Below are positions 1 to 64,000 of a stretch of DNA of 64,000 bases, in pieces. Location of the stretch: positions 7,378,001 to 7,442,000 of the forward strand of contig NZ_CP045643.1 of assembly GCF_009498275.1 (NCBI RefSeq). Reading direction: 5' to 3'. The position numbers and the translations under genes were made by a program. The notes beneath the pieces are model-generated. The model worked only from the letters and a program-made list of their open reading frames with translations. It ran no database searches and was not told where the DNA came from. This stretch comes from Streptomyces fagopyri (lineage in GTDB: Bacteria; Actinomycetota; Actinomycetes; Streptomycetales; Streptomycetaceae). The first letter of the stretch is position 1, and each line of letters opens with the position of its first letter.

Positions 1-2
1 TG

Positions 3-68
3 GTCGTGGTCGAGGTCGCCGACCACATCGAGGCGGTGGAGGAGCGCCACGGCTTCGGCAGGCGCTGA
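3..68 (+). CDS. C-terminal end of an unidentified protein (cut by window edge)
   Basis: Only the last 21 codons are inside the window, ending in VADHIEAVEERHGFGRR and a TGA stop. The peptide is charged and looks helical. Codon use (G/C third positions) fits a real Streptomyces gene, and this is the only frame that ends cleanly before the intergenic repeats. No family can be assigned from this tail. Confidence 0.45.
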   Translation, partial: VVVEVADHIEAVEERHGFGRR

Positions 69-307
69 CCTCGGATACGGACGTCATCGGAAGGCCGGGG
101 CGAAGAGGGCGGATCGGGGACCTCAGGTGTGACCCCGGCCGCCGGCCCGACGAGTTGAACCGGGGCCGCCGGGCCAGCGAGCCGAACCGGGCCGCCGGCC
201 CGACGAGCTGCACCGGGGCGTCGGCCTCGGGCGCTGTCCGAAGGAGCTGACCCCGGGTGCCGGCCTTCCGCGCGATCGGCGCCGGGCGCCGCTGCGATAC
301 TGGCGCC
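69..307. repeat. Intergenic region with GC-rich imperfect repeats
   Basis: There is no convincing gene here. The segment GCCGCCGGCCCGACGAG occurs twice, about 51 bp apart (near 139 and 190), with a more diverged copy between. The end of the region carries a likely extended -10 (GATACT at 296-301) for the downstream leader ORF. Confidence 0.5.
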
Positions 308-391
308 ATGTCCGGGACTTCCTGTCACGCCTTCGCCGACGCCGATGTCACCCGCCGCCGCTCGGTCACGGCACAGGGTACGCGCCGGTGA
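308..391 (+). CDS. Possible leaderless 27-codon upstream ORF
   Basis: An ATG at 308 lies 7 nt after GATACT (296-301), the spacing expected for a leaderless Streptomyces transcript. The ORF reads MSGTSCHAFADADVTRRR and continues to a TGA at 389-391. That stop overlaps the GTG start of the next gene as GTGA, the usual arrangement for translational coupling. It may be a coupling or leader peptide for the metal-receptor-like gene. No homology is known to me, so it is a positional inference only. Confidence 0.35.
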   Translation: MSGTSCHAFADADVTRRRSVTAQGTRR

Positions 392-1179
392 CCGGGACGA
401 CGGGCGCCGGCGTCCCCCGGGTCGTGTCGCTCGTGCCCTCCCTCACCGAGGCCGTCGCGGTGACCGTCCCCGGCGCCCTGGTCGGCGCGACCGACTGGTG
501 CAGCCATCCGCCGGACCTCGACGTCGTCAGGATCGGCGGCACCAAGAACCCTCGGGTCGACCGGATCGTGGGGATCCGCCCCGACCTGGTGGTGGCCAAC
601 GAGGAGGAGAACCGCGGCCCCGATCTCGACGCGCTGCGCGCGGCCGGGGTCGAGGTGCTGGTCACAGAGGTCCGGGACGTACCCGGAGCCCTCGGGGAAC
701 TGGACCGGGTGCTGACCGCGTGCGGGGCGCGGACCCGGCCCCGCTGGCTCGACGAGGCGGAGGCGGCGTGGGCCGGAGTGCCCGGTCCGGGGCGCCGGAC
801 GTCCGCGATCGTGCCGGTCTGGCGGCGCCCCTGGATGGTCCTCGGCCGTGACACCTTCGCCGGGGACGTCCTCATGCGTCTGGGTGTCGACAACGTGTAC
901 GCGCGCCACGAGGAGCGCTATCCCCGTGTCCCCCTCGCCGAGCTCCGCGCGGCGGCCCCGGAGCTCGTGGTGCTGCCCGACGAGCCGTACCGCTTCACCG
1001 CCGACGACGGTCCCGAGGCCTTCGACGACGTGCCCTGCGCCCTCGTCGACGGACGGCACCTGACCTGGTACGGACCGTCACTGGCGCGAGCGCCGCGGGT
1101 GCTCGGCGAGGCACTGCGGGCAGCAGAGAGGAATGCGGGTCGCGTGGGCACGGCGACTGTCGACCCACCCGCGGACTGA
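388..1179 (+). CDS. Helical backbone metal receptor / BtuF-like cobalamin-binding protein
   Basis: The 263-aa product starts with VPRVVSLVPSLTEAVAV, the signature of the helical-backbone metal receptor superfamily (periplasmic-binding fold of BtuF/FhuD type). It continues with the GATDWCSHP and RIGGTKNP segments typical of cobalamin or vitamin-binding members. Family members bind cobalamin or metal chelates for ABC import. This copy has no signal peptide or lipobox and no permease or ATPase beside it, so a cytoplasmic or orphan role is likely. The start is the GTG at 388, coupled to the small upstream ORF. Substrate is unknown. Confidence 0.75.
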   Translation: MTGTTGAGVPRVVSLVPSLTEAVAVTVPGALVGATDWCSHPPDLDVVRIGGTKNPRVDRIVGIRPDLVVANEEENRGPDLDALRAAGVEVLVTEVRDVPGALGELDRVLTACGARTRPRWLDEAEAAWAGVPGPGRRTSAIVPVWRRPWMVLGRDTFAGDVLMRLGVDNVYARHEERYPRVPLAELRAAAPELVVLPDEPYRFTADDGPEAFDDVPCALVDGRHLTWYGPSLARAPRVLGEALRAAERNAGRVGTATVDPPAD

Positions 1180-1522
1180 AGCCCGACCGGGACCGCCGAT
1201 GTGCGATCGCCATGCGGAAAGGTACCGGCCGTGCAACTGTTCGGGACCGGCGGGGGTCTAGCGCTCGGAGGAGTGTTCTCCCGGAGGCCACCGTCCGTTT
1301 CCCCGCGTTCCCACAGAGGTTCTCCCCATGCCGATGCCCCCGCACGACCGTCGCGTCCTCCGTGGCGCTGTTGCCGCCCTCCACGCCGCCTCGATCGGCG
1401 GCGCCTCAGGCGGTCCCCGGATCCGGGCCGACGTGTCGGAAGGCGCGCGTGAACTCCGTCGCGGGTGACGGACCGGAGCCCGCCGGACCGGTGACGGCCG
1501 CCGGGAACAAGGAGGACCCGCT
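1180..1522. other. 343-bp intergenic region
   Basis: No gene is convincing. A 46-codon ATG frame at 1328-1468 has an AGAGG-like site in front but no recognisable product. A small inverted repeat (GGAG...CTCC around 1266-1285) is visible. The last part carries the AAGGAGGA ribosome-binding site (about 1508-1515) of the next gene. Confidence 0.4.
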
Positions 1523-2917
1523 GTGCATGGAGATCGCGGTCACCGCGAGACCCTCGCCGCCATCGCGCGAAATCCCGCGGCGCCGGCCGACGTCCTGACC
1601 AGACTGCTGTACGAGGAGGCCGCCGCGGCGTGGAACACACTGGCCTGGCGCGCTCTGCCGGACGAGGTGGTCGACGCCATCGTCGCGCATCCCGACCGCG
1701 GACTGCGGAGTGTGCTGACGGAGAACGCCTCGGTGCCGGCGCGACAACGGGCGAGGCTCGTGGACGATCCCGATCCACAGGTCCGCCTAGGGCTCGCCCT
1801 CGGACCCGACCGGTTCCGCACCCCCACGCCTTCACTGCCCCTGTCCACTCAGCGGCGGCTGCTCGCCGATCCGGAACCGAAGGTCCGCCGTGGCGCGGCC
1901 TTCTGCCGCGACACGGCCCCGAGCCTGGTCGCCGGGCTTGCCGGCCACCAGGACGCGGACTTTCGAAAGGCGGCCTGCCGCCAGTGGACGCTGCTGTCCG
2001 AGGACACCCGAAGCCGTCTGCTCCACGACGCCGATGACGAAGTCCGCCGAGCGGCCATGATGGAGGCCTGCCGCGATGACGCGGCCCGCACGGACCTGCT
2101 TCTCGACGCGGGAATCGGCGGCCTCGACCGGTGGCGGGTGATCCGGCACGGAGCCATGAGCACGTCGACCGCCCAACGGCTCGCGGCAAGCACCGAAGCG
2201 GAGGACCGGCGGGAGCTGGCGGCCAATCTCGGCGTTCCGATCGACATCGTCAGGCCGTTGGCCAACGACGACACGCACGGAGTCCGGCTTGCGGTATCGG
2301 TACGCCCCGAACTGACGGAGGCCGAACGCGCCGCCGTCGACGTCACCATCAGCCCGTCCGACCGGCTCCATCCCGTCGAATGGGTCCGCCTCTGCGCTGA
2401 TCCCGGCGTCCTGCGCCAATGCGCCAGGTCGGCCAACATCCTGCTACGGCGCAGCGCGGCCTGCGGACGGCACCTGCCTGCCGACGCCATCGACCTGCTC
2501 TCGAAGGACGACGACTACGCCGTACGACTCCTGCTGTGCGAGAACCAGCCGACCGTCGACGGCGAGGTCGTGCTGCGGACCTGTCTGGACTGCGAGGTCA
2601 TCACCAAGGGGGCTCTGGCGGCCCACCCGAACTTCCCGGGCGTGGGCAGCGGGCAACGCTTCGCCGACGACCCGAATCCAGAGCTACGACGACTGGTGGG
2701 GCTGGACCCCGAAGCGCCCGTCGACGCTGTGGTGCGGCTGCTTTCCGACCCCGACGGTCGGGTACGTGCCATGGCGGCCGCGCACCCCGCACTGCCAGTT
2801 GATCTCATCCTCGAAAGCCGCGGGAATCCGGAGACCTGCTCCAGCGCCCTCGGCAACCCGAGTCTTCCGGCGGAGGTCATGCACGCATACCTGGACGAGC
2901 TGGGCGTTCCTCGCTGA
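1523..2917 (+). CDS. Leucine-rich-repeat-variant / HEAT-like repeat protein
   Basis: The 464-aa protein is built from about 20 helical repeats of 20-25 residues with recurring features such as [30 protein letters not shown] and [12 protein letters not shown]. This is the pattern of the LRV (leucine-rich repeat variant) and HEAT-like families common in Streptomyces. It should form an alpha-solenoid used for protein binding; no enzyme motif is visible. The GTG start is supported by AAGGAGGA 8 nt upstream. There is no signal peptide, so it is probably cytoplasmic. The partner is unknown. Confidence 0.75.
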
Positions 2918-2988
2918 CGCGGACGGATCCGGGGCAATCCGCGGGTTCGTGTCGTCATCCCGCGGGACAGTGGGCCGTCCACACCGCT

Positions 2989-3297
2989 TCACCCACGCTG
3001 GTGCTCACCTGCGCGGCTGACGAGACGGTCGAACTCGTGGAGATCGCCTACGGCGGCGAAGAGGGCGAAGGCGCCGAGGCCGAGCCGCACTACGACGGGG
3101 TTCAGCTGACCCGTGGCGGGGGACCGCCCGGCGTCTCCGGGAGTGGAGAAGACGGTCGGGAGGCCGATCAGTACCACCACCGCCAAGACGGCAAGCAGCC
3201 ATGAGTACGTGGACAAGGCCCAGGGAGTGGCCACCCAGGCGACGAGTTCCGCGGCGAAGCGCAGGACGGATGCGATGCGGTCGTCCGGTCTCTCCAT
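2989..3297 (-). CDS. Small multi-spanning membrane protein, YrdB/DUF2568-like
   Basis: From the ATG at 3297 the product is 102 aa and begins MERPDDRIASVLRFAAELVA. It has three to four hydrophobic stretches (FAAELVAWVATPWAL, WLLAVLAVVVLIGLPTVF, LGLGAFALFAAVGDL). The LRFAAELVA start and PTVFSTPGD segment resemble DUF2568/YrdB membrane proteins. A longer in-frame ORF to 3543 exists, but its extra N-terminus has no membrane character and a GGGGG ribosome-binding site precedes 3297. The gene is convergent with the repeat protein; function is unknown. Confidence 0.6.
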   Translation of the reverse strand: MERPDDRIASVLRFAAELVAWVATPWALSTYSWLLAVLAVVVLIGLPTVFSTPGDAGRSPATGQLNPVVVRLGLGAFALFAAVGDLHEFDRLVSRAGEHQRG

Positions 3298-3460
3298 GTT
3301 CGCCCCCACAAGCTGTGTCGACCACCGGCGGGAGATCCTACGGCCACGGATGGGAGCTGCGAACGCGCTTCGGTGATCCACGTCCAACCGCGTTCGCGGG
3401 CCTTTCGGTTGGCCGCGTGGGCGGGCAGGAACAAGCCGCTGACCCCACAGTCCGGATATT

Positions 3461-3490
3461 GCGGCCAGACGTGGCCAGACGCGGCCAGAC
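3461..3490. repeat. 10-bp x3 tandem repeat
   Basis: Three adjacent decamers, GCGGCCAGAC, GTGGCCAGAC and GCGGCCAGAC, differ at one position. They lie in non-coding sequence beside the DUF4291 fragment cluster and may mark past slippage or an element edge. Confidence 0.7.
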
Positions 3491-3532
3491 TCAGCCTCCA
3501 TCCGCGTTGACCTGCGGGGATGTTTTATCCGG

Positions 3533-3639
3533 TCCACGATCACCGTCTACCAGGCGTACCGACCGCCCTGAGATCGGACTGCCCGCCGTCCCCGACGGCC
3601 GTTTTCCCGACGTGTGGAAGCCTGGCCGCATGACGTGGA
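3533..3639 (+). pseudogene. DUF4291 gene fragment (5' part)
   Basis: The plus strand reads STITVYQAYRP, then after a net 4-bp insertion continues PEIG...GRFPDVWKPGRMTW. This matches, block by block, the N-terminal 45 residues of the DUF4291 protein encoded on the other strand at 3715-4308. The homology stops at ATGACGTGGA and runs straight into CCATCAAG and the inverted copy of the shared 11-bp motif (3654-3664). It is a broken remnant, both frameshifted and truncated. Confidence 0.75.
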
Positions 3640-3714
3640 CCATCAAGTAGTGGTCACAGACCTTGCCGCCATGTGGCCCATGGGTGATGCCCGCCGTTGT
3701 CCCCGGGCTACCGG

Positions 3715-4308
3715 TCAAGGACACAGGTGGGCCAGCAGTTCTTCACTCGCGGGGTATTCCTGCTCCTGGGGGAGCAGTCGGGCAGTCGCGTCCAGGTCGC
3801 CGTCCCTGACGAGTGCGTGGATCTCGTGGGCGAGCGGGGTCACGTCGTTGATGGACATGATTCACTCGTCGGCGTAGCGCGCCGATGCCTCGCCCGAGAG
3901 CCCCAGTTGCAGCGAGCGGTGCGGCAAGGGTCGCAGGTGCAGGTCGCGTTCGGGGTCCCACTGGACACGGGCCGGCGCGCGCTTGAGGTCGCGCTGCCAG
4001 GTGCCGCGATCGGAGTGCAGTCCGCGGACGTAACTCGCCGGGCAGGCGTGGCGCAGCGCCCACTCGAAGCCGTCGCGGGTGATCTCGACGGCGAGGACGG
4101 TCTCCTGCCCCTCCTTCGTGCCCCAGCCGGAGCGGTACATCATCCACATGAAACTGGGTTTGATCCACGTCATGCGGTCGGGCTTCCACGCGGCGGGGAA
4201 ACGGCCCTTGCGGGCGGCGGGTCCGCCGATCTCCGGGCGGTACGCCTGATAGACGGTGATCGTGGAGTCCGTGTGGGCCGCGCGGATCTGACGTTGCGGT
4301 TCTTCCAT
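3715..4308 (-). pseudogene. DUF4291 family protein, interrupted by one in-frame stop
   Basis: The first 148 codons encode a clear DUF4291 protein (RQIRAAHTDSTITVYQAYRP near residue 6, RMTWIKPSFMWMMYRSGW near 45, then TRDGFEWALRHA). The reading frame then has TGA at 3862-3864 where family members have a Trp. It continues without another stop as IMSINDVTPLAHEIHALVRDGDL and ends at 3715, restoring the usual family length of about 197 aa. A single TGG-to-TGA change therefore splits the gene. It is either a recent pseudogene, a read-through case or a sequencing error. DUF4291 has no established biochemical function. Confidence 0.8.
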
Positions 4309-4454
4309 GGCGTACAGCGTGGGCCCGGTCAGCTCATGTGACCACCGATTTTCGACTCGTTGCTCCCCTCATGCCGCACCGCGTTGATCTACTCCGGCCT
4401 GGATGAGTGGGGACTCCAGGGAGGCGTACGGAGTCTTGGACACCACCACACGAA

Positions 4455-4490
4455 AAGGTCTGTGATCGCGCCTTGACATGGTCATCAAGC
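4455..4490 (+). repeat. AAGGTCTGTGA motif followed by DUF4291-like TTGACATGG
   Basis: AAGGTCTGTGA at 4455-4465 is followed by TTGACATGGTCATCAAGC (4473-4490). The same 11-mer is at 5536-5546 on this strand and inverted at 3654-3664, each time next to sequence resembling the MTWIK codons of DUF4291. It looks like the end of a lost mobile element or a recombination scar. Confidence 0.5.
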
Positions 4491-4540
4491 ATCGTTGGCA
4501 GGCCCTTTGGCCGGTCGTGCTCGCACCGTAGTTGTCGCGG

Positions 4541-5332
4541 CTATCGGCTCCGCGAACTGATCAGCGCTTCTGCCCAATCAGGTGAGTGGGCCCGCCGCGC
4601 CGCGTCTCTGATCTGCTGGTCGCTCATGCCTGAGACGAGTTCGTGCGACTCGTGTATGCCGTCGCCGTTACCGACGTGGAGCATCGTCAAGAACCACATC
4701 AGTGAGCGGACCGGGTCTCTGTCTGTACCGACCGCGTCCCGGTAGCGCACAGCGGTGGCAAGCATCGAAGGTCCGTGTCCCCCCGCTGCCGCCCGCTCGT
4801 ACCACGTCAGCGCATCAGCCTCACGGCCGAGCTCGCTGAACCACTCGCCGAGTACGCCGGCAGCCTCCGGCACGTCTTGCTCCGCTGCCGTCATCAGCAA
4901 CGTCATCGCTGACCGCGGGCTCATAGGGTCGGTCGCCTTGTCCATGAGGTGCATCATCGCCAGGTTGAACATGGCGTGGCCGTCACCTGCCTCGGCCGCC
5001 GAGGCGAAGAGCCGCTCCGCACGCTCCGGATCGCGCTGCGTACCGCGGCCTGTCGACAAGAGGTAGGCCAGACCGCGCTGGCCGGCGGGATGGCCCTGCT
5101 CAGCCGCGAGGGTGAAATGCCGGAGCGCCGCCACAGCGTCTTCGTCGTATTCCAGCGCGATGCCACCCAACAAGCTTCGCGCCTCGAGGTCGCCCGCCTC
5201 CGCCAGCGCAGCGAGTGGCCCCCGTAGCTCCTCAAGTCGCGCCTCCGCATCGCGGTTCCCCCACTGAGCAGCCGCCAGAACCCGTTGAGCGTCGCTTATG
5301 AAATCGAATGAAGGTACGGATTCCGAAGACAT
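4541..5332 (-). CDS. Sel1-repeat (TPR-like) protein
   Basis: The 263-aa product contains Sel1-like repeats: AVAALRHFTLAAEQGHPAGQ, DPERAERLFASAAEAGDGHA and READALTWYERAAAGGHGPS. Each follows the A..W/L..AA..G...A pattern of about 36 residues. Such solenoids scaffold protein interactions. The ATG at 5332 is preceded by GGGAGAG on the coding strand. There is no signal peptide and no enzyme domain. It lies between two DUF4291 remnants, so it may have arrived with, or been trapped inside, that rearranged patch. Confidence 0.8.
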   Translation of the reverse strand: MSSESVPSFDFISDAQRVLAAAQWGNRDAEARLEELRGPLAALAEAGDLEARSLLGGIALEYDEDAVAALRHFTLAAEQGHPAGQRGLAYLLSTGRGTQRDPERAERLFASAAEAGDGHAMFNLAMMHLMDKATDPMSPRSAMTLLMTAAEQDVPEAAGVLGEWFSELGREADALTWYERAAAGGHGPSMLATAVRYRDAVGTDRDPVRSLMWFLTMLHVGNGDGIHESHELVSGMSDQQIRDAARRAHSPDWAEALISSRSR

Positions 5333-5535
5333 CTACTCTCCCACGGTCGGCGGCGGCAAAGGGGAACCGTAACAACGGCTGCCACGAACACCCCAGTTGC
5401 GGTCGAGAGACCAGGGTCGGCACATACGGCTTGGGAGGATCTCCCTCGCCAGCCGTGGCCGTACCGCACAATCCGGAGCCAGAGCCTGTGCCAACAGCGG
5501 GAGCCTCCGGATCAGCGAGTGGCCGGGGCCGATGG
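5333..5535. other. Intergenic region upstream of the Sel1 gene
   Basis: No gene is supported. The region should hold the Sel1-gene promoter on the minus strand. No consensus -10/-35 pair stands out. Confidence 0.35.
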
Positions 5536-5605
5536 AAGGTCTGTGAACACGGCTTGACATGGATCAAGCCCAGTTTCACGTGGATGATGTACCGCTACAC
5601 GGATG
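5536..5605 (+). pseudogene. DUF4291 gene fragment with 11-bp motif
   Basis: AAGGTCTGTGA (5536-5546) is followed by a stretch encoding LTWIKPSFTWMMYRYTDEG. Up to MMYR this closely matches the DUF4291 protein of 3715-4308 (MTWIKPSFMWMMYRSGW), after which similarity ends. Together with 3533-3639 it could be the two halves of one DUF4291 gene split at the same ATGACGTGGA/TTGACATGGA point. Confidence 0.7.
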
Positions 5606-5670
5606 AGGGACAAGCCCTGGCCGACCCGAGGGGGAGGGTGCGGGCCGGGGCGTGGGTCGAGCGGTTGCTC

Positions 5671-6795
5671 TCAGCGAGGCGCCGTGAGCAGGGCGCGGCT
5701 GAGTACGCCGCGCAGGGTGTGGACGGCGGCCACGGCCCAGGCGGCGAGCAGGAGCGCGTACAGGGCGACGGCTAGCCGGTCCAGGGCGAGCAGTCCGGTG
5801 TGCCGGGCCAGTGATTCGGCGCCGGTGACGCAGGTCCCGACCGGGAAGGTGAACGCCCACCACGTCATCGAGAACCCCATGCCCCGGCGGCGGGCCCGCG
5901 CCACCATCGCGGCCGCCAACCCGAACCACAGCAGCGCGAAGCCCATGACGGGCACCCCGTAGAGCACCGCCAGGAGGGCGAAGCCCTGGTCGTACGGGGC
6001 CGGTACGACACCCGGCGCGAAGTCGGCGAACTTGCCGGTGGCCGTCGTGGACTGGCCGAGCGGACCGAGGACGAGGAACAGCGTGGGGGTGAGGACGAGC
6101 GGCAGCGGCCCCCCGGTGAGCAGCCGGGAGAAGATCACCGGCAGCATCACGAAGGTGGCCAGCAGGCTGAGCCCGAAGAGCGCGAAGCAGCCGAGGAGCA
6201 GGGCCTCGCGGGCCTGCCCCGGCGGGAGATGCGGGACGAGCAGCGGTCCGACGGCGGCGGAGACCATGGGCGCGACGAGGGGGAGCAGCCAGACGGGAGT
6301 GGCCTGGTCGGGCCGTATGCGGTGGTGCACGATCATCAGGTACGGGACGGCCAGGGCGGCGGCGAGGGCGGCCACCGTCCCCACACCGAACAGCACGGCG
6401 TCCACGGCGACCGCGGCGGGTGTTCCGATCCAGTCCCGGCCGACGACGAGCGTGGCGCCGCCCACCGCCAGCAGGGCCATCGCGAGGCAGCCGTAGAAGG
6501 GGGCCATGGCCGGGTCGAGGAGGTGGGCGCGGGCCTGGTCGCGATGGTGCGTCCAGTGCAGGGCACGGGCGCCGAGCAGTGTCATGAGCAGGACGGCCGA
6601 GAGCGCCCAGACGACGAGGCAGAAGGTCCGCAGGCCCGGGAAGGCGCCGGGGAGTCCGGCCCCCGCGGTGGCCACGATCGCCGTGCCCATGACCGAGGAG
6701 TACCAGTTCGGGCCGAGGTGGCGGACGGCGGCGGCGCGCGGACGCAGGGTTCCGGCGGCGGTGCGCGGGAGGACGGGCTGGGCTGCGGTGACCAT
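5671..6795 (-). CDS. TDT family (TehA-like) transporter
   Basis: The 374-aa integral membrane protein has about ten hydrophobic segments. It carries the family landmarks GPNWYSSVMGTAIVA near residue 30 and FSMTWWAFTFPVGTCV near 315, which define tellurite-resistance/dicarboxylate (TDT) transporters. Members move C4-dicarboxylates, sulfite or other small anions across the cytoplasmic membrane; the substrate here is not predictable. The ATG at 6795 is chosen because upstream in-frame sequence lies under the divergent regulator gene. The adjacent LysR gene is its likely regulator. Confidence 0.85.
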   Translation of the reverse strand: MVTAAQPVLPRTAAGTLRPRAAAVRHLGPNWYSSVMGTAIVATAGAGLPGAFPGLRTFCLVVWALSAVLLMTLLGARALHWTHHRDQARAHLLDPAMAPFYGCLAMALLAVGGATLVVGRDWIGTPAAVAVDAVLFGVGTVAALAAALAVPYLMIVHHRIRPDQATPVWLLPLVAPMVSAAVGPLLVPHLPPGQAREALLLGCFALFGLSLLATFVMLPVIFSRLLTGGPLPLVLTPTLFLVLGPLGQSTTATGKFADFAPGVVPAPYDQGFALLAVLYGVPVMGFALLWFGLAAAMVARARRRGMGFSMTWWAFTFPVGTCVTGAESLARHTGLLALDRLAVALYALLLAAWAVAAVHTLRGVLSRALLTAPR

Positions 6796-6852
6796 GGATC
6801 CACGGTCCCGCCGCGGCGGGTTCCCCGCCAGGGAGTACGGGTCTATGGGGGC

Positions 6853-6867
6853 ATAAGCTGGCTTTAT
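6853..6867. promoter_or_regulatory. Candidate LysR operator overlapping the lysR start
   Basis: ATAAGC-TG-GCTTTAT is an imperfect inverted repeat in the 70-bp divergent intergenic region. It ends on the ATG of the LysR gene (6866). Autoregulation plus control of the divergent transporter is the usual LysR logic. This is inference from position and symmetry. Confidence 0.45.
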
Positions 6868-7849
6868 GGGTGTGAGTGCTGAGGAGTCGACGGACGGCAG
6901 GGCGGCGCGGTCCGGTGCGGCGGGCGGGGGCCGGGGCGCCGGTGAGCCGGCCGCGGCCGGGATCGCGCACCGGGTGCCCGATCTCGGGGCGCTGGAACTG
7001 CTGCTCGCCGTGGCCCGGCTCGGGAGCCTCGGGCGGGCGGCGCGGGAACTGGGGATCACCCAGCCCGCGGCCAGCAGCCGGATCCGTTCCATGGAACGGC
7101 AGCTGGGCGTGGCGCTCGTCGACCGCTCGCCCAGGGGGTCACGTCTCACGGACGCGGGCGCGCTGGTCACGGACTGGGCGCGGCGGGTCGTCGAGGCGGC
7201 CGAGGCGTTCGACGCGGGGGCGCAGGCGCTGCGGGACCGGCGTGACTCGCGGCTGCGGGTGGCGGCGAGCATGACGATCGCCGAGTACCTGCTGCCGGGC
7301 TGGCTGATCGCGTTGCGCGGGCAGCGCCCGGACACGGCCGTCTCCCTGCTCGCGGGCAATTCCACCGCCGTCGCGGAACGCCTCCTCACGGGCGAGGCGG
7401 ACCTGGGATTCGTGGAGGGGCTCTCGGTTCCCGCCGGGCTGGACTCCGCGGTCATCGCACACGACCGGCTGATCGTGGTGACGGCGCCGGGGCACCCGTG
7501 GGCCCGGCGCCGGGCTCCTCTGGAGGGGCCGGAACTCGCGGCGACCCCGTTGATCCTGCGGGAGGAGGGCTCGGGCACGCGCCAGGTGCTCGACGCGGCG
7601 CTGGGCGGTCTGGCGCGGCCCCTGATCGAGCTGTCCTCGACGACGGCGGTCAAGGCCGCCGCGGTGAGCGGCGCGGGCCCCGCCGTCCTCAGTGAACTGG
7701 CCCTCGGCGAGGAGCTGTCCACCCACCGTCTGGTGAGCGTCCCGCTCTCCGGAGTCGAGCTCCGCCGGGCCCTGCGCGCGGTCTGGCCCACGGGCCACCG
7801 CCCCACGGGCCCGGCCCGAGACCTGCTGTCACTGACGCGCGGGGTGTAG
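6866..7849 (+). CDS. LysR family transcriptional regulator
   Basis: The product is 327 aa. An unstructured N-terminus of about 45 residues is followed by the winged HTH (LELLLAVARLGSLGRAAREL, then TQPAASSRIRSMERQLG) and a LysR substrate-binding domain from about residue 135. It is divergent from the TDT transporter with 70 bp between starts, so it most likely controls that gene. The ATG at 6866 has no clear Shine-Dalgarno, and a leaderless or autorepressed transcript is possible. Confidence 0.9.
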   Translation: MGVSAEESTDGRAARSGAAGGGRGAGEPAAAGIAHRVPDLGALELLLAVARLGSLGRAARELGITQPAASSRIRSMERQLGVALVDRSPRGSRLTDAGALVTDWARRVVEAAEAFDAGAQALRDRRDSRLRVAASMTIAEYLLPGWLIALRGQRPDTAVSLLAGNSTAVAERLLTGEADLGFVEGLSVPAGLDSAVIAHDRLIVVTAPGHPWARRRAPLEGPELAATPLILREEGSGTRQVLDAALGGLARPLIELSSTTAVKAAAVSGAGPAVLSELALGEELSTHRLVSVPLSGVELRRALRAVWPTGHRPTGPARDLLSLTRGV

Positions 7850-8264
7850 GGGCGCGGGGCGCGCGAAGCGGGGAATCGTCGGTATCGGCGCGAGGTCGCG
7901 CCCCCGCCCGCACTCGCGCCCCCGCCCGCACTCGCGCCCCCGCCCCCACTCGCGCCGGCACTCGCGCTCGTACGGCGCCGGTCCGGAAGGCGGTTCGCAC
8001 CGGCGCCGGTGCGACGCCGGTGCGCGACGCGACGCGGCCCGCGGCCCGCGCCCCGCGCCCCGCGCTCGCGTCAGGACTGGTACGACGCCGGTGGCGACGC
8101 GCCCCGCCCCGCCCCGCGCTCGCGCGCCCCGCCCCGCGCTCGCGCGACGCGCCCCGCCCCGCAAGCGCGCCCACGCTCGTACGACGCCCGTCAAGGACGC
8201 GGTTCGCGCGCGCGTGCGGCCCCGGGTCAGGGTGCGGTCGCAGGCCCGTCCGCCCGACCCCGGT
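7850..8264. repeat. Low-complexity GC-rich intergenic repeats
   Basis: This 415-bp gene-free stretch is made of short reiterated units. ACTCGCGCCCCCGCCC-like blocks repeat about every 17-18 bp at 7911-7960. CGCCCCGCCCCGCGCTCGCG-like blocks repeat at 8099-8165. All six frames give only Arg/Pro/Ala-rich nonsense. Slippage-prone satellite DNA is the simplest description. Confidence 0.75.
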
Positions 8265-8948
8265 TCAGGACGCGGCTCGTACCAGCGACTCGACGACTCG
8301 GAGGTCCTCCCCCATCTCCGGATGCCACTGCACGCCCAGCACCCAGTCGGGGCGCGGGAGTTCGACCGCCTCGACCGTGCCGTCCGCGGCGTACGCCGAG
8401 ACGGTCAGGCCCTGGCCGAGCCGGTCCACCGCCTGATGGTGATAGGTCGGCACGGCGCAGGACTCCGGCGCGATCTCCGCGTACCGGGTGCCCGGCACGG
8501 GTGTCACGTCATGGCGGCCGAAGACCCCGGCGTCCTTCACATGGCCTTCGATGTGCTGGACGAGCGTGCCGCCGAGGGCGACGTTGAGGAGCTGCATACC
8601 CCGGCAGATGCCTAGGAGCGGGGTTCCGGCGTCCAGCGCGGCCCGGATCAGGGCGAGTTCCCAGGCGTCGCGCCGGGCGGCGGGCGGACCCGTCCGCGGT
8701 GAGCGCTCGGCGCCGTAGTGGACCGGGTCGACGTCCGGCCCGCCCGCGACGACGAGCGCGTCGAGCCGGGCGACCGCCGAGGCCGCCAGCGAGGGATCGT
8801 CCGGCGGCAGCAGCGCGGCGAGCCCCCCGGACCGCTGGACCAGCCGCGGATAGCCGGCCGGCAGCAGCACGGCCTCCAGCTCCCACACTCCCCAGCGCGC
8901 CCCGGACTCCAGATACGTGCTCACGCCGATCAGCGGTCTGCTGCCCAC
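8265..8948 (-). CDS. Gamma-glutamyl-gamma-aminobutyrate hydrolase family (class I glutamine amidotransferase)
   Basis: The 227-aa protein has the peptidase C26 / PuuD layout: RPLIGVSTYLE at the start, VVAGGPDVDPVHYG, nucleophile Cys in LLGICRGMQLLNVALGG, and His-Glu in GVQWHPE. Family enzymes cleave gamma-glutamyl bonds, for example gamma-Glu-GABA to Glu plus GABA in polyamine degradation. It lies downstream of a GntR regulator and close to a glutamine-synthetase-like ligase, aldehyde dehydrogenase and SDR. That fits a gamma-glutamylated amine catabolic route in the cytoplasm. The ATG at 8948 is used. Confidence 0.88.
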   Translation of the reverse strand: MGSRPLIGVSTYLESGARWGVWELEAVLLPAGYPRLVQRSGGLAALLPPDDPSLAASAVARLDALVVAGGPDVDPVHYGAERSPRTGPPAARRDAWELALIRAALDAGTPLLGICRGMQLLNVALGGTLVQHIEGHVKDAGVFGRHDVTPVPGTRYAEIAPESCAVPTYHHQAVDRLGQGLTVSAYAADGTVEAVELPRPDWVLGVQWHPEMGEDLRVVESLVRAAS

Positions 8949-9003
8949 TCTGCGCTCCCTGTCGGATCCAATGGAACGGAATCATGCCTTTGGTGGATGC
9001 TCT

Positions 9004-9030
9004 CACCCCCGCGGATGTGACGGCGGGGTG
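9004..9030. terminator. Hairpin between regulator and amidotransferase genes
   Basis: CACCCCCGC (9004-9012) pairs with GCGGGGTG (9023-9030) with one bulge. It lies just past the GntR stop on the minus strand and has no U-run. It is a plausible partial terminator, so the hydrolase probably also has its own promoter. Confidence 0.4.
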
Positions 9031-9057
9031 TCGCACCGGCAGCGCGCCACCCGGCGC

Positions 9058-9804
9058 TCACGCCAGGAAGCCCCGCAGCAGCGCGGCCGTTCCCTCGCAG
9101 TGCTCGCGCATCATCTCCCGCGCCCCGTCCGCGTCCCCGTCGAGCACCGCCTCGACCAGCGCGGTGTGCTGGCGCTGGGAATGCTCCAGGTTCCGTACCA
9201 GCAGCGGGATGCAGTCGAGCAGGTCGTTGACGGACGCGCGGACGGCCGCGTACTGGGCCGTCAGCGACGGGGAGCCGGCCAGCTCCGCCAGGGTGAGATG
9301 GAGCATCGTGTCCAGGCGGCGGTAGTCGGCGAGCGGCGCGTCATGGGTGTGCGCGAGCGCCTCGCGCAGCCGGCCGGCCCGGTCGCCGTCGAGCCCGTGC
9401 GCGGCGCACAGTCCGGCCGCTCCCACCTCCAGCACCTCCCGGAAGCGCAGTACGTCCTCGATGTCGACGCCGGCGGTCCGGCGCCGCAGTTCGTCCTGGC
9501 CGGGTGCCGTGTCCCTCGGCCGTACGAACGTGCCGCCGTACCGGCCGCGCCGCGACTCGACCAGCCCCTGGTCCTGGAGCACCTTCAGCACCTCGCGCAG
9601 GGTCACCCGGCTGATCCCGAGCCGCTCGGCCAACTCCCGTTCGGCGGGCAGTCGTTCCCCGCCCGGCACCAGGCCGAGCCGGACCACCTGGAGGATCTGC
9701 TCCAGCGCCTCCTCGAAACCGTTGCCCGCCCGCACCGGGCGCAGCACCGGCGCCAGCCCGTCCCCCGCGCTTCCCGGACCACGGTCGGGACCCGCCTGCG
9801 TCAT
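9058..9804 (-). CDS. FadR-subfamily GntR transcriptional regulator
   Basis: The 248-aa product has an N-terminal winged HTH (RLPAERELAERLGISRVTLR, QDQGLVESRRGRYGGTFV) and an all-helical FCD effector domain (from about 105: DIEDVLRFREVLEVGAAGL, HLTLAELAGSPSL with the metal-binding His/Asp pattern). The ATG at 9804 is preceded by AAGGGGG and is preferred over an in-frame start 7 codons upstream. It is divergent from the glutamine-synthetase-like gene and likely represses the ligase-dehydrogenase-SDR operon. Confidence 0.88.
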   Translation of the reverse strand: MTQAGPDRGPGSAGDGLAPVLRPVRAGNGFEEALEQILQVVRLGLVPGGERLPAERELAERLGISRVTLREVLKVLQDQGLVESRRGRYGGTFVRPRDTAPGQDELRRRTAGVDIEDVLRFREVLEVGAAGLCAAHGLDGDRAGRLREALAHTHDAPLADYRRLDTMLHLTLAELAGSPSLTAQYAAVRASVNDLLDCIPLLVRNLEHSQRQHTALVEAVLDGDADGAREMMREHCEGTAALLRGFLA

Positions 9805-9828
9805 CTGGTCGTGCCCCCTTCCCAAGCA

Positions 9829-9860
9829 ATGGTTCTCGGCAATACCTTATGGCTCTCGGC
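9829..9860. promoter_or_regulatory. Pair of 12-bp direct repeats, candidate GntR operator
   Basis: ATGGTTCTCGGC (9829-9840) and ATGGCTCTCGGC (9849-9860) are exactly 20 bp apart, two helical turns, in the 77-bp space between the divergent regulator and ligase starts. They are good candidates for the binding sites of the adjacent GntR protein. Confidence 0.5.
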
Positions 9861-9881
9861 TGACCCAAGGAGGCTTTTCCG

Positions 9882-11252
9882 GTGGCAGACCGCACACCCC
9901 CGCTCGCCGTCGAGGAACTGCGCACCCTCGTCGCGGACGGCGAGATCGACACCGTCGTCCTGGCCTTCCCCGACATGCAGGGCCGCCTCCAGGGAAAGCG
10001 GTTCGCCGCGCGCTTCTTCCTGGACGAGGTCCTCGAACACGGCACCGAGGGCTGCAACTACCTCCTCGCCGTCGACACCGAGATGAACACCGTCGACGGC
10101 TACGCCATGTCCTCGTGGGAGCGGGGCTACGGCGACTTCGCCATGCACCCCGATCCCGGCACCCTGCGGCGCGTCCCCTGGAACGCGGGCACCGCCCTGC
10201 TCATCGCCGACCTCGCCTGGAACGACGGTTCGCCGGTGGTGGCGGCCCCCCGGCAGATCCTGCGCCGCCAGCTCGACCGGCTCGCCGAGCGGGGCCTGAC
10301 CGCGCAGGTCGGTACCGAACTCGAGTTCATCGTCTTCAAGGACACCTACGAGCAGGCCTGGGACGCGCGCTACCGGGGCCTCACCCCGGCGAACCAGTAC
10401 AACATCGACTACTCGGTGCTGGGGACCGGGCGCATCGAGCCGCTGCTGCGCCGCATCCGCAACGAGATGCAGGCCGCGGGGCTGACCGTCGAGTCCGCCA
10501 AGGGCGAGTGCAACCCGGGCCAGCACGAGATCGCGTTCAAGTACGACGAGGCACTCGTCACCTGCGACCAGCACGCCGTCTACAAGACCGGCGCGAAGGA
10601 GATCGCCTCCCAGGAGGGCGTCTCGCTCACCTTCATGGCGAAGTACGACGAGCGCGAGGGCAACTCCTGCCACATCCACCTCTCGCTCGCGGACGCCGAC
10701 GGCACGAACGTGATGGCGGGCTCGGCCGAGGACCCCGGCGGCATGTCGGAGACCATGCGCCGGTTCCTCGCCGGACAGCTCGCCGCGCTCAGGGACTTCG
10801 CGCTCCTCTACGCGCCCAACATCAACTCGTACAAGCGCTTCCAGCCCGGCTCCTTCGCGCCGACCGCCGTCGCCTGGGGACACGACAACCGCACCTGTGC
10901 GCTGCGCGTCGTCGGTCACGGCCGCTCGATGCGCTTCGAGAACCGGCTGCCCGGCGGTGACGTCAACCCGCACCTGGCCGTCGCCGGACTCGTCGCGGCC
11001 GGCCTGTACGGCATCGAGCACGAACTCGAACTGCCCGAGGCGTGCACCGGGAACGCGTACACCGCGGCGTACGAGCACGTGCCGACCACCCTGCGCGAGG
11101 CCGCCGAGCTCTGGGAGAACAGCCCCGTCGCGCGGGCCGCCTTCGGTGACGAGGTGGTCGCGCACTACCGCAACATGGCGCGTGTCGAGCTGGAGGCCTT
11201 CGACGCCGCGGTGACCGACTGGGAGCTGCGCCGCTCCTTCGAACGCATGTGA
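9882..11252 (+). CDS. glnA4: Glutamine-synthetase-like gamma-glutamyl amine ligase (GlnA4-like)
   Basis: The 456-aa protein has a glutamine-synthetase fold: N-terminal beta-grasp (FPDMQGRLQGKRF), then catalytic motifs VGTELEFIVFK, SAKGECNPGQHEIAFKYDEAL, GNSCHIHLSL, NINSYKRFQPGSFAPT and MRFENRLPGGDVNPHLAVAG. It differs from housekeeping GlnA and matches GlnA-like enzymes that ligate glutamate to ethanolamine or polyamines using ATP. GlnA4 of S. coelicolor, recalled as a gamma-glutamylethanolamide synthetase, is in a similar neighbourhood. The GTG start has AAGGAGG at 9867-9873. It overlaps the dehydrogenase gene. Symbol by context, not proof. Confidence 0.75.
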   Translation: MADRTPPLAVEELRTLVADGEIDTVVLAFPDMQGRLQGKRFAARFFLDEVLEHGTEGCNYLLAVDTEMNTVDGYAMSSWERGYGDFAMHPDPGTLRRVPWNAGTALLIADLAWNDGSPVVAAPRQILRRQLDRLAERGLTAQVGTELEFIVFKDTYEQAWDARYRGLTPANQYNIDYSVLGTGRIEPLLRRIRNEMQAAGLTVESAKGECNPGQHEIAFKYDEALVTCDQHAVYKTGAKEIASQEGVSLTFMAKYDEREGNSCHIHLSLADADGTNVMAGSAEDPGGMSETMRRFLAGQLAALRDFALLYAPNINSYKRFQPGSFAPTAVAWGHDNRTCALRVVGHGRSMRFENRLPGGDVNPHLAVAGLVAAGLYGIEHELELPEACTGNAYTAAYEHVPTTLREAAELWENSPVARAAFGDEVVAHYRNMARVELEAFDAAVTDWELRRSFERM

Positions 11253-12679
11253 GGTCCCTCTTGTCGCACGAGCCCCAACCCCACGTCGTCCATGACCTGC
11301 CCCACGTCGTCCATGAGCTCCGCGTGCTCGACCCGGCCACCGAGGAGGTCGTCGCCACCGTCCCGGCCGCCACCGCGGCCGACGTGGACGCCGCCGTCCT
11401 GCGGGCGTCCCGGGCGCAGCTCCGCTGGGCCGCGCTGGCGCCCGGCGACCGGGCCCGGCTGCTGCGCCGGTTCGCCGTCGTCGTCGACGAACACCGTGAG
11501 GAGCTCGCCCGGCTGGAGGTCCGCGAGGCCGGGCACACCATCGGCAACGCCCGCTGGGAGGCGGGAAACGTCCGCGATCTGCTCGACTACGCGGCCGGCG
11601 GAGTGGAGCGGCTGACCGGCCGTCAGATCCCGGTCGCGGGCGGCCTCGACATCACCCTCCTCGAACCCCTCGGTGTCGTGGGCGTCATCGCGCCCTGGAA
11701 CTTCCCGATGCCGATCGCGGCCTGGGGCGCCGCCCCCGCGCTCGCGGCCGGCAACGCGGTCCTCCTCAAACCCGCCGAGACGACGCCCCTGACGGCACTA
11801 CGGCTGGCCGAACTCGCCCTGGAGGCAGGCCTTCCGGAGCACCTTCTGCAAGTGCTGCCGGGAGCCGGCCCCGTCGCGGGTGACGCGCTGGTCGAGCACC
11901 CCGGCGTCGCGAAGATCGTCTTCACGGGGTCCACGAGCGTGGGCAAACAGGTGTTGGCGAAGGGCGCGGCCCTTCTCAAGCGCGTCACCCTGGAACTCGG
12001 CGGCAAGAGCCCCAACATCGTCTTCGCCGACGCCGACATCGAGGCAGCCGCGGCCGCCGCCCCCATGTCCTTCCTCGACAACTCGGGCCAGGACTGCTGC
12101 GCCCGCACCCGCATCCTCGTCCAGCGCTCCGTGTACGAGCGCTTCCTCGGGCTCCTCGCCCCGGCGATCGAGTCCGTCGTCGTCGGAGACCCGTCCGACG
12201 AGGCGACGCAGATGGGCCCGCTGATCTCCCGGGCACAGCTGGAGCGCGTGCGGTCGTACGTCCCCGCCGGCCTCCCCGGCATCCGCGGCAAGGCACCCGA
12301 GGGCCGCGGCTTCTGGTTCCCGCCCACCGTCCTCACGGACGTCGAGCCGCACGCGCGGGTGGCCGTCGAGGAGGTCTTCGGCCCGGTCGCGGTCGTCCTG
12401 CCCTTCGAGGACGAGGCGGACGCGGTCCGGCTCGCCAACGCCACCGACTACGGCCTCGCAGGCTCGATCTGGACCCGTGACGTCGGGCGGGCGCTGCGCG
12501 TCTCGGGAGCCGTCCGCGCCGGCAACCTCTCCGTCAACTCCCATTCCAGCGTCCGCTACTGGACCCCCTTCGGCGGCTTCAAGCAGTCCGGGATCGGCCG
12601 CGAACTCGGCCCGGACGCGCTCACCGCCTTCACCGAGACCAAGAACGTCTTCATCAGCACGGAGGGCCCCGCACAGTGA
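11249..12679 (+). CDS. Aldehyde dehydrogenase (NAD(P)+)
   Basis: The 476-aa enzyme has the full ALDH set: GVIAPWNFPMPIAAWGAAPA, LKPAETTPLTALRLAELALEAG, VFTGSTSVGKQV, general base Glu249 in LELGGKSPNIVF, and nucleophile Cys283 in NSGQDCCARTR. It oxidises an aldehyde to the acid, plausibly the product released from a gamma-glutamylated amine. The GTG at 11249 overlaps the ligase stop. A TTG at 11261 with GAGG just upstream is an alternative start giving a four-residue-shorter protein. The SDR gene follows with a GTGA overlap, so the three genes form one operon. Confidence 0.9.
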   Translation: MRSLLSHEPQPHVVHDLPHVVHELRVLDPATEEVVATVPAATAADVDAAVLRASRAQLRWAALAPGDRARLLRRFAVVVDEHREELARLEVREAGHTIGNARWEAGNVRDLLDYAAGGVERLTGRQIPVAGGLDITLLEPLGVVGVIAPWNFPMPIAAWGAAPALAAGNAVLLKPAETTPLTALRLAELALEAGLPEHLLQVLPGAGPVAGDALVEHPGVAKIVFTGSTSVGKQVLAKGAALLKRVTLELGGKSPNIVFADADIEAAAAAAPMSFLDNSGQDCCARTRILVQRSVYERFLGLLAPAIESVVVGDPSDEATQMGPLISRAQLERVRSYVPAGLPGIRGKAPEGRGFWFPPTVLTDVEPHARVAVEEVFGPVAVVLPFEDEADAVRLANATDYGLAGSIWTRDVGRALRVSGAVRAGNLSVNSHSSVRYWTPFGGFKQSGIGRELGPDALTAFTETKNVFISTEGPAQ

Positions 12680-13485
12680 CCGAAGCCACCGCAGGTACCG
12701 AATCCCCCGCAGGGAACATCTGCCGCCGCCTCGTCGGCCGCACCGCCGTCATCACCGGCGCCGGCAGCGGCATCGGACTCGCCACCGCGCGCCGGCTCGC
12801 CTCCGAGGGCGCTCACGTCGTCTGCGGCGACGTCGACGAGGTCGGCGGCAAGGCCGCCGCCGACGAGGTGGGCGGCATCTTCGTCAAGGTCGACGTCACC
12901 GACCCCGAGCAGGTCGAGACCCTCTTCAGGACGGCGTACGACACCTACGGATCGGTCGACGTCGCCTTCAACAACGCGGGCATCTCGCCGCCCGACGACG
13001 ACTCCATCCTGGACACCGGCCTGGAGGCCTGGAGGCGCGTCCAGGAGGTCAACCTCACCTCCGTCTACCTGTGCTGCAAGGCCGCGATCCCCTACATGCG
13101 CCGCCAGGGCAGGGGCTCCATCATCAACACGGCGTCCTTCGTCGCCCGGATGGGCGCGGCGACCTCCCAGATCTCGTACACCGCCTCCAAGGGCGGCGTG
13201 CTCGCCATGTCCCGCGAGCTGGGAGTGCAGTTCGCCCGCGAAGGCATCCGGGTCAACGCCCTGTGCCCCGGACCGGTCAACACCCCGCTCCTACAAGAGC
13301 TGTTCGCCAAGGACCCGGAGCGCGCCGCGCGCCGGCTCGTCCACATCCCGGTCGGCCGGTTCGCCGAGGCCGAGGAGATCGCCGCGGCGGTCGCCTTCCT
13401 CGCCAGCGACGACTCCTCCTTCGTGAACGCCGCCGACTTCCTGGTGGACGGAGGGATCTCGGGCGCGTACGTCACGCCCCTGTAG
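12676..13485 (+). CDS. Short-chain dehydrogenase/reductase
   Basis: The 269-aa classical SDR has the NAD(P)-binding motif TGAGSGIG at about residue 32, NNAG at about 100, catalytic Ser then YTASKGG at about 170, and CPGPVNTPL. Asp in VVCGDVDE after beta-2 suggests NAD rather than NADP preference. The GTG start overlaps the aldehyde dehydrogenase stop (GTGA). The enzyme probably interconverts an alcohol and carbonyl intermediate of the same pathway; the substrate is unknown. Confidence 0.9.
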   Translation: MTEATAGTESPAGNICRRLVGRTAVITGAGSGIGLATARRLASEGAHVVCGDVDEVGGKAAADEVGGIFVKVDVTDPEQVETLFRTAYDTYGSVDVAFNNAGISPPDDDSILDTGLEAWRRVQEVNLTSVYLCCKAAIPYMRRQGRGSIINTASFVARMGAATSQISYTASKGGVLAMSRELGVQFAREGIRVNALCPGPVNTPLLQELFAKDPERAARRLVHIPVGRFAEAEEIAAAVAFLASDDSSFVNAADFLVDGGISGAYVTPL

Positions 13486-13509
13486 ACCACGCCGGTGTAT
13501 GCACGACCC

Positions 13510-14766
13510 ATGCGATTCCGATCCGTCCGCGCCGCTCTCGTATGGGCCCTGGTCGCGGCCGCCACCCCGGCGGCCGCGGCGCCCGCCCCCTCCGGTCCCC
13601 GCCCCGACTGCCCACGGCTCTCGGAGAGCTGGTACGGCGACAACCGCGCCCGACTGCAACGGCTGATCGACACGCGAGGAACCTGTTCCGGGAGCGGGAA
13701 CACCCCTGTCGCCGCGTTCGACTGGGACAACACGGTCACCAAGAACGACGTCACCGACGCCACCCTCGCCTGGATCCTGCGGCACGACGGGATCCTGCGC
13801 CCGGCGAACTGGCGGGACACCAGCGAGTGGCTCACCGGCGCGGCCGACCGCGCGCTGACCGCGGCGTGCGGCACCACCACCCCCGTGGGCGCTCCCCTCA
13901 CCACCTCGGCGGCCCCCCGCTGCGCCGACGAGATCCTGGAGATCCGCGAGACCGGGCGGACCATGGACGGCGCCGCCGCCTTCGCCGGGGACTGGAACCG
14001 CCGGCGGACCGTCCCCCAGTACGCCTGGGTGCCCCAGCTCCTCGCCGGGCACACCGTCGCCGAACTGACCTCCTACGCCCGCCGTGCCCGTACCGAGGCC
14101 CTGGCCGCGCCCGTCGGTTCGACCCGCACGGTGGGCACGCACACCCTCCCCGCGTACGTCCGGTACTACGCCCAGCAGCGTGACCTGATCCGTACGCTCC
14201 GACGGGCCGGATTCGACGTCTACATCGTCTCGGCCGGCTCCGAACCCGTCACCGAGGTCTGGTCGCGCGGCGTCGGCGTCGACGCGCGGCACACGATCGC
14301 CATCCGCTCGGTCCTCGACCGGCACGGCCGGATCACCCCCTGGAACCAGGGCTGCGGCGGCGTACCGGCGACCCGGGGCGGGGCCATCCCCTACATCGAC
14401 GGCAAGCGCTGCTGGATCAACCAGGAGATCTACGGTGTCCACGGTGCCGCGGCCTGGCGGCGGCAAGACCCGCGTCACCGTGTCGCGCTCGCGGCCGGCG
14501 ACGCCGACACCGACGTCACCTTCGTCGGGGACGCCACCGGCGCGCACCTCGTGCTCAATCGCAACAAGAGCGAACTCATGTGCCGCGCCTACGACGACGC
14601 GGACGGCCGCTGGCTGGTCAACCCCATGTTCATCGGGCCGCTGCCGCGCAGGCCGGAGCCGTACCCGTGCTCGACGAACGCCTACAACGCCATCGACGGC
14701 GGCAGGGGACCCGTCCTGAGGGACGACGGTTCGGTCGTACCCGACCAGCGGGACTCCGTGCACTGA
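13510..14766 (+). CDS. Exported HAD-superfamily phosphatase
   Basis: From the ATG at 13510 the product is 418 aa with a Sec-type signal (MRFRSVRAALVWALVAAATP, then AAAAPAP). HAD motifs follow: motif I AAFDWDNTVTKND (DxD nucleophile), motif II IVSAGSEPV, and motif IV AAGDADTDVTFVGD. Many cysteines in the mature part fit an extracytoplasmic fold. The usual annotation is haloacid dehalogenase-like hydrolase or phosphatase acting outside the membrane. A GTG at 13495 would add five residues. It starts 25 bp after the SDR gene but is probably functionally unrelated. Confidence 0.82.
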   Translation: MRFRSVRAALVWALVAAATPAAAAPAPSGPRPDCPRLSESWYGDNRARLQRLIDTRGTCSGSGNTPVAAFDWDNTVTKNDVTDATLAWILRHDGILRPANWRDTSEWLTGAADRALTAACGTTTPVGAPLTTSAAPRCADEILEIRETGRTMDGAAAFAGDWNRRRTVPQYAWVPQLLAGHTVAELTSYARRARTEALAAPVGSTRTVGTHTLPAYVRYYAQQRDLIRTLRRAGFDVYIVSAGSEPVTEVWSRGVGVDARHTIAIRSVLDRHGRITPWNQGCGGVPATRGGAIPYIDGKRCWINQEIYGVHGAAAWRRQDPRHRVALAAGDADTDVTFVGDATGAHLVLNRNKSELMCRAYDDADGRWLVNPMFIGPLPRRPEPYPCSTNAYNAIDGGRGPVLRDDGSVVPDQRDSVH

Positions 14767-14808
14767 GCACCGTGTACCGGCGTCCCGGGCACGCCGTAGA
14801 TTGCCGGG

Positions 14809-15732
14809 ATGAGCATGACGCCCCCACCCGGCTGGTACCGCGACCCGTCGTACCCGCTCGTCGAGCGCTGGTGGGACGGCACCGCGTGGACCGATCACCG
14901 GCGGCAGCCCGGGACCCTGCCGGTGCCCCTCGCCCCACCGGAACGAGGCGGCCGCGGCCCCGGCCGCGCGAAGGCCGTGGCACTCGTCGCCGCCGGAGCC
15001 GTCCTCGTCACCTCGATCGTCACGGGCGTCCTCGTCCTCGGCCGGAACGACGGGAGCGACGGCGCCGCGGCGGCACGGACCACACCGCCCGGCACACCCT
15101 CCGCACCGTCGAAGGGGCGCTCCCCGTCCGTCCCCTCCACTACCGGACCCCGCTCCGGTGCCCCGTCCGTCGTCGTCGACGAGCTCAACGGCATCACGCT
15201 GCCGCTGCCCGGGGGCTGGGTCGAACCCCGTGACGCCGCCGAGGACGACCTGGTGCTGACCACCCCCGGAACGTACGACTGCCCCGGCGACCCCGGCCTG
15301 TGCCGGCGCGGCAGGGTCGTCTCGCGCACCGTCACGGCGAACGCCGAGGACTCCCCGAAGACCCTCGCCGAACAGGACATCGACGACGCCGCGAACACCG
15401 CGTACGACCGCGACGCCCTCGGTGACCGCCCCTACCGGGGCATCACGTCGCACCGGTTGCTGAAGGCGGGCTCGGTCGCGGTCGCGGGCCGCGCCGGATA
15501 CCTGGTGCGCTGGCGGGTCCGCACCGGGGTGGGACCGGGCGGATACGTCGAGTCGCTGGCGTTCGCCTCCAGCGTCGGATCACAGGCGCCCGTCATCGTC
15601 CGCTTCGCCTTCGACGCCGGCGCCGACGGACCGCCGCTCGCCGACATGGACCGGATCACCGAGGGGATCCGGGCGACGGGCGACGCGGGCACCGGCGGGG
15701 GAGTGGGCAGCAGCATCGGCCCCTCCCGGTAG
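14809..15732 (+). CDS. DUF2510 membrane protein
   Basis: The 307-aa protein opens with the DUF2510 WW-like motif PPPGWYRDPSYPLVERWWDG. One transmembrane helix follows (AVALVAAGAVLVTSIVTGVL, about residues 58-80), then a Ser/Pro/Thr linker and an external domain of about 170 residues (NGITLPLPGGWVEPRD onward). The cytoplasmic DUF2510 and extracellular domain suggest a sensor or scaffold of unknown ligand. The ATG at 14809 follows a TAGATT-type -10 (about 14797-14802) closely enough for a near-leaderless mRNA. Confidence 0.75.
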   Translation: MSMTPPPGWYRDPSYPLVERWWDGTAWTDHRRQPGTLPVPLAPPERGGRGPGRAKAVALVAAGAVLVTSIVTGVLVLGRNDGSDGAAAARTTPPGTPSAPSKGRSPSVPSTTGPRSGAPSVVVDELNGITLPLPGGWVEPRDAAEDDLVLTTPGTYDCPGDPGLCRRGRVVSRTVTANAEDSPKTLAEQDIDDAANTAYDRDALGDRPYRGITSHRLLKAGSVAVAGRAGYLVRWRVRTGVGPGGYVESLAFASSVGSQAPVIVRFAFDAGADGPPLADMDRITEGIRATGDAGTGGGVGSSIGPSR

Positions 15733-15760
15733 CCGCCCCGCCCCTCACCGGAGACGGCCC

Positions 15761-15777
15761 CGTTCCTCAGAGGAACG
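15761..15777. terminator. Short palindrome between convergent genes
   Basis: CGTTCCTC-A-GAGGAACG is a 17-bp near-perfect palindrome. It overlaps the stop of the minus-strand PLP enzyme and lies 29 bp past the DUF2510 gene. It may act as a weak bidirectional terminator. Confidence 0.35.
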
Positions 15778-16969
15778 TGCGTCCCTCTCCGCGGTACGTC
15801 GGGACGGTCGCCGTCACCTCGTCGCCCTCCACCAGGTGCAGCGAGTCGAAGCGCTCGCACAGCTCCCCGGCCTTGGCGTGCCGGAACCACACCTTGTCGC
15901 CGATGAGCAGGTCGTCCGCGGGGGAGCCGAGCAGCGGGGTCTGCACCTCGCCCGGCCCCTCCTGGGGGTCGTACCGCAACCCCTCCGGAAGGTGGGGGAC
16001 CGGGAGCCGGTCGGCGCCCGGCGCTCCCGAGGCCGGATAGCCGCCGCCGAGCACCGTGACGATCCCGACACCGGGACGGCGCACGACGGGCTGCGCGAAG
16101 AGCGCGGCGGGACGTCCGCTGAAGGACGTGTAGTTGTCGAACAGCCGGGGGACGTAGAGCCCGGAGCCGGCCGCGATCTCGGTCACCGCGTCCTCGGCGG
16201 CCGTCTGCTGCACACTGCCGGTGCCCCCGCCGTTGACGAACTCCAGGTCCGGCGCCACCGCCCGTACCGCGCGGACCACCTCGGCGCGCCGTCGCGCCAG
16301 CTCCTTGCGGGCGGTGGCCTGCATGAGCCTGACGGCCCGCGACCGGAAGGGCCGTCCCGCCACGGCGTCGCCGACGCCCGCGATGTGGCCCTCGTACGCC
16401 ATGATCCCCACCAGCTCGAAGCCGGGCCGGCCGGCTACGGTCCGCGCCATCTCGGCGACCTGCTCGGCCGAGTGCAGCGGCGAGCGCAGCGCCCCGACCC
16501 GGACCCGCCCGCCGAGCAGTCGGAGCGAGGTGTCCAACTCCAGGCAGACCCGCACGGTTTCGGTGCCGCCCCGACGGGCCTCGTCGATGAGACGGAGCTG
16601 GGCGGGGTCGTCGACCATGACGGTGACGGCGGCGGCGAGCTTGGGATCGCCGGTCAGCTCCGCGTACGCCGCGGTGTCCACCGACGGGTAGGCGAGGAGG
16701 ACGTCGTCGAAGCCGGAGCGGGCCAGCCAGATCGACTCGGCGAGGGTGAAGGACATGATTCCCGCGAAGCCGTCCCGGGCCAGGACACGTTCGAGCAGGG
16801 CGCGGCAGCGTACGGATTTGCTGGCGACCCGGATCGGCTTTCCGCCGGCCCTGCGGACGAGGTCGTCCGCGTTCGCGTCGAAGGCCTCCAGGTCCACGAT
16901 CGCGAGAGGGGCGTCGAGGTGAGCGGTGGCCCGGTCGTAGCGGGCCCGGTCTGCGGCGCGGGCAGTCAT
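15767..16969 (-). CDS. Fold-type III PLP enzyme (amino acid deaminase/aldolase, alanine-racemase-like)
   Basis: The 400-aa protein shows the alanine-racemase/D-threonine-aldolase N-terminal barrel. APLAIVDLEAFDANADDLVRR leads to the PLP lysine in KPIRVASKSVR, followed by GIMSFTLAESIWL, GFELVGIMAYEGHIAG and FVNGGGTGS. The C-terminal beta domain ends LIGDKVWFRHAKAGEL...RGEGRTFL. Members act on D-amino or hydroxy-amino acids; the substrate here is not known. The ATG at 16969 gives the family length, and the much longer open frame upstream runs antisense under the next gene. Confidence 0.8.
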   Translation of the reverse strand: MTARAADRARYDRATAHLDAPLAIVDLEAFDANADDLVRRAGGKPIRVASKSVRCRALLERVLARDGFAGIMSFTLAESIWLARSGFDDVLLAYPSVDTAAYAELTGDPKLAAAVTVMVDDPAQLRLIDEARRGGTETVRVCLELDTSLRLLGGRVRVGALRSPLHSAEQVAEMARTVAGRPGFELVGIMAYEGHIAGVGDAVAGRPFRSRAVRLMQATARKELARRRAEVVRAVRAVAPDLEFVNGGGTGSVQQTAAEDAVTEIAAGSGLYVPRLFDNYTSFSGRPAALFAQPVVRRPGVGIVTVLGGGYPASGAPGADRLPVPHLPEGLRYDPQEGPGEVQTPLLGSPADDLLIGDKVWFRHAKAGELCERFDSLHLVEGDEVTATVPTYRGEGRTFL

Positions 16970-17256
16970 GACCGAAGCCTGCCAGACTCGATTACCGCAG
17001 GGTAGGGGGATGTTCCGGGCAGATGCCCCGGGGTCTCGGTCTGGTTCCCTCCAGGCCCACGTCAGCCCGTAGAGTGACGAGGGCGAGGGGTGGACGACCT
17101 TGTCCGGGCGGTGCCTGCCCGGGATGACGGTCCGTCGGCACGGGTATGCGTGTCCCGTGACGGATGAGTCGCCGGGGTGGTCCCTTACGTACAGGTGGAC
17201 GGCCCGGCGGACTCCGGGCCGGACCGGTTGCCCGGGTACGAGGAAACGGGGAGTGC

Positions 17257-19791
17257 ATGAGCACGGAAGCGCGTCGCGCCTCCATCCCGCCGCGCCCGGC
17301 AGGCCCACCCAGCCAGGAACAGCCGCCCGCCACGGACCCGTCCCCCGGGGAGTCGCCCGACGGAACGGGCTCGCCCGACGGGACACCGGCGGGCGAGGGC
17401 GCGGTGCCTCACGAAGGTGCGGGTTCCCGCACGATCGACGGCACCGCGGCACACCGTCCGCCGGCCGTACCGGTCTCCCGCCCGGAGCGGTCGTCCGCGC
17501 CGGGTGACGCGGGGTTCTTCCGGCGGACGCCCCGGGACCGCCCCGAGCGCGCCCCCGAGAGCGGGAACGCCGGGCCGTCCCGCCCGGAGCGGTCGCCCGA
17601 GCCCGGCGACCCGGGATTCTTCCGGCCCGTGTCCCCGGCACGCCCCGAAACCCTGCCCGAGAACCCGGGCACCGTCCCGTCCGCTGCGGAGAGGTCACCG
17701 GAACGAGGCGACGCGGGGTTCTTCCGGCCGGCGCGACCGGTACGTTCCGAACGTGGCCCCGAACGTGGCCCCGAACGCGCCCCCGAACGTCTCTCCGAGA
17801 GCCGGGGCGCCGTCCCGTCCCCGACGGAGCGGTTCGCGGCGCGGGCGGACTCCGCCCCGCCCCGGCCGGCGACGCCTCCTCGTTCCGGGACGTCCGACGC
17901 GCGGGAGGACGCGGGACCCGGCCGCCCGGTGAGCCCGCACGAGTCCGGGACCGCTCCCACCGGAGGGGTGGCGATGCCGCCGCGTCCCGCGACCCCGCCG
18001 TGGCCCGAGCGGTCGCCCCGGACGGAATCCGCGGTGCCGCCCCGCCCCGATCACCCACCCGTGGGCGCCACTTGGCGACCCCGTCCGGCGGCACCCGTGG
18101 GCGGCGAGCCCTGGTCGCTGCCCGGTCCCGAGGAACCGACCCCGCCGACCGTCCCGCACCCCGGCGGCGACCCCCGGAAGCAGGCACCGCGCGGCTCCGC
18201 CGTCGACGAGGCTCCCGACTCCCGTGGGACGCGGGCGTCCGGCCCCTCCAAGAACACCGGGCCGCGCACGGACGGTGGATCCCGCACGTCCGCACGGCCC
18301 TTCGGGCTCTTCCGCGAGACGGAAGCGTCCTCGGGGAACCCGGGATCCCCGGGTTCCGAAGGGCTCTCGGGTTCCGAAGAGCTCCCGGGTTCCTCGGGGG
18401 CGGCGGGGTTCTCGGGGTCCGCGGAGTCGACAGTGTCCGCGGAGTTCTCCGGGCCCTCGGCCTCCCCAGGGTCCACGAGGAACGCCGGGCCTACCGGATC
18501 CTCCCCGGAGAGCCCGCCCGCCGCTGCGTCCGGGGCAGGGGCAGGGGCAGGGGCAGGGACAGGCGCCGGGTTCGTGTCCGGGGCCGGATCCACGTCCGGG
18601 TCGGCGCCGAGCGTCGCCCGCACTCCCGAACCTCCGCGCACCCCAACCCCCCGTCACGAGACGGCCCACCCGCGCGTTCCCGGTCGCCGTACCGGGCCGG
18701 CGAACCCGCCCCCGCCGCCGGCCTCCGCCCGTTTCCCCGACGCGCCGCCCGCCGCCCGGCGGTCCGGCGCGCCGCCCGCCGCTCCGGGACCGCGCCGCGG
18801 CGCGCCCGACGACGGGATCACGGAGACGACCGGCCGGCCGCGATCCACCCCGGCGGGCACTCCCGCCGAACCCCCCGCCTCCGTCCAACCCCCCGCACAC
18901 CCGGCCCCGGGCACCGGGCGCCCCTACGTGTCGTTCGCGGAACCCGAGACCCGCGACGGTTTCGGGGCCTTCGACGCCTTCGACACCTACGCCCCCGTCG
19001 ACCACGCCACCACGCGCCCGCGTCCCGCCCGCGCCCGCACCAGGCCGAGGCTCGTCGCGGCCGCGGCCTGCCTCGTGCTGGGCCTCGGGCTCATCGGCGG
19101 TGCGGTGACCGGGAGTTGGCTCACCGGGGACAGCGCGGGCGCGGACGGCGCGCGCAGCTCGTTCACGGCGGCCGCCGGCCTGTGGCACAGCATGCCCGTG
19201 GACCAGCTCTTCCCGCCCACCGTCGACGGCCAGGGCGCCGGACCGGGTGGCGCCGACCGCACCTGGACCCGTATCGCCGTCGCTCCGGACAGCGGCTGCG
19301 CCGGCGCCTTCGACCCGCTCCTCGGCCAGGCGCTGGCCCCGGCCGGGTGTCTGCGACTGCTGCGCGCGACCTATACGGATGTGACGCACAGTCAGGTCAC
19401 CACGGTGGGACTGCTGTTCACCAAGGCGGACGCGGCGACCATGACCTCCCTGAAGGCCCGCTTCCAGCAGCAGGGCCTCGACCGGCGCACCGACCTGATG
19501 CCCCGTCCGTACGCCGTCAAGGGCACCGCCGCCGCCGGGTTCGGCGACGCGCAGCGCGCGTCCTGGACGGTGTCGGTCCTCACCGACGCCCCCGTCGTCG
19601 TCTACGCCGTCTCGGGCTTCGCCGACGGACGTGTCGTCACCACCCCGCAGCCCGCCGCGGACGCCGTGAAGCCCGGTGTGACGACGGCCCCGGCCCAGGC
19701 GGGCCTCGGCAACGACGCGCAGGGCCTCGCCGACCGCGTCGAGCGGAGTCTGCGCAGAACCGTCGGCTCGGCCTCGGAGAAGCCGTCATGA
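17257..19791 (+). CDS. Large disordered single-pass membrane protein with repeat-rich N-terminus
   Basis: The 844-aa product starts MSTEARRASIPPRPAGPPSQ with a GGGGAG site upstream. About 600 residues are low complexity. A PERS-PGD-GFFRP unit recurs (roughly residues 75-190), and a collagen-like Ser/Gly/Pro section lies around 375-475. A transmembrane helix (LVAAAACLVLGLGLIGGAVT, about residues 600-622) leads to an external domain of about 220 residues (SFTAAAGLWHSMPVDQLFPP onward). Its stop overlaps the start of a mycosin-like protease (ATGA), so the two are co-translated. Function unknown; it may be a cell-envelope partner or substrate of the protease. Confidence 0.75.
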   Translation: MSTEARRASIPPRPAGPPSQEQPPATDPSPGESPDGTGSPDGTPAGEGAVPHEGAGSRTIDGTAAHRPPAVPVSRPERSSAPGDAGFFRRTPRDRPERAPESGNAGPSRPERSPEPGDPGFFRPVSPARPETLPENPGTVPSAAERSPERGDAGFFRPARPVRSERGPERGPERAPERLSESRGAVPSPTERFAARADSAPPRPATPPRSGTSDAREDAGPGRPVSPHESGTAPTGGVAMPPRPATPPWPERSPRTESAVPPRPDHPPVGATWRPRPAAPVGGEPWSLPGPEEPTPPTVPHPGGDPRKQAPRGSAVDEAPDSRGTRASGPSKNTGPRTDGGSRTSARPFGLFRETEASSGNPGSPGSEGLSGSEELPGSSGAAGFSGSAESTVSAEFSGPSASPGSTRNAGPTGSSPESPPAAASGAGAGAGAGTGAGFVSGAGSTSGSAPSVARTPEPPRTPTPRHETAHPRVPGRRTGPANPPPPPASARFPDAPPAARRSGAPPAAPGPRRGAPDDGITETTGRPRSTPAGTPAEPPASVQPPAHPAPGTGRPYVSFAEPETRDGFGAFDAFDTYAPVDHATTRPRPARARTRPRLVAAAACLVLGLGLIGGAVTGSWLTGDSAGADGARSSFTAAAGLWHSMPVDQLFPPTVDGQGAGPGGADRTWTRIAVAPDSGCAGAFDPLLGQALAPAGCLRLLRATYTDVTHSQVTTVGLLFTKADAATMTSLKARFQQQGLDRRTDLMPRPYAVKGTAAAGFGDAQRASWTVSVLTDAPVVVYAVSGFADGRVVTTPQPAADAVKPGVTTAPAQAGLGNDAQGLADRVERSLRRTVGSASEKPS

Positions 19792-20999
19792 CCCGCACCC
19801 CCACCCGCCGGGCCGCAGTCCTCGGTGTCCTGCTGGCCGCCTCCCTCGCGCTGCTGCCGTCCACCACCGCGTACGCCGACGGCATACGGGCCCAGCAGTG
19901 GGCCCTCGACGCCATGCACACCCAGCAGGCCTGGCGCACGACCAAGGGCGGCGGCATCACCGTCGCGGTCCTCGACACGGGCGTCGACGACCAGCACCCG
20001 GACCTGGCCGGCAACATCCTCCCCGGCAAGGACATGGTCGGCTTCGGCGCGCACCGCGGCGAGCGCGCCTGGGCCCGGCACGGTACCGCCATGGCGGGGA
20101 TCATCGCGGGCCACGGACACGGCGCCGGCCGGGGCGACGGCGTCCTCGGCATCGCCCCCGAGGCGAAGATCCTCCCCGTCCGCGTCATCCTCGAGGACGG
20201 CGACTCCGCCCGTACGAGAGCGCGCAGCACCCGCGGCAACGCCCTCGCCGAGGGCATCCGCTGGGCCGCCGACCACGGCGCCGACGTCATCAACCTCTCC
20301 CTCGGCGACGACTCCAAGTCCGCCCACCCCGAGCCCGCCGAGGACGCCGCCGTCCAGTACGCCCTGAAGAAGGGGGCCGTCGTGGTCGCCTCGGCGGGCA
20401 ACGGCGGCGAGAAGGGCGACCACATCTCCTACCCGGCGGCCTACCCGGGTGTGATCGCGGCGGCGGCCGTCGACCGGTACGGCACCCACGCCTCGTTCTC
20501 CACCCGCCGCTGGTACGCCACCGTCAGCGCCCCCGGTGTCGACGTGGTCATCGCCGACCCGGACGACAGGTACTACGAGGGCTGGGGAACCAGCGCCGCC
20601 TCCGCCTTCGTCTCCGGGGCGGTCGCGCTCATCAAGGCGGCCCACCCGGGTCTGTCCCCGGCGCAGATCAAGAAACTCCTGGAGGACACCGCCCGCAACG
20701 CCCCCGACGGCGGCCGTGACGACTCCCGCGGCTTCGGCTTCATCGACCCCGCGGCCGCCATCAAGGCGTCCGGGCGGCTCAAGGGGGAGGTCCTGCACGC
20801 GGCGGCGTACGGCCGGAAGTACTTCGGCGCGGGCCCCGACGCTCCCCGGGACGACCACGCGGCCTCCGGCTGGGTGGGCCCGGTCGCGGGCGGGGCGGGC
20901 GTGGTCCTGCTGGCCGCGGCGGTGCTGCTGTGGAGAGGCCGCGGCACCGAGGCACCGCCACGGGGACCGAGGCGCCGCTCCAGGGACGACCGGGACTGA
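19788..20999 (+). CDS. Mycosin-like subtilase (S8) with signal peptide and C-terminal membrane anchor
   Basis: The 403-aa serine protease has a signal peptide (residues 1-30, ending TTAYA) and catalytic triad Asp63 (AVLDTGVD), His98 (RHGTAMAGIIAGHG) and Ser269 (GWGTSAASAFVSGAVAL). It ends in one transmembrane helix (AGGAGVVLLAAAVLLWRGRG) and a basic tail. This is the layout of type VII secretion mycosins, which act on the outer face of the membrane. No EccC, EccD or WXG100 genes are in view, so it could equally be a solitary processing protease for the upstream co-translated protein. The end of the gene lies in a 27-bp tandem repeat. Confidence 0.88.
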   Translation: MTRTPTRRAAVLGVLLAASLALLPSTTAYADGIRAQQWALDAMHTQQAWRTTKGGGITVAVLDTGVDDQHPDLAGNILPGKDMVGFGAHRGERAWARHGTAMAGIIAGHGHGAGRGDGVLGIAPEAKILPVRVILEDGDSARTRARSTRGNALAEGIRWAADHGADVINLSLGDDSKSAHPEPAEDAAVQYALKKGAVVVASAGNGGEKGDHISYPAAYPGVIAAAAVDRYGTHASFSTRRWYATVSAPGVDVVIADPDDRYYEGWGTSAASAFVSGAVALIKAAHPGLSPAQIKKLLEDTARNAPDGGRDDSRGFGFIDPAAAIKASGRLKGEVLHAAAYGRKYFGAGPDAPRDDHAASGWVGPVAGGAGVVLLAAAVLLWRGRGTEAPPRGPRRRSRDDRD

Positions 21000-21071
21000 G
21001 GAGCCGTTCCGGACGACCGGGACTGAGGAGCCGTTCCGGACGACCGGGGCTGCGGAGCCGTTCCGGACGGT
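20991..21071. repeat. 27-bp tandem repeat, 3 copies, spanning a stop codon
   Basis: Units at 20991-21017, 21018-21044 and 21045-21071 begin CGGGACTGAGGAGCCGTTCC (third copy CGGGGCTGCG...). A partial, diverged fourth copy follows. The first unit contains the protease stop codon. Because 27 is a multiple of 3, the second copy repeats the stop in the same frame while the third has lost it. Confidence 0.85.
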
Positions 21072-21115
21072 CGGGACTCAGGCGCCGCTTCAGGGCCGGG
21101 CGCCGCCCCGCGGAC

Positions 21116-22078
21116 TCAGGTGGCGGAGAACGCGGAGACCGCCGCCCGCGCCGCCGCCTCCACCAGCGAGATGCCGCGCGCCTTGGTCGAGTTGCCGTCG
21201 GACAGGGCCGCCACCAGATAGCCGTGGCCGTCGGCGGTGATCCGCCCGATGCTGTTGACGTCCCACAGCCCGGTCGTGCTGCGCGGCAGCCACCCGTTCT
21301 TCAGGGCCCACCCGGAGCCGTCGGCCGCCGCCGAGACCCCCCACCGCTGGTCGGCGGCGATCTCGCCCATGAGCCCCTGGAGATACATCCGCGAGGCCTC
21401 GCCGAGTCGCGAGTCGTCCCCGAACACCTGCTGGAGCAGGGCGAGTTGATCGGCCGCCGTGGTCCGGGTCAGCCCCCACAGCGCACCGTCCCCGCCCTCG
21501 GTGCCCTTCAGGCCGAAGCGGTCGTTCGCCGCGTCGAGACCGTGCGCCCGCCCGATGACGTCCCACAGGGCCGACGCGGACGCGTTGTCACTGTTGGTGA
21601 TCATCGCGGTGGCGTACGTCTTCTCCCGAGCCGTCAGACGCCGGTCCGCGTCCTGCGCCTGGAGCAGCAGCGTCGCCAGGATGTCGACCTTGACGATGCT
21701 CGCCGTGTCGAAGCTCCCCCCGCCGTACGCGGCGCTCTCACCGGAGTCCAGGTCGAGCACCGCGACCGACACCTCGGCGCCGGACGCCACGGTCACCGCG
21801 CCCATCGCCTTGGTGAGCAGCGCGGCGCGGTCCACCGAGGGCTCCGTGACGGGTTCCACCGATGTCTCCCCGCTCGTCGGTTCCGATGCCGTCGGCGACG
21901 CGCCGGGCGCCGCCGAGGAGGAGGATACGAGGCCACCGCCGTCGTGCGCCTGCGCCTTGACGTACACGGTTCCGGCCGACGTGCCGCCGACGAGCACGGC
22001 GGACGCCACCACCGCGTACAGGAGGGTCCTTCGTCCGGAGGGGCGGGCGCGCCGCCGACGAGCTCTGTGAGGGGCCAT
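21116..22078 (-). CDS. Exported serine hydrolase, class A beta-lactamase-like
   Basis: The 320-aa protein has an Arg-rich N-terminus and one transmembrane/signal helix (LLYAVVASAVLVGGTSAGTV, residues 19-38), then a Ser/Thr/Pro linker. The penicillin-recognising fold carries Ser127-Ile-Val-Lys130 (TASIVKVDIL), Ser163-Asp-Asn165 (NSDNASA) and LKNGW in the KTG position. There is no obvious omega-loop ExxLN, so it is probably not a true beta-lactamase. A peptidoglycan- or ester-directed serine hydrolase is more likely. It faces the mycosin gene and is divergent from sseB. Confidence 0.82.
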   Translation of the reverse strand: MAPHRARRRRARPSGRRTLLYAVVASAVLVGGTSAGTVYVKAQAHDGGGLVSSSSAAPGASPTASEPTSGETSVEPVTEPSVDRAALLTKAMGAVTVASGAEVSVAVLDLDSGESAAYGGGSFDTASIVKVDILATLLLQAQDADRRLTAREKTYATAMITNSDNASASALWDVIGRAHGLDAANDRFGLKGTEGGDGALWGLTRTTAADQLALLQQVFGDDSRLGEASRMYLQGLMGEIAADQRWGVSAAADGSGWALKNGWLPRSTTGLWDVNSIGRITADGHGYLVAALSDGNSTKARGISLVEAAARAAVSAFSAT

Positions 22079-22227
22079 CCCGCGATGCTCGGGGCCGCGG
22101 CTGTGTCCGGCGTTGGGCGTGCGTGAAAGCTGTGTCAGCGCGAGCTGAGAATCCGGTGAGAGCTGTCACCAGCGGGTTTCCGGGGCCGCACAAGCGCAGC
22201 AGCATCCCCCCGATAGGGTCGGGGACC

Positions 22228-22959
22228 GTGGCGAACAAGAACATTCCCGACTCCGGCTTCCCCGACGACGACGGCTCCGCCGATCCCCGGCTGAGCGCGG
22301 CGCTCGCCGCGTGGGCCGAGGACCGCACCGCCGTGGGGCCGGTTCTGGAGGCGCTCAGGGGCGCCCGGCTGCTGGTGCCCGTCGTGGCCGTACTCGGCGA
22401 GGTGGAGGAGGACGGGAACGGACTGCGTCACGAGAAGACCAGCGACATGGCGGTGCCGACCCTGAAGGCCGGCGGCCGCACGGCCCTGCCCGCCTTCACG
22501 TCCACCGAGACGCTGGCGCGCTGGGACCCCGCGGCGCGCCCGGTCGCGGTCCCCCTGCACCAGGCCCTGCGGGCGGCCGCGCACGAGAAGGCCGACACGC
22601 TCGTCGTCGATCTGGCCGGTCCCGTCCCCTACGAGCTGACCGGCTCCGCGCTGCTGGCCCTCGCCGAGGGGCGCACGACGGCGGACCCGCTCGCCGATCC
22701 CGCCGTGGTCGAGGCGGTGCGCGCCGCCGTGGCCGCCGAGCCCGCCGTCGTCCGCGCCCACCTCGGACCGGGCAGCGCGGACGGCACCCTCGCGCTGGTC
22801 CTGGACGCGTCCGCGACACCGGCCGAGGCCGCCCGGGCGGTCGCGGGGCGTCTCGCCGCCGACGAGACACTGAGGGCCCGCCTGGTGCGCGGTCTCGACC
22901 TGGCACTGCTGCCGGCCGGGACGACGCCACCGGGCGAGCCCCTGTACGTACGTGCGTAG
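22228..22959 (+). CDS. SseB family protein
   Basis: The 243-aa product begins VANKNIPDSGFPDDDGSADP. It holds an SseB N-terminal domain (LRGARLLVPVVAV, MAVPTLKAGGRTALPAFTST, RPVAVPLHQALRAAA), the hallmark of actinobacterial SseB-domain proteins whose role is unsettled. The GTG at 22228 sits shortly after a TAGGGT -10-like box (about 22214-22219), so the transcript is nearly leaderless. The longer frame to 22123 overlaps the promoter region and lacks conserved sequence. Confidence 0.82.
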   Translation: MANKNIPDSGFPDDDGSADPRLSAALAAWAEDRTAVGPVLEALRGARLLVPVVAVLGEVEEDGNGLRHEKTSDMAVPTLKAGGRTALPAFTSTETLARWDPAARPVAVPLHQALRAAAHEKADTLVVDLAGPVPYELTGSALLALAEGRTTADPLADPAVVEAVRAAVAAEPAVVRAHLGPGSADGTLALVLDASATPAEAARAVAGRLAADETLRARLVRGLDLALLPAGTTPPGEPLYVRA

Positions 22960-22980
22960 AACGACGTCTGTGCGGTGCGG

Positions 22981-23019
22981 GGCGTACGTCGGCGGAGAGC
23001 CGAAGGGCGGACGTACGCC
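22981..23019. terminator. Bidirectional terminator hairpin
   Basis: GGCGTACGTC (22981-22990) pairs perfectly with GACGTACGCC (23010-23019) across a 19-nt loop. It lies between the converging sseB-type and DUF1844 genes. There is no U-run, as is common for Streptomyces terminators. Confidence 0.65.
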
Positions 23020-23046
23020 GGAGGGGAACGGAGAAGGGCGGACGGA

Positions 23047-23403
23047 CTAGCCGTAGACGGGGCCCGTGTACTTCTCGCCCGGGCCCTGACCGGGCTCGTC
23101 CGGCACGAGGGACCCCTCGCGGAACGCCAGCTGGAGCGACTTCAGGCCGTCGCGCAGCGGGGACGCGTGGAAGGAGCTGATCTCGGTGGCACTCGCGTCG
23201 AGCAGTCCGGCCAGCGCGTGGATCAGTTTGCGGGCCTCGTCGAGGTCCTTGTACTTGTCGCCCTCCTCGGTCAGACCGAGCTTCACGGCGGCGGCGCTCA
23301 TCAGGTTGACCGCGACCGTCACGAGGACCTCGACCGCGGGGACCTCGGCGATGTCGCGGGTCATGCTGTCGAAGTCGGGGTTCTGGGGAGGGGTGTCACT
23401 CAT
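23047..23403 (-). CDS. DUF1844 family protein
   Basis: The 118-aa protein starts MSDTPPQNPDFDSMTRDIAE. It carries the DUF1844 core VEVLVTVAVNLMSAAAVKLGL and DLDEARKLIHALAGLLDA. It is a small helical cytoplasmic protein conserved next to infC in Streptomyces; no function is established. The ATG at 23403 is preferred over one three codons upstream. It is divergent from infC and shares the regulatory region 23404-23784. Confidence 0.88.
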   Translation of the reverse strand: MSDTPPQNPDFDSMTRDIAEVPAVEVLVTVAVNLMSAAAVKLGLTEEGDKYKDLDEARKLIHALAGLLDASATEISSFHASPLRDGLKSLQLAFREGSLVPDEPGQGPGEKYTGPVYG

Positions 23404-23449
23404 GCCCCACACGATAGGTCCCGGGTGTCCGCCCGCCCCAGTTGGCCTC

Positions 23450-23481
23450 GGTTAGCCGATATCGGCCCGAGCTGCTAACCT
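23450..23481 (+). promoter_or_regulatory. Inverted repeat and putative infC promoter
   Basis: GGTTAGC (23450-23456) and GCTAACC (23474-23480) form a 7-bp inverted repeat with a 17-bp spacer. They also give TTAGCC-18 bp-TAACCT, which could be -35/-10 elements. Transcription from here would create an infC leader of about 290 nt. Confidence 0.4.
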
Positions 23482-23586
23482 TGTGTAACGACCGGCCGGA
23501 TGTGTATGTGTTCGGCCCACAAGTGGAGGCTCCGATCTCCCACCTGACTGTCCTCCGGGACGGCAGGTCACCCGGTCAGGTGGCCA

Positions 23587-23697
23587 CCACCGTTCCGTAC
23601 GGACGGTGGAGTCGCCCGATATTGCGCCCCGCGGTTGACCGCGGCGGTGCTCCGGTATTCCTTGGAGCCCCGCCTGTGTCCCGTCCGGGGCATTTTT
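23587..23697 (+). promoter_or_regulatory. infC leader with hairpin and intrinsic-terminator-like attenuator
   Basis: Two structures are visible in the leader. The near-perfect hairpin CCACCGTTCCGTACGGACGGTGG spans 23587-23609. A terminator-like stem GCCCCG/CGGGGC (23667-23672 with 23686-23691) is immediately followed by ATTTTT (23692-23697). U-tracts are rare in this GC-rich genome, so a real attenuator is likely. IF3/L20 operons in other bacteria are controlled through their leaders; the ligand here is not known. Confidence 0.6.
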
Positions 23698-23784
23698 CAT
23701 GTGCCACGGTGGTTGGTCCACTTGTCATCAGAGACATACGCGGCTGTCCGCCAGATCGCCGTGTGGTGCTACCGAGGAGGATCC

Positions 23785-24507
23785 ATCAGCACCGAGCCCC
23801 GCATCAACGACCGGATTCGCGTTCCCGAAGTGCGACTTGTCGGTCCCAGCGGCGAGCAGGTCGGGATTGTTCCGCTTGCCAAGGCCCTGGAGCTTGCGCA
23901 GGAGTACGACCTCGACCTGGTCGAGGTGGCGGCGAGCGCACGCCCGCCGGTCTGCAAGCTCATGGACTACGGGAAGTTCAAGTACGAGTCGGCCATGAAG
24001 GCCCGTGAGGCGCGCAAGAACCAGGCGCACACGGTCATCAAGGAAATGAAGCTCCGGCCGAAGATCGACCCGCACGACTACGACACCAAAAAGGGTCACG
24101 TCGTCCGGTTCCTCAAGCAGGGCGACAAGGTCAAGATCACGATCATGTTCCGTGGTCGCGAGCAGTCCCGGCCGGAGCTCGGCTACCGACTGCTGCAGCG
24201 GCTCGCCTCGGACGTGGAGGACCTCGGGTTCGTCGAGTCGAACCCGAAGCAGGACGGCCGAAACATGATCATGGTTCTCGGTCCGCACAAGAAGAAGACC
24301 GAGGCGATGGCCGAGGCCCGTGAGGCCCAGGCGGCTCGCAAGGCGGAAGCGAAGGCCAACCCCGGTCGCTCGCAGAACGCCGCCGACGGTGAGATCGCCG
24401 ACGGTGAGATCGCCGAGGGCGAGACCACCGAGGCCGAGACCACCGAGGCCGAGACCGCTGAGGTCGAGACCGCCGAGGCCCCGGCCGAGGCTTCCGCCGA
24501 GGCCTGA
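23785..24507 (+). CDS. infC: Translation initiation factor IF-3
   Basis: The 240-aa IF-3 begins at an ATC codon (23785) followed by [19 protein letters not shown]. It has the N domain ([31 protein letters not shown]), a linker, and the C domain ([36 protein letters not shown]). IF-3 binds the 30S subunit and rejects mis-paired start codons. GAGGAGG at 23774-23780 supports the ATC start, a non-standard codon typical of infC autoregulation. An acidic Glu/Thr/Ala repeat tail of about 50 residues is actinobacterial. First gene of infC-rpmI-rplT. Confidence 0.95.
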
Positions 24508-24605
24508 TCCCAGGACGAAGGCTCCGGGGAGTCCGGGACGAGAGTCCAGGACCTCCCAGGAGGCGAGTCAGGGGATGTCAACCGATACATACATGACGTT
24601 CCACC

Positions 24606-24629
24606 GTGCCCGGTTTAGCGACCGGGCAC
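24606..24629 (+). promoter_or_regulatory. Hairpin in the infC-rpmI spacer
   Basis: GTGCCCGGT-TTAGCG-ACCGGGCAC is a perfect 9-bp stem with a 6-nt loop, 33 nt before the L35 start and without a U-run. It could be an L20/L35 regulatory or processing structure, or a partial terminator that tunes operon output. Confidence 0.5.
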
Positions 24630-24661
24630 CGGAACGCCACTGACGAGGAGAGAACGGCGCT

Positions 24662-24856
24662 ATGCCGAAGAACAAGTCGCACAGCGGTGCCAGCAAGCGC
24701 TTCAAGATCACCGGCTCCGGCAAGGTGCTCCGCGAGCGTGCCGGCAAGCGCCACCTGCTCGAGCACAAGTCGTCCCGTCTGACGCGGCGCCTGACCGGCA
24801 ACGCCGAGATGGCCCCGGGCGACGCCAAGAAGATCAAGAAGCTTCTCGGCAAGTGA
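24662..24856 (+). CDS. rpmI: 50S ribosomal protein L35
   Basis: The 64-aa basic protein ([20 protein letters not shown] ... [14 protein letters not shown]) is a complete bL35. It binds 23S rRNA in the large subunit. The ATG follows a GAGGAGAG-type ribosome-binding site. It is the second gene of the IF3-L35-L20 operon. Confidence 0.97.
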
Positions 24857-24954
24857 CGTACGGCGGCACTCCGCCGCCGTACGCCAGGACCGGGACCCAA
24901 TCGAATTCGGGCCATGTGACCACCGACCACGGCCCCGCTACAAGGAGTTAACAA

Positions 24955-25338
24955 GTGGCACGCGTCAAGCGGGCAGTCAACGCCCACAAGAAGCGCCGGG
25001 CGATCCTCGAAGCCGCCAGCGGCTACCGCGGTCAGCGTTCGCGCCTGTACCGCAAGGCCAAGGAGCAGGTCACCCACTCCCTGGTCTACAACTACAACGA
25101 CCGCAAGAAGCGCAAGGGCGACTTCCGTCAGCTGTGGATCCAGCGCATCAACGCCGCTGCCCGCGCCAACGGCATCACCTACAACCGCTTCATCCAGGGT
25201 CTGAAGGCCGCGAACATCGAGGTCGACCGCAAGATCCTGGCGGAGCTGGCCGTGAACGACGCCGGCGCGTTCGCCGCGCTCGTCGAGGTCGCCCAGAAGG
25301 CGCTGCCGTCGGACGTCAACGCGCCGAAGGCCGCGTGA
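24955..25338 (+). CDS. rplT: 50S ribosomal protein L20
   Basis: The 127-aa protein starts at GTG with AAGGAG at 24942-24947. It reads [20 protein letters not shown] ... [20 protein letters not shown], a standard bL20. It nucleates early 23S rRNA assembly, and in other bacteria it represses its own operon by binding the leader mRNA. A strong hairpin follows. Confidence 0.97.
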
Positions 25339-25371
25339 CGCTCGTACTGGCCTGAGCCGGACGTAGCCCGT

Positions 25372-25401
25372 GGACCCGCTTGCCTCAAGGCTTGCGGGTC
25401 C
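25372..25401 (+). terminator. Terminator of the infC-rpmI-rplT operon
   Basis: GGACCCGC (25372-25379) pairs with GCGGGTCC (25394-25401), and an inner GCC/GGC pair makes the stem longer. It lies 34 nt after rplT. It has no U-run, as usual for Streptomyces. Confidence 0.8.
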
Positions 25402-25998
25402 CTGTGCGTTCCGCTCCGCGGGTCCGGCGGGGACGCTCGCGGCCTCCGCCCCCCGGGGTGTCCGGCCCGCGTGTCCGAGGCCGTTCTTCTTCGGTGCCGT
25501 AATCCGGTCCGCCCGCCCGGTGGCCGCGTACGGCTCTCACGGTCGCGGCCCCCGGAGTACGCGTCCTGGGGTACGCGGGACCACACGCCCCCTCGGGCAC
25601 GCGGACCGCACGCGGCAACCGAGCGGACGGACCGGTGAGTCCACAGGTCAGGTGCGCTCACCGGAGGGAAAGACCTGACCGCGGGAACCGAATGCCGGCA
25701 CCGACCGCGGGTGGCGGTCCGGCCCTGCCGGGACCGGAGACCGCTCGCGTGACACCGGGCCCGGTCAGTCGTCCCGTGCGGTCACCCTGACCGCCCGCCG
25801 TCCGGCTGCCGGTGCTCGTCCGGTCACCGTGACCGCCCGGACGCCGGTGGTCCGTCCGGTCACCCCGACCGCCGGGACAGCCGCCCGCCCTTCCGCCCGC
25901 ACCAGAGCCGCCCCCGTCCGCCCGCCGCCCGCACCGCCGTGGCCCGTGGGCCCGCGGCTCCGACCGTCGTCCTCCTTCGCAGACCCCAGAGGTGCTCC
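25402..25998. other. 597-bp gene-free region with spaced repeats
   Basis: No ORF has credible content; the open frames are Arg/Pro/Gly-rich shadows. Imperfect GGTCACC-(G/C)TGACCGCC units recur at 25780, 25822 and 25858. The 3' end holds the AGAGGTG ribosome-binding site (25988-25994) of the methyltransferase gene. Confidence 0.5.
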
Positions 25999-26859
25999 AT
26001 GCCCGCCGCCCCCGTCGAGCTGATCTCCCCGCGGTCGCCCCGCGTCGTCGCCGCGCGGCGCCTGGCCCGGCGGAACTTCCGGAGCAAGGAGCGGCTGTTC
26101 CTCGCCGAGGGCCCGCAGGCCGTGCGCGAGGCGGCGGCACACCGTGCCGACGCGACCCCCACCCTCGTCGAGCTGTTCGCCACCCCCGAAGCCGCGGAGC
26201 GCTACGCCGACATCGTCGGGGACGCCCGTGCGGCCGGGGCCCGCGTGCACCTCGCCGACGAGGAGGTGATCGCCGACATCTCGACGACCGTCACCCCGCA
26301 GGGCCTCGTCGGCGTCTGCCGGTTCCTCGACACCCCGTTCGAGGAGATCCTCGCGGCGCGCCCCAGGCTCGTCGCCGTCCTCGCGCACGTCCGCGACCCC
26401 GGGAACGCCGGCACCGTACTGCGGTGCGCGGACGCGGCCGGTGCCGAGGCCGTCGTCCTCACCGACGCCTCCGTCGACCTGTACAACCCCAAGGCCGTAC
26501 GGGCCTCCGTGGGGTCCCTGTTCCACCTGCCCGTCGCCGTCGGGGTTCCCGTCGAGGACGCCGTGCGGGGCCTGAAGGCGGCCGGTGTGCGGATCCTCGC
26601 CGCGGACGGCGCCGGACAGGACGACCTCGACGACGAGCTCGACGAGGGGACCATGGGCGGCCCCACCGCCTGGGTGTTCGGCAACGAGGCCTGGGGGCTC
26701 CCGGAGGAGACGCGCGCGCTGGCCGACGCCGTCGTGCGCGTTCCGATCCACGGAAAGGCCGAGAGTCTGAACCTGGCGACCGCCGCCGCCGTATGTCTCT
26801 ACGCGTCCGCCCGTGCACAGCGTGCCTCCGGAGGGTGCCGCTCCGTCACTGACGGCTAG
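25999..26859 (+). CDS. SpoU/TrmH-family RNA 2'-O-methyltransferase
   Basis: The 286-aa protein has an N-terminal substrate-binding domain (RRLARRNFRSKERLFLAEGPQ). The trefoil-knotted SPOUT domain carries motif 1 HVRDPGNAGTVLRCADAAGA, motif 2 VFGNEAWGLPEE, and motif 3 PIHGKAESLNLATAAAVCLY. It transfers methyl from S-adenosylmethionine to a ribose in rRNA or tRNA; the exact site is unknown. The ATG at 25999 fits the ribosome-binding site. Its place after rplT is a conserved actinobacterial arrangement. Confidence 0.9.
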   Translation: MPAAPVELISPRSPRVVAARRLARRNFRSKERLFLAEGPQAVREAAAHRADATPTLVELFATPEAAERYADIVGDARAAGARVHLADEEVIADISTTVTPQGLVGVCRFLDTPFEEILAARPRLVAVLAHVRDPGNAGTVLRCADAAGAEAVVLTDASVDLYNPKAVRASVGSLFHLPVAVGVPVEDAVRGLKAAGVRILAADGAGQDDLDDELDEGTMGGPTAWVFGNEAWGLPEETRALADAVVRVPIHGKAESLNLATAAAVCLYASARAQRASGGCRSVTDG

Positions 26860-26874
26860 TAGGGTGACGGGCTC

Positions 26875-26923
26875 GGGGGACCTCCCCCAAGCTCTCGGCT
26901 TCGCTCGAGCAGGGAGGTGCCCC
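26875..26923 (+). repeat. Streptomyces-type intergenic hairpin repeat
   Basis: GGGG(A)CCTCCC ... GCTCTCGGCTTCGCTCGAGC ... GGGAGGTGCCCC forms a long stem with the inner GCTC/GAGC arm. I recognise the AGCTCTCGGCTTCGCTCGAGC core as a family dispersed between genes in many Streptomyces genomes (from memory). It may end transcription of the methyltransferase gene. Confidence 0.65.
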
Positions 26924-26951
26924 ACCGCCAGACGAGAGGTGGGATACGGGG

Positions 26952-28139
26952 ATGGGTGTCGGCACGAGCGGTGCGAACAGCGCGCTGCGCGCACGGGACG
27001 TGCGCGAGACGCCCGCGCCCCGGGGCGAGGAGCAACTCGGAGCCGACCTCGGTCTCGGTCCCGACGACCTGCCCGACGGACTCGTCGTCGCCGACGAGCA
27101 CGGCCGGGTGATCTGCTTCAACGCCGCCGCCGCCCGCATCACCGCGGTCCCCGCCGCCGAGGCCCTCGGCCGGCAGCTGGACGCGGCCCTCCCGCTCGAA
27201 GACCTCGAAGGCCGCCGTTGGTGGCAGCTGACCGACCCCTACGGAGGGCTGGCGATCCGCGTCGGCCAGCCCGAACGCAACCTGCTGCTGCCGGGCGGCC
27301 GCGAGGTCCTGGTCTCCGCGCGCTACGTCCGCGGCCGGCCCACCGGGCCCGTCCACCGGGTCGTCGTCTCGCTGCGCGACACCGAGGCGCGCCGCCGCAC
27401 CGAGCGCAGCCACGCCGAGCTGATCGCCACGGTCGCCCACGAACTGCGCTCCCCGCTCACCTCGGTCAAGGGCTTCACGGCCACCCTGCTCGCCAAGTGG
27501 GAACGCTTCACCGACGACCAGAAGAGGCTGATGCTGGAGACGGTGGACGCCGACGCCGACCGGGTCACCCGTCTCATCGCCGAGCTCCTCGACATCTCCC
27601 GCATCGATTCCGGGCGCCTCGAAGTACGCCGCCAGCCCGTCGACATAGGCGCCGCCGTCGGCCGTCACATCCAGGCCTACGTCACCTCGGGCCAGCCCGC
27701 CGACCGATTCCTGCTGCGCGTCGAACAGCCGCTGCCGCAGCTGTGGGCCGACCCGGACAAGATCGACCAGGTGCTCAGCAACCTGCTCGAAAATGCGGTG
27801 CGCCACGGCGAGGGAACCGTCACCATCGACATCACGCCCTCGGCGTCCCCGCGGGAGCGCCCCGATGACGCGACATCCGCGACCGCCGCGAGCGCCGCGC
27901 ACGCCGCCACCTCGGTGACCGTGAGCGACGAGGGCACCGGCATCCCGGAGGAATCCATGAACCGCGTCTTCACCCGCTTCTGGCGGGGCAGCAAGCGCGG
28001 CGGCACGGGCCTCGGGCTGTACATCGTCAAGGGAATCGTCGAGGCCCACGGCGGGACGATCACGGTCGGCCGCGCCCCCGGCGGCGGCGCCGAGTTCCGA
28101 TTTACGTTGCCCGTGAGCACCCCGGCGTATCTGCTGTAA
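26952..28139 (+). CDS. PAS-domain sensor histidine kinase (orphan)
   Basis: The 395-aa soluble kinase has a PAS domain at about residues 35-150 (DDLPDGLVVADEHGRVICFN). The H box is VAHELRSPLTSVKGF with phospho-His near residue 160. The N box is LSNLLENAVRHGEG, and the G boxes are DEGTGIPEES and GGTGLGLYIVKGIVEAHGG. A 25-residue Ala/Thr/Arg insert interrupts the ATPase domain before the G1 box. No response regulator or transmembrane segment is nearby, so it senses a cytoplasmic signal. Its position between the rRNA methyltransferase and pheST is conserved in Streptomyces. Confidence 0.9.
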   Translation: MGVGTSGANSALRARDVRETPAPRGEEQLGADLGLGPDDLPDGLVVADEHGRVICFNAAAARITAVPAAEALGRQLDAALPLEDLEGRRWWQLTDPYGGLAIRVGQPERNLLLPGGREVLVSARYVRGRPTGPVHRVVVSLRDTEARRRTERSHAELIATVAHELRSPLTSVKGFTATLLAKWERFTDDQKRLMLETVDADADRVTRLIAELLDISRIDSGRLEVRRQPVDIGAAVGRHIQAYVTSGQPADRFLLRVEQPLPQLWADPDKIDQVLSNLLENAVRHGEGTVTIDITPSASPRERPDDATSATAASAAHAATSVTVSDEGTGIPEESMNRVFTRFWRGSKRGGTGLGLYIVKGIVEAHGGTITVGRAPGGGAEFRFTLPVSTPAYLL

Positions 28140-28218
28140 CGCCGACGAGGCCCCACGGGCGCACACGCGGGGGAGCCCCGGCCGGGACGCGCAGTCCGGC
28201 ACGACCCCCCACCCCCGT

Positions 28219-28298
28219 TAGACTCGGCCTTTGGCACCTTTGCGTCCCCGTTTCATGTTTCAGGGACGATGCGCGTCCCCCGAGTCGGGACGGGGACC
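28219..28298 (+). promoter_or_regulatory. pheST promoter and alternating-hairpin leader
   Basis: TAGACT (28219-28224) is a good Streptomyces -10. In the next 70 nt four complementary hexamers alternate: CGTCCC (28243-28248), GGGACG (28263-28268), CGTCCC (28274-28279) and GGGACG (28287-28292). They allow mutually exclusive 1:2/3:4 or 2:3 pairing, as in attenuators. The stretch between also contains TTT codons, which are rare in this genome. Confidence 0.5.
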
Positions 28299-28329
28299 AT
28301 CCGCCAGCCAACCGGAAGCACGGGAAGAG

Positions 28330-29454
28330 ATGTCGGCACCGAATAAGTCGTACGACCCTGTAGAGGTCGAGGCCCTGAAACCGGAAGCGATCGAGCGCAT
28401 GCGGGACGAGGCGCTCGCCGCCTTCGCCGCCGCCGGCGACCTCGACGCGCTCCAGGAGGCCAAGGTCGCCCACACCGGCGGCACCTCGCCGCTGGCCCTC
28501 GCCAACCGCGAGATCGGCGCCCTGCCCCCGCACGCCAAAGCCGCCGCCGGGAAGCTCGTCGGCCAGGCCCGCGGCGCCGTGAACAAGGCCCTCGCCGCCC
28601 GCCAGACCGAGCTGGAGGCCGAGCGCGACGCCCGGGTCCTGGTCGAGGAAGCGGTGGACGTCACGCTGCCCTACGACCGGGTACCGGCCGGGGCGCGCCA
28701 CCCCCTGACCACGCTGTCGGAGCGCATCGAGGACGTCTTCGTGGCCATGGGCTACGAGGTCGCCGAGGGCCCCGAGGTCGAGGCCGAGTGGTTCAACTTC
28801 GACGCCCTGAACATCGGCCCGGACCACCCGGCGCGCGGTATGCAGGACACCTTCTTCGTGAAGGGCCCCGAGGGCCACGAGGAAGAGTCGAACATCGTGC
28901 TGCGCACCCACACCTCACCGGTGCAGATCCGCTCGATGCTCGACCGCGAGCCCCCGGTCTACGTGATCTGCCCGGGCCGCGTGTACCGCTCCGACGAGCT
29001 GGACGCCACGCACACCCCCGTCTTCACCCAGGTCGAGCTGCTCGCCATCGACGAGGGCCTGACGATGGCCGACCTCAAGGGCACCCTCGACCACATGGTC
29101 CAGTCGCTCTTCGGCCCGGACATGAAGACCCGGCTGCGCCCGAACTTCTTCCCGTTCACCGAGCCGTCCGCCGAGATGGACATGGTGTGCTACGTCTGCC
29201 GCGGGGACTCCGTCGGCAACCCCGACCGGCCCTGCCGCACCTGCTCCTCCGAGGGCTGGATCGAACTCGGCGGCTGCGGCATGGTCAACCCCCGTGTGCT
29301 GGTCGCCGCGGGCGTCGACCCCGAGAAGTACAGCGGATTCGCCTTCGGGTTCGGCATCGAGCGGATGCTGATGTTCCGCCACAACGTCGAAGACATGCGA
29401 GACATGGTCGAGGGTGACGTCCGGTTCACCCGGCCGTTCGGGATGGAGATCTGA
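28330..29454 (+). CDS. pheS: Phenylalanine--tRNA ligase, alpha subunit
   Basis: The 374-aa protein has an N-terminal coiled-coil (about residues 1-90). The class II core follows: [40 protein letters not shown], motif 2 [20 protein letters not shown], and motif 3 [16 protein letters not shown]. With PheT it forms the alpha2beta2 enzyme that charges tRNA-Phe. The ATG at 28330 is chosen because the upstream in-frame sequence lies in the leader. The stop overlaps the pheT start (TGATG). Confidence 0.97.
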
Positions 29455-31964
29455 TGCGGGTCCCGCTTTCTTGGCTGCGGGAGTACGTCGACCTGCCGGC
29501 GACGGAGACCGGGCGCGACGTCCAGGCCAAGCTCATCTCGTCCGGCCTCGAGGTCGAGACCGTCGAGCAGCTCGGCGCGGGCCTCAAGGGCCCCCTCGTC
29601 GTCGGCCAGGTGCTGACCATCGAGGAGCTGGACGGCTTCAAGAAGCCCATCCGCTTCTGCACCGTCGACGTCGGCACCGCCAACGGCACCGGTGAGCCCC
29701 AGGAGATCGTCTGCGGCGCCCGCAACTTCGCCGTCGGCGACAAGGTCGTCGTGGTCCTGCCGGGTGCGGTCCTGCCCGGCGACTTCGCGATCGCCGCGCG
29801 CAAGACGTACGGCAGGACCTCGCACGGCATGATCTGCTCCGGCGACGAGCTGGGCATGGGCGACGACGGCAGCGGCGGCATCATCGTCCTGTCGCCCGAG
29901 CACGAGGTCGGCAGCGACGCCATCGAGCTCCTGGAACTCGTCGACGAGGTCCTGGACATCGCCGTCACCGCGAACCGCGGCGACTGCCTGTCGATGCGTG
30001 GTGTCGCCCGCGAGACCGCCATCGCGTACGGCCTGCCGCTGCGCGACCCGGCGCTGCTCGACGTACCGGCCCCGAACGCGTTCGGCTACCCGGTGCGGGT
30101 CTCCGAGCCGCTCGGCTGCGACCGCTTCACCGCGCGCACCGTGACGGGGCTGTCCGCCGAGGCACGCTCCCCGATCTGGCTGCGGCGCCGCCTGCAGAAG
30201 GCCGGGATGCGTCCCGTCTCGCTCGCCGTCGACGTCACGAACTACGTGATGCTGGAGCTCGGCCAGCCCCTGCACGCCTACGACCGCTCCCTCGTCCAGG
30301 GGACGATCGGCGTGCGCAGGGCCGAACAGGGCGAGCGCCTCACCACGCTCGACGGCACCAAGCGCATCCTCGACGCCGAGGACCTGGTGATCACCGACGA
30401 CCGCGGGCCCATCGGCCTGGCGGGCGTCATGGGCGGTGCCGACACGGAGATCGCCGACCACGAGGACACCACCCGTGCCACCGGTGACGTCGTGATCGAG
30501 GCCGCGCACTTCGACCCGGTCTCCATCGCCCGCACCGCGCGCCGTCACAAGCTCGGCTCCGAGGCGTCCAAGCGCTTCGAGCGGGGCGTCGACCCGCAGG
30601 CCGCCTCCGCGGCCGCGCAGCGCACCGTCGACCTGCTGGTCCTGCTCGCGGGCGGCAGCGCCGAGGCCGGGGTGACCGAGGTCATCGCGCCGTCCGCGCC
30701 GCACACCATCAGCGCCCCGGCGAACCACCCGGACCAGGTGGCCGGTGTCGCCTACGGCCGCGAGACCGTCGTACGCCGTCTCCAGCAGGTCGGCTGCGAC
30801 GTCTACGGTCAGGACGAACTCATCGTCACCGTGCCGTCCTGGCGCCCCGACCTGGTGGCGCCGAACGACCTGGCCGAAGAGGTCATCCGTCTGGAGGGCT
30901 ACGAGAACCTGCCCTCCACGCTGCCGCGGCCGCCCGCCGGCCGCGGTCTGACCGACCGCCAGCGGCTGCACCGCAGGGTCGGCCGCGCGCTGGCCGGGGC
31001 GGGCCTGGTCGAGACGCTGAACTACCCCTTCCTCAGCGAGGGCGTCTTCGACCAGCTGGGTCTGGCCGCCGACGACCCGAACCGCCGGGTGGTCACGCTC
31101 GTCAACCCGCTGTCCGACGAGGAGCCGGCCCTCCGTACGACGCTGCTGCCGGGTCTGCTCGGCGCGCTGCGCCGCAACGACGGCCGTGGTGCGCACGACC
31201 TGGCGCTGTTCGAGACCGGACTGGTCTTCCACCCCCGCGGGGAGCAGCGCATCGCGTCGCGGCTCCCGGTGGACCGGCGTCCCACGGACGAGGAGATCGC
31301 GGCGCTCACCGCCACCCTCCCCGCCCAGCCCCGGCACGTCGCGGTCGTCCTCACGGGCGCCCGTGAGCAGGCCGGCTGGTGGGGCAAGGGCCGTCCGGCC
31401 GACTGGGCCGACGCGGTGGAGGCGGCACGGACCGTCGCCCGCGAGGCGGGCGCCGAGCTCGTCGTCCGCGCGGGCCGTTACGGGCCGTGGCACCCGGGCC
31501 GCTGCGCCGAGCTGGCCGTCGTGCTCGACGGCGCGGAGCAGGTCATCGGTCACGCGGGTGAGCTGCACCCGCGCGTGCTGAAGGCACTGAACCTGCCCGG
31601 ACGCACCTGCGCGATGGAGCTCGACCTCGACCGACTGGAGGAGGCGGGCGCCGGAGCACTGCAGGCGCCGCGGATCTCCGGGTTCCCGGTCGCCACGCAG
31701 GACGTCGCGCTGGTCGTCGACCGAAGCGTTCCGCACGCGGAGGTGGAGGCGGCGCTGCGCGAAGGCGCCGGCGGTCTCCTGGAGTCCATCCGGCTCTTCG
31801 ACGTCTACGAGAGCGAGCAGCTGGGCGAGGGCAGGAAGTCCCTGGCCTACGCGCTGCGCTTCCGCGCCGCCGACCGCACGCTGACCGTCGACGAGGCGTC
31901 GGCGGCCCGTGACGCGGCGGTGGCCCTCGCGGGTGAGCGGGTCGGGGCGGTACTGCGCGGATAG
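29454..31964 (+). CDS. pheT: Phenylalanine--tRNA ligase, beta subunit
   Basis: The 836-aa subunit has B1/tRNA-binding OB domain (residues 40-150, [14 protein letters not shown] ... [17 protein letters not shown]), B3/B4 editing region, B5 and the catalytic-like core ([20 protein letters not shown]). The C-terminal anticodon-binding FDX-ACB domain reads [20 protein letters not shown] ... [15 protein letters not shown]. The one-base overlap with pheS indicates coupled translation. Complete length for the family. Confidence 0.97.
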
Positions 31965-32461
31965 CTCCGCGGCGGGCTCCGCCGGTGGGGCCGGGGGACT
32001 GCGGGTTCTCTGCCGGCCGCGGCTTGTCCGTGGCCGGCCGCGCAGTTCCCCGCGCCCCTGGCGGGGTACGGGGTTTTCGGTCGGGTGCGGGTGCGGGTGC
32101 GGGTGCGGGTGCGTTGTGGGCGGCCGCGCCGTTCCTCGCGACGTGCGCCCCGGTGATGGCTCCCCGGGTGCCGGCCGCGCCCTCCCGGGGGTGCGGGTAA
32201 CGGCGCGGCCGGCCGGGGACCGTTCGTACCCGACCGGCCGCGTCCCCCCTCGCATCCCACCCGGCAGGGCCACCGCGCATCCCACCCGGCCGGGCCACCG
32301 TGAGGGCGGTCACCTGCATAAATGCAGGCGACAGGGGGTGCCTCACTCGTTCGGGTGGGAAGTTCGGGGGATGTGGCCCGACCGGGGCATGCGGTCGACA
32401 GAATCGGACCGGGTCTCATGGAGGCCGTCCGCGCTGTCGGGCCTATTGGGGGGCCATCGGC
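31965..32461. other. 497-bp gene-free region with several repeats
   Basis: It holds a Streptomyces-type repeat (GCGCAGTTCCCCGCGCCCCT-like near 32040), a GGGTGC hexamer array (about 32081-32112), and a duplicated CGCATCCCACCCGGC-GGGCCACCG unit (about 32250-32300). CCTGCATAAATGCAGG near 32310 is symmetric except at its centre and could be an operator for the phosphatase gene. No protein-coding gene is supported. Confidence 0.6.
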
Positions 32462-33634
32462 ATGATCCGTATCAAGGCTGGGGCTCCCGGTAGGGTGCGG
32501 CTCCGGACACGTGCGCGGGGGCCGGCCCGGACGGGCGCAGGCCCGCGCGGTGACCTCGACCGGTCGGTCCGGCGGGCCGACCGGACACCCCTGCGCAGGG
32601 CGCTCGGCCTCGGTCTGCCCACCGTCTGGGGCGCGATCGCGATCTCGTACAGGATGACCTGTCCGCTGGGCGAGCAGGACGGACTGGCGCCCCGGATGGT
32701 CTCCAGTGCCGTCTTCTTCGTGGTAGGAACGGGGCTGATACTCCACGTCAGGTGGACGCTCCTGCGAGAACTCAGACAGGTCCGCGAGGTCGCCGGCGCC
32801 GCCCAGAACGTGCTGCTGCGCCCGCTGCCCCCGCGCATCGACGGGCTGAACGTCGCGGCGGCCCAGGTCTCCGCGGACCGCGGCGCGAACATCGGCGGTG
32901 ATCTCTACGAGGTGATCGCGACCGAGCACGGGGTACGGATCGTCATGGGTGACGTCCGCGGGCACGGCCTCGGCGCGCTCGGGACCGTCGCCGCCGTGCT
33001 CGGCAGTTTCCGGGAGGCGGCGCACGACGAGCCCTCGCTCGGGCGGGTGCTCGGACGGCTGGAGCGTGCCCTGGCCCGGCATCTGCGCGAGCGGGCGAAG
33101 GCCGAACACCCCGCGGCGGGTCCGGACCCCGAGAGCCCGGTCGCCGAGGAGTTCGTCACCGTACTGCTGCTGGAGATCCGCCGGGACGGCGAGGTGTACG
33201 CGCTGAACTGCGGTCATCCCTGGCCGTATCTGCTGCCCGGCCAGGCCGACCCGGACGGCGGCCACGGCCGTGTCGAGCGGCTGTCGGCCGGTGAACCCCT
33301 GCCGCCGCTCGGGCCGTTCCCGCTCCCGGCGGAGCTTCCTCTCGTGCACTGCGGTCAACTGCTGCCGGGCGAGGGCCTGTTCCTGCACACCGACGGTGTG
33401 GAGGACGCGCGCGACGGTCACGGCCGGTTCTTCCCGCTGCCGAGCGCGCTGAGCGAAGCGGTCCGGATCCGGCCCGCGGCACCCCAGTTCGTCCTGCACG
33501 CGGTCCTGACGGGTCTGCTGCGCCACACGCGCGGCAGACCCGCCGACGACGTCGCCGTCCTGGTCCTGCGCAACGACCGCCCGCGCACTCCCGTGCAGCA
33601 GGAGCGCCCGGTCGCCCAGCACGCGCCCCGCTAG
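32462..33634 (+). CDS. Membrane PP2C-type (SpoIIE) serine/threonine phosphatase
   Basis: The 390-aa protein has a basic N-terminus and two hydrophobic helices (about residues 50-65 LGLGLPTVWGAIAI and 80-100 VSSAVFFVVGTGLIL). A coiled linker leads to a SpoIIE/PP2C domain with GGDLYEVI (metal Asp), MGDVRGHGLGALGTVAAVL, NCGHPWPYLL, LHTDGVEDARD and ADDVAVLVLR. Such enzymes dephosphorylate anti-sigma-antagonist proteins in stress signalling. The ATG at 32462 has a GGGGGG tract about 10 nt upstream. The longer frame to 32300 has no conserved content. Confidence 0.88.
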   Translation: MIRIKAGAPGRVRLRTRARGPARTGAGPRGDLDRSVRRADRTPLRRALGLGLPTVWGAIAISYRMTCPLGEQDGLAPRMVSSAVFFVVGTGLILHVRWTLLRELRQVREVAGAAQNVLLRPLPPRIDGLNVAAAQVSADRGANIGGDLYEVIATEHGVRIVMGDVRGHGLGALGTVAAVLGSFREAAHDEPSLGRVLGRLERALARHLRERAKAEHPAAGPDPESPVAEEFVTVLLLEIRRDGEVYALNCGHPWPYLLPGQADPDGGHGRVERLSAGEPLPPLGPFPLPAELPLVHCGQLLPGEGLFLHTDGVEDARDGHGRFFPLPSALSEAVRIRPAAPQFVLHAVLTGLLRHTRGRPADDVAVLVLRNDRPRTPVQQERPVAQHAPR

Positions 33635-33957
33635 CGGAGTCCCGGACACCCGGGACCGCGCGACGATCCGCGAAGTGCACGAAGTGCCCGCGGCGGACGG
33701 CGCGGGAAGTGCTCGCGTCGGACGATCCGCGAAGTGCCCGCGGTCGACGGACCGTCACCACGGCCCGGTACAGCCGGCGGAGCCGTCCGCCCCGCCACGG
33801 AGTGTCGGGCAGGCGGCTGGGCGGACGGCGCGGAAGCGGGCCGCCGCACTGTACGAGGGGGAGCCGGCGGCCCGGCCGGCCTCTTGCGAGGCATTTCAGT
33901 CAACCGGCCGGGAACGCTCCGCGACAGCGCGCGCACGGCACGGATACGGGCATTCCG
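33635..33957. repeat. Gene-free region with duplicated GACGATCCGCGAAGTGC
   Basis: GACGATCCGCGAAGTGC occurs at about 33662-33678 and again at about 33721-33737, with GAAGTGCCCGCGG nearby. Frames through here are shadows. Nothing else is recognised before the operator in front of the regulator gene. Confidence 0.5.
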
Positions 33958-33991
33958 TTCACACCCCGTGTGAAGGGGGACGCACTAGTGT
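33958..33991 (+). promoter_or_regulatory. Palindromic operator and -10 of the NsdA-like gene
   Basis: TTCACAC-CCC-GTGTGAA (33958-33974) is a perfect 7-bp inverted repeat. TAGTGT at 33986-33991 is a canonical -10, and the palindrome covers the -35 zone. Binding there would block or recruit RNA polymerase. Autoregulation by the downstream protein is possible. Confidence 0.6.
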
Positions 33992-34028
33992 GACGGCACC
34001 GACGGCACCGAGCCACCCGGGGGCCCGT

Positions 34029-35369
34029 ATGCAGCCCAACACTCTCCTCGACGCGATCCTCGACGAGGCCGGCGTCTCGCACGCGGGACTCGCGGCCCAT
34101 GTCAACCAGGCGGGGAGGGCACGCGGCCTCGCCCTCCGGTACGAACACACGGCTGTGGCACGGTGGTTGAAGGGGCAGCGTCCGCGCGGCCAGGTGCCCG
34201 ACCTGATCTGTGAAGTGCTCGCGGCGCGCCTGCACCGGCCCGTCACGCTCGACGACATCGGACTCGGCGTGCCGGGCGAGCCCTCCACCGCGCACGGCAC
34301 GTCCCTCTCCGGCTTCGTCGAGCGGGCCACCGCCCTGTGGCGTTCCGACGAACAGCAGCGCCCGCACATCCTCGGCGCACCGGCCGTCACCGGCACGCCC
34401 GCCGTGATGCCCGTGTGGGAGTGGGAGAACCCGCCCGAGGACGTGGACGTCTCGCGCGGCGGACGCCATCACGTCAGCATGGCCGACATCGAGATGCTGC
34501 GCTCGGCCCGCGCGCACTACGAGCAGATGTACCGCAAGGCGGGCGGCGTCGCGACCCGCACCCGGATCGTCGGCTTCCTCAACACGGAGACCGCGCCCCT
34601 GCTGCGCGGCAGCTACACCGACGCCACCGGACGCCAACTGCACCGTGCGACAGGCGGCCTGGTCGCGGTCGCCGGCATCTGCGCGTACGACTCCGACGCG
34701 CACGGGCTCGCCCAGCGCTACTTCCACCAGGCGCTGCGGCTCGCCAAGGCCAGCGGGGACCGGGGGCTCGGCGCCTACGTGATAGCGCTGCTGGTCAACC
34801 AGGCGCTGTTCATGCGGGAGTACCGGCAGTCCGTGGCCTTCGCGGAGGCCGCGCTGCGTGCCGCCGGACGCCACATCACCCCCGCCCTCGCCTCCGACCT
34901 CTACGCGATGCAGGCCAAGGCGTACGCCCATCTCGGCGACGGCAGCAGCGCGTTGTCCTGCATCCGGCGTGCCGAGCAGGCCGCCGAGCGCATCCGGCGC
35001 GGATACGAGCCCGACGAGACCGGCTATGTCCAGCCCGGCCTCGTCAACGTACAGGTGGCGGAGGCGCTGCTCAGCCTCGGCGACCTGGTGGCCGCGGCCG
35101 CGCACGCCGCCGCGGCCGTGGACACCCCGGCGCACGACCGTGGGAGAGTGCACCGGCTCGCCATGCTGAGCCAGATCGAGCTACGCCAGGGCAACGCCGA
35201 CAAGGCGGCGGCCACCGCCGTCCAGATGGCCGAGCAGGCGCGCGGAATGGAGTCCCAGCGGCTGCGCGACAGACTGCGCGCGGTACGCGAACACCTGGTG
35301 CGCAGCGGCTGCGCGGGCACGGCCGAGGCAGCCGAACTCATCGACGGAGCGCTGCGCGTACCGCTCTAG
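34029..35369 (+). CDS. NsdA-like regulator with TPR-type repeats
   Basis: The 446-aa protein begins MQPNTLLDAILDEAGVSHAG. An HTH-like N-terminal region (LAAHVNQAGRARGLALRYEH, VARWLKGQRPRGQVP) is followed by about 300 residues of TPR-like helices (QRYFHQALRLAKASGDRGLG, ALSCIRRAEQAAERI, HRLAMLSQIELRQGNADKAA). Length and layout match the Streptomyces NsdA/NsdB group, known as negative regulators of sporulation and antibiotic production; that assignment is from memory. An in-frame GTG at 33990 inside the promoter is a less likely start. Confidence 0.75.
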   Translation: MQPNTLLDAILDEAGVSHAGLAAHVNQAGRARGLALRYEHTAVARWLKGQRPRGQVPDLICEVLAARLHRPVTLDDIGLGVPGEPSTAHGTSLSGFVERATALWRSDEQQRPHILGAPAVTGTPAVMPVWEWENPPEDVDVSRGGRHHVSMADIEMLRSARAHYEQMYRKAGGVATRTRIVGFLNTETAPLLRGSYTDATGRQLHRATGGLVAVAGICAYDSDAHGLAQRYFHQALRLAKASGDRGLGAYVIALLVNQALFMREYRQSVAFAEAALRAAGRHITPALASDLYAMQAKAYAHLGDGSSALSCIRRAEQAAERIRRGYEPDETGYVQPGLVNVQVAEALLSLGDLVAAAAHAAAAVDTPAHDRGRVHRLAMLSQIELRQGNADKAAATAVQMAEQARGMESQRLRDRLRAVREHLVRSGCAGTAEAAELIDGALRVPL

Positions 35370-35468
35370 ACCACCGGGTCCGCCCCCGCCCCGTGCGCTG
35401 CCGTGCGCCTGCTGTCAGGCCGCTCCTGCTGCGATATTGCCATCTACTCGGCGGAAGGTGGCAGAACC

Positions 35469-36014
35469 GTGCAGTGGACGAAACTGAACGAACAAACTGT
35501 GTACGCAAACCGCTGGTTCAGCGTCAATCTCGCAGATGTCGAACTGCCGGACGGCCGGCATCTCGATCACTTCCTGATACGGCTGCGTCCCGTGGCCGTG
35601 GCCACCGTGGTGAACGACGCCAACGAGGTGCTGCTCCTGTGGCGGCACCGGTTCATCACCGACAGTTGGGGGTGGGAACTCGCGGCGGGTGTCGTCGAGG
35701 ACGGCGAGGACATCGCCGTCGCGGCGGCCCGCGAACTGGAGGAGGAGACCGGCTGGCGACCGGGACCCCTGCGTCATCTGATGAGCGTCGAGCCCTCCAA
35801 CGGGCTCACCGACGCCCGGCACCACGTCTACTGGGCCGACGCAGGCGCCTACATCGGACACCCCGTGGACGACTACGAGTCCGACCGTCGGGAATGGGTT
35901 CCCCTCAAGCTCGTCCCCGACATGGTCGCCCGCGGAGAGGTCCCGGCCGCCAACATGGCTGCCGCTCTGCTCCTCCTGCACCACCTCAGGCTCGGGCAGG
36001 ACGCCGTGCCCTGA
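35469..36014 (+). CDS. Nudix hydrolase, ADP-ribose pyrophosphatase-like
   Basis: From GTG 35469 (GGAAGGTGG upstream) the product is 181 aa. The N-terminal strand region LNEQTVYANRWFSVNLADVE leads to a Nudix box GVVEDGEDIAVAAARELEEETGW that matches GX5EX7REUXEEXGU. Nudix enzymes cleave nucleoside diphosphates linked to another group. The N-terminal part resembles ADP-ribose/sugar pyrophosphatases. Metal-dependent and cytoplasmic. Confidence 0.88.
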   Translation: MQWTKLNEQTVYANRWFSVNLADVELPDGRHLDHFLIRLRPVAVATVVNDANEVLLLWRHRFITDSWGWELAAGVVEDGEDIAVAAARELEEETGWRPGPLRHLMSVEPSNGLTDARHHVYWADAGAYIGHPVDDYESDRREWVPLKLVPDMVARGEVPAANMAAALLLLHHLRLGQDAVP

Positions 36015-36039
36015 TCGATCACCCCCGGCGTCCGGGGCC

Positions 36040-36297
36040 CTAGTGGCCCAGGGCCTGCCAGACCGCCACGGCGAGCGCGCCCACGGCCGTGATCGCCGCG
36101 ACCGCGGGCAGTGGCCAGCGGGTGTGTTCCATCGCGACGACGCGTGTGCTGAGGTCGTCCACGTCCTTGGCGGTCTGTTCGGCGCGGTGACTGAGCAGGG
36201 TCAGCCCTCCTTCGACGCGGGCCTGCGCCACGTCGAGTCTGCGGCGTAACTCCGCGAGTTCTCCATGGACCACGGGATGCTCCGGGTCGGCGGTCAC
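36040..36297 (-). CDS. Small tail-anchored coiled-coil protein
   Basis: The 85-aa product starts at GTG 36297 with GGAAAGGAG 8 nt upstream on the coding strand. It has a charged coiled-coil part (GELAELRRRLDVAQARVEGG) and one C-terminal transmembrane helix (LPAVAAITAVGALAVAVWQAL). A tail-anchored topology with the coil in the cytoplasm is likely. No family name is known to me. It is convergent with the Nudix gene. Confidence 0.65.
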   Translation of the reverse strand: MTADPEHPVVHGELAELRRRLDVAQARVEGGLTLLSHRAEQTAKDVDDLSTRVVAMEHTRWPLPAVAAITAVGALAVAVWQALGH

Positions 36298-36425
36298 GTG
36301 TCCGCTCCTTTCCGTAGTCGTCACATCCCTTGCATGTACACGGAAAGTCAACTCGCCTGGTGAGTGCGTGGGGAGCGTGTGCGAGCGGCATATGCGGGCC
36401 CGGCGCGCACACGGCGTGTGAATGA

Positions 36426-36461
36426 CGCGGGCCCGGCACCGTCAAGGGTGCCGGGCCCGCG
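36426..36461. terminator. Strong 15-bp perfect hairpin
   Basis: CGCGGGCCCGGCACC (36426-36440) pairs completely with GGTGCCGGGCCCGCG (36447-36461) around a 6-nt loop GTCAAG. It lies 46 bp beyond the stop of the minus-strand hydroxyacyl-CoA dehydrogenase and is symmetric, so it can stop transcription in either direction. Confidence 0.8.
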
Positions 36462-36507
36462 CGAGCCCGCGGCCGACTCCACGTGATCGGGCCGGCGGGG
36501 GAGGGAA

Positions 36508-37368
36508 TCAGCCGTACGTGTAGAACCCGGAGCCGGACTTCCGGCCCAGCCGGCCCGCGTCGACCATGCGCTGGAGCAGCGGGGGAGCGGCGTACAGCGG
36601 CTCCTTGTACTCCTCATACATCGAATACGCGACCGAGGCCACCGTGTCCAGACCGATCAGGTCGGAGAGCTTCAGCGGACCCATCGGGTGGGCGCAGCCC
36701 ATCTCCATGCCGTTGTCGATGTCCTCGCGGCTGGCGATGCCCGACTCGAACATCCGGATCGCGGAGAGCAGGTACGGGATCAGCAGCGCGTTCACCACGA
36801 AGCCGGAGCGGTCCTGGGCGCGGATCGCGTGCTTGCCGAGTGCCTTCTCGGCGAACAGCTGCGCCCGGCCGAGGGTGCCCTCGGAGGTGGTCAGCGCCGG
36901 AATCAGCTCGACGAGCTGCTGCACCGGCGCCGGGTTGAAGAAGTGGATCCCGACGACCTGGTCGGGGCGTGAGGTGGCGACGGCGAGCCGGACCAGTGGA
37001 ATCGAGGAGGTGTTCGAGGCGAGGATGGCGTCCTGCCGGGTCACCACCTGGTCGAGCACCTGGAAGATCTCGGTCTTCACCTGCTCGTTCTCGACGACGG
37101 CCTCGATCACCAGGTCCCGGTCGGCGAACTCGCCGAGGTCGGTGGTGAAGCTCAGCCGGTCCTGGGTGGCCGCGAGCTCGTCGGCGGAGATCTTCCCGCG
37201 CTCGGCCGCCTTGGAGAGGGAGTTGAACAGCCGGGTACGGCCGATCTCCAGAGCCTCACCCGTGGTCTCGGCGACCTTGACGTCAAGACCCGCACGGGCG
37301 CACACCTCGGCGATGCCCGCTCCCATCTGGCCGCAGCCCACCACTCCGACGCGTTCGATGTCGGTCAC
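36508..37368 (-). CDS. 3-hydroxybutyryl-CoA dehydrogenase
   Basis: The 286-aa enzyme shows the Rossmann motif VGVVGCGQMGAGIAEVCARA at residue 7, the NAD-binding and catalytic segments ASNTSSIPLVRLA, VGIHFFNPAPVQQLVELIP (catalytic His), DRSGFVVNALLIPYL, and the C-terminal domain DNGMEMGCAHPMGPLKLSD. It oxidises (S)-3-hydroxyacyl-CoA, with short chain preferred by length. In Streptomyces this serves butyryl/crotonyl-CoA metabolism. The ATG at 37368 begins MTDIERVGV. Confidence 0.92.
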   Translation of the reverse strand: MTDIERVGVVGCGQMGAGIAEVCARAGLDVKVAETTGEALEIGRTRLFNSLSKAAERGKISADELAATQDRLSFTTDLGEFADRDLVIEAVVENEQVKTEIFQVLDQVVTRQDAILASNTSSIPLVRLAVATSRPDQVVGIHFFNPAPVQQLVELIPALTTSEGTLGRAQLFAEKALGKHAIRAQDRSGFVVNALLIPYLLSAIRMFESGIASREDIDNGMEMGCAHPMGPLKLSDLIGLDTVASVAYSMYEEYKEPLYAAPPLLQRMVDAGRLGRKSGSGFYTYG

Positions 37369-37537
37369 ATCGTCCCCTTCGTTGATCTACGGGCCTGGCA
37401 GGTCCCCCGTTGTTCGGCGCCTGCTCCGATCGTGCACGTTACCCGGAAGTATCGATGATCGATCGCCCGGGGCGGGCATGCTGGGCGATGGGACGATCCG
37501 TGACCGGGCGGGTCCACAGGGTAAGAGGAGTACGCGG

Positions 37538-38797
37538 ATGGGGCGGGTGTCACGGCGGACGTTCACGGTGGCCGCGGCGGCGGTGCTCGCGGGCCCGGTC
37601 GCCACGGGTGACTCGGTGGCGGGACCCGGCACCGGGGGCACCCCCGGTCCGCCCGGCCGGCGGGGTGCCCCCGCGGAGCTGCGCGGCATGTGGCTGGCGA
37701 CCGTCCTGAACCGGGACTGGCCCTCGCGGGCCGGACTGTCGCCGGACCGGCAGCGTGCCGAACTCGTCGGCCATCTCGACACCGCGGTCCGCCGCCGTCT
37801 CAACGCCGTGATCTTCCAGGTGCGCCCCGCGGCCGACGCCCTGTGGCCCTCGGCGTACGAGCCGTGGTCGCAGTACCTCACCGGAGTCCAGGGCCGGGAC
37901 CCAGGCTGGGACCCGCTCGGCACCGCGGTCGAGGAGGCCCACGCGCGGGGTCTGGAACTGCACGCCTGGTTCAACCCGTACCGGATCGCCCCGCACACCG
38001 ACCCGGGCAGGTTGGCGGCGAACCATCCGGCGCGCACACACCCCGGCTGGGTCGTCCGGTACGGGGGGAAGATGTATTACAACCCAGGACTGCCGGCCGT
38101 GCGGTCGTTCGTGCAGGAGGCGATGCTCGACGCGGTGCGCAAGTACCCGGTCGACGCGGTGCACTGGGACGACTACTTCTATCCGTACCCCGTCGCCGGA
38201 CAGGCCTTCGACGACGGCGCCGCGTACGCGGCACACGGCGCGGGCTTCCCGGACCGGGCCGCCTGGCGGCGTGACAACATCGACCGACTGGTACGGGAGA
38301 TGGGCGCCCGCGTCCGGCAGATCCGTCCCGGCACACGCTTCGGCATCAGCCCGTTCGGCGTGTGGCGCAACGCGGCGAGCGACCCGCACGGCTCCGACAC
38401 CCGGGCCGGCGTGCAGACGTACGACGATCTGCACGCCGACACCAGGAAATGGGTCCGTGAACGCTGGATCGACTACGTCTGCCCGCAGGTCTACTGGAAT
38501 CTCGGCTTCGCCGCCGCCGACTACGCGAAGCTCGTGCCCTGGTGGGCGGCCGTCACCCAGGGCACCGGCGTGCGGCTGTACGTGGGCGAGGCGCTCTACA
38601 AGGCCGGCGACCCGGCGCAGCCCGCCGCCTGGCAGGACCCGGCCGAACTCTCCCGGCATCTCGCCTTCGCGCGGGCGTACCCGCAGGTGGGCGGACACGT
38701 CTTCTTCTCCGCCAAGGGGGTCGGCTCGGATCCCCTCGGCGCGATGACGCGGGTCGTGGCCGACCACTACCGGCAGCCGGCGACACCCGGGCGCTGA
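37538..38797 (+). CDS. Tat-exported GHL10-type glycoside hydrolase-like protein
   Basis: The 419-aa protein starts at ATG 37538 with AGAGGAG at 37524-37530. A twin-arginine signal (SRRTFTVAAAAVLAG) leads to a TIM-barrel domain of the GHL10/DUF187 family: GMWLATVLNRDWPS, NAVIFQVRPAADALWPS, HAWFNPYRI, VDAVHWDDYFYPYP, FGISPFGVWRN and WIDYVCPQVYWNLGF. Family members are extracellular and likely cleave cell-wall or polysaccharide glycosidic bonds. Acidic residues in HWDDYF are candidate catalytic residues. It is divergent from the dehydrogenase. Confidence 0.88.
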   Translation: MGRVSRRTFTVAAAAVLAGPVATGDSVAGPGTGGTPGPPGRRGAPAELRGMWLATVLNRDWPSRAGLSPDRQRAELVGHLDTAVRRRLNAVIFQVRPAADALWPSAYEPWSQYLTGVQGRDPGWDPLGTAVEEAHARGLELHAWFNPYRIAPHTDPGRLAANHPARTHPGWVVRYGGKMYYNPGLPAVRSFVQEAMLDAVRKYPVDAVHWDDYFYPYPVAGQAFDDGAAYAAHGAGFPDRAAWRRDNIDRLVREMGARVRQIRPGTRFGISPFGVWRNAASDPHGSDTRAGVQTYDDLHADTRKWVRERWIDYVCPQVYWNLGFAAADYAKLVPWWAAVTQGTGVRLYVGEALYKAGDPAQPAAWQDPAELSRHLAFARAYPQVGGHVFFSAKGVGSDPLGAMTRVVADHYRQPATPGR

Positions 38798-38809
38798 ACC
38801 GCCGCCGGG

Positions 38810-38829
38810 CGTCACCGGCCCCGGTGACG
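38810..38829. terminator. Bidirectional terminator hairpin
   Basis: CGTCACCGG-CC-CCGGTGACG is a perfect 9-bp palindromic stem. It is squeezed between the converging GHL10 gene (ends 38797) and DUF1918 gene (ends 38833). Confidence 0.65.
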
Positions 38830-38832
38830 GGA

Positions 38833-39027
38833 CTACCGCATGGGGTCCTTGTGCTTGATCTCGGAATCGGGGCCGGGAGAGCAGACCGCCTCGTGACCGT
38901 CCGTGAACCGGACGCGATACGGAGGAGTCCCCTCCTTGCCCATGACCTGGGTGATCTCCGCGACCTTGTCGTGCTGTCCGACGACCCTGCCGTGCTGCAC
39001 GAGCTGGTCGCCCTCGGTTGCGCGCAT
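38833..39027 (-). CDS. DUF1918 family small protein
   Basis: The 64-aa protein (MRATEGDQLVQHGRVVGQHD ... GTPPYRVRFTDGHEAVCSPG) is a typical DUF1918 protein: an SH3-like barrel with the xxGDxLVxHG start. It is common and often multicopy in actinobacteria, with no known function. The ATG at 39027 has GGGAG upstream. The longer frame to 39471 lies under the transporter gene and is spurious. Confidence 0.85.
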   Translation of the reverse strand: MRATEGDQLVQHGRVVGQHDKVAEITQVMGKEGTPPYRVRFTDGHEAVCSPGPDSEIKHKDPMR

Positions 39028-39134
39028 CTGAGGTCTCCCTCGCCAGTTGCGGGAGTGGTGGAGTGGTGGAGTGGTGGACCGGGGCCTGAGCCCGCGGCTG
39101 GTGGTGCCGGTCGACCCCGGCATCCGTGTGCTGC

Positions 39135-40062
<928 letters not shown>

Positions 40063-40064
<2 letters not shown>

Positions 40065-41499
40065 GCAGCAGAGTAGCAGCGTGACGGAACTGGCCAACAG
40101 GCTGCGACAGGAAGTCAACCGCTACCCATCTGGTGGAAAGCTGCCGTCGAGCAGAGCGCTCGTGGAGCGGTTCAGGGTGAGCCCGGTGACCGTGTCACGA
40201 GCGCTGGCGCAGCTGGCCGCCGAGGGGCTGGTGGTCACCAGACCCGGGGCCGGCGCCTTCCGGGCACGCCCCCGCACCCCCGCCGCACCGGTCGGGGACA
40301 CCTCCTGGCAGGAGGTCACGCTGAGCGCGGACGCCGCCGCCGAACTCGTCCCGCGGACGGTGGACGCCTCCGCGGTCCTGGCCACGCTGGCCGCCCCGCC
40401 GGCCGGCGTCGTCGAGTTCAACGGCGGCTATCTCCACCCCTCGCTCCAGCCCGAGCGGGCCATGGGCGCCGCCCTGTCCCGGGCGGGCCGCCGCCCCGGC
40501 GCCTGGTCCCGGCCGCCGGTGGAGGGGCTCGCGGAGCTGCGCGAGTGGTTCGCGCGCGGGATCGGCGGCGCGATCACCGCCGCGGAGGTGCTCGTCACGG
40601 CGGGCGGCCAGTCGGCACTCACCACCGCCCTGCGCGCCCTCGCCCCGCCCGGCGCACCGGTCCTCGTCGAATCGCCCACCTATCCGGGCATGCTGGCCAT
40701 CGCCCGCGCGGCCGGGCTGCGCCCCGTTCCGGTACCGGTGGACCCCGACGGGGTGAAGCCGGACCTGCTCGCCGACGCCTTCAGGGCCACCGGCGCGCGG
40801 GTCTTCGTCTGCCAGCCGCTGTTCCAGAACCCCACCGGCGCCGTGCTCGCCCCCGAGCGGCGGGGCGAGGTGCTGCGGATCGCGCGGGAGGCCGGCGCGT
40901 TCGTGGTCGAGGACGACTTCGTGCGCCGGCTCGTGCACGAGGACGCGGGCCCGCTGCCGCGCCCGCTGGCCGCCGACGACCCCGACGGTGTCGTGGTGCA
41001 CGTCGGTTCCCTGACCAAGGCGACCTCGCCGAGCTTCCGGGTCGGCGTGCTGGCCGCGCGCGGACCGGTCCTGGAGCGGCTGCGGGCCATCCAGGTCGTC
41101 GAGACGTTCTTCGTACCGCGCCCGCTCCAGGAGGCCGCGCTCGAACTCGTCGGCTCACCGGCCTGGCCCCGCCATCTGCGGTCCGTCTCCGCCGAGCTGA
41201 GAAACCGGCGGGACACCATGACCGCCGCGCTGCGGCTGCGGCTCCCCGAACTCGCCCTGCCGCACATCCCGTCCGGCGGCTACCACCTGTGGGTGCGGCT
41301 GCCCGACGGCACCGACGAGTCCGCCCTGGCCGCCACCGCCCTGCGCGCGGGCGTGGCCGTCGCCCCCGGCCGCCCCTACTTCAGCGCCGAACCCCCGGCC
41401 GCGCACCTCCGCCTGAGCTTCGCGGCGGTCGCCGGCACGGAGGAGATCACGGAGGGCGTACGACGGTTGCGCGCCGCCCGCGACGAGGCGGCGCGCTGA
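40063..41499 (+). CDS. MocR-type regulator (GntR HTH fused to PLP aminotransferase-like domain)
   Basis: The 478-aa protein has an N-terminal winged HTH (LRQEVNRYPSGGKLPSSRAL, SPVTVSRALAQLAAEGLVV). A fold-type I aminotransferase-like domain follows with VTAGGQSALTTALRAL, FQNPTGAVL and the PLP lysine in VGSLTKATSPSFRVG. MocR proteins sense PLP or amino compounds and regulate nearby genes. Here the target is almost certainly the divergent EamA exporter and itself. The ATG at 40063 overlaps the exporter start. Confidence 0.9.
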
Positions 41500-41702
41500 C
41501 CCGCGCCGCCCGGGACGAGACGCCGCGCTGACCCGCGCCGCCCGGGTGGAGGGGCCGTCCCGACCCGCGCGGTCCGGGTGGAGGGGGCGCCGCGCCGCCC
41601 GGGACGACGTTCCGGCCCGCCCGCCCCTCCCGCCCCCGCCCCGTCCCCGCGCGGGAACGAAAACCGCTCGACCTCACCGCGCCGACCTGCCACCCTCCCC
41701 GC
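41500..41702. repeat. Intergenic direct repeats
   Basis: GCGCTGACCCGCGCCGCCCG is present at 41497-41516 (starting on the MocR stop) and again at about 41527-41546. Related GTCCGGGTGGAGGGG pieces follow. No gene is seen. Confidence 0.6.
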
Positions 41703-42140
41703 ATGACCGACCCACAGCAGCTCCCCGACGGCTACGAGATCTCCGCCGACCCGGCCCGCGTCGATGCCGCCCGCGTGCACCACTGGCTCTCCACGGACGC
41801 GTACTGGGCGCTGGGCCGCTCCCGCGAGAAGCAGGAGCGGGCGATCGCGGGCTCGCTCAACTTCGGGGTGTACGACGGCCCTTCGGGAGAACAGGTGGCG
41901 TACGCCCGTGTGGTCACCGACGAGGCGACCTTCGCCTGGCTCTGCGACGTCTACGTCGAACCGTCCGTCCGCGGCAAGGGGCTGGGATCCGCCCTGGTGA
42001 CAGCCGTCCGCGACCACCTCGAACCCTTCGGCCTGCGCCGGGTCCTGCTCGCCACGCACGACGCGCACGGCGTCTACGAGAAGATCGGCTTCAGGCCGCT
42101 GGACCAACCCGGCCGGTGGATGGCACTCGTAGCGCGGTAA
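41703..42140 (+). CDS. GNAT family N-acetyltransferase
   Basis: The 145-aa protein ends in the GNAT core: FAWLCDVYVEPSVRGKGLGS (acetyl-CoA loop R-G-K-G-L-G), VRDHLEPFGLRRVLLATHDA and YEKIGFRPL. It transfers acetyl from acetyl-CoA to an unknown amine. The ATG at 41703 begins MTDPQQLPDGYEISADPARV. It stands alone with its own short promoter region. Confidence 0.88.
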   Translation: MTDPQQLPDGYEISADPARVDAARVHHWLSTDAYWALGRSREKQERAIAGSLNFGVYDGPSGEQVAYARVVTDEATFAWLCDVYVEPSVRGKGLGSALVTAVRDHLEPFGLRRVLLATHDAHGVYEKIGFRPLDQPGRWMALVAR

Positions 42141-42202
42141 GTCCGCGAACACCCTGCGTAGCACCCCTTGACCTGCGGAGTTCCGCGTTCCACGATCTGC
42201 GC

Positions 42203-42784
42203 ATGCATCTTCGGGTCACGTTCGTCGCTGCCTCGCGCAGTTCGTCGTTGCTCGCCGAGCGCTTCGAGGACGACCGGCCGCTGGACCAGGCGGGCTGGGA
42301 GGAGGTGCAGCGCGCCGCCCCCGAACTGGTACCGCTGGCGGCGGCCGAGCTGCGCTACTGCTCACCGACTCCGCGCAGCCGCGCCACCGGCGACGCGCTC
42401 GGTTACGCGCCGCTGGTCCAACCCGCGCTGCGGGACTGCGACATGGGCCGCTGGCGGGGGTTCACCCTGGGCGAGGCGATGGCCCGCGAGCCGTCGGCGG
42501 TGGACGCCTGGCTCGCCGACCCGCGCTCCGCCCCGCACGGCGGAGAGTCCCTGATGTCCTTCGTCTCGCGCGTCGGCGGCTGGCTCGACACCCGTCCCGC
42601 GGACGACGGCGGCCGGATCGTCGCGGTCGCGGAACCGTCCGTGGTGCGGGCCGCGCTCGTCTACGCACTGCGGGCCCAGCCGACGACGTACTGGAACATC
42701 GACGTGCGCCCCCTGTCCGCGATGACGCTCACCGGGCACAACGGCCGATGGAACCTGCGCCTGGAGCCGACGCAGCGTGGCTGA
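42203..42784 (+). CDS. Histidine-phosphatase-superfamily protein lacking the catalytic histidines
   Basis: The 193-aa protein has the overall phosphoglycerate-mutase/histidine-phosphatase layout (LRYCSPTPRSRATGDALGYA, RDCDMGRWRGFTLGEAM, PHGGESLMSFVSRVGGW). However, the N-terminal RHG motif is replaced by ASRSSS. The second His (usually in V-x-x-H-G) is AVAEPSVVRAAL. Both active-site histidines therefore appear absent, suggesting a non-catalytic or altered function. The ATG at 42203 lies 7 nt past a -10-like CACGAT with TTGACC 15 nt before it, so a leaderless mRNA is likely. Confidence 0.78.
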   Translation: MHLRVTFVAASRSSSLLAERFEDDRPLDQAGWEEVQRAAPELVPLAAAELRYCSPTPRSRATGDALGYAPLVQPALRDCDMGRWRGFTLGEAMAREPSAVDAWLADPRSAPHGGESLMSFVSRVGGWLDTRPADDGGRIVAVAEPSVVRAALVYALRAQPTTYWNIDVRPLSAMTLTGHNGRWNLRLEPTQRG

Positions 42785-42817
42785 CCAGCGCCGCGGCGGG
42801 CGACCCGCGCGCTGTCC

Positions 42818-43303
42818 TCAGGGCGTCCGGGTGTACTCGGTGGTGAGGAGCAGGTCCTTGGCGGGGCCGCCCACCCGCCACACCGTGCGCCAGCGGTCCG
42901 CCGCGAACACCGTGAACTCGCCCCGGTAGAGGTCCGCCGCGCACGGGTGGTCGGCGACGTGCCGGCCCGTGGCCAGGTCCAGGTCGTGGAAGGGGCGGCC
43001 GTCGGAGAACCGGACGGCCGCGGTGCCCGCGCGCGGTCCGGGCAGGAACCACAGCGTGCGCTCCGCGGGCCTGGAGGTGCCCTGCCAGGTGAAGACACCG
43101 GACTCGTGATGGAGCAGTCCGTCGCCCCGGTCGCCCCGGTCGTCGAGAGGCGAGGCCGGCGAGATCGATGAGGACGGCGAGAACACGGTCGTTCCGGTGA
43201 AACGCCCCTCCGCGCCGCTCGCGCGATCCCGCACCGAACGCTCCACCCGCCAGCTGCCGGTCAGGTACGCCAGTGCGTCGGCCACCGGCCAGAACTCGCC
43301 CAC
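42818..43303 (-). CDS. DUF6314 family protein
   Basis: The 161-aa product starts at GTG 43303 (GEFWPVADALAYLTGSWRVE). A GAGGAA ribosome-binding site overlaps the stop of the upstream gene, which points to coupled translation. It reads as a lipocalin-like beta barrel, with TGSWRVER, FTGTTVFSP, RTLWFLPGPRAGTAAVRFSD and DLYRGEF. DUF6314 is widespread in actinobacteria and has no established function. A GTG at 43324 is an alternative start. Confidence 0.7.
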   Translation of the reverse strand: MGEFWPVADALAYLTGSWRVERSVRDRASGAEGRFTGTTVFSPSSSISPASPLDDRGDRGDGLLHHESGVFTWQGTSRPAERTLWFLPGPRAGTAAVRFSDGRPFHDLDLATGRHVADHPCAADLYRGEFTVFAADRWRTVWRVGGPAKDLLLTTEYTRTP

Positions 43304-43310
43304 GGGTTCC

Positions 43311-44126
43311 TCAGGACCGTCCACGGGGCTTGCCCCGCCGACCGCCCTTGGTGCCACCGGACCCGCCGCGAGAGCCCTTGCCACCCGCTCTGCCGCCCGC
43401 CGCGCCGCCCGTCCTGCCCCCCACGGGCTTCTTCCGCCCGCCGGCCGCGTCGGCACGCTTGCCCTTGCCCGAAGCGGAAGCCGAAGCCGTACCCGAAGCG
43501 GGCGCCGGCGTCTGTGAGCGTCCGCGTGAGCTGTTGACGGTCCGGCCTCGGACGATCCCGATGAAGTCCTCCACCAGATCGGAGGTCGCCTCCTCCGGCC
43601 AGGACAGCGCGACGCGCGACTCCGGGGCGTCCGTGAGCGGCCGGTAGGTGAGGTCCTTGCGGTGGTGCAGGCGCGCGAGCGACTGGGGCACGACGAGCAG
43701 CCCGACACCCGCCGCCACGAGCTCGACCGCGTCCTCGGTGGTGGCGGGACGCTCGAACGCGGGCCGGCCCGGCGGACGCTCCCAGTCGAGGGTGTCGTCG
43801 AGCGGGTGCAGCACGATGTCGTCGGCCAGGTCCTCGGCGGTCACCTCGTCGACCGCCGCCACGACGTGATCCCTCGGGACCACGACGACCGTCGTCTCGG
43901 TGTAGAGCGGGATCGCGCTGAGGTCCTCACGGTCGACCGGCAGCCGTACGAATCCGGCATCGGCGCCGCGGTCCCGCAGTACGCCGAACGCCTCGGCGGC
44001 GGACACCGCGACGAGGGTCAGGGGGACGTCGGGCAGCCGCTCGTTCCAGATCCGCACCCACTTCGTGGGCGTCACTCCCGGGACATAGGCGAGCCGGAAC
44101 GAAGGAGGTACTTCCGAGCCTGTCAC
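43311..44126 (-). CDS. LysR-type substrate-binding protein without HTH, with Lys/Gly/Arg-rich tail
   Basis: Residues 8-195 of this 271-aa protein match a LysR effector domain (FRLAYVPGVTPTKWVRIWNE, AAEAFGVLRDRGADAGFVRL, AVELVAAGVGLLVVPQSLAR). No N-terminal DNA-binding HTH is present. The last 75 residues are a low-complexity basic tail (GKGKRADAAGGRKKPVGGRT ...) resembling nucleoid-associated or histone-like tails. It may bind DNA non-specifically or titrate an effector. The upstream 58 bp shared with DUF5997 shows no HTH-coding sequence. Confidence 0.8.
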   Translation of the reverse strand: MTGSEVPPSFRLAYVPGVTPTKWVRIWNERLPDVPLTLVAVSAAEAFGVLRDRGADAGFVRLPVDREDLSAIPLYTETTVVVVPRDHVVAAVDEVTAEDLADDIVLHPLDDTLDWERPPGRPAFERPATTEDAVELVAAGVGLLVVPQSLARLHHRKDLTYRPLTDAPESRVALSWPEEATSDLVEDFIGIVRGRTVNSSRGRSQTPAPASGTASASASGKGKRADAAGGRKKPVGGRTGGAAGGRAGGKGSRGGSGGTKGGRRGKPRGRS

Positions 44127-44184
44127 CTCGCCAGGCTATCGGTCGTGGTCGGAGGTCGCGCACACGCTCGATACCCTTGACACC

Positions 44185-44589
44185 ATGACGTCGCACCAGA
44201 CCACCCAGACCATGAAGCCCGCCACCGCGGCGAAGAAGCTGGGTGTGTACCTCGAAGCCACCCCCGCCGAGTTCCAGGAGGGCGTCGTCTCGCGCGCCGA
44301 GCTGAACGCGCTGCAGACCGACCCGCCCGCGTGGCTGCAGGAACTGCGACGCAACGGCCCGCACCCCCGGCCGGTGGTCGCCGCGCGGCTGGGCGTCTCC
44401 ATCGCCGGGCTCGCCCGCGGCGGGGTCACCGACCCGCTCACCACGGAGCAGATCGACGCGCTGAAGCAGGAGGACCCCGGGTGGCTGCGCCGGGAGCGCG
44501 CCACGCAGGCCGAGGTCCGCAAGGAAGAGGAGCGCATCAAGGAGCGGAACGCGCAGCGCGCGGCCCAGCCCCGCGACAGCCGCTCCTGA
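44185..44589 (+). CDS. DUF5997 family protein
   Basis: The 134-aa protein (MKPATAAKKLGVYLEATPAE from residue 10; FQEGVVSRAELNALQTDPPA; WLRRERATQAEVRKEEERIK) is a member of the actinobacterial DUF5997 family. It is short, helical and charged at its end. No function is known. The ATG at 44185 follows closely after GATACCCTTGACACC, so a short or absent 5' leader is possible. It is divergent from the LysR-like gene. Confidence 0.85.
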   Translation: MTSHQTTQTMKPATAAKKLGVYLEATPAEFQEGVVSRAELNALQTDPPAWLQELRRNGPHPRPVVAARLGVSIAGLARGGVTDPLTTEQIDALKQEDPGWLRRERATQAEVRKEEERIKERNAQRAAQPRDSRS

Positions 44590-44729
44590 CCTCCGCCACC
44601 GCCTGACCTCCGTCACTGCCTGACCTCCGTCACTTTCCGAGCTCCGTCCTTTCCCGAGCTCCGTCTCCCGCCCCTTTTCCCCCGGGCCGGGACCTCCGGG
44701 CCACCCGTGCCGCGGCTTACGCTGTGCGC
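44590..44729. repeat. Short CTCCGTC repeats downstream of DUF5997
   Basis: TGACCTCCGTCAC and GAGCTCCGTC-type units recur four to five times between 44588 and 44670. A -10-like TACGCT is at 44718-44723. Confidence 0.5.
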
Positions 44730-44783
44730 ATGGGTGGGACCCTGTGGTCAGTGACCGTGCCGAGCCCCGCGCGTGTCCGATGA
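44730..44783 (+). CDS. Possible leaderless 17-codon leader ORF, upstream of the element
   Basis: ATG 44730 lies 7 nt after TACGCT (44718-44723), leaderless spacing. The ORF reads MGGTLWSVTVPSPARVR and stops at 44781-44783. The stop overlaps an ATG at 44780 that opens a second frame (MTADPCSADHLADSARTAYP) running to the transposon edge. Before insertion this transcript would have run towards argC, about 205 bp downstream. Speculative. Confidence 0.3.
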   Translation: MGGTLWSVTVPSPARVR

Positions 44784-44853
44784 CCGCCGATCCGTGCTCC
44801 GCCGACCACCTCGCCGACTCCGCGCGCACCGCGTACCCGCCGCCGACCCGTGA

Positions 44854-44858
44854 CCCAC
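44854..44858. repeat. Target-site duplication, left copy (CCCAC)
   Basis: CCCAC immediately precedes the left terminal inverted repeat and is repeated exactly after the right one (55688-55692). A 5-bp duplication is the hallmark of Tn7/Tn5053-type insertion. Confidence 0.9.
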
Positions 44859-44906
44859 TGAGACGTTGCGCTGCAACTGGCGGGTTTGCAATCGACCTGG
44901 CGGGTT
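44859..44906 (+). repeat. Left end: terminal inverted repeat and transposase-binding repeats
   Basis: The 14-bp TIR (44859-44872) is followed by CTGGCGGGTT at 44877-44886 and again at 44897-44906, a 20-bp period. An inverted AACCCGCC near 44965 may be a third site. The right end carries the matching series. Confidence 0.85.
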
Positions 44907-44982
44907 GTGCGCAGGGCAGCGCCGACGGTGCGTGCGCAGGCACCGGCTCATCAGCCCAGGCCAACCCGCCGACAGTCTCCAG

Positions 44983-46263
44983 TCAGGCGTCGGCCGAGAG
45001 CTCTGGATCTGCGAGGGCATCGGCAAATCGCTCCTCAGAAGCGAGGGCGCGCAGGAGCGGGCCGACCAAGCGGCGGGTAACGGCGCCGGGAGCGTCATTG
45101 AGTTCGGCCCAGGTGGTTCCGGTCGCCTCCCTATAGGTGTCCTGGTCATAGCGGGTGGTGGAGCCGAAGCCGCCCCAGTTCTGCTGGCCGGAGTAGGGGC
45201 GACGACCACGAAGCCGGATGGCACCCACGGCGAGGGCCCAGTTCCCCACGTAGCCAGCCTCCTCGGCGGCGGCGAGCACGAGAGCGAGGCAGCGGCGAGT
45301 GAGGCTCACTGCCGAGGCATCGAAGATCATCTGGTCGCCGGAGTCGATCGCGTCCGAGAAACGGCTGGAGAACAGCCTCAGGCCGCCGTTCTCGAACACC
45401 TGCAGTTCGATCACGTCCTCCGCGCGGTAGCTGCCCTCGACGGGAGCGTATGCGCGGGCCTCCCCGAGATTGGTGGAGGCCCGGGCGGCGCCCCCGTTGC
45501 GTCGGTAGCCGTTGCCTGCGTCCAGGAGGTCCGGGGAGGCGTCGACGCCGGTCAGGATGGCGTTCAAGGCTGGAGTGTGGGCGCGCTGGATGAATTCGGC
45601 GAGTTTCACGTTCCAGCCATGTCCGCTGGTGAGCTTCAGGAGCATGTCCCGGCGGCCCGCCAGGGGATGAGCGACCAGGAAGAGGTGGGATTGCTCGCCG
45701 ACCTCGCGCAGCGGGTCCTGGTCGAATTCCCGCTGCAGCAGGGCGAGCGCGTCTTGTTCGGCCGACCGGCGCTGCTCGTGGAGGCGCGCGACCTCGGCGT
45801 CGGTAAGCACGTGCTTGGTCTTGTCATTGCGGCCGTAGTAGCGGCCGTCGACCATGTGGGGTGCCTGCGGGCTTGCCGGGACATGGACGAGGAGATAGCC
45901 CTGGGTGCGGTCCGCGTCGGTGGCGATGACCTCGGTGACGACGTTGAATGGCGGGTCGGGGATGGAGCGGGCGACGGAGTCGACCTTCTCCGCCAGGCCG
46001 TCCAGCGGCTGCGGCGTGAGGTTGAACGTGCGGTTGGGTTTATCCTCGCCGATACCGATGATCAGGGTTCCGCCGTCGATGGCGAACGAGGACAGGTCCT
46101 TGGCCAGTTCCTTGTTGTCGCCCTTGGTGACGAGCTCCTTCTTCACATCCAGACGACTCGACTCGTCGATAAGCCCGCCGTCGATGACGGACTGAAGATC
46201 GGCTTCGCTTTTGGGTGTCCATCGGGGGGTATCCGAGGAGAGGTAGATCGACGTCACGGGCAT
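44983..46263 (-). CDS. AlbA_2 (Schlafen-like) domain protein of the Ubl operon
   Basis: From ATG 46263 the protein is 426 aa (MPVTSIYLSSDTPRWTPKSE). Residues 36-130 form an AlbA_2/Schlafen-type domain (SSRLDVKKELVTKGDNKELA, LSSFAIDGGTLIIGIGEDK), a putative nucleic-acid or nucleotide-binding module. The remaining 290 residues have no motif I recognise. It is the last gene of the operon. In prokaryotic defence loci AlbA_2 proteins often act as sensors or effectors, so an effector role is inferred. An ATG at 46341 is an alternative start. Confidence 0.72.
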   Translation of the reverse strand: MPVTSIYLSSDTPRWTPKSEADLQSVIDGGLIDESSRLDVKKELVTKGDNKELAKDLSSFAIDGGTLIIGIGEDKPNRTFNLTPQPLDGLAEKVDSVARSIPDPPFNVVTEVIATDADRTQGYLLVHVPASPQAPHMVDGRYYGRNDKTKHVLTDAEVARLHEQRRSAEQDALALLQREFDQDPLREVGEQSHLFLVAHPLAGRRDMLLKLTSGHGWNVKLAEFIQRAHTPALNAILTGVDASPDLLDAGNGYRRNGGAARASTNLGEARAYAPVEGSYRAEDVIELQVFENGGLRLFSSRFSDAIDSGDQMIFDASAVSLTRRCLALVLAAAEEAGYVGNWALAVGAIRLRGRRPYSGQQNWGGFGSTTRYDQDTYREATGTTWAELNDAPGAVTRRLVGPLLRALASEERFADALADPELSADA

Positions 46264-46346
46264 CCCTACGACTCGTGCAGCAGATGCCTCCGTCCCGGAG
46301 GCGTTGACGGAGAGTATGACCATCTGCACCAACGGGCGCATTTGGA

Positions 46347-46362
46347 TTCCTGATATCAGGAA
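46347..46362. promoter_or_regulatory. Perfect 16-bp palindrome TTCCTGATATCAGGAA
   Basis: The palindrome sits between the JAMM-E1 stop (46392) and the AlbA_2 gene start. It could be a protein-binding operator for a separate promoter of the AlbA_2 gene, or a weak processing hairpin. Its AT-rich centre is unusual for this genome. Confidence 0.5.
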
Positions 46363-46391
46363 CCGCGGACCAGCCACCCGCTGGCCCGGGT

Positions 46392-47792
46392 TCACGACCG
46401 CATGTTCGTCGCGTGCCGGATCGCAAGTTCTCCGTTGGCGCCGCGCCCGAGGTTGCCAGTCGGAGTGCACCAGCGACAGCCGCTGTCCTGACGGGCATCT
46501 TGCAGATGGCGTTCGCGAATACGGGGGCGGTGAATGACTGATCCGAGGTCGTCATCGTCCTCGTGCAAGCTGGCGGATGCGAGAAGGAAGTGGGTCAGGG
46601 CCTCGCTGGCGGCGAGGGTGTTGAGGGGCATCACACTCGGCGCGGGAATTCCGGGGATGTAGCGGGCCTGTTCGCGTTCCGCGTCCGGGTGCATCTCGAT
46701 GGCGAGTTCGGTGCGGTCGATGAGCTGGTTGCACCAAAGACAGCCGACGCCCGGTGCGATGAGGCGGGTGGCGGTGTGGATCTGCCCGATCTCTCCGTCT
46801 CCGGTCACGGGGATCTTGACGCCGACCTGGGTCGCGGGGATGAGGTACTCGTGGACGGCCGCGTTGACCCAGTGTCGGGCAGCATGGCTGTCAGCAGCGA
46901 GAAAGATCCAATCGCACTGCACCAACTCGCGCAGGGCTTCGGGATGCTCCACCCGTCGCGGAACCGTGACCAGGCGGATCTGCGGATTGGCCCGCATGGC
47001 GTTCCGGGCGGCGAGTTCAGTCTTGGGCTTGTCGACGTCGCCGCGTTCGGCTGCGATCAAGCGGGGGAGGTTGGTCGCGTCGACGGTCTCACTGTCGATG
47101 AGGACGAGTTCCCCGGCGCCGAGTCGGGCGAGTTCTTCGACGAGGACGCTGCCGACGCCACCCAGGCCGACGACCGCGACGCGCAGGTGAGTGAGGGTTT
47201 CCTGCCCGCGGTCGCCGAGAAGCCGCGCCTGCCGGTCCCACAAAGGGTCGGAGGCCGTCGGCCGGGCGGGGTTCGGCCGCAGCCGGCGGAGGTTCCCGGC
47301 CGGGATGACGGTTTCGGCCAGCGGTGCGCGCGTGCCGTCGGAGAGCCATAGGTCGCCGGCGACAGCGTGCGGGGTGAGGACGAGTCCTCCGACGATCTGG
47401 TCGCTGATCTGCTGCAGTGTGGGGTAGCCGCGTTCGTGGCTGGCCAGGTCGACGCGGGAGAACTGGACGTTGTCGAGGCCGAAGTGGCAGTGGACAGCGA
47501 GGTAGGCGAGTTGTTCGTCGCGGGCGCGGACGATCGCGTCGCGTACGAATGTCGGGGACAGGGCCCGGTAGCCGGTCTCGCCAGGGACGTAGTCCTCCCC
47601 GTCCCGGGCGATGAGAAGTTCGCGGGCCAGAAGCCGCTGGCCTCGCGGGCCGTCGGCCTGGCCGGCGAGGATCACGGCACCGTGTTCGTCGCCGTCGGCG
47701 CGGAACAGATGCCGGGACAGGTCGTTCCAGAGGCGGGGCGGGAGGGTGAGGCTCCAGCCATCGGCCGGTGGGTTTACTGGTCGGCGAGCCAC
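46392..47792 (-). CDS. JAMM-protease/ThiF E1 fusion protein
   Basis: The 466-aa protein from GTG 47792 (AAAGGAT upstream) has two domains. Residues 15-160 are a JAB/JAMM metalloprotease (E36; H101-x-H103; S112-x-x-D115 in AVHCHFGLDNVQFSRVD). Residues 200-466 are a ThiF/E1 adenylating domain (VVGLGGVGSVLVEELARLG at 208, Asp233, NLPRL), with zinc-type Cys351/354 and Cys439/442. The expected roles are to adenylate the Ubl C-terminus and to process or deconjugate it. No separate catalytic thioester Cys is evident. It overlaps the E2-like gene by 19 bp. Confidence 0.85.
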   Translation of the reverse strand: MARRPVNPPADGWSLTLPPRLWNDLSRHLFRADGDEHGAVILAGQADGPRGQRLLARELLIARDGEDYVPGETGYRALSPTFVRDAIVRARDEQLAYLAVHCHFGLDNVQFSRVDLASHERGYPTLQQISDQIVGGLVLTPHAVAGDLWLSDGTRAPLAETVIPAGNLRRLRPNPARPTASDPLWDRQARLLGDRGQETLTHLRVAVVGLGGVGSVLVEELARLGAGELVLIDSETVDATNLPRLIAAERGDVDKPKTELAARNAMRANPQIRLVTVPRRVEHPEALRELVQCDWIFLAADSHAARHWVNAAVHEYLIPATQVGVKIPVTGDGEIGQIHTATRLIAPGVGCLWCNQLIDRTELAIEMHPDAEREQARYIPGIPAPSVMPLNTLAASEALTHFLLASASLHEDDDDLGSVIHRPRIRERHLQDARQDSGCRWCTPTGNLGRGANGELAIRHATNMRS

Positions 47793-48160
47793 CGGCGGAT
47801 CCTTTCGGCCTTGAGGGCGACGTTGTCCACGCCGGAGTCGCGGCGGTTGGATCGTCGGGAGATCTGCATCGCGGGGCGGTTCTGCCACGGGACCTGCTGG
47901 ATGGCCGGTCCGTGCGGCTGGCCGTCAGCGCGGGTGAGGACGCCGGTGTAGTGGGGGTAGATGTCGGCGTCCGGGTAGGCCGCGCTGATCTGGAAGCCGA
48001 GCCACGTGACCGAGGAGGTGTAGGCGGTGCCGACCGGCACCTCCTCGACGGTCACGAATACCCCGCCGGCGCCGTCCGTCACGACCTCGACCGGATGACC
48101 GGCGAAGTGGAGACGGACGGCCTCGACGGCTTCGGCGACTGCCGGAGCGAGGGTGATCAC
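47774..48160 (-). CDS. E2-like protein, prokaryotic E2 family E type
   Basis: The 128-aa protein starts at GTG 48160, overlapping the Ubl stop (GTGA). The UBC-like core VEVVTDGAGGVFVTVEEVPV, ISAAYPDADIYPHY and the end MQISRRSNRRDSGVDNVALK ... RIRRWL align by eye with Prok-E2_E members found in multiubiquitin operons. There is no cysteine anywhere in the sequence, so it cannot form a classical E2 thioester. It may act as a scaffold or use another chemistry. Directly followed by the JAMM-E1 gene. Confidence 0.75.
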   Translation of the reverse strand: MITLAPAVAEAVEAVRLHFAGHPVEVVTDGAGGVFVTVEEVPVGTAYTSSVTWLGFQISAAYPDADIYPHYTGVLTRADGQPHGPAIQQVPWQNRPAMQISRRSNRRDSGVDNVALKAERIRRWLADQ

Positions 48161-48435
48161 GAGTTGTCGTCCGGCGGGACGGCCAGGAACTCCTGGTGCG
48201 CGTGGACGTGGACGGTCTTGTTGTCGTCCACGACCTGGTAGCGGCCGTTGCCCTGGCGGACAGAGAGCTGGAAGCCCTCGTCGATCGGCAGTCCCTTCGT
48301 GATCGCGGCCCTCTTGATCTCCAGGCCCGTGGCCTCGTGGTCCGGGAGGACCACCGGGCGGCCGTTCACCGTCACGGTGACGGTGTGCGGTCGGGGCGGA
48401 GCCGCCTCCGCGGCCACCTCGTTGGAACCCGTCAT
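48157..48435 (-). CDS. Ubiquitin-like protein (multiubiquitin domain, single copy)
   Basis: The 92-aa protein begins MTGSNEVAAEAAPPRPHTVT. One ubiquitin-like domain follows (VTVTVNGRPVVLPDHEATGL, EIKRAAITKGLPIDEGFQLS, GRYQVVDDNKTVHVHAHQEF), matching the multiubiquitin family. It ends PPDDNS with no terminal glycine, unlike ubiquitin or SUMO, so it is either unprocessed or used differently. The ATG at 48435 has AGAGG upstream. First gene of the Ubl-E2-JAMM/E1-AlbA_2 operon and the presumed modifier. Confidence 0.82.
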   Translation of the reverse strand: MTGSNEVAAEAAPPRPHTVTVTVNGRPVVLPDHEATGLEIKRAAITKGLPIDEGFQLSVRQGNGRYQVVDDNKTVHVHAHQEFLAVPPDDNS

Positions 48436-48607
48436 TGACGTGCCTCTTTTCCTCGGGCGAGCCGGACCCTGACCGGGCACGACCATCGCGACTTCGTTTC
48501 GGTGCGTCGAAAGTCAAACACTCTGCGATCAAGGTAACACGCCCGCGTTCTGGATGTCGAACACCGATTGAAAGTAGACTGACCACCCGATACCGAGGAG
48601 GAGGGCG
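48436..48607. promoter_or_regulatory. Divergent promoter between Ubl operon and XRE/ImmA pair
   Basis: On the plus strand TAGACT (48575-48580) is a good -10 for the XRE gene, with GAGGAGGAGGG before its ATG. Two related sites, TCGAAAGTCAAAC (about 48508) and TTGAAAGTAGACT (48568-48580), are candidate operators. The second covers the -10, so the XRE protein could repress both directions. Confidence 0.5.
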
Positions 48608-48994
48608 ATGGCCCGGACCCGCGTGAACGTGTCCGCCTTGTATGCGGCTCTCGACGCCGCGAGGACCAAGAAGGAACTTTCATGGCGGCAGCTGGCCGCC
48701 GCGGTGGGTGTCAGTCCTTCGACCATGACGCGCATGGCCAATGGAAACCGCCCGGACGTGGACGCCTTCGCGGCTCTCGTGCGGTGGCTCGGCATGCCCG
48801 CCGAGACCTTCATGGTGGACCCAGAGGGCGACCAGCTGGAAACCCGGGCAGAGGAGCCGGAGTTGATGGCGCAGTTGGCACCGTTGCTGAGGGCTCGTGG
48901 CGATCTGGGTGCCGAAGACGTGAAGTACTTGGAAGAGGTGATCGGCGCCGCAATGCGCCGATTCGCCTCCGATCGGGAAGCCCGTTCGAGGTGA
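48608..48994 (+). CDS. XRE-family HTH regulator
   Basis: The 128-aa protein has an HTH_3 domain at residues 10-70 (LDAARTKKELSWRQLAAAVG, VSPSTMTRMANGNRPDVDAF), then a helical C-terminus. It is paired with an ImmA/IrrE protease 3 bp downstream, an arrangement in which the protease cleaves the repressor on a signal. It is divergent from the Ubl operon and is the probable switch for it. The ATG has a very strong GAGGAGGAGG ribosome-binding site. Confidence 0.88.
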   Translation: MARTRVNVSALYAALDAARTKKELSWRQLAAAVGVSPSTMTRMANGNRPDVDAFAALVRWLGMPAETFMVDPEGDQLETRAEEPELMAQLAPLLRARGDLGAEDVKYLEEVIGAAMRRFASDREARSR

Positions 48995-48997
48995 CGC

Positions 48998-49594
48998 ATG
49001 GGTCAGCGGTGGACCAAGAAAGCTCTCCAGGATCTCGCGCTTGACGTCCGCCGGGAGATAGACGCTGGGCCGAATAGCCGGCTCGATCTCACGCAGTTGG
49101 CTGGCGAGTACGGGGTCCCGGTGTATGCGATGAGCGATCTCGGTGCCAGCGGTTGCTCAACCGAGGCTCTGGACCACTTCACTCTGCGACGACCCGAGGC
49201 ATGGTCGGCCGCCCTGGTGCCAGTAGGAACCGCACGGCTCATCGTGGAGAACTGCGCTCACACGCTCCAGCGGCGCCGGTCGAATGTGGCGCACGAGATG
49301 TCGCATCTCATCCTGGAGCACGAGTTCGAAGGCATCCTCTTCGCGGACGGCGGCTGCCGTGAGCTGGGCCCCGAGATGGCAGTGAAGGAGCGCCAGGCGA
49401 GCGACCTCTCAGGGGAGCTTCTCATCCCGATGTCGGCGGCGATCGCAGCCGCGCTGGCGAAAAAGTCTGACGAAGAGGTGGCGGAGCAATTCGACGTGAG
49501 TGTGCGCTTCGCCGCTTGGCGCATGAATGCCTCAGGCGCTCGGAAGATCGCTCAGCGAACCCTTCAGAAGCGGGCGGCGGGAAGCCGTCGCTAG
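48998..49594 (+). CDS. ImmA/IrrE-family metallopeptidase
   Basis: The 198-aa protein has the zinc motif HExxH (NVAHEMSHLILEHEF, residues 97-109) of ImmA/IrrE peptidases. These cleave partner XRE repressors, as in ICEBs1 ImmA/ImmR. It starts 4 bp after the XRE stop, so the pair is an operon. Its last 63 bp overlap the end of the converging tniQ gene on the other strand, a very tight join between cargo and transposition module. Confidence 0.88.
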   Translation: MGQRWTKKALQDLALDVRREIDAGPNSRLDLTQLAGEYGVPVYAMSDLGASGCSTEALDHFTLRRPEAWSAALVPVGTARLIVENCAHTLQRRRSNVAHEMSHLILEHEFEGILFADGGCRELGPEMAVKERQASDLSGELLIPMSAAIAAALAKKSDEEVAEQFDVSVRFAAWRMNASGARKIAQRTLQKRAAGSRR

Positions 49595-51454
49595 CGAGTC
49601 GGCACCACATCCGGCTGCATCGACACTGCTGGCCAGGCTTTCGGCGTACTCGGAGAGAATGCGCGCGAGAGCGGCATAGTGCGGGGACCCGTCTGGGCGG
49701 GTCAACTGGAACCAGGTGGTGTTGCGCCGTGCGGCCCAGGCGCGCTGGACTGCCTCCGGTTGCGATTCCTCGATCGGGCGAGGGGCAAAGAGATGCTCGC
49801 CTTGAGTGATGTGGGCCCAGACGTAGACGGATGCGGCTTGACGTTTTCTGTCGTCGAGGACGGGCTGTTTGGGGCCTCGGGTGGGTGGGAGCCTGGAGTT
49901 CAGCTCTTCCCAGGTATTTGGGTCCAAGCTCCATCCGGACAGCGCTTGCCGCCGGTGCTGGTAGTCGATGGGGGCTGGCAGCGACTCGATCTGCTCGGCG
50001 AGTGTTCGCAGTGCTCGCTCGAAGGCGAGTGGATCTTGTTGGGTGCGGGCCCAGCGGTGAACGTCAGTGGCTCGGGTGTATTGCAATCGACTGGGGTTGA
50101 CCCCCAGAAAGATGGCCGCGTCCCCCAGTGAGCCGCCTGCAACCATCTGCACCAGGCGGACGGCTGCTGTGCGGCGGAGGATCTTGGGGGTGAGTCCCGT
50201 GAACGCACTGAAGCAGCTCTGAAACCAGTCGTGTTGAAGATACGCCGGAATATGTTCCGGAGAAATCCCTCCCGCAAAATATGGCGCTTTACGTCTGTCT
50301 GGCCCCGCCGAGCGGCGGAAGGTGCGCACGAGGGGTTCAGCAGCTTTTCGCAGCCTTGCGGAACATGCCTCATCTGCTTTTTCGAACACGCTCACCCAAG
50401 GGCCGGGATGGTCCGCGCGGACGCGACCTGCCTCAATCAGCGGGGAGAGCGCATCCTGAAGGTCTTCCATGGCCAGCAGGCGATCGGCTCCTTCCACGAG
50501 GCCCGCGCCGACCTGTGCATCCTCAGGCGGGGCACCGATGATGCTGAGCATGCGCGTAGATGATCCGAGCCGCTGCCGACGCATCTCGAAGTGCTGGTCG
50601 GACGCCTCGGCCAGTTCTGGCCGGATATATGAACGCGCCGTGGGCCAGGTTGTACTGATCAGTGTGGCAACGAGCCGCAGATCAGTGAAGTAGCGCCTGG
50701 CCTCGGCTGCCGACGCATCGGGATGCAGTCTGCTGAGCAAGCGCTGTTGGAGAGTCAACAACTCTGCGGGCACTCTCATTTGCTTGGGATTGCACGGTTC
50801 TTGATCCAACCTCCAGCCGCACGGAGAATCCGAACGGTTGGCCCGTTCGGAGGGACGCTGAGGGACCCGGCATTGCGCAGGATGGTATCCAACGAGGCCA
50901 AAGCGACCGATAAGCCTGCCGCGCGCGCTGTCGATGATTGCTGTGTGGCAATTGGGGCACGTGTGTTGGAGGAACATGTGATGTTCCGTGCAGAGGAAGG
51001 CGATCGGCAGGCGCCAGATTTTCCGCCAGGGACCTCCATGCTGGTTCTGGATCGGCGAACCATCGCCCGCCAAGCAACGGGGGCAGTATCGGGCGGTTGC
51101 GTGGAAGAGCCAGCTGTCTCTGAGCGGCCGGGTGGCCGCTTCGGAGCGCAACGCGTTGGCGACCGGCGGGTAGTGGTTCCTCCATGGTGCCAGGGTCAGC
51201 GATGCAGTTTCGGAAGCGGTGAGCCGGGTGGCTGCTGCGAAGGAAGCTGCCGTTTGTGGGGGCAGGGCCGTTGAAAGCGAGGCCGCAGCTGAGAGGACCC
51301 CGTGAACATTCGACTCGGCAAGGGTGGTGCGCCGTATGACGCGGCCGGAGGAAATGCCAAGCCGATGGGCGAGGCGGAGGACGTAACCGGTGATGGATTC
51401 CTCAGGCAAAGGCACGAGGCTGCGGGGAAGCGGTTCGATGTCCACTGCTCTCAC
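49532..51454 (-). CDS. tniQ: TniQ-family transposon targeting protein
   Basis: The 640-aa protein has an N-terminal TniQ domain (LPRSLVPLPEESITGYVLRL AHR region). The zinc-finger series is Cys124-x-x-Cys127 (YCPRC), Cys155/His158 and Cys166-x-x-Cys169 (CPNC). It is longer than typical TniQ and in the range of TnsD, which binds a specific target DNA and recruits the ATPase. GTG start overlaps the tniB stop (GTGA). Whether it recognises a site near argC is an open question. Confidence 0.85.
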   Translation of the reverse strand: MRAVDIEPLPRSLVPLPEESITGYVLRLAHRLGISSGRVIRRTTLAESNVHGVLSAAASLSTALPPQTAASFAAATRLTASETASLTLAPWRNHYPPVANALRSEAATRPLRDSWLFHATARYCPRCLAGDGSPIQNQHGGPWRKIWRLPIAFLCTEHHMFLQHTCPNCHTAIIDSARGRLIGRFGLVGYHPAQCRVPQRPSERANRSDSPCGWRLDQEPCNPKQMRVPAELLTLQQRLLSRLHPDASAAEARRYFTDLRLVATLISTTWPTARSYIRPELAEASDQHFEMRRQRLGSSTRMLSIIGAPPEDAQVGAGLVEGADRLLAMEDLQDALSPLIEAGRVRADHPGPWVSVFEKADEACSARLRKAAEPLVRTFRRSAGPDRRKAPYFAGGISPEHIPAYLQHDWFQSCFSAFTGLTPKILRRTAAVRLVQMVAGGSLGDAAIFLGVNPSRLQYTRATDVHRWARTQQDPLAFERALRTLAEQIESLPAPIDYQHRRQALSGWSLDPNTWEELNSRLPPTRGPKQPVLDDRKRQAASVYVWAHITQGEHLFAPRPIEESQPEAVQRAWAARRNTTWFQLTRPDGSPHYAALARILSEYAESLASSVDAAGCGADSLATASRRPLLKGSLSDLPSA

Positions 51455-52683
51455 CCAACATCCTTCGTGGCCGCAGGTCCGCGATCATCGAAGACAGTAT
51501 TGCGGCGGCGCCTACTTGTGTCGTGGCGAGGCGGAACGGGAGGCACCTCGCCAGCTCCAGGGTCCCGGCCGGGCGCCCCAGCCAGGTCGATGGTGATGTT
51601 CTCCAGGAGCTGTTCCGTCAGCCGCTCCTTCCCGGTCTCGATGGCGTCACGACACCCGTCTTCCATCAACCGTTCGAGCAGACCGACGACACCGTCGGTC
51701 CGCTGATAGAGGTATTCGGGCATGGTGCCTGCAGTGAGCATCCCCTCGGGGGCGTTCATGAGGCGCAGTTCGTTCTCGACGCCGGCCAGGTGATCGATCC
51801 AGGCGGCTATCTGGTCGTCGGTGTCGTAGCGGAAGCGGTCGAGTTCGACGAGGTCGAAGCGGCGTTCCGTCTGGGTCGCTTCCAGGCCATGGATGTTGGC
51901 ATGCCTCGACGGAGGCATGACTACCTGCCCGGTCCGGGGGTCGTGCCGGCCTTCCCGCAAGAGGCCAGAGGCTGGGATGTCGACTCCGACCAGCACCAGG
52001 GTGACGTTCATGCTCATGAACGCGCGGATGAGATCGAGGGTGTCCTGGTCGTCGGCGCGGTGCATGCGGAGTCTGGTGATGTCGTCCAGCAGCAGGGCCT
52101 TCGTGCCATGGTCATGCAAAGAGGCGGCGACTTGGCGGACCAGGTCGGGCAGGTCCATGTTCGTCGTTTCAGCGCCGTAGAAGCTCAAGATCGCCTTGCA
52201 GGTGCTCTTCGGTTTCGCGGTCACGGGGGTCTGGACATAGGCAACCGGAGCGTGCAGATCACGAGTTCCTAGCAGTGCGTCGGGGTTGAGGTTGTGGTGC
52301 AGGGCAAGCCACCGGTCCTCGAAGGCGGCGGCGACCTCGCATGTGGATTCGGTCTTCCCCTGATAACCCCCGCCAGTGATCATCACTCCGGCGCGAGTGG
52401 TGGGCTTGTGCTTGAGCGCGTTGCTCTCGATGCGGCCGTTCAGCAGCTTCGCAACGGCTCGGCTCATGGGCGTGTCCAGCAACGGGAGATTGGCGTGGGT
52501 GGCTGCCCGGTGCAGGTCGTGCAGCGTCCGCCGCCGAGCACTCAATGCCCGCCAGGCGGCCCGGTCGAGCCGGGGTGCCGGCTTGAAGATGTCCCGGGAG
52601 GTTCGCCAGGACTGCCAGCCCGCCGCGGTGTCCCGCTGCGGCGGTGGGCCGGGGAGGATGAAGGGAATCGCGCTGTCCGTCAC
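51451..52683 (-). CDS. tniB: TniB/TnsC-like AAA+ ATPase
   Basis: The 410-aa protein carries Walker A GGGYQGKT (residues 104-111) and Walker B ALLLDD (196-201), and is recognisable as a TniB/TnsC transposition regulator. Such ATPases form filaments on target DNA and link TniQ to the transposase. The tail is basic and disordered (DTSRRRRNTVFDDRG). The start overlaps the transposase stop by 4 bp; its own stop overlaps the tniQ start. Confidence 0.87.
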   Translation of the reverse strand: MTDSAIPFILPGPPPQRDTAAGWQSWRTSRDIFKPAPRLDRAAWRALSARRRTLHDLHRAATHANLPLLDTPMSRAVAKLLNGRIESNALKHKPTTRAGVMITGGGYQGKTESTCEVAAAFEDRWLALHHNLNPDALLGTRDLHAPVAYVQTPVTAKPKSTCKAILSFYGAETTNMDLPDLVRQVAASLHDHGTKALLLDDITRLRMHRADDQDTLDLIRAFMSMNVTLVLVGVDIPASGLLREGRHDPRTGQVVMPPSRHANIHGLEATQTERRFDLVELDRFRYDTDDQIAAWIDHLAGVENELRLMNAPEGMLTAGTMPEYLYQRTDGVVGLLERLMEDGCRDAIETGKERLTEQLLENITIDLAGAPGRDPGAGEVPPVPPRHDTSRRRRNTVFDDRGPAATKDVG

Positions 52684-54716
52684 TCGGGATCGCCTGCCCC
52701 GGCCGGGTCGTCCTCGTCGGGGAGTACGAACACGCCCTGGTGCCGTAGTGCTTCGCCCATCCGGGGCGGCAAGGTGGGGTGAGCAGAGACGGCGGTCTCG
52801 CGCCGCCGTCGGCGGTCCGCATCGATGGCCTGCTGATTGTGCTTGACCAGCTCCAACGGCCGCATGACTGCCGGGCGTTGCGGGCTCACGGGCGTCGAGT
52901 TCGCGGGGCGGTCCGTGGCGGCGGCCCGGGCGCGAGCCAGCTCACGTGCCCGTTCAGCCTTCTGTGTCTTGGTCATCTGGCTCGGCCATGCCTTCACCGG
53001 GGTATGGCCGGCGACCAAGTCCAGGAGCACGGGCAGCAGTTCGCTGTCGTCGCGCGGTTTCAGGCCGGAGCGGGCCGCCTCGCGCAGGACCTCGCGGACG
53101 CGTGCGTCGGAGAAGGCGAGGACGTCGTCCCCGGGCGGCAGACCGCGCCAGCGCAGCGGATGCCATTCACCCGTGTCAGGGTGCTCGAAGAAGACTTCCC
53201 GGCAGTCCCGCGGATCACGGCGGACAATCCATTCGCCGCGGTGGACACCGCTGCGGCGCGAGCGGCGTCCCCGATAAGGGTCAAGGACGGGATCGTCATA
53301 CCAAAGTCCGCCGGCCTTCACTCCGCGATTCCCGTGGATCATCACGGAGTGGGTGGGCAGCAGTTGGTAGTAGAGGCTGGGCTCGGGGACCTGGAGGTCG
53401 ATTCCCTCGCGGGCGCCCGCCATAGCGAACAGCGTGTTCGGGCTGTGCCGACCTCCCGGGTCCCAGGCTGGTGCGTGTTCCGCCAACTGGCGGTTCTGCC
53501 AGATCCTGACGGTCCACGTAGCCAGAAGGTGTTCCATTTCCTCCAGGGTCCAGACCGCGTCACCTTCGGGATCGGCGCCGCGGTCGGCGACATCGATGCC
53601 GCTGTAGCCGAGCAGCAGCTCCAGCAGCAAAGACCGGATTCCTCCGAAGGCACGTTCGCAAGCAGCCTTGTCGGTCGGGCGCATGACGCGGGCAGGCAGC
53701 ACAACCACCCCCAACGTGCGGGCGACCTGTACCAAATGATGATTCTTGTAGACGCTGCCGTGATCGGTGGTCACGGTCTCCGGGGCGAAGAACGGCCGTC
53801 CCGCCACCGGGTGCCCGGCGAACTCCGCCACCAGCGCCACCGGGACCCCCGGGTAGGGCCACCGCATCTCCTCGCCCCAGCCGGGCCTCATCGGCAGCGG
53901 AAGCATCACGTCCCGCAGCAGCATCGCCACTTCCACCGAGGAGTCCGATCCGGGCGTCAGCCGGAAGGCGACCAGGGAGTGCGTGAACGCGTCGAGGGCC
54001 AGGGTCAGGTCAACAGAGATCGGCTCCCCGAAGACGTCGTCGAGGACCTTGACCGGCAGCGGCGTGGTGTCCAGCACCACCACCTGTCCCGGCCGTGTGA
54101 TCACCACTCGCGAAGTGCCGGCGTCCACCGCCGCGGCAGAGCGGATGTAACGCTGCCGGGCGCCCTGCGAGCCGAACCACTCCTTCCAGACCCTCCACAA
54201 CGTCACGTAGTGCGGGATGTTCTTCTCCGCCTCCGGGCCGAACTTCTCCCGGACATACTGGTGGATCATGCGTTCCTTCGTCCGCATGCTCACCTTCGAG
54301 CGGTGCAGCGTCTCCGCGTGAACGGCGTGGATCGCCTTCTCGATCTCCGGCTTGACCGATGGGTGCCCGCGCAGCGGCGGCGTCCACCGCCCGTCCGCCA
54401 GCCCCATCACGCCGTGCTCATCGAGCTGGGCGGCCATCCGCTCCAGGGTGCGGTGGCTGATCTGTCCCAGCCCGAGCAGCTTGGCGTCCTGCGTGTGAAG
54501 GCCCTGCAACTCGGCCACCTTCGCCAGCCGGCGCTGGGTCAACGTCGTCCGCTCAGGGTCGTACTCAGGGCGCGGTTCACCCGGCTCGGCCCAGAATGGG
54601 CTGCCGCTGCGGAAGCCTGTCTCGACTTCCAGCACGTGCGCCATCCGGGCTCGTGCCCGGTCCCGGTGGACCGGCTCCAGGTCCTCGATCTGCGGCAGTT
54701 GACGACCGTCACCCAT
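52680..54716 (-). CDS. tniA: TniA/TnsB-like DDE transposase (Mu C-terminal type)
   Basis: From ATG 54716 the product is 678 aa. It has N-terminal HTH regions (LGLGQISHRTLERMAAQLDE, RTKERMIHQYVREKFGPEAE) and an RNase-H-like integrase core with DDE residues Asp216 (VVVLDTTPLPV), Asp318 (TVTTDHGSVYKNHH) and Glu354 (TDKAACERAFGGIRS). A Mu-transposase C-terminal beta-barrel and a basic tail follow. It cuts 3' ends and joins them to target DNA. The start overlaps the tnsA-like gene by 8 bp. Confidence 0.92.
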   Translation of the reverse strand: MGDGRQLPQIEDLEPVHRDRARARMAHVLEVETGFRSGSPFWAEPGEPRPEYDPERTTLTQRRLAKVAELQGLHTQDAKLLGLGQISHRTLERMAAQLDEHGVMGLADGRWTPPLRGHPSVKPEIEKAIHAVHAETLHRSKVSMRTKERMIHQYVREKFGPEAEKNIPHYVTLWRVWKEWFGSQGARQRYIRSAAAVDAGTSRVVITRPGQVVVLDTTPLPVKVLDDVFGEPISVDLTLALDAFTHSLVAFRLTPGSDSSVEVAMLLRDVMLPLPMRPGWGEEMRWPYPGVPVALVAEFAGHPVAGRPFFAPETVTTDHGSVYKNHHLVQVARTLGVVVLPARVMRPTDKAACERAFGGIRSLLLELLLGYSGIDVADRGADPEGDAVWTLEEMEHLLATWTVRIWQNRQLAEHAPAWDPGGRHSPNTLFAMAGAREGIDLQVPEPSLYYQLLPTHSVMIHGNRGVKAGGLWYDDPVLDPYRGRRSRRSGVHRGEWIVRRDPRDCREVFFEHPDTGEWHPLRWRGLPPGDDVLAFSDARVREVLREAARSGLKPRDDSELLPVLLDLVAGHTPVKAWPSQMTKTQKAERARELARARAAATDRPANSTPVSPQRPAVMRPLELVKHNQQAIDADRRRRRETAVSAHPTLPPRMGEALRHQGVFVLPDEDDPAGAGDPE

Positions 54717-55557
54717 CTCCCGCTCCTGCCCGGTAGATCCACGTCGCGTCCTTGAAGGGCTGGGCCAGGTCCATGGCCAGGCGGCGGTGCCAGAGCAGAT
54801 GGATGGCGTGCGCGCGGGCGACCGCCGGCAGCGACGTGCCCTCCACCAGGTCGACGAAGCGCCGCGGCCGTTCCTGGACACCGGCCAGTAGTTGCTGCTC
54901 AAGACCGAGCCGGTCGCTCATGCTCCGGCGACGGGACGACAGCGTGTCGATGCCCGTCATGACATGCCGCCGCCACCCGGTCACCACCGCATAGCGCCAG
55001 CCCACCGCGACCGCGGCCTGGGCTGCGGACGCGAAGCGAAGCTCGTCCTCCGGCTTGATCCTCCCCGCAGGCCGGACGTCCAACAGCCAGCCGCCGCCCG
55101 CCCCCAGCACCAGGAAGTCCGGCGTGTGCTCGCCTGGCCCCTTCTCGGCGGTGAACCGCAGCCGGAACGGCTGGGACAGCACCTCGCTCACGCCTCCGGC
55201 AAAGTCCAACGCCAGCAGCAGCCGCCGCTCGGCGAGACTCTCGAACCCGTGCTGGCGCCCCGTGGACACCAGGCACTCAAGCCCGGGACGGTGTTCCTGA
55301 CCAGTGCGCCAGGAGAAACGCCGCAGCGGAACGGACGTCAGCATCGGCGCCCCGGCCAGGTCCTTCACCGGGCAGACAACGTCAGCCTTGCCGGTCTTCC
55401 ATGTGGTGGTCCACCGGCGAGACCATCCCGGACCGCTGTCCAACTGGCGTACCGCCCGTTCCGGCAGGGCGTAGGGAGCACACAGACCGTCAAGCGTGCA
55501 CGCATGAGACCAGACCACGGAGGACTCGACGCCTCCCGTACGGAATACGGCGTCCAT
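54709..55557 (-). CDS. TnsA-like heteromeric transposase endonuclease subunit
   Basis: The 282-aa protein has the TnsA nuclease arrangement: Glu106 (GFESLAERRLLLALDF), Asp147 (EHTPDFLVL) and Asp160-Val-Arg162 (GGWLLDVRPAGRIKPEDE). The usual catalytic Lys of the PD-(D/E)xK motif is Arg. TnsA cuts 5' strands so that the element moves by cut-and-paste. The C-terminal region (HAIHLLWHRRLAMDLAQPF) fits a TnsC/TnsB-contacting winged helix. First gene of the transposition operon, reading inward from the right end. Confidence 0.82.
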   Translation of the reverse strand: MDAVFRTGGVESSVVWSHACTLDGLCAPYALPERAVRQLDSGPGWSRRWTTTWKTGKADVVCPVKDLAGAPMLTSVPLRRFSWRTGQEHRPGLECLVSTGRQHGFESLAERRLLLALDFAGGVSEVLSQPFRLRFTAEKGPGEHTPDFLVLGAGGGWLLDVRPAGRIKPEDELRFASAAQAAVAVGWRYAVVTGWRRHVMTGIDTLSSRRRSMSDRLGLEQQLLAGVQERPRRFVDLVEGTSLPAVARAHAIHLLWHRRLAMDLAQPFKDATWIYRAGAGDG

Positions 55558-55635
55558 GCCACCAGAACACCGCCACCGCCAGTGCCTCGTGAACGGTTCT
55601 CACAAAACCCCACCAATCACCCATCAAGGGCGCTA

Positions 55636-55687
55636 CCCTGCCCGCCGACCACCCCGCATAACCCGCCGACTGAAGCGCAACGTCTCA
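55636..55687 (-). repeat. Right end: terminal inverted repeat and transposase-binding repeats
   Basis: AGCGCAACGTCTCA (55674-55687) is the exact inverse of the left TIR. Inward are AACCCGCCGAC (55660-55670) and GCCCGCCGACC (about 55640-55650), the same GGCGGG(T/C) boxes seen at the left end. The outer part is thus conserved for about 28 bp with few mismatches. Confidence 0.85.
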
Positions 55688-55692
55688 CCCAC
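55688..55692. repeat. Target-site duplication, right copy (CCCAC)
   Basis: This is the exact copy of 44854-44858, on the other side of the element, and marks the insertion point 76 bp upstream of argC. Confidence 0.9.
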
Positions 55693-55712
55693 GGCCCGGT
55701 TCCCCCATGACT

Positions 55713-55744
55713 GCATTGCATAAACGTGCATCGATACGTATAGT
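55713..55744 (+). promoter_or_regulatory. argC promoter with ARG-box-like operator
   Basis: TTGCAT (55716-55721), 17 bp, then TATAGT (55739-55744) is an excellent -35/-10 pair. GCATTGCATAAACGTGCAT (55713-55731) overlaps the -35 and resembles actinobacterial ARG boxes. ArgR encoded at the end of the operon should bind here with arginine and repress. The transposon stopped just short of it, so regulation is probably intact. Confidence 0.75.
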
Positions 55745-55756
55745 CATGCCATCTAG

Positions 55757-57941
<2,185 letters not shown>

Positions 57942-57945
<4 letters not shown>

Positions 57946-58853
57946 GCCACATGACGCGGAAGCACACCGCACTTCCCAAGGCCCAGATCCTCATCGAGGC
58001 GCTGCCCTGGCTGACCCGCCACCGCGGCAAGACCGTCGTCATCAAGTTCGGCGGCAACGCCATGATCGACGAGGAGCTGAAGGCCGCCTTCGCGCAGGAC
58101 GTCGTCTTCCTGCACCACGCAGGCCTCAAGCCCGTCGTCGTGCACGGCGGCGGTCCGCAGATCAGCGCACAGCTCGACCGACACGGCATCGTCAGCGAGT
58201 TCAAGGCCGGCCTCAGGGTGACCACCGAGGACGCCATGGACGTCGTACGGATGGTGCTGGCCGGACAGGTGCAGCGCGAGCTGGTCGGACTGCTCAACCA
58301 GCACGGACCACTCGCCGTCGGCATGACCGGCGAGGACGCGCACACCATCACCGCCACCAAGCACCTGCCCGAGATCGACGGCGAACTGGTCGACATCGGC
58401 CGGGTCGGCGAGATCACCGACATCGACACCGGTGCCATCGAGGCGCTGCTCGTCGACGGCCGGATCCCGGTCGTCTCCTCGATCGCCCGCTCCCAGGACG
58501 ACGGACATGTCTACAACGTCAATGCTGATACGGCGGCTGCGGCACTCGCTGCGGCACTTGGCGCCGAAACCCTCATGGTCCTCACGGACGTCGAGGGTCT
58601 CTACGAGGACTGGCCCCACAGCGACGAGGTGATCAGCCGCCTGACCGCCTCCGAGCTGGAGAAACTGCTGCCCGAGCTGGCCAGCGGCATGGTGCCGAAG
58701 ATGCGGGGCTGTCTGCACGCCGTGCGCAACGGGGTCACCACGGCCCGCGTCATCGACGGCCGCGTGCAGCACTCGATCCTGCTGGAGATCTTCACCGACG
58801 AGGGGATCGGCACGATGGTCGTGCCGGACGCGCAAGAGGGGGACGCCGTATGA
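57942..58853 (+). CDS. argB: Acetylglutamate kinase
   Basis: The 303-aa amino-acid-kinase-fold protein has [51 protein letters not shown] and [20 protein letters not shown]. It phosphorylates N-acetylglutamate, usually the arginine-feedback-controlled step. The N-terminal helix [20 protein letters not shown] is the hexamer/arginine-sensitive type. ATG overlaps the argJ stop (ATGA). Confidence 0.97.
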
Positions 58854-60040
58854 CCGCCAACCAGGAACTGACCGAGCGGTGGCAGGGCTCGCTCATGGAC
58901 AACTACGGCACCCCACGGCTGCCCCTCGTCCGCGGCGCCGGCACCCGGCTGTGGGACGCCGACGGCAAGGAGTACCTCGACTTCGTCGGCGGCATCGCGG
59001 TCAACGCGCTCGGCCACGCGCACCCGGCGATCGTCGAGGCCGTCGGCACGCAGATCGCCTCGCTGGGCCATGTCTCCAACCTGTTCGTCGCCGAGCCGCC
59101 CGTCGCGCTCGCCGAACGCCTGCTCCAGCTCTTCGGCCGCGACGGCAGGGTGTACTTCTGCAACTCGGGAGCCGAGGCCAACGAGGCCGCCTTCAAGATC
59201 GGCCGGCTGACCGGCCGCGGCCACATGGTGGCGACCCGGGGCGGCTTCCACGGCCGGACCATGGGCGCCCTCGCGCTCACCGGTCAGCCCGGCAAGCGGG
59301 AGCCCTTCCTGCCGATGCCCGGTGACGTCACTCACGTCCCGTACGGCGACGCGCAGGCGCTGGCCGCGGCCGTCACCGACGAGACGGCGTTGGTCGTCAT
59401 CGAGCCGATCCAGGGCGAGAACGGTGTGGTCGTGCCACCGGCCGGCTACCTCAAGGCGGCCCGTGCGATCACCGCCGCCACCGGTTCGCTGCTGGTCCTC
59501 GACGAGGTGCAGACCGGAATCGGCCGGACCGGCCACTGGTTCGAGTACCAGGCACACGAGGGCGTCCTGCCGGACGTCGTGACGCTCGCCAAGGGCCTCG
59601 GCGGCGGACTGCCGCTGGGGGCGACCGTCGCGTTCGGCCGGGCCGCGGAGCTGCTGGGGCCCGGCCGGCACGGGACGACCTTCGGTGGCAACCCGGTCGT
59701 CTGCGCCGCCGGACTCGCCGTCCTCGACACCATCGCGTCCGAGGGGCTCCTGGAGAACGTGAAGCGCACGAGCGCGAAGCTGCGGGACGGGATCGAGTCG
59801 CTCGGGCACCCTCTGGTCGACCACGTCCGGGGTGCCGGCCTGCTCCTGGGTATCGTGCTCACCGAGCCGCTCGCGCCCCAGGTGCAGCAGGCGGCTCAGG
59901 ACGCCGGTCTCCTGGTGAACGCGCCCACCCCCGCTGTCGTACGGCTGATGCCCCCGCTGAACCTGAGCGACGACGAGGTGGACGTCCTGCTCGGAGCCCT
60001 TCCCGGCGTCCTCGACGCAGTCAACGGGGACGGATCCTGA
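58850..60040 (+). CDS. argD: Acetylornithine aminotransferase
   Basis: The 396-aa class III PLP aminotransferase has [55 protein letters not shown] and the PLP lysine in [20 protein letters not shown]. It converts N-acetylglutamate semialdehyde to N-acetylornithine. The ATG overlaps the argB stop by 4 bp. Cytoplasmic, complete length. Confidence 0.96.
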
Positions 60041-60057
60041 GAAATGGGACGACGACG

Positions 60058-60594
60058 ATGAGCCAGGCGCAGGACCACGAGCACGCGGGGCCTGCCGTGC
60101 CGCAGACCCGTACCGCACGCCACCGCCGGATCGTGGACATCCTCAACCGGCAACCGGTGCGCTCACAGAGCCAGTTGGCGAAACTCCTCGCCGACGACGG
60201 GCTGAACGTCACCCAGGCGACGCTCTCCCGGGACCTGGACGAGCTGAACGCGGTGAAGATCCGCAACAACGACGGCGACCTCATCTACGCGGTACCGAGC
60301 GAGGGCGGTTTCCGCACCCCGCGGGTGCCCCTGGGGGAGTCGGCGAAGGAGGAACGGATGCGCCGGCTCTCCTCGGAACTGCTGATCTCCGCGGAGGCCT
60401 CCGCGAACCTCGTGGTCCTGCGTACTCCTCCGGGAGCCGCGCAGTTCCTCGCCTCGGCGATCGACCAGGCCGAACTGCAAGACATCCTGGGGACGATCGC
60501 CGGTGACGACACACTGTTGCTGATCAGCCGGGACGCGACGGGCGGGCAGGCGCTGGCCGACCATCTGCTGCGGTTGGCCCAGAACCATCACTGA
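60058..60594 (+). CDS. argR: Arginine repressor
   Basis: The 178-aa ArgR has the N-terminal winged HTH ([40 protein letters not shown]) and a C-terminal hexamerisation/arginine-binding domain ([37 protein letters not shown]). It lies 17 bp after argD, so it is co-transcribed and closes the autoregulatory loop with the ARG box before argC. Confidence 0.96.
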
Positions 60595-60601
60595 CGCGCA
60601 C

Positions 60602-60645
60602 GGAAGTGGAGGGGTGCCCCCGGACCGGGGACACCCCTCCATTTC
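60602..60645 (+). terminator. Terminator of the arginine operon
   Basis: GGAAGTGGAGGGGTG pairs with CACCCCTCCATTTCC (one mismatch/bulge), with an inner CCCCGG/CCGGGG arm. It begins 8 nt after the argR stop and is the strongest hairpin in the area. Confidence 0.85.
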
Positions 60646-60743
60646 CGTGGGCCCGTGGGCCCGTAGGCCCAGGTCCGCGTCCGGCCGTGGGCCGTACGGG
60701 GCTGGTCGCGCGGTTCTCCGCGCCACTGACGGGACCGCTCCGG

Positions 60744-61532
60744 TCACCCCAGGCGCTGGGCGAGCCCCCCGGTGCAGCGCACCTCGTCGCCCGCCGTGAT
60801 GAGGAGCGCCTCGATGTCCGGCAGGGACTCCAGCCAGCTCAGGGCCTCACGCGAACCCATCGCGAAGGCGGCCGTCGCCCAGGCGTCCACCCAGGTCAGG
60901 CGGGGACCCACCACCGTCACGGCGACGAGGTCGGTGACCGCGGAGCGGCCGGTGCTCGGGTCGACGATGTGGGCGCCGCGCTCGGCGGTGCCGGACGTGG
61001 CCACCGCCAGCTCGTCCACACCGGCGGCGGAGACGACGGCCGCGAGCCCACCGGGACGCAGCGGATCCGAGACGCCGACCCGCCAGGGGCGGTGGGTGCC
61101 GGGAACCCCGAAGAGCTGGACGTCGCCGCCCCCGTTCACACTCACCCCGCTCGCGCCGGCCACCGCCAGGCGCCGGCCCGCACGCTCGGTCGCCCAGCCC
61201 TTCACGAGGCCGGTCGGGTCGAGCCGTCCCGCGTACCTGGTGCTGAACCAGCCCGCGCTCAGCCGCTCCGCCTCGGCGCACAGGTCGAGCACCTCGCCGA
61301 CCTCCGGATCGCACTCCTCGACGGTCAGCTCACCGCGTGCCAGGCGCGAGAGCTGGCTGTCCTCACGGTAGGTGCTGAACACCTCGTCCACCTTGTGGAG
61401 TTCGGCGACCGCCTCCTCCAACGCGGTCCGGACGACGTCGGGTTCGCCGCCACGCACGTCGAAGGAGAAGACGGTGCCCATGACTTCTTCGGCGTGCCGC
61501 AGCGTGTGCGGCTCCTGGGAGGGGTCAGCCAC
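60744..61532 (-). CDS. apbE: FAD:protein FMN transferase (ApbE)
   Basis: The 262-aa ApbE has HAEEVMGTVFSFDVRGGE, LDPTGLVKGWATERAGRRLA, VSVNGGGDVQLFG, HIVDPSTGRSAVTDLVAVTV and DAWATAAFAMG. The enzyme uses FAD to attach FMN covalently to a Thr/Ser in substrate proteins. No signal peptide is seen. The GTG at 61532 overlaps the stop of the FMN-binding-domain gene (61525). Its substrates are very likely the neighbouring FMN-binding proteins. Confidence 0.92.
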   Translation of the reverse strand: MADPSQEPHTLRHAEEVMGTVFSFDVRGGEPDVVRTALEEAVAELHKVDEVFSTYREDSQLSRLARGELTVEECDPEVGEVLDLCAEAERLSAGWFSTRYAGRLDPTGLVKGWATERAGRRLAVAGASGVSVNGGGDVQLFGVPGTHRPWRVGVSDPLRPGGLAAVVSAAGVDELAVATSGTAERGAHIVDPSTGRSAVTDLVAVTVVGPRLTWVDAWATAAFAMGSREALSWLESLPDIEALLITAGDEVRCTGGLAQRLG

Positions 61533-62370
61533 CGGCCTTGTCCAGGGCCGACTGCAGGGACTGCTTGTATCCCGTGCTGGTGTAGGTGGCGCCGGACACG
61601 GCGTCGATGTCGGCGCTCCCGGCCGCGACGGCCTCCTGGTTGAGCTTGGGAACGGCCATCGCGGTCTTCTGGTCGCTCAGTCCGCCCTTGGGCGCCTGGA
61701 CGGCCTCGGCCTTGGTGATCTTGCCGCCGCTGACCGTGACACGGACCTGGACGGCGCCGTACTGGGTCTGGGCGACATCCCCGGTGACGGTGCGGGCCCG
61801 GGTCGCGGGGGCCTGGGGCGCCGCGGAGGAACCGGACGAGCCCGAGGAACCCGAGGAACCGGACGAGCCCTTGGACCCCGCGGACCCCGCCGTCCCGCCG
61901 CCCGCGGCCTTCGCCTTGTCGAGTGCCGACTGCAGCGACTTCTTGTACCCGGCGCTGGTGTAGGTGGCGCCGGACACGGCGTCGATGTCGGCGCTGCCCG
62001 CGGCCACGGCCTCCTGGTTGAGCCGGGGCACCGAGCTGTTGCTCACCTGGGTACTGCGGCCACCGCTCGGGATCTGGACGACCTCGGACTTGGTGACCTT
62101 GCCGCCGCTGACGGTGATACGGACCTGGACCGGACCGTACTGGGTCTGGGCGACGTCGCCGGTGACCGTCCGGGCCCCCGAGGACGACTGCTGCGCGCTG
62201 CCGCCCTGGGGCGACTCCCGCGCCGCCGCCGACTGCTGCGACGCCGCCGCGCCCTGCGCCGACGCGGACGCCGGATCGGAGGCAGGCTTCAACGACAGCA
62301 GCAGCACGATCCCGGACACGGTGGCGGCCCCGGCCAGCACGGCACGTCGAATGGGGTGGCTCTTCTTCAT
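61525..62370 (-). CDS. Exported protein with two FMN-binding domains
   Basis: The 281-aa product has a signal/anchor (AVLAGAATVSGIVLLLSL), then two FMN-binding domains of about 87 residues (about 67-153 and 193-279) separated by a Gly/Ser linker (SKGSSGSSGSSGSSGSS). Each ends in DIDAVSGATYTS, the ApbE target motif, with covalent FMN expected on the Thr of SGAT. The two domains are about 80% identical, a recent internal duplication. It probably passes electrons from the adjacent ferric-reductase-like protein outside the membrane. Confidence 0.9.
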   Translation of the reverse strand: MKKSHPIRRAVLAGAATVSGIVLLLSLKPASDPASASAQGAAASQQSAAARESPQGGSAQQSSSGARTVTGDVAQTQYGPVQVRITVSGGKVTKSEVVQIPSGGRSTQVSNSSVPRLNQEAVAAGSADIDAVSGATYTSAGYKKSLQSALDKAKAAGGGTAGSAGSKGSSGSSGSSGSSGSSAAPQAPATRARTVTGDVAQTQYGAVQVRVTVSGGKITKAEAVQAPKGGLSDQKTAMAVPKLNQEAVAAGSADIDAVSGATYTSTGYKQSLQSALDKAGG

Positions 62371-62389
62371 CGCTCCTGACTCCCGTCGC

Positions 62390-63769
62390 TCACATCTCGA
62401 ACGACTCGTGATGGATGCGGCGTGCGGGAACCCCCGCGCCGCGCAGTGCCTCGTAGACCTGCTGCGCGAAGCCGGGCGGCCCGCACATGAAGACGTCGTG
62501 GCGGTCGATGTCCGGCAGCTTCCGGCTCAGGGTCTCCGCCGAGATGTCCGGACGCTCCCCCTCGGGGCTGTTCACCGCGTACATCAGCCGGGCCCCGCGC
62601 TCCTCGGCGATCGACGCCAGCTCGTCCCACAGGGCCAGGTCCTGTGTGGTGTTGGCCCGGTAGAGCAGGGTCAGATCGCCCGCCGAGCCGGGCAGTGTCT
62701 CGAACAGCGCGCGCATCGGAGTGATGCCGACGCCACCGGCCACCAGCAGGACCTTGCCGCGGCTGCGCTTGGCCGCCGTCAGCGCCCCGTAGGGTCCCTC
62801 GGCCCAGACCCGGGTGCCGGGCCGCAGATCGCGCAGGGCGGAGCTGTGGTCGCCGATCGCCTTCACCGTGATGCGCAGCATGGTGGGGCGCGGCGCCGCC
62901 GACAGCGAGTACGGGTGCGAGCTGAGCCGCATGCCCGGTGCCAGGAAGCGCCAGCGGAAGAACTGCCCGGCCTCCGCACCCATGCGGTGCAGTTTCCGGC
63001 CGCTGATCAGCACCGAGACGATGCCGGGCGTCTCCTCGACGACCGCCTCGACCCGCATCCGGTGTTTCAGGTTCAGCCGGATCGGGGCGAGGATCCGGTA
63101 CCAGAGCACCAGCGCCGTCACCGACCCGTAGAGCCCGTACCAGACGGTCTTCGCGGTCGGGTCGACGGCGAACTCGTTGCCCGTGGAGAGCTGGTGCCAG
63201 AACGTCAGGAAGACGGCGGCGTAGGTGAGCAGGTGAATGTGGTACCAGGTGTCGTATCCCATCCTGCGGCGCACCGGGCCCATGGAGAGCAGGGCGATGA
63301 CGAACAGCAGTCCGGTGCCGATCGCCGCCTTGCCCATGTCGGGCAGCTGCTCGATCGAGTCGATGGTCTGCTGGACGATGTCGCCGAAACTCTTGCCCGC
63401 CTGCAGCGCGTAGCCCCACATGATGAGGACGAGGTGGGCGAGGACCAGACAGATCGTGTACCGGCCGCTCATCGCGTGCCAGCGCGCGACCCGGTCCGAG
63501 CCCACCCGGCGTTCGAGGGCGGGCACCCGGGCCATCTGCAGCACCACCAGTGCCATCAGGTACCCGGCGAGCAGCCCCGTGATGCGGCCCGCGTTGAGGA
63601 TCTTGCTGTTGTCGTCCGCGATGGACGGAGTGTTGCTCCACCACAGCCAGACGACCCCGGCCGCGCCCGCCCCTACGGCGAGCAGCAGGGGGACGGCGGG
63701 CGAGCGTCGTGGGCGGATTCGGCGCAGGGTCTGGCGCCGCGCGGCGCGGCCACCGGCGATCGTGGACAC
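62390..63769 (-). CDS. Ferric-reductase-like flavocytochrome
   Basis: The 459-aa protein has six to seven transmembrane helices with heme-ligand histidines (LVLAHLVLIMW, YHIHLLTYAAVFLTFWHQL). A cytoplasmic FNR-type flavin/NAD(P) module follows: FAD motif HPYSLSAAP, NAD motif VAGGVGITPMRALFE, and end MCGPPGFAQQVYEALRGAGV. It moves electrons from NAD(P)H through FAD and heme to the outside, here presumably onto the FMN-binding proteins. It lies 19 bp upstream of the FMN-binding gene on the same strand. Confidence 0.9.
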   Translation of the reverse strand: MSTIAGGRAARRQTLRRIRPRRSPAVPLLLAVGAGAAGVVWLWWSNTPSIADDNSKILNAGRITGLLAGYLMALVVLQMARVPALERRVGSDRVARWHAMSGRYTICLVLAHLVLIMWGYALQAGKSFGDIVQQTIDSIEQLPDMGKAAIGTGLLFVIALLSMGPVRRRMGYDTWYHIHLLTYAAVFLTFWHQLSTGNEFAVDPTAKTVWYGLYGSVTALVLWYRILAPIRLNLKHRMRVEAVVEETPGIVSVLISGRKLHRMGAEAGQFFRWRFLAPGMRLSSHPYSLSAAPRPTMLRITVKAIGDHSSALRDLRPGTRVWAEGPYGALTAAKRSRGKVLLVAGGVGITPMRALFETLPGSAGDLTLLYRANTTQDLALWDELASIAEERGARLMYAVNSPEGERPDISAETLSRKLPDIDRHDVFMCGPPGFAQQVYEALRGAGVPARRIHHESFEM

Positions 63770-63851
63770 GGTTCCTCCGTGGTCGTCCGTGGGGACGGGG
63801 CGAGGGGAGAGGCCCCCTGGCCCAGAGATACGGGCCCCGACGGCCGTGCGT

Positions 63852-64000
63852 TCAGAGGCCTGCCGAGTCCAGTGCCGATTGGAGGGACCGCTTGTATCCG
63901 TCGCTGGTGTACGAGGCCCCCGAGACGGAGTCGATCCGGGCGCTCTGCGCGGCCAGCGCCTCCCGCCTGAGCTGGGGGATGGCGTAACTGCTGATCTCCT
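63852..64000 (-). CDS. FMN-binding domain protein, C-terminal end (cut by window edge)
   Basis: The last 49 codons read ISSYAIPQLRREALAAQSAR, then IDSVSGASYTSDGYKRSLQS and ALDSAGL before TGA. This aligns with both domains of the nearby double FMN-binding protein. The flavinylation position is Ser (SGAS) instead of Thr (SGAT). It is upstream of the ferric-reductase gene on the same strand and so likely begins the same operon. Confidence 0.85.
   Translation of the reverse strand, partial: EISSYAIPQLRREALAAQSARIDSVSGASYTSDGYKRSLQSALDSAGL

Follow-up and report, generated by a model that had tools for sequence, protein, structure and literature searches.

Known Tn7-like attachment sites and ubiquitin-like operons

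Besides the classical attTn7 at glmS, the attachment sites of Tn7-like transposons given in the main text of PMC11406308 include comM, yhiN, parE and tRNA genes. Benler 2021 described a Tn7-like clade dominated by Actinobacteria; its main text reports that no member of that clade had been characterised, and the terms ubiquitin, Streptomyces and argC do not occur in it. A term search of the main texts of PMC8649781, PMC10293859 and PMC11406308 did not find argC, and a search of openly accessible literature found no paper naming argC as a Tn7-like site; its one match for "Tn7-like" with "argC" came from a cited work, in which these letters open the name of a program. The same kind of search for Tn7-like, ubiquitin-like and Streptomyces together found nothing. 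Bacterial ubiquitin-like (Ubl) conjugation has been described separately in the Bub operons, 219 of 544 of which are accompanied by CapW or by CapH and CapP according to a 2026 EMBO J paper.

An element with exact ends and a complete set of transposition genes

The window, that is, the whole stretch of 64,000 nucleotides of Streptomyces fagopyri DNA that was analysed and to which all positions refer, contains an element of 10,829 bp with ten frames at 44859-55687. Its inverted ends are perfect over 14 bp (TGAGACGTTGCGCT, at 44859-44872 on the plus strand and, on the TnsA side and argC side, at 55674-55687 on the minus strand), and the 5-bp target-site duplication CCCAC is identical at 44854-44858 and 55688-55692, as the sequence-only reading of this DNA had delimited it. 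The possibility raised there that the 14-mer is a common chromosomal repeat did not materialise, as it is exact nowhere else in the 8,880,330-bp genome (G000), with two further places at one mismatch. In the window alone, two matches of the 14-mer with at most two mismatches were reached in 16 of 100 shuffles and are not rare; it is exactness, orientation, duplication and the tns genes jointly that make the case for an element, not the count of the 14-mer in the window. Next to the left end are two 20-nt subterminal direct repeats with TGGCGGGTT (44866-44905, plus strand; 75% identical) that, by analogy, are likely TnsB sites and that complete, with the inverted ends and the 5-bp duplication, the terminal features of a Tn7-like element. 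GC content is 66.9% in the element and 72.9% and 71.2% in the window flanks.

Four genes on the minus strand encode the transposition proteins: TnsA endonuclease (54709-55557; NF033179, the NCBIfam TnsA_like_Actin, 133 bits with a cut-off of 110), TnsB transposase (52680-54716; PADLOC TnsB, E 1.5e-19, and solved TnsB 7svw/8rdu, E 6e-11), the AAA+ ATPase TnsC (51451-52683; AAA_22, TniB) and a TniQ/TnsD-type target selector of 640 aa (49532-51454; PF06527, 85.7 bits with a cut-off of 27). Their frames are open, each overlapping the next end to start, and together with the domain matches they bear out the single overlapping operon proposed earlier; TnsA, TnsB with TnsC, and a TniQ/TnsD selector are thus each present. 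TnsB is below the cut-off for Pfam rve (23.1 of 32.6 bits), and its D216, D318 and E354, presumably the DDE triad, are invariant in 13 of 13 aligned rows. The model of TniQ (pLDDT 81.5, pTM 0.67) has as its best fold match the TnsD of the TnsD-TnsC-DNA complex 8v32, followed by TniQ chains, a weak match (E 3.6e-3, probability 0.99) from a search without matches at E below 0.001. Open frames across the element agree with the earlier description of its genes as intact, and the exact ends and intact frames are compatible with recent arrival. By its look, the element would be a functional cut-and-paste Tn7-like transposon.

The cargo and its regulators

On the minus strand, the cargo comprises an SLFN_AlbA_2 protein whose start codon is uncertain (44983-46341; PF04326, 36.8 bits with a cut-off of 25.3), an E1 of JAB-ThiF (BubCD-like) type that carries a fused JAMM-type deconjugase domain and has a GTG start (46392-47792; ThiF, 132 bits), a candidate BubB-like E2 (47774-48160; Prok-E2_E, 22 bits, below the cut-off of 25) and a BubA-like ubiquitin-like protein ending DDNS (48157-48435; Multi_ubiq PF14452, 39.5 bits with a cut-off of 24.5). 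Divergent from these, on the plus strand, are an XRE-type, CapH-like repressor (48608-48994; HTH_31/HTH_3) and a CapP-like ImmA/IrrE metallopeptidase with HExxH (48998-49594; PF06114, Peptidase_M78, 44.3 bits). The domain matches sustain the earlier assignment of a Ubl operon with an XRE/ImmA pair. The fusion of JAB and E1 in one protein is an additional observation, absent from that assignment.

The nearest solved chain to the E1 is Citrobacter BubCD (9ea4, E 4.1e-28), and its JAMM residues HxH...SxxD are invariant in 12 of 12 aligned relatives, giving the fused E1 and JAB of BubCD. The E2 has no cysteine, while the serine in Q-x-S-R-R is invariant in all 12 relatives, and a profile of these 12 finds Citrobacter BubB weakly (E 0.0044). 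Bub conjugation is said to use serine oxyesters. The Ubl protein terminates in DDNS in 10 of 12 aligned relatives and in HEDS in L099, the C-terminus of L102 being incomplete as aligned, one codon short; in the more distant L098 it ends FGGGV. Its Multi_ubiq match places it with Ubls of the multiubiquitin kind; its profile matches the solved multi-ubiquitin proteins 9d59 and 9cd2 and the Ubl-BilA 8u38, mostly via the extra domains of longer relatives. For the regulators, PADLOC capH matches the XRE protein weakly (E 0.0029) and RmrA does so better (7.2e-8), and capP matches the ImmA protein at E 6.6e-8; the ImmA protein had no PDB sequence match at E 0.01. An HTH repressor and an ImmA protease thus stand beside the operon promoter as in CapH+CapP, with a weak match to capH; homologues of both adjoin the Ubl operon in L081 and L103 and are annotated likewise in L094 and L097. 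The cargo, as read from its genes, resembles a Bub-type conjugation operon (BubA Ubl, BubB E2 with serine for cysteine, BubCD JAB-E1) joined by a Schlafen/AlbA_2 gene, and its architecture equals operon type 6e of Iyer 2006.

Matches to the E1 occur in 17 of 295 Streptomyces genomes at E 1e-20 and in 5 of 394 genomes of the class at 1e-45, and Bub in phages is represented by one weak record. Among 95 Tn7-like loci, Bub genes were present in the window only, within the stretch available for each, many stretches ending at contig ends. That Bub operons ride Tn7-like elements as a rule was considered and rejected: 27 Bub stretches yielded just three tns-like frames, namely a TniQ standing as an orphan in L081, a frame weakly like TnsB in L093 and one distantly like TnsA in L092. 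The combination had been put forward as new; the XRE/ImmA half of that claim falls, such control of Bub operons being already published.

From published relatives, the XRE protein would repress the Bub operon until a stress signal, for example single-stranded DNA, triggers the ImmA protease, which would then remove this repressor, so that the conjugation system would come on under phage attack or DNA damage. That the operon stabilises the element as a module for stress response or addiction, rather than acting in antiphage defence, is a real if tentative possibility: the 2026 EMBO J paper states that protection against phage by Bub is not demonstrated and that Bub may be a stress response, and Iyer 2006 speculated on addiction. 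The CapH/CapP-type control alongside, and the defence-rich neighbourhoods of such operons elsewhere, speak indirectly against it.

Position of the element beside argC

The right end of the element lies 81 bp upstream of the ATG of argC (55769-56797, plus strand), a host gene left undisturbed. In between, at 55716-55750 on the plus strand, is the argC operator/promoter, TTGCATAAAnnTGC...TATAGTCATGCC, which is conserved upstream of argC in relatives and is a candidate TniQ recognition site; the element end stands 28 bp outside this TTGCATAAA operator/promoter. We take the operator to be an ARG box at which the arginine repressor acts. Upstream of argC in relatives, conservation covers the operator/promoter and does not extend to the insertion point. 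The sequence-only reading did not contain this constant position beside argC, which shifts the interpretation from a chance landing to probable homing.

A search with the DNA of the right flank led to a related element in another Streptomyces (G036), the tnsA-side end of which is 79 bp before argC and the TnsB and TniQ of which are 54% and 44% identical to those in the window. Among 80 named loci, argC adjoins the element in six: L138 (Streptomyces sp. ISL-96), L142 (S. zagrosensis), L213 (S. monomycini) and L145 (Streptomyces sp. MUM 2J), all with a gap of 81 bp, L212 (a metagenome bin, with a degenerate end at argC), with 82 bp, and L188 (S. dioscori), with 83 bp. In L145 it is the tniQ side that faces argC, the opposite orientation. 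When the tnsA-side flanks of 87 loci were compared all-against-all, the argC group was the largest (7 loci), the next group having 4, including a duplicate place. The neighbours upstream of argC differ between genomes; left1, the left neighbour here, is not a common one, being found in 1 of 29 3-kb loci of relatives (L134) and in L213, and an empty site comparable with an intact left1-argC neighbour was found in G012 only. Most argC loci examined are without such an end, and the earlier concern that close relatives might share these genes here without inverted ends or duplication was not realised. This comparison between genomes points to a fixed attachment site, as Tn7-like elements have.

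The position was further evaluated with a pattern of the operator followed by an element end (TTTATGCAA-N26..32-TGWGAC), which occurs in 31 of 392 Streptomyces genomes, once in each, with about one genome in 392 expected by chance from 4^-6 arithmetic; the reversed pattern occurs in none. Thirty of the 31 loci were read: argC is present in 28, with a gap measurable in 25 (79-86 bp, mostly 80-84), and the pattern is present without argC in L251 and L253. As the operator is within the pattern, argC is partly expected; the information lies in finding the end hexamer at this spacing. In 18 of 30 loci the end is followed by a second subterminal repeat, [ACG]GN[CT]GGC, which is present in 5.7% of 600 control windows. 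Among 28 argC loci selected independently of the pattern, two (G007 and G022) have the end hexamer at 79-86 bp, the background elsewhere in the upstream kilobase being 0.008 per 8-nt window, and G025 has a degenerate end 82 bp from argC.

Eighteen argC-site stretches were followed inward from the end. There were tns matches in six, with complete tnsABC-tniQ in two (L269 and L272), and three have a partner end flanked by the same 5-bp duplication: L257 (13.8 kb, with tns genes in the opposite orientation and tniQ fragmented), L270 (10.4 kb, with tnsA fragmented) and the 772-bp mini-element L261, whose two ends agree over their first 16 bases. In L262, of 826 bp, the duplication matches in 4 of 5 positions. 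In L213 the element is 6.5 kb long, is flanked by GCCTG at either end and has next to no cargo. Five argC-site elements (in the window, L213, L257, L261 and L270) thus have exact 5-bp duplications, all mutually different; an outer partner end with a matching duplication was not found for L138, L142, L188 or G036, and G036 carries a further insertion, located between its tnsA and the end of the element. One point has thus been struck, in either orientation, by elements of autonomous, decayed and mini type.

Relatives at other sites and divergence of TniQ

A TnsB search gave matches, mostly distant, in 60 of 150 relatives, and 370 plasmid records. Named genomes yielded no relative when scanned with one TnsB sequence, and a scan with a 13-row TnsB alignment gave 114 loci, of which 80 (GTDB contigs) were kept; since 3 of the 80 duplicate others, the 95 Tn7-like loci are at most 92 places. 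A duplication and inverted-repeat scan delimited six intact elements to the base (L039, L040, L042, L045, L050 and L057), each with its 5-bp duplication at another site. Their inverted repeats start with TGTGAC and that of the window with TGAGAC, and a scan of relatives for the window's own inverted repeat found nothing because these repeats differ between elements. Arsenic and phosphate genes are annotated near L040 and L043, indicating that cargo varies among related Tn7-like elements. In the stretch available, the plasmid copies L039 and L254 show no TTGCATAAA.

The INDEPENDENCE and TniQ comparison of eight argC-site elements gave identities of 78-97% for argC, 53-94% for TnsB and 38-67% for TniQ. 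In a TniQ tree of 68 rows, from which L212 was left out for its truncated TniQ, all 7 argC rows are within one 20-row group (support 99/98), and the argC labels require three changes, with 0 of 500 shuffles as low. The group is impure: at least 6 of its 13 other rows (L039, L140, L144, L178, L215 and L217) are without argC in flanks of 2 kb or more, the remaining seven having too little flank. The TniQ of L217 is very close to that of G036, yet argC is absent from the L217 flank. The proposal that a TniQ of this group always denotes an argC site was thus rejected.

Proposed target recognition

Taken as a whole, the locus is probably best explained as a Tn7-like transposon that homes at argC with a Bub-type cargo. 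In the proposed mechanism, the long, TnsD-like TniQ would bind conserved DNA in the 5' region of argC, with the TTGCATAAA...TATAGT operator/promoter at 28 bp as the likeliest target, and recruit TnsC, after which TnsA and TnsB would insert the element at a fixed distance that leaves argC and its promoter intact. That argC is an attachment site of an actinobacterial Tn7-like family, read by a TnsD-like TniQ, is very probable from these genome comparisons.

The operator/promoter is preferred, at modest odds, as the site read by TniQ, given that it is conserved where the insertion point is not and that, in 19 hand-picked of the 25 measured loci, the distance from the element end varies less to TTGCATA (SD 1.3) than to the ATG (SD 2.1), the former being limited to 26-32 by the search pattern. 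Recognition of the 5' coding sequence of argC is somewhat unlikely; argC coding DNA is likewise well conserved, and classical TnsD reads a coding end, that of glmS, according to the main text of PMC11406308, but the smaller variation to TTGCATA in the 19 loci weighs against it. The fuller proposal, in which TniQ/TnsD reads the arginine-regulated operator/promoter, targeting may be gated by the arginine repressor or in competition with it, and cargo such as a DNA-damage-inducible Ubl conjugation system is exported in this way, is offered tentatively as close to an even call.

Absence of homing, with the argC upstream region serving as a permissive intergenic hot spot in which mobile elements survive, is very unlikely: the variable upstream neighbours and the second insertion in G036 would suit it, but ends fixed at 79-86 bp, mostly 80-84, are not spread over the intergenic region, and five exact 5-bp duplications fall at that point. 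Least probable of all is a single ancient insertion, inherited vertically and then diverged or lost, for although the argC-site TniQ rows form one supported group, and L213 and G036, close in host and element (argC 97%, TnsB 94%), may partly share descent, the duplications are of different sequence, the orientation is reversed in some (L145, L257), the elements are far more diverged than argC, and most sampled argC loci are without an end.

Homing at argC would provide Streptomyces Tn7-like transposons with an attachment site beside a gene and an operator that Streptomyces conserves genus-wide, bears on how TniQ proteins choose DNA (an operator as against a coding end or tRNA), and makes the site a possible landing site for genome engineering. 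The element is also a delimited mobile vehicle for Bub, the spread of which between phyla has so far been inferred from scattered operons.

Comparison with known systems

The cargo shares with the Bub operons, as known from Citrobacter BubB/BubCD and from Iyer 2006 (type 6e), a Ubl, a putative E2 without cysteine, a JAB-E1 fusion and the frequent proximity of CapH+CapP or CapW, but it differs in low identity to Citrobacter, the Ubl end DDNS, the extra SLFN_AlbA_2 and its location within a Tn7-like element. Bil (ISG15-like) systems also have Ubl, E1, E2 and JAB activities; the fused JAB-E1, the candidate E2 without cysteine and BubCD as the nearest solved E1 appear a better fit to Bub. The small HTH protein and ImmA-type metalloprotease on the promoter side of an immune operon are as in CapH+CapP, a likeness read from the genes, in which the capH match is weak.

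As a transposon, the element is similar to the Actinobacteria-dominated clade in the main text of Benler 2021 in host group, TnsABC-TniQ, the NCBIfam TnsA_like_Actin and a cargo that may include defence genes, a likeness of host and genes. With other Tn7-like elements it appears to share site-specific homing by TniQ/TnsD-family proteins, although argC is not among the sites in the main text of PMC11406308. Another close parallel is Tn7 with TnsD at attTn7, which likewise has TnsABC with a long TniQ-family selector, a 5-bp duplication and insertion at a set spacing from a conserved gene that is left intact, usually with the tnsA-side end toward it; unlike Tn7, the present element has no tnsE found among its frames, its relatives at argC occur in both orientations, and its site lies upstream of argC by the operator/promoter rather than at the 3' end of glmS.

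The ubiquitin-like protein (BubA) of the Bub operon carried by the window's element belongs to a subgroup in which a nearly invariant DDNS forms the C-terminus in place of Gly-Gly, and this terminus spans Actinobacteria, Rhizobia, Nostoc and Deinococcus. In other Streptomyces (loci L078, L080 and L082) the E1 genes are truncated, with DNA 80-84% identical to the window's E1, and are remnants of a close relative that was once more common. At a further locus (L081 of genome G154, 9247-14662), an orphan gene for the target selector TniQ, itself beside an aminotransferase gene, adjoins a Bub operon that includes XRE and ImmA; this arrangement may be what remains of a different Tn7-like element that carried Bub genes.

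At L169, L180, L186, L192, L195, L199 and L202, TnsABC is followed by a tandem pair of long TniQ genes, which suggests two target selectors per element. In the Streptomyces genome G036 (locus L053), the element end between tnsA and argC contains an IS-like transposase gene, and the candidate partner end, at a distance of 35.9 kb, has no duplication to match. On the argC side of L261 (G048:C58), the argC site holds a mini-element of 772 bp, flanked by an exact CCAGG duplication and having ends identical in their first 16 bases; it is a MITE-like derivative whose movement was probably in trans. Whereas Tn7 insertion is usually one-way, the argC-site elements of L257 (G266) and L145 (Streptomyces sp. 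MUM 2J) are reversed, with the tniQ side toward argC.
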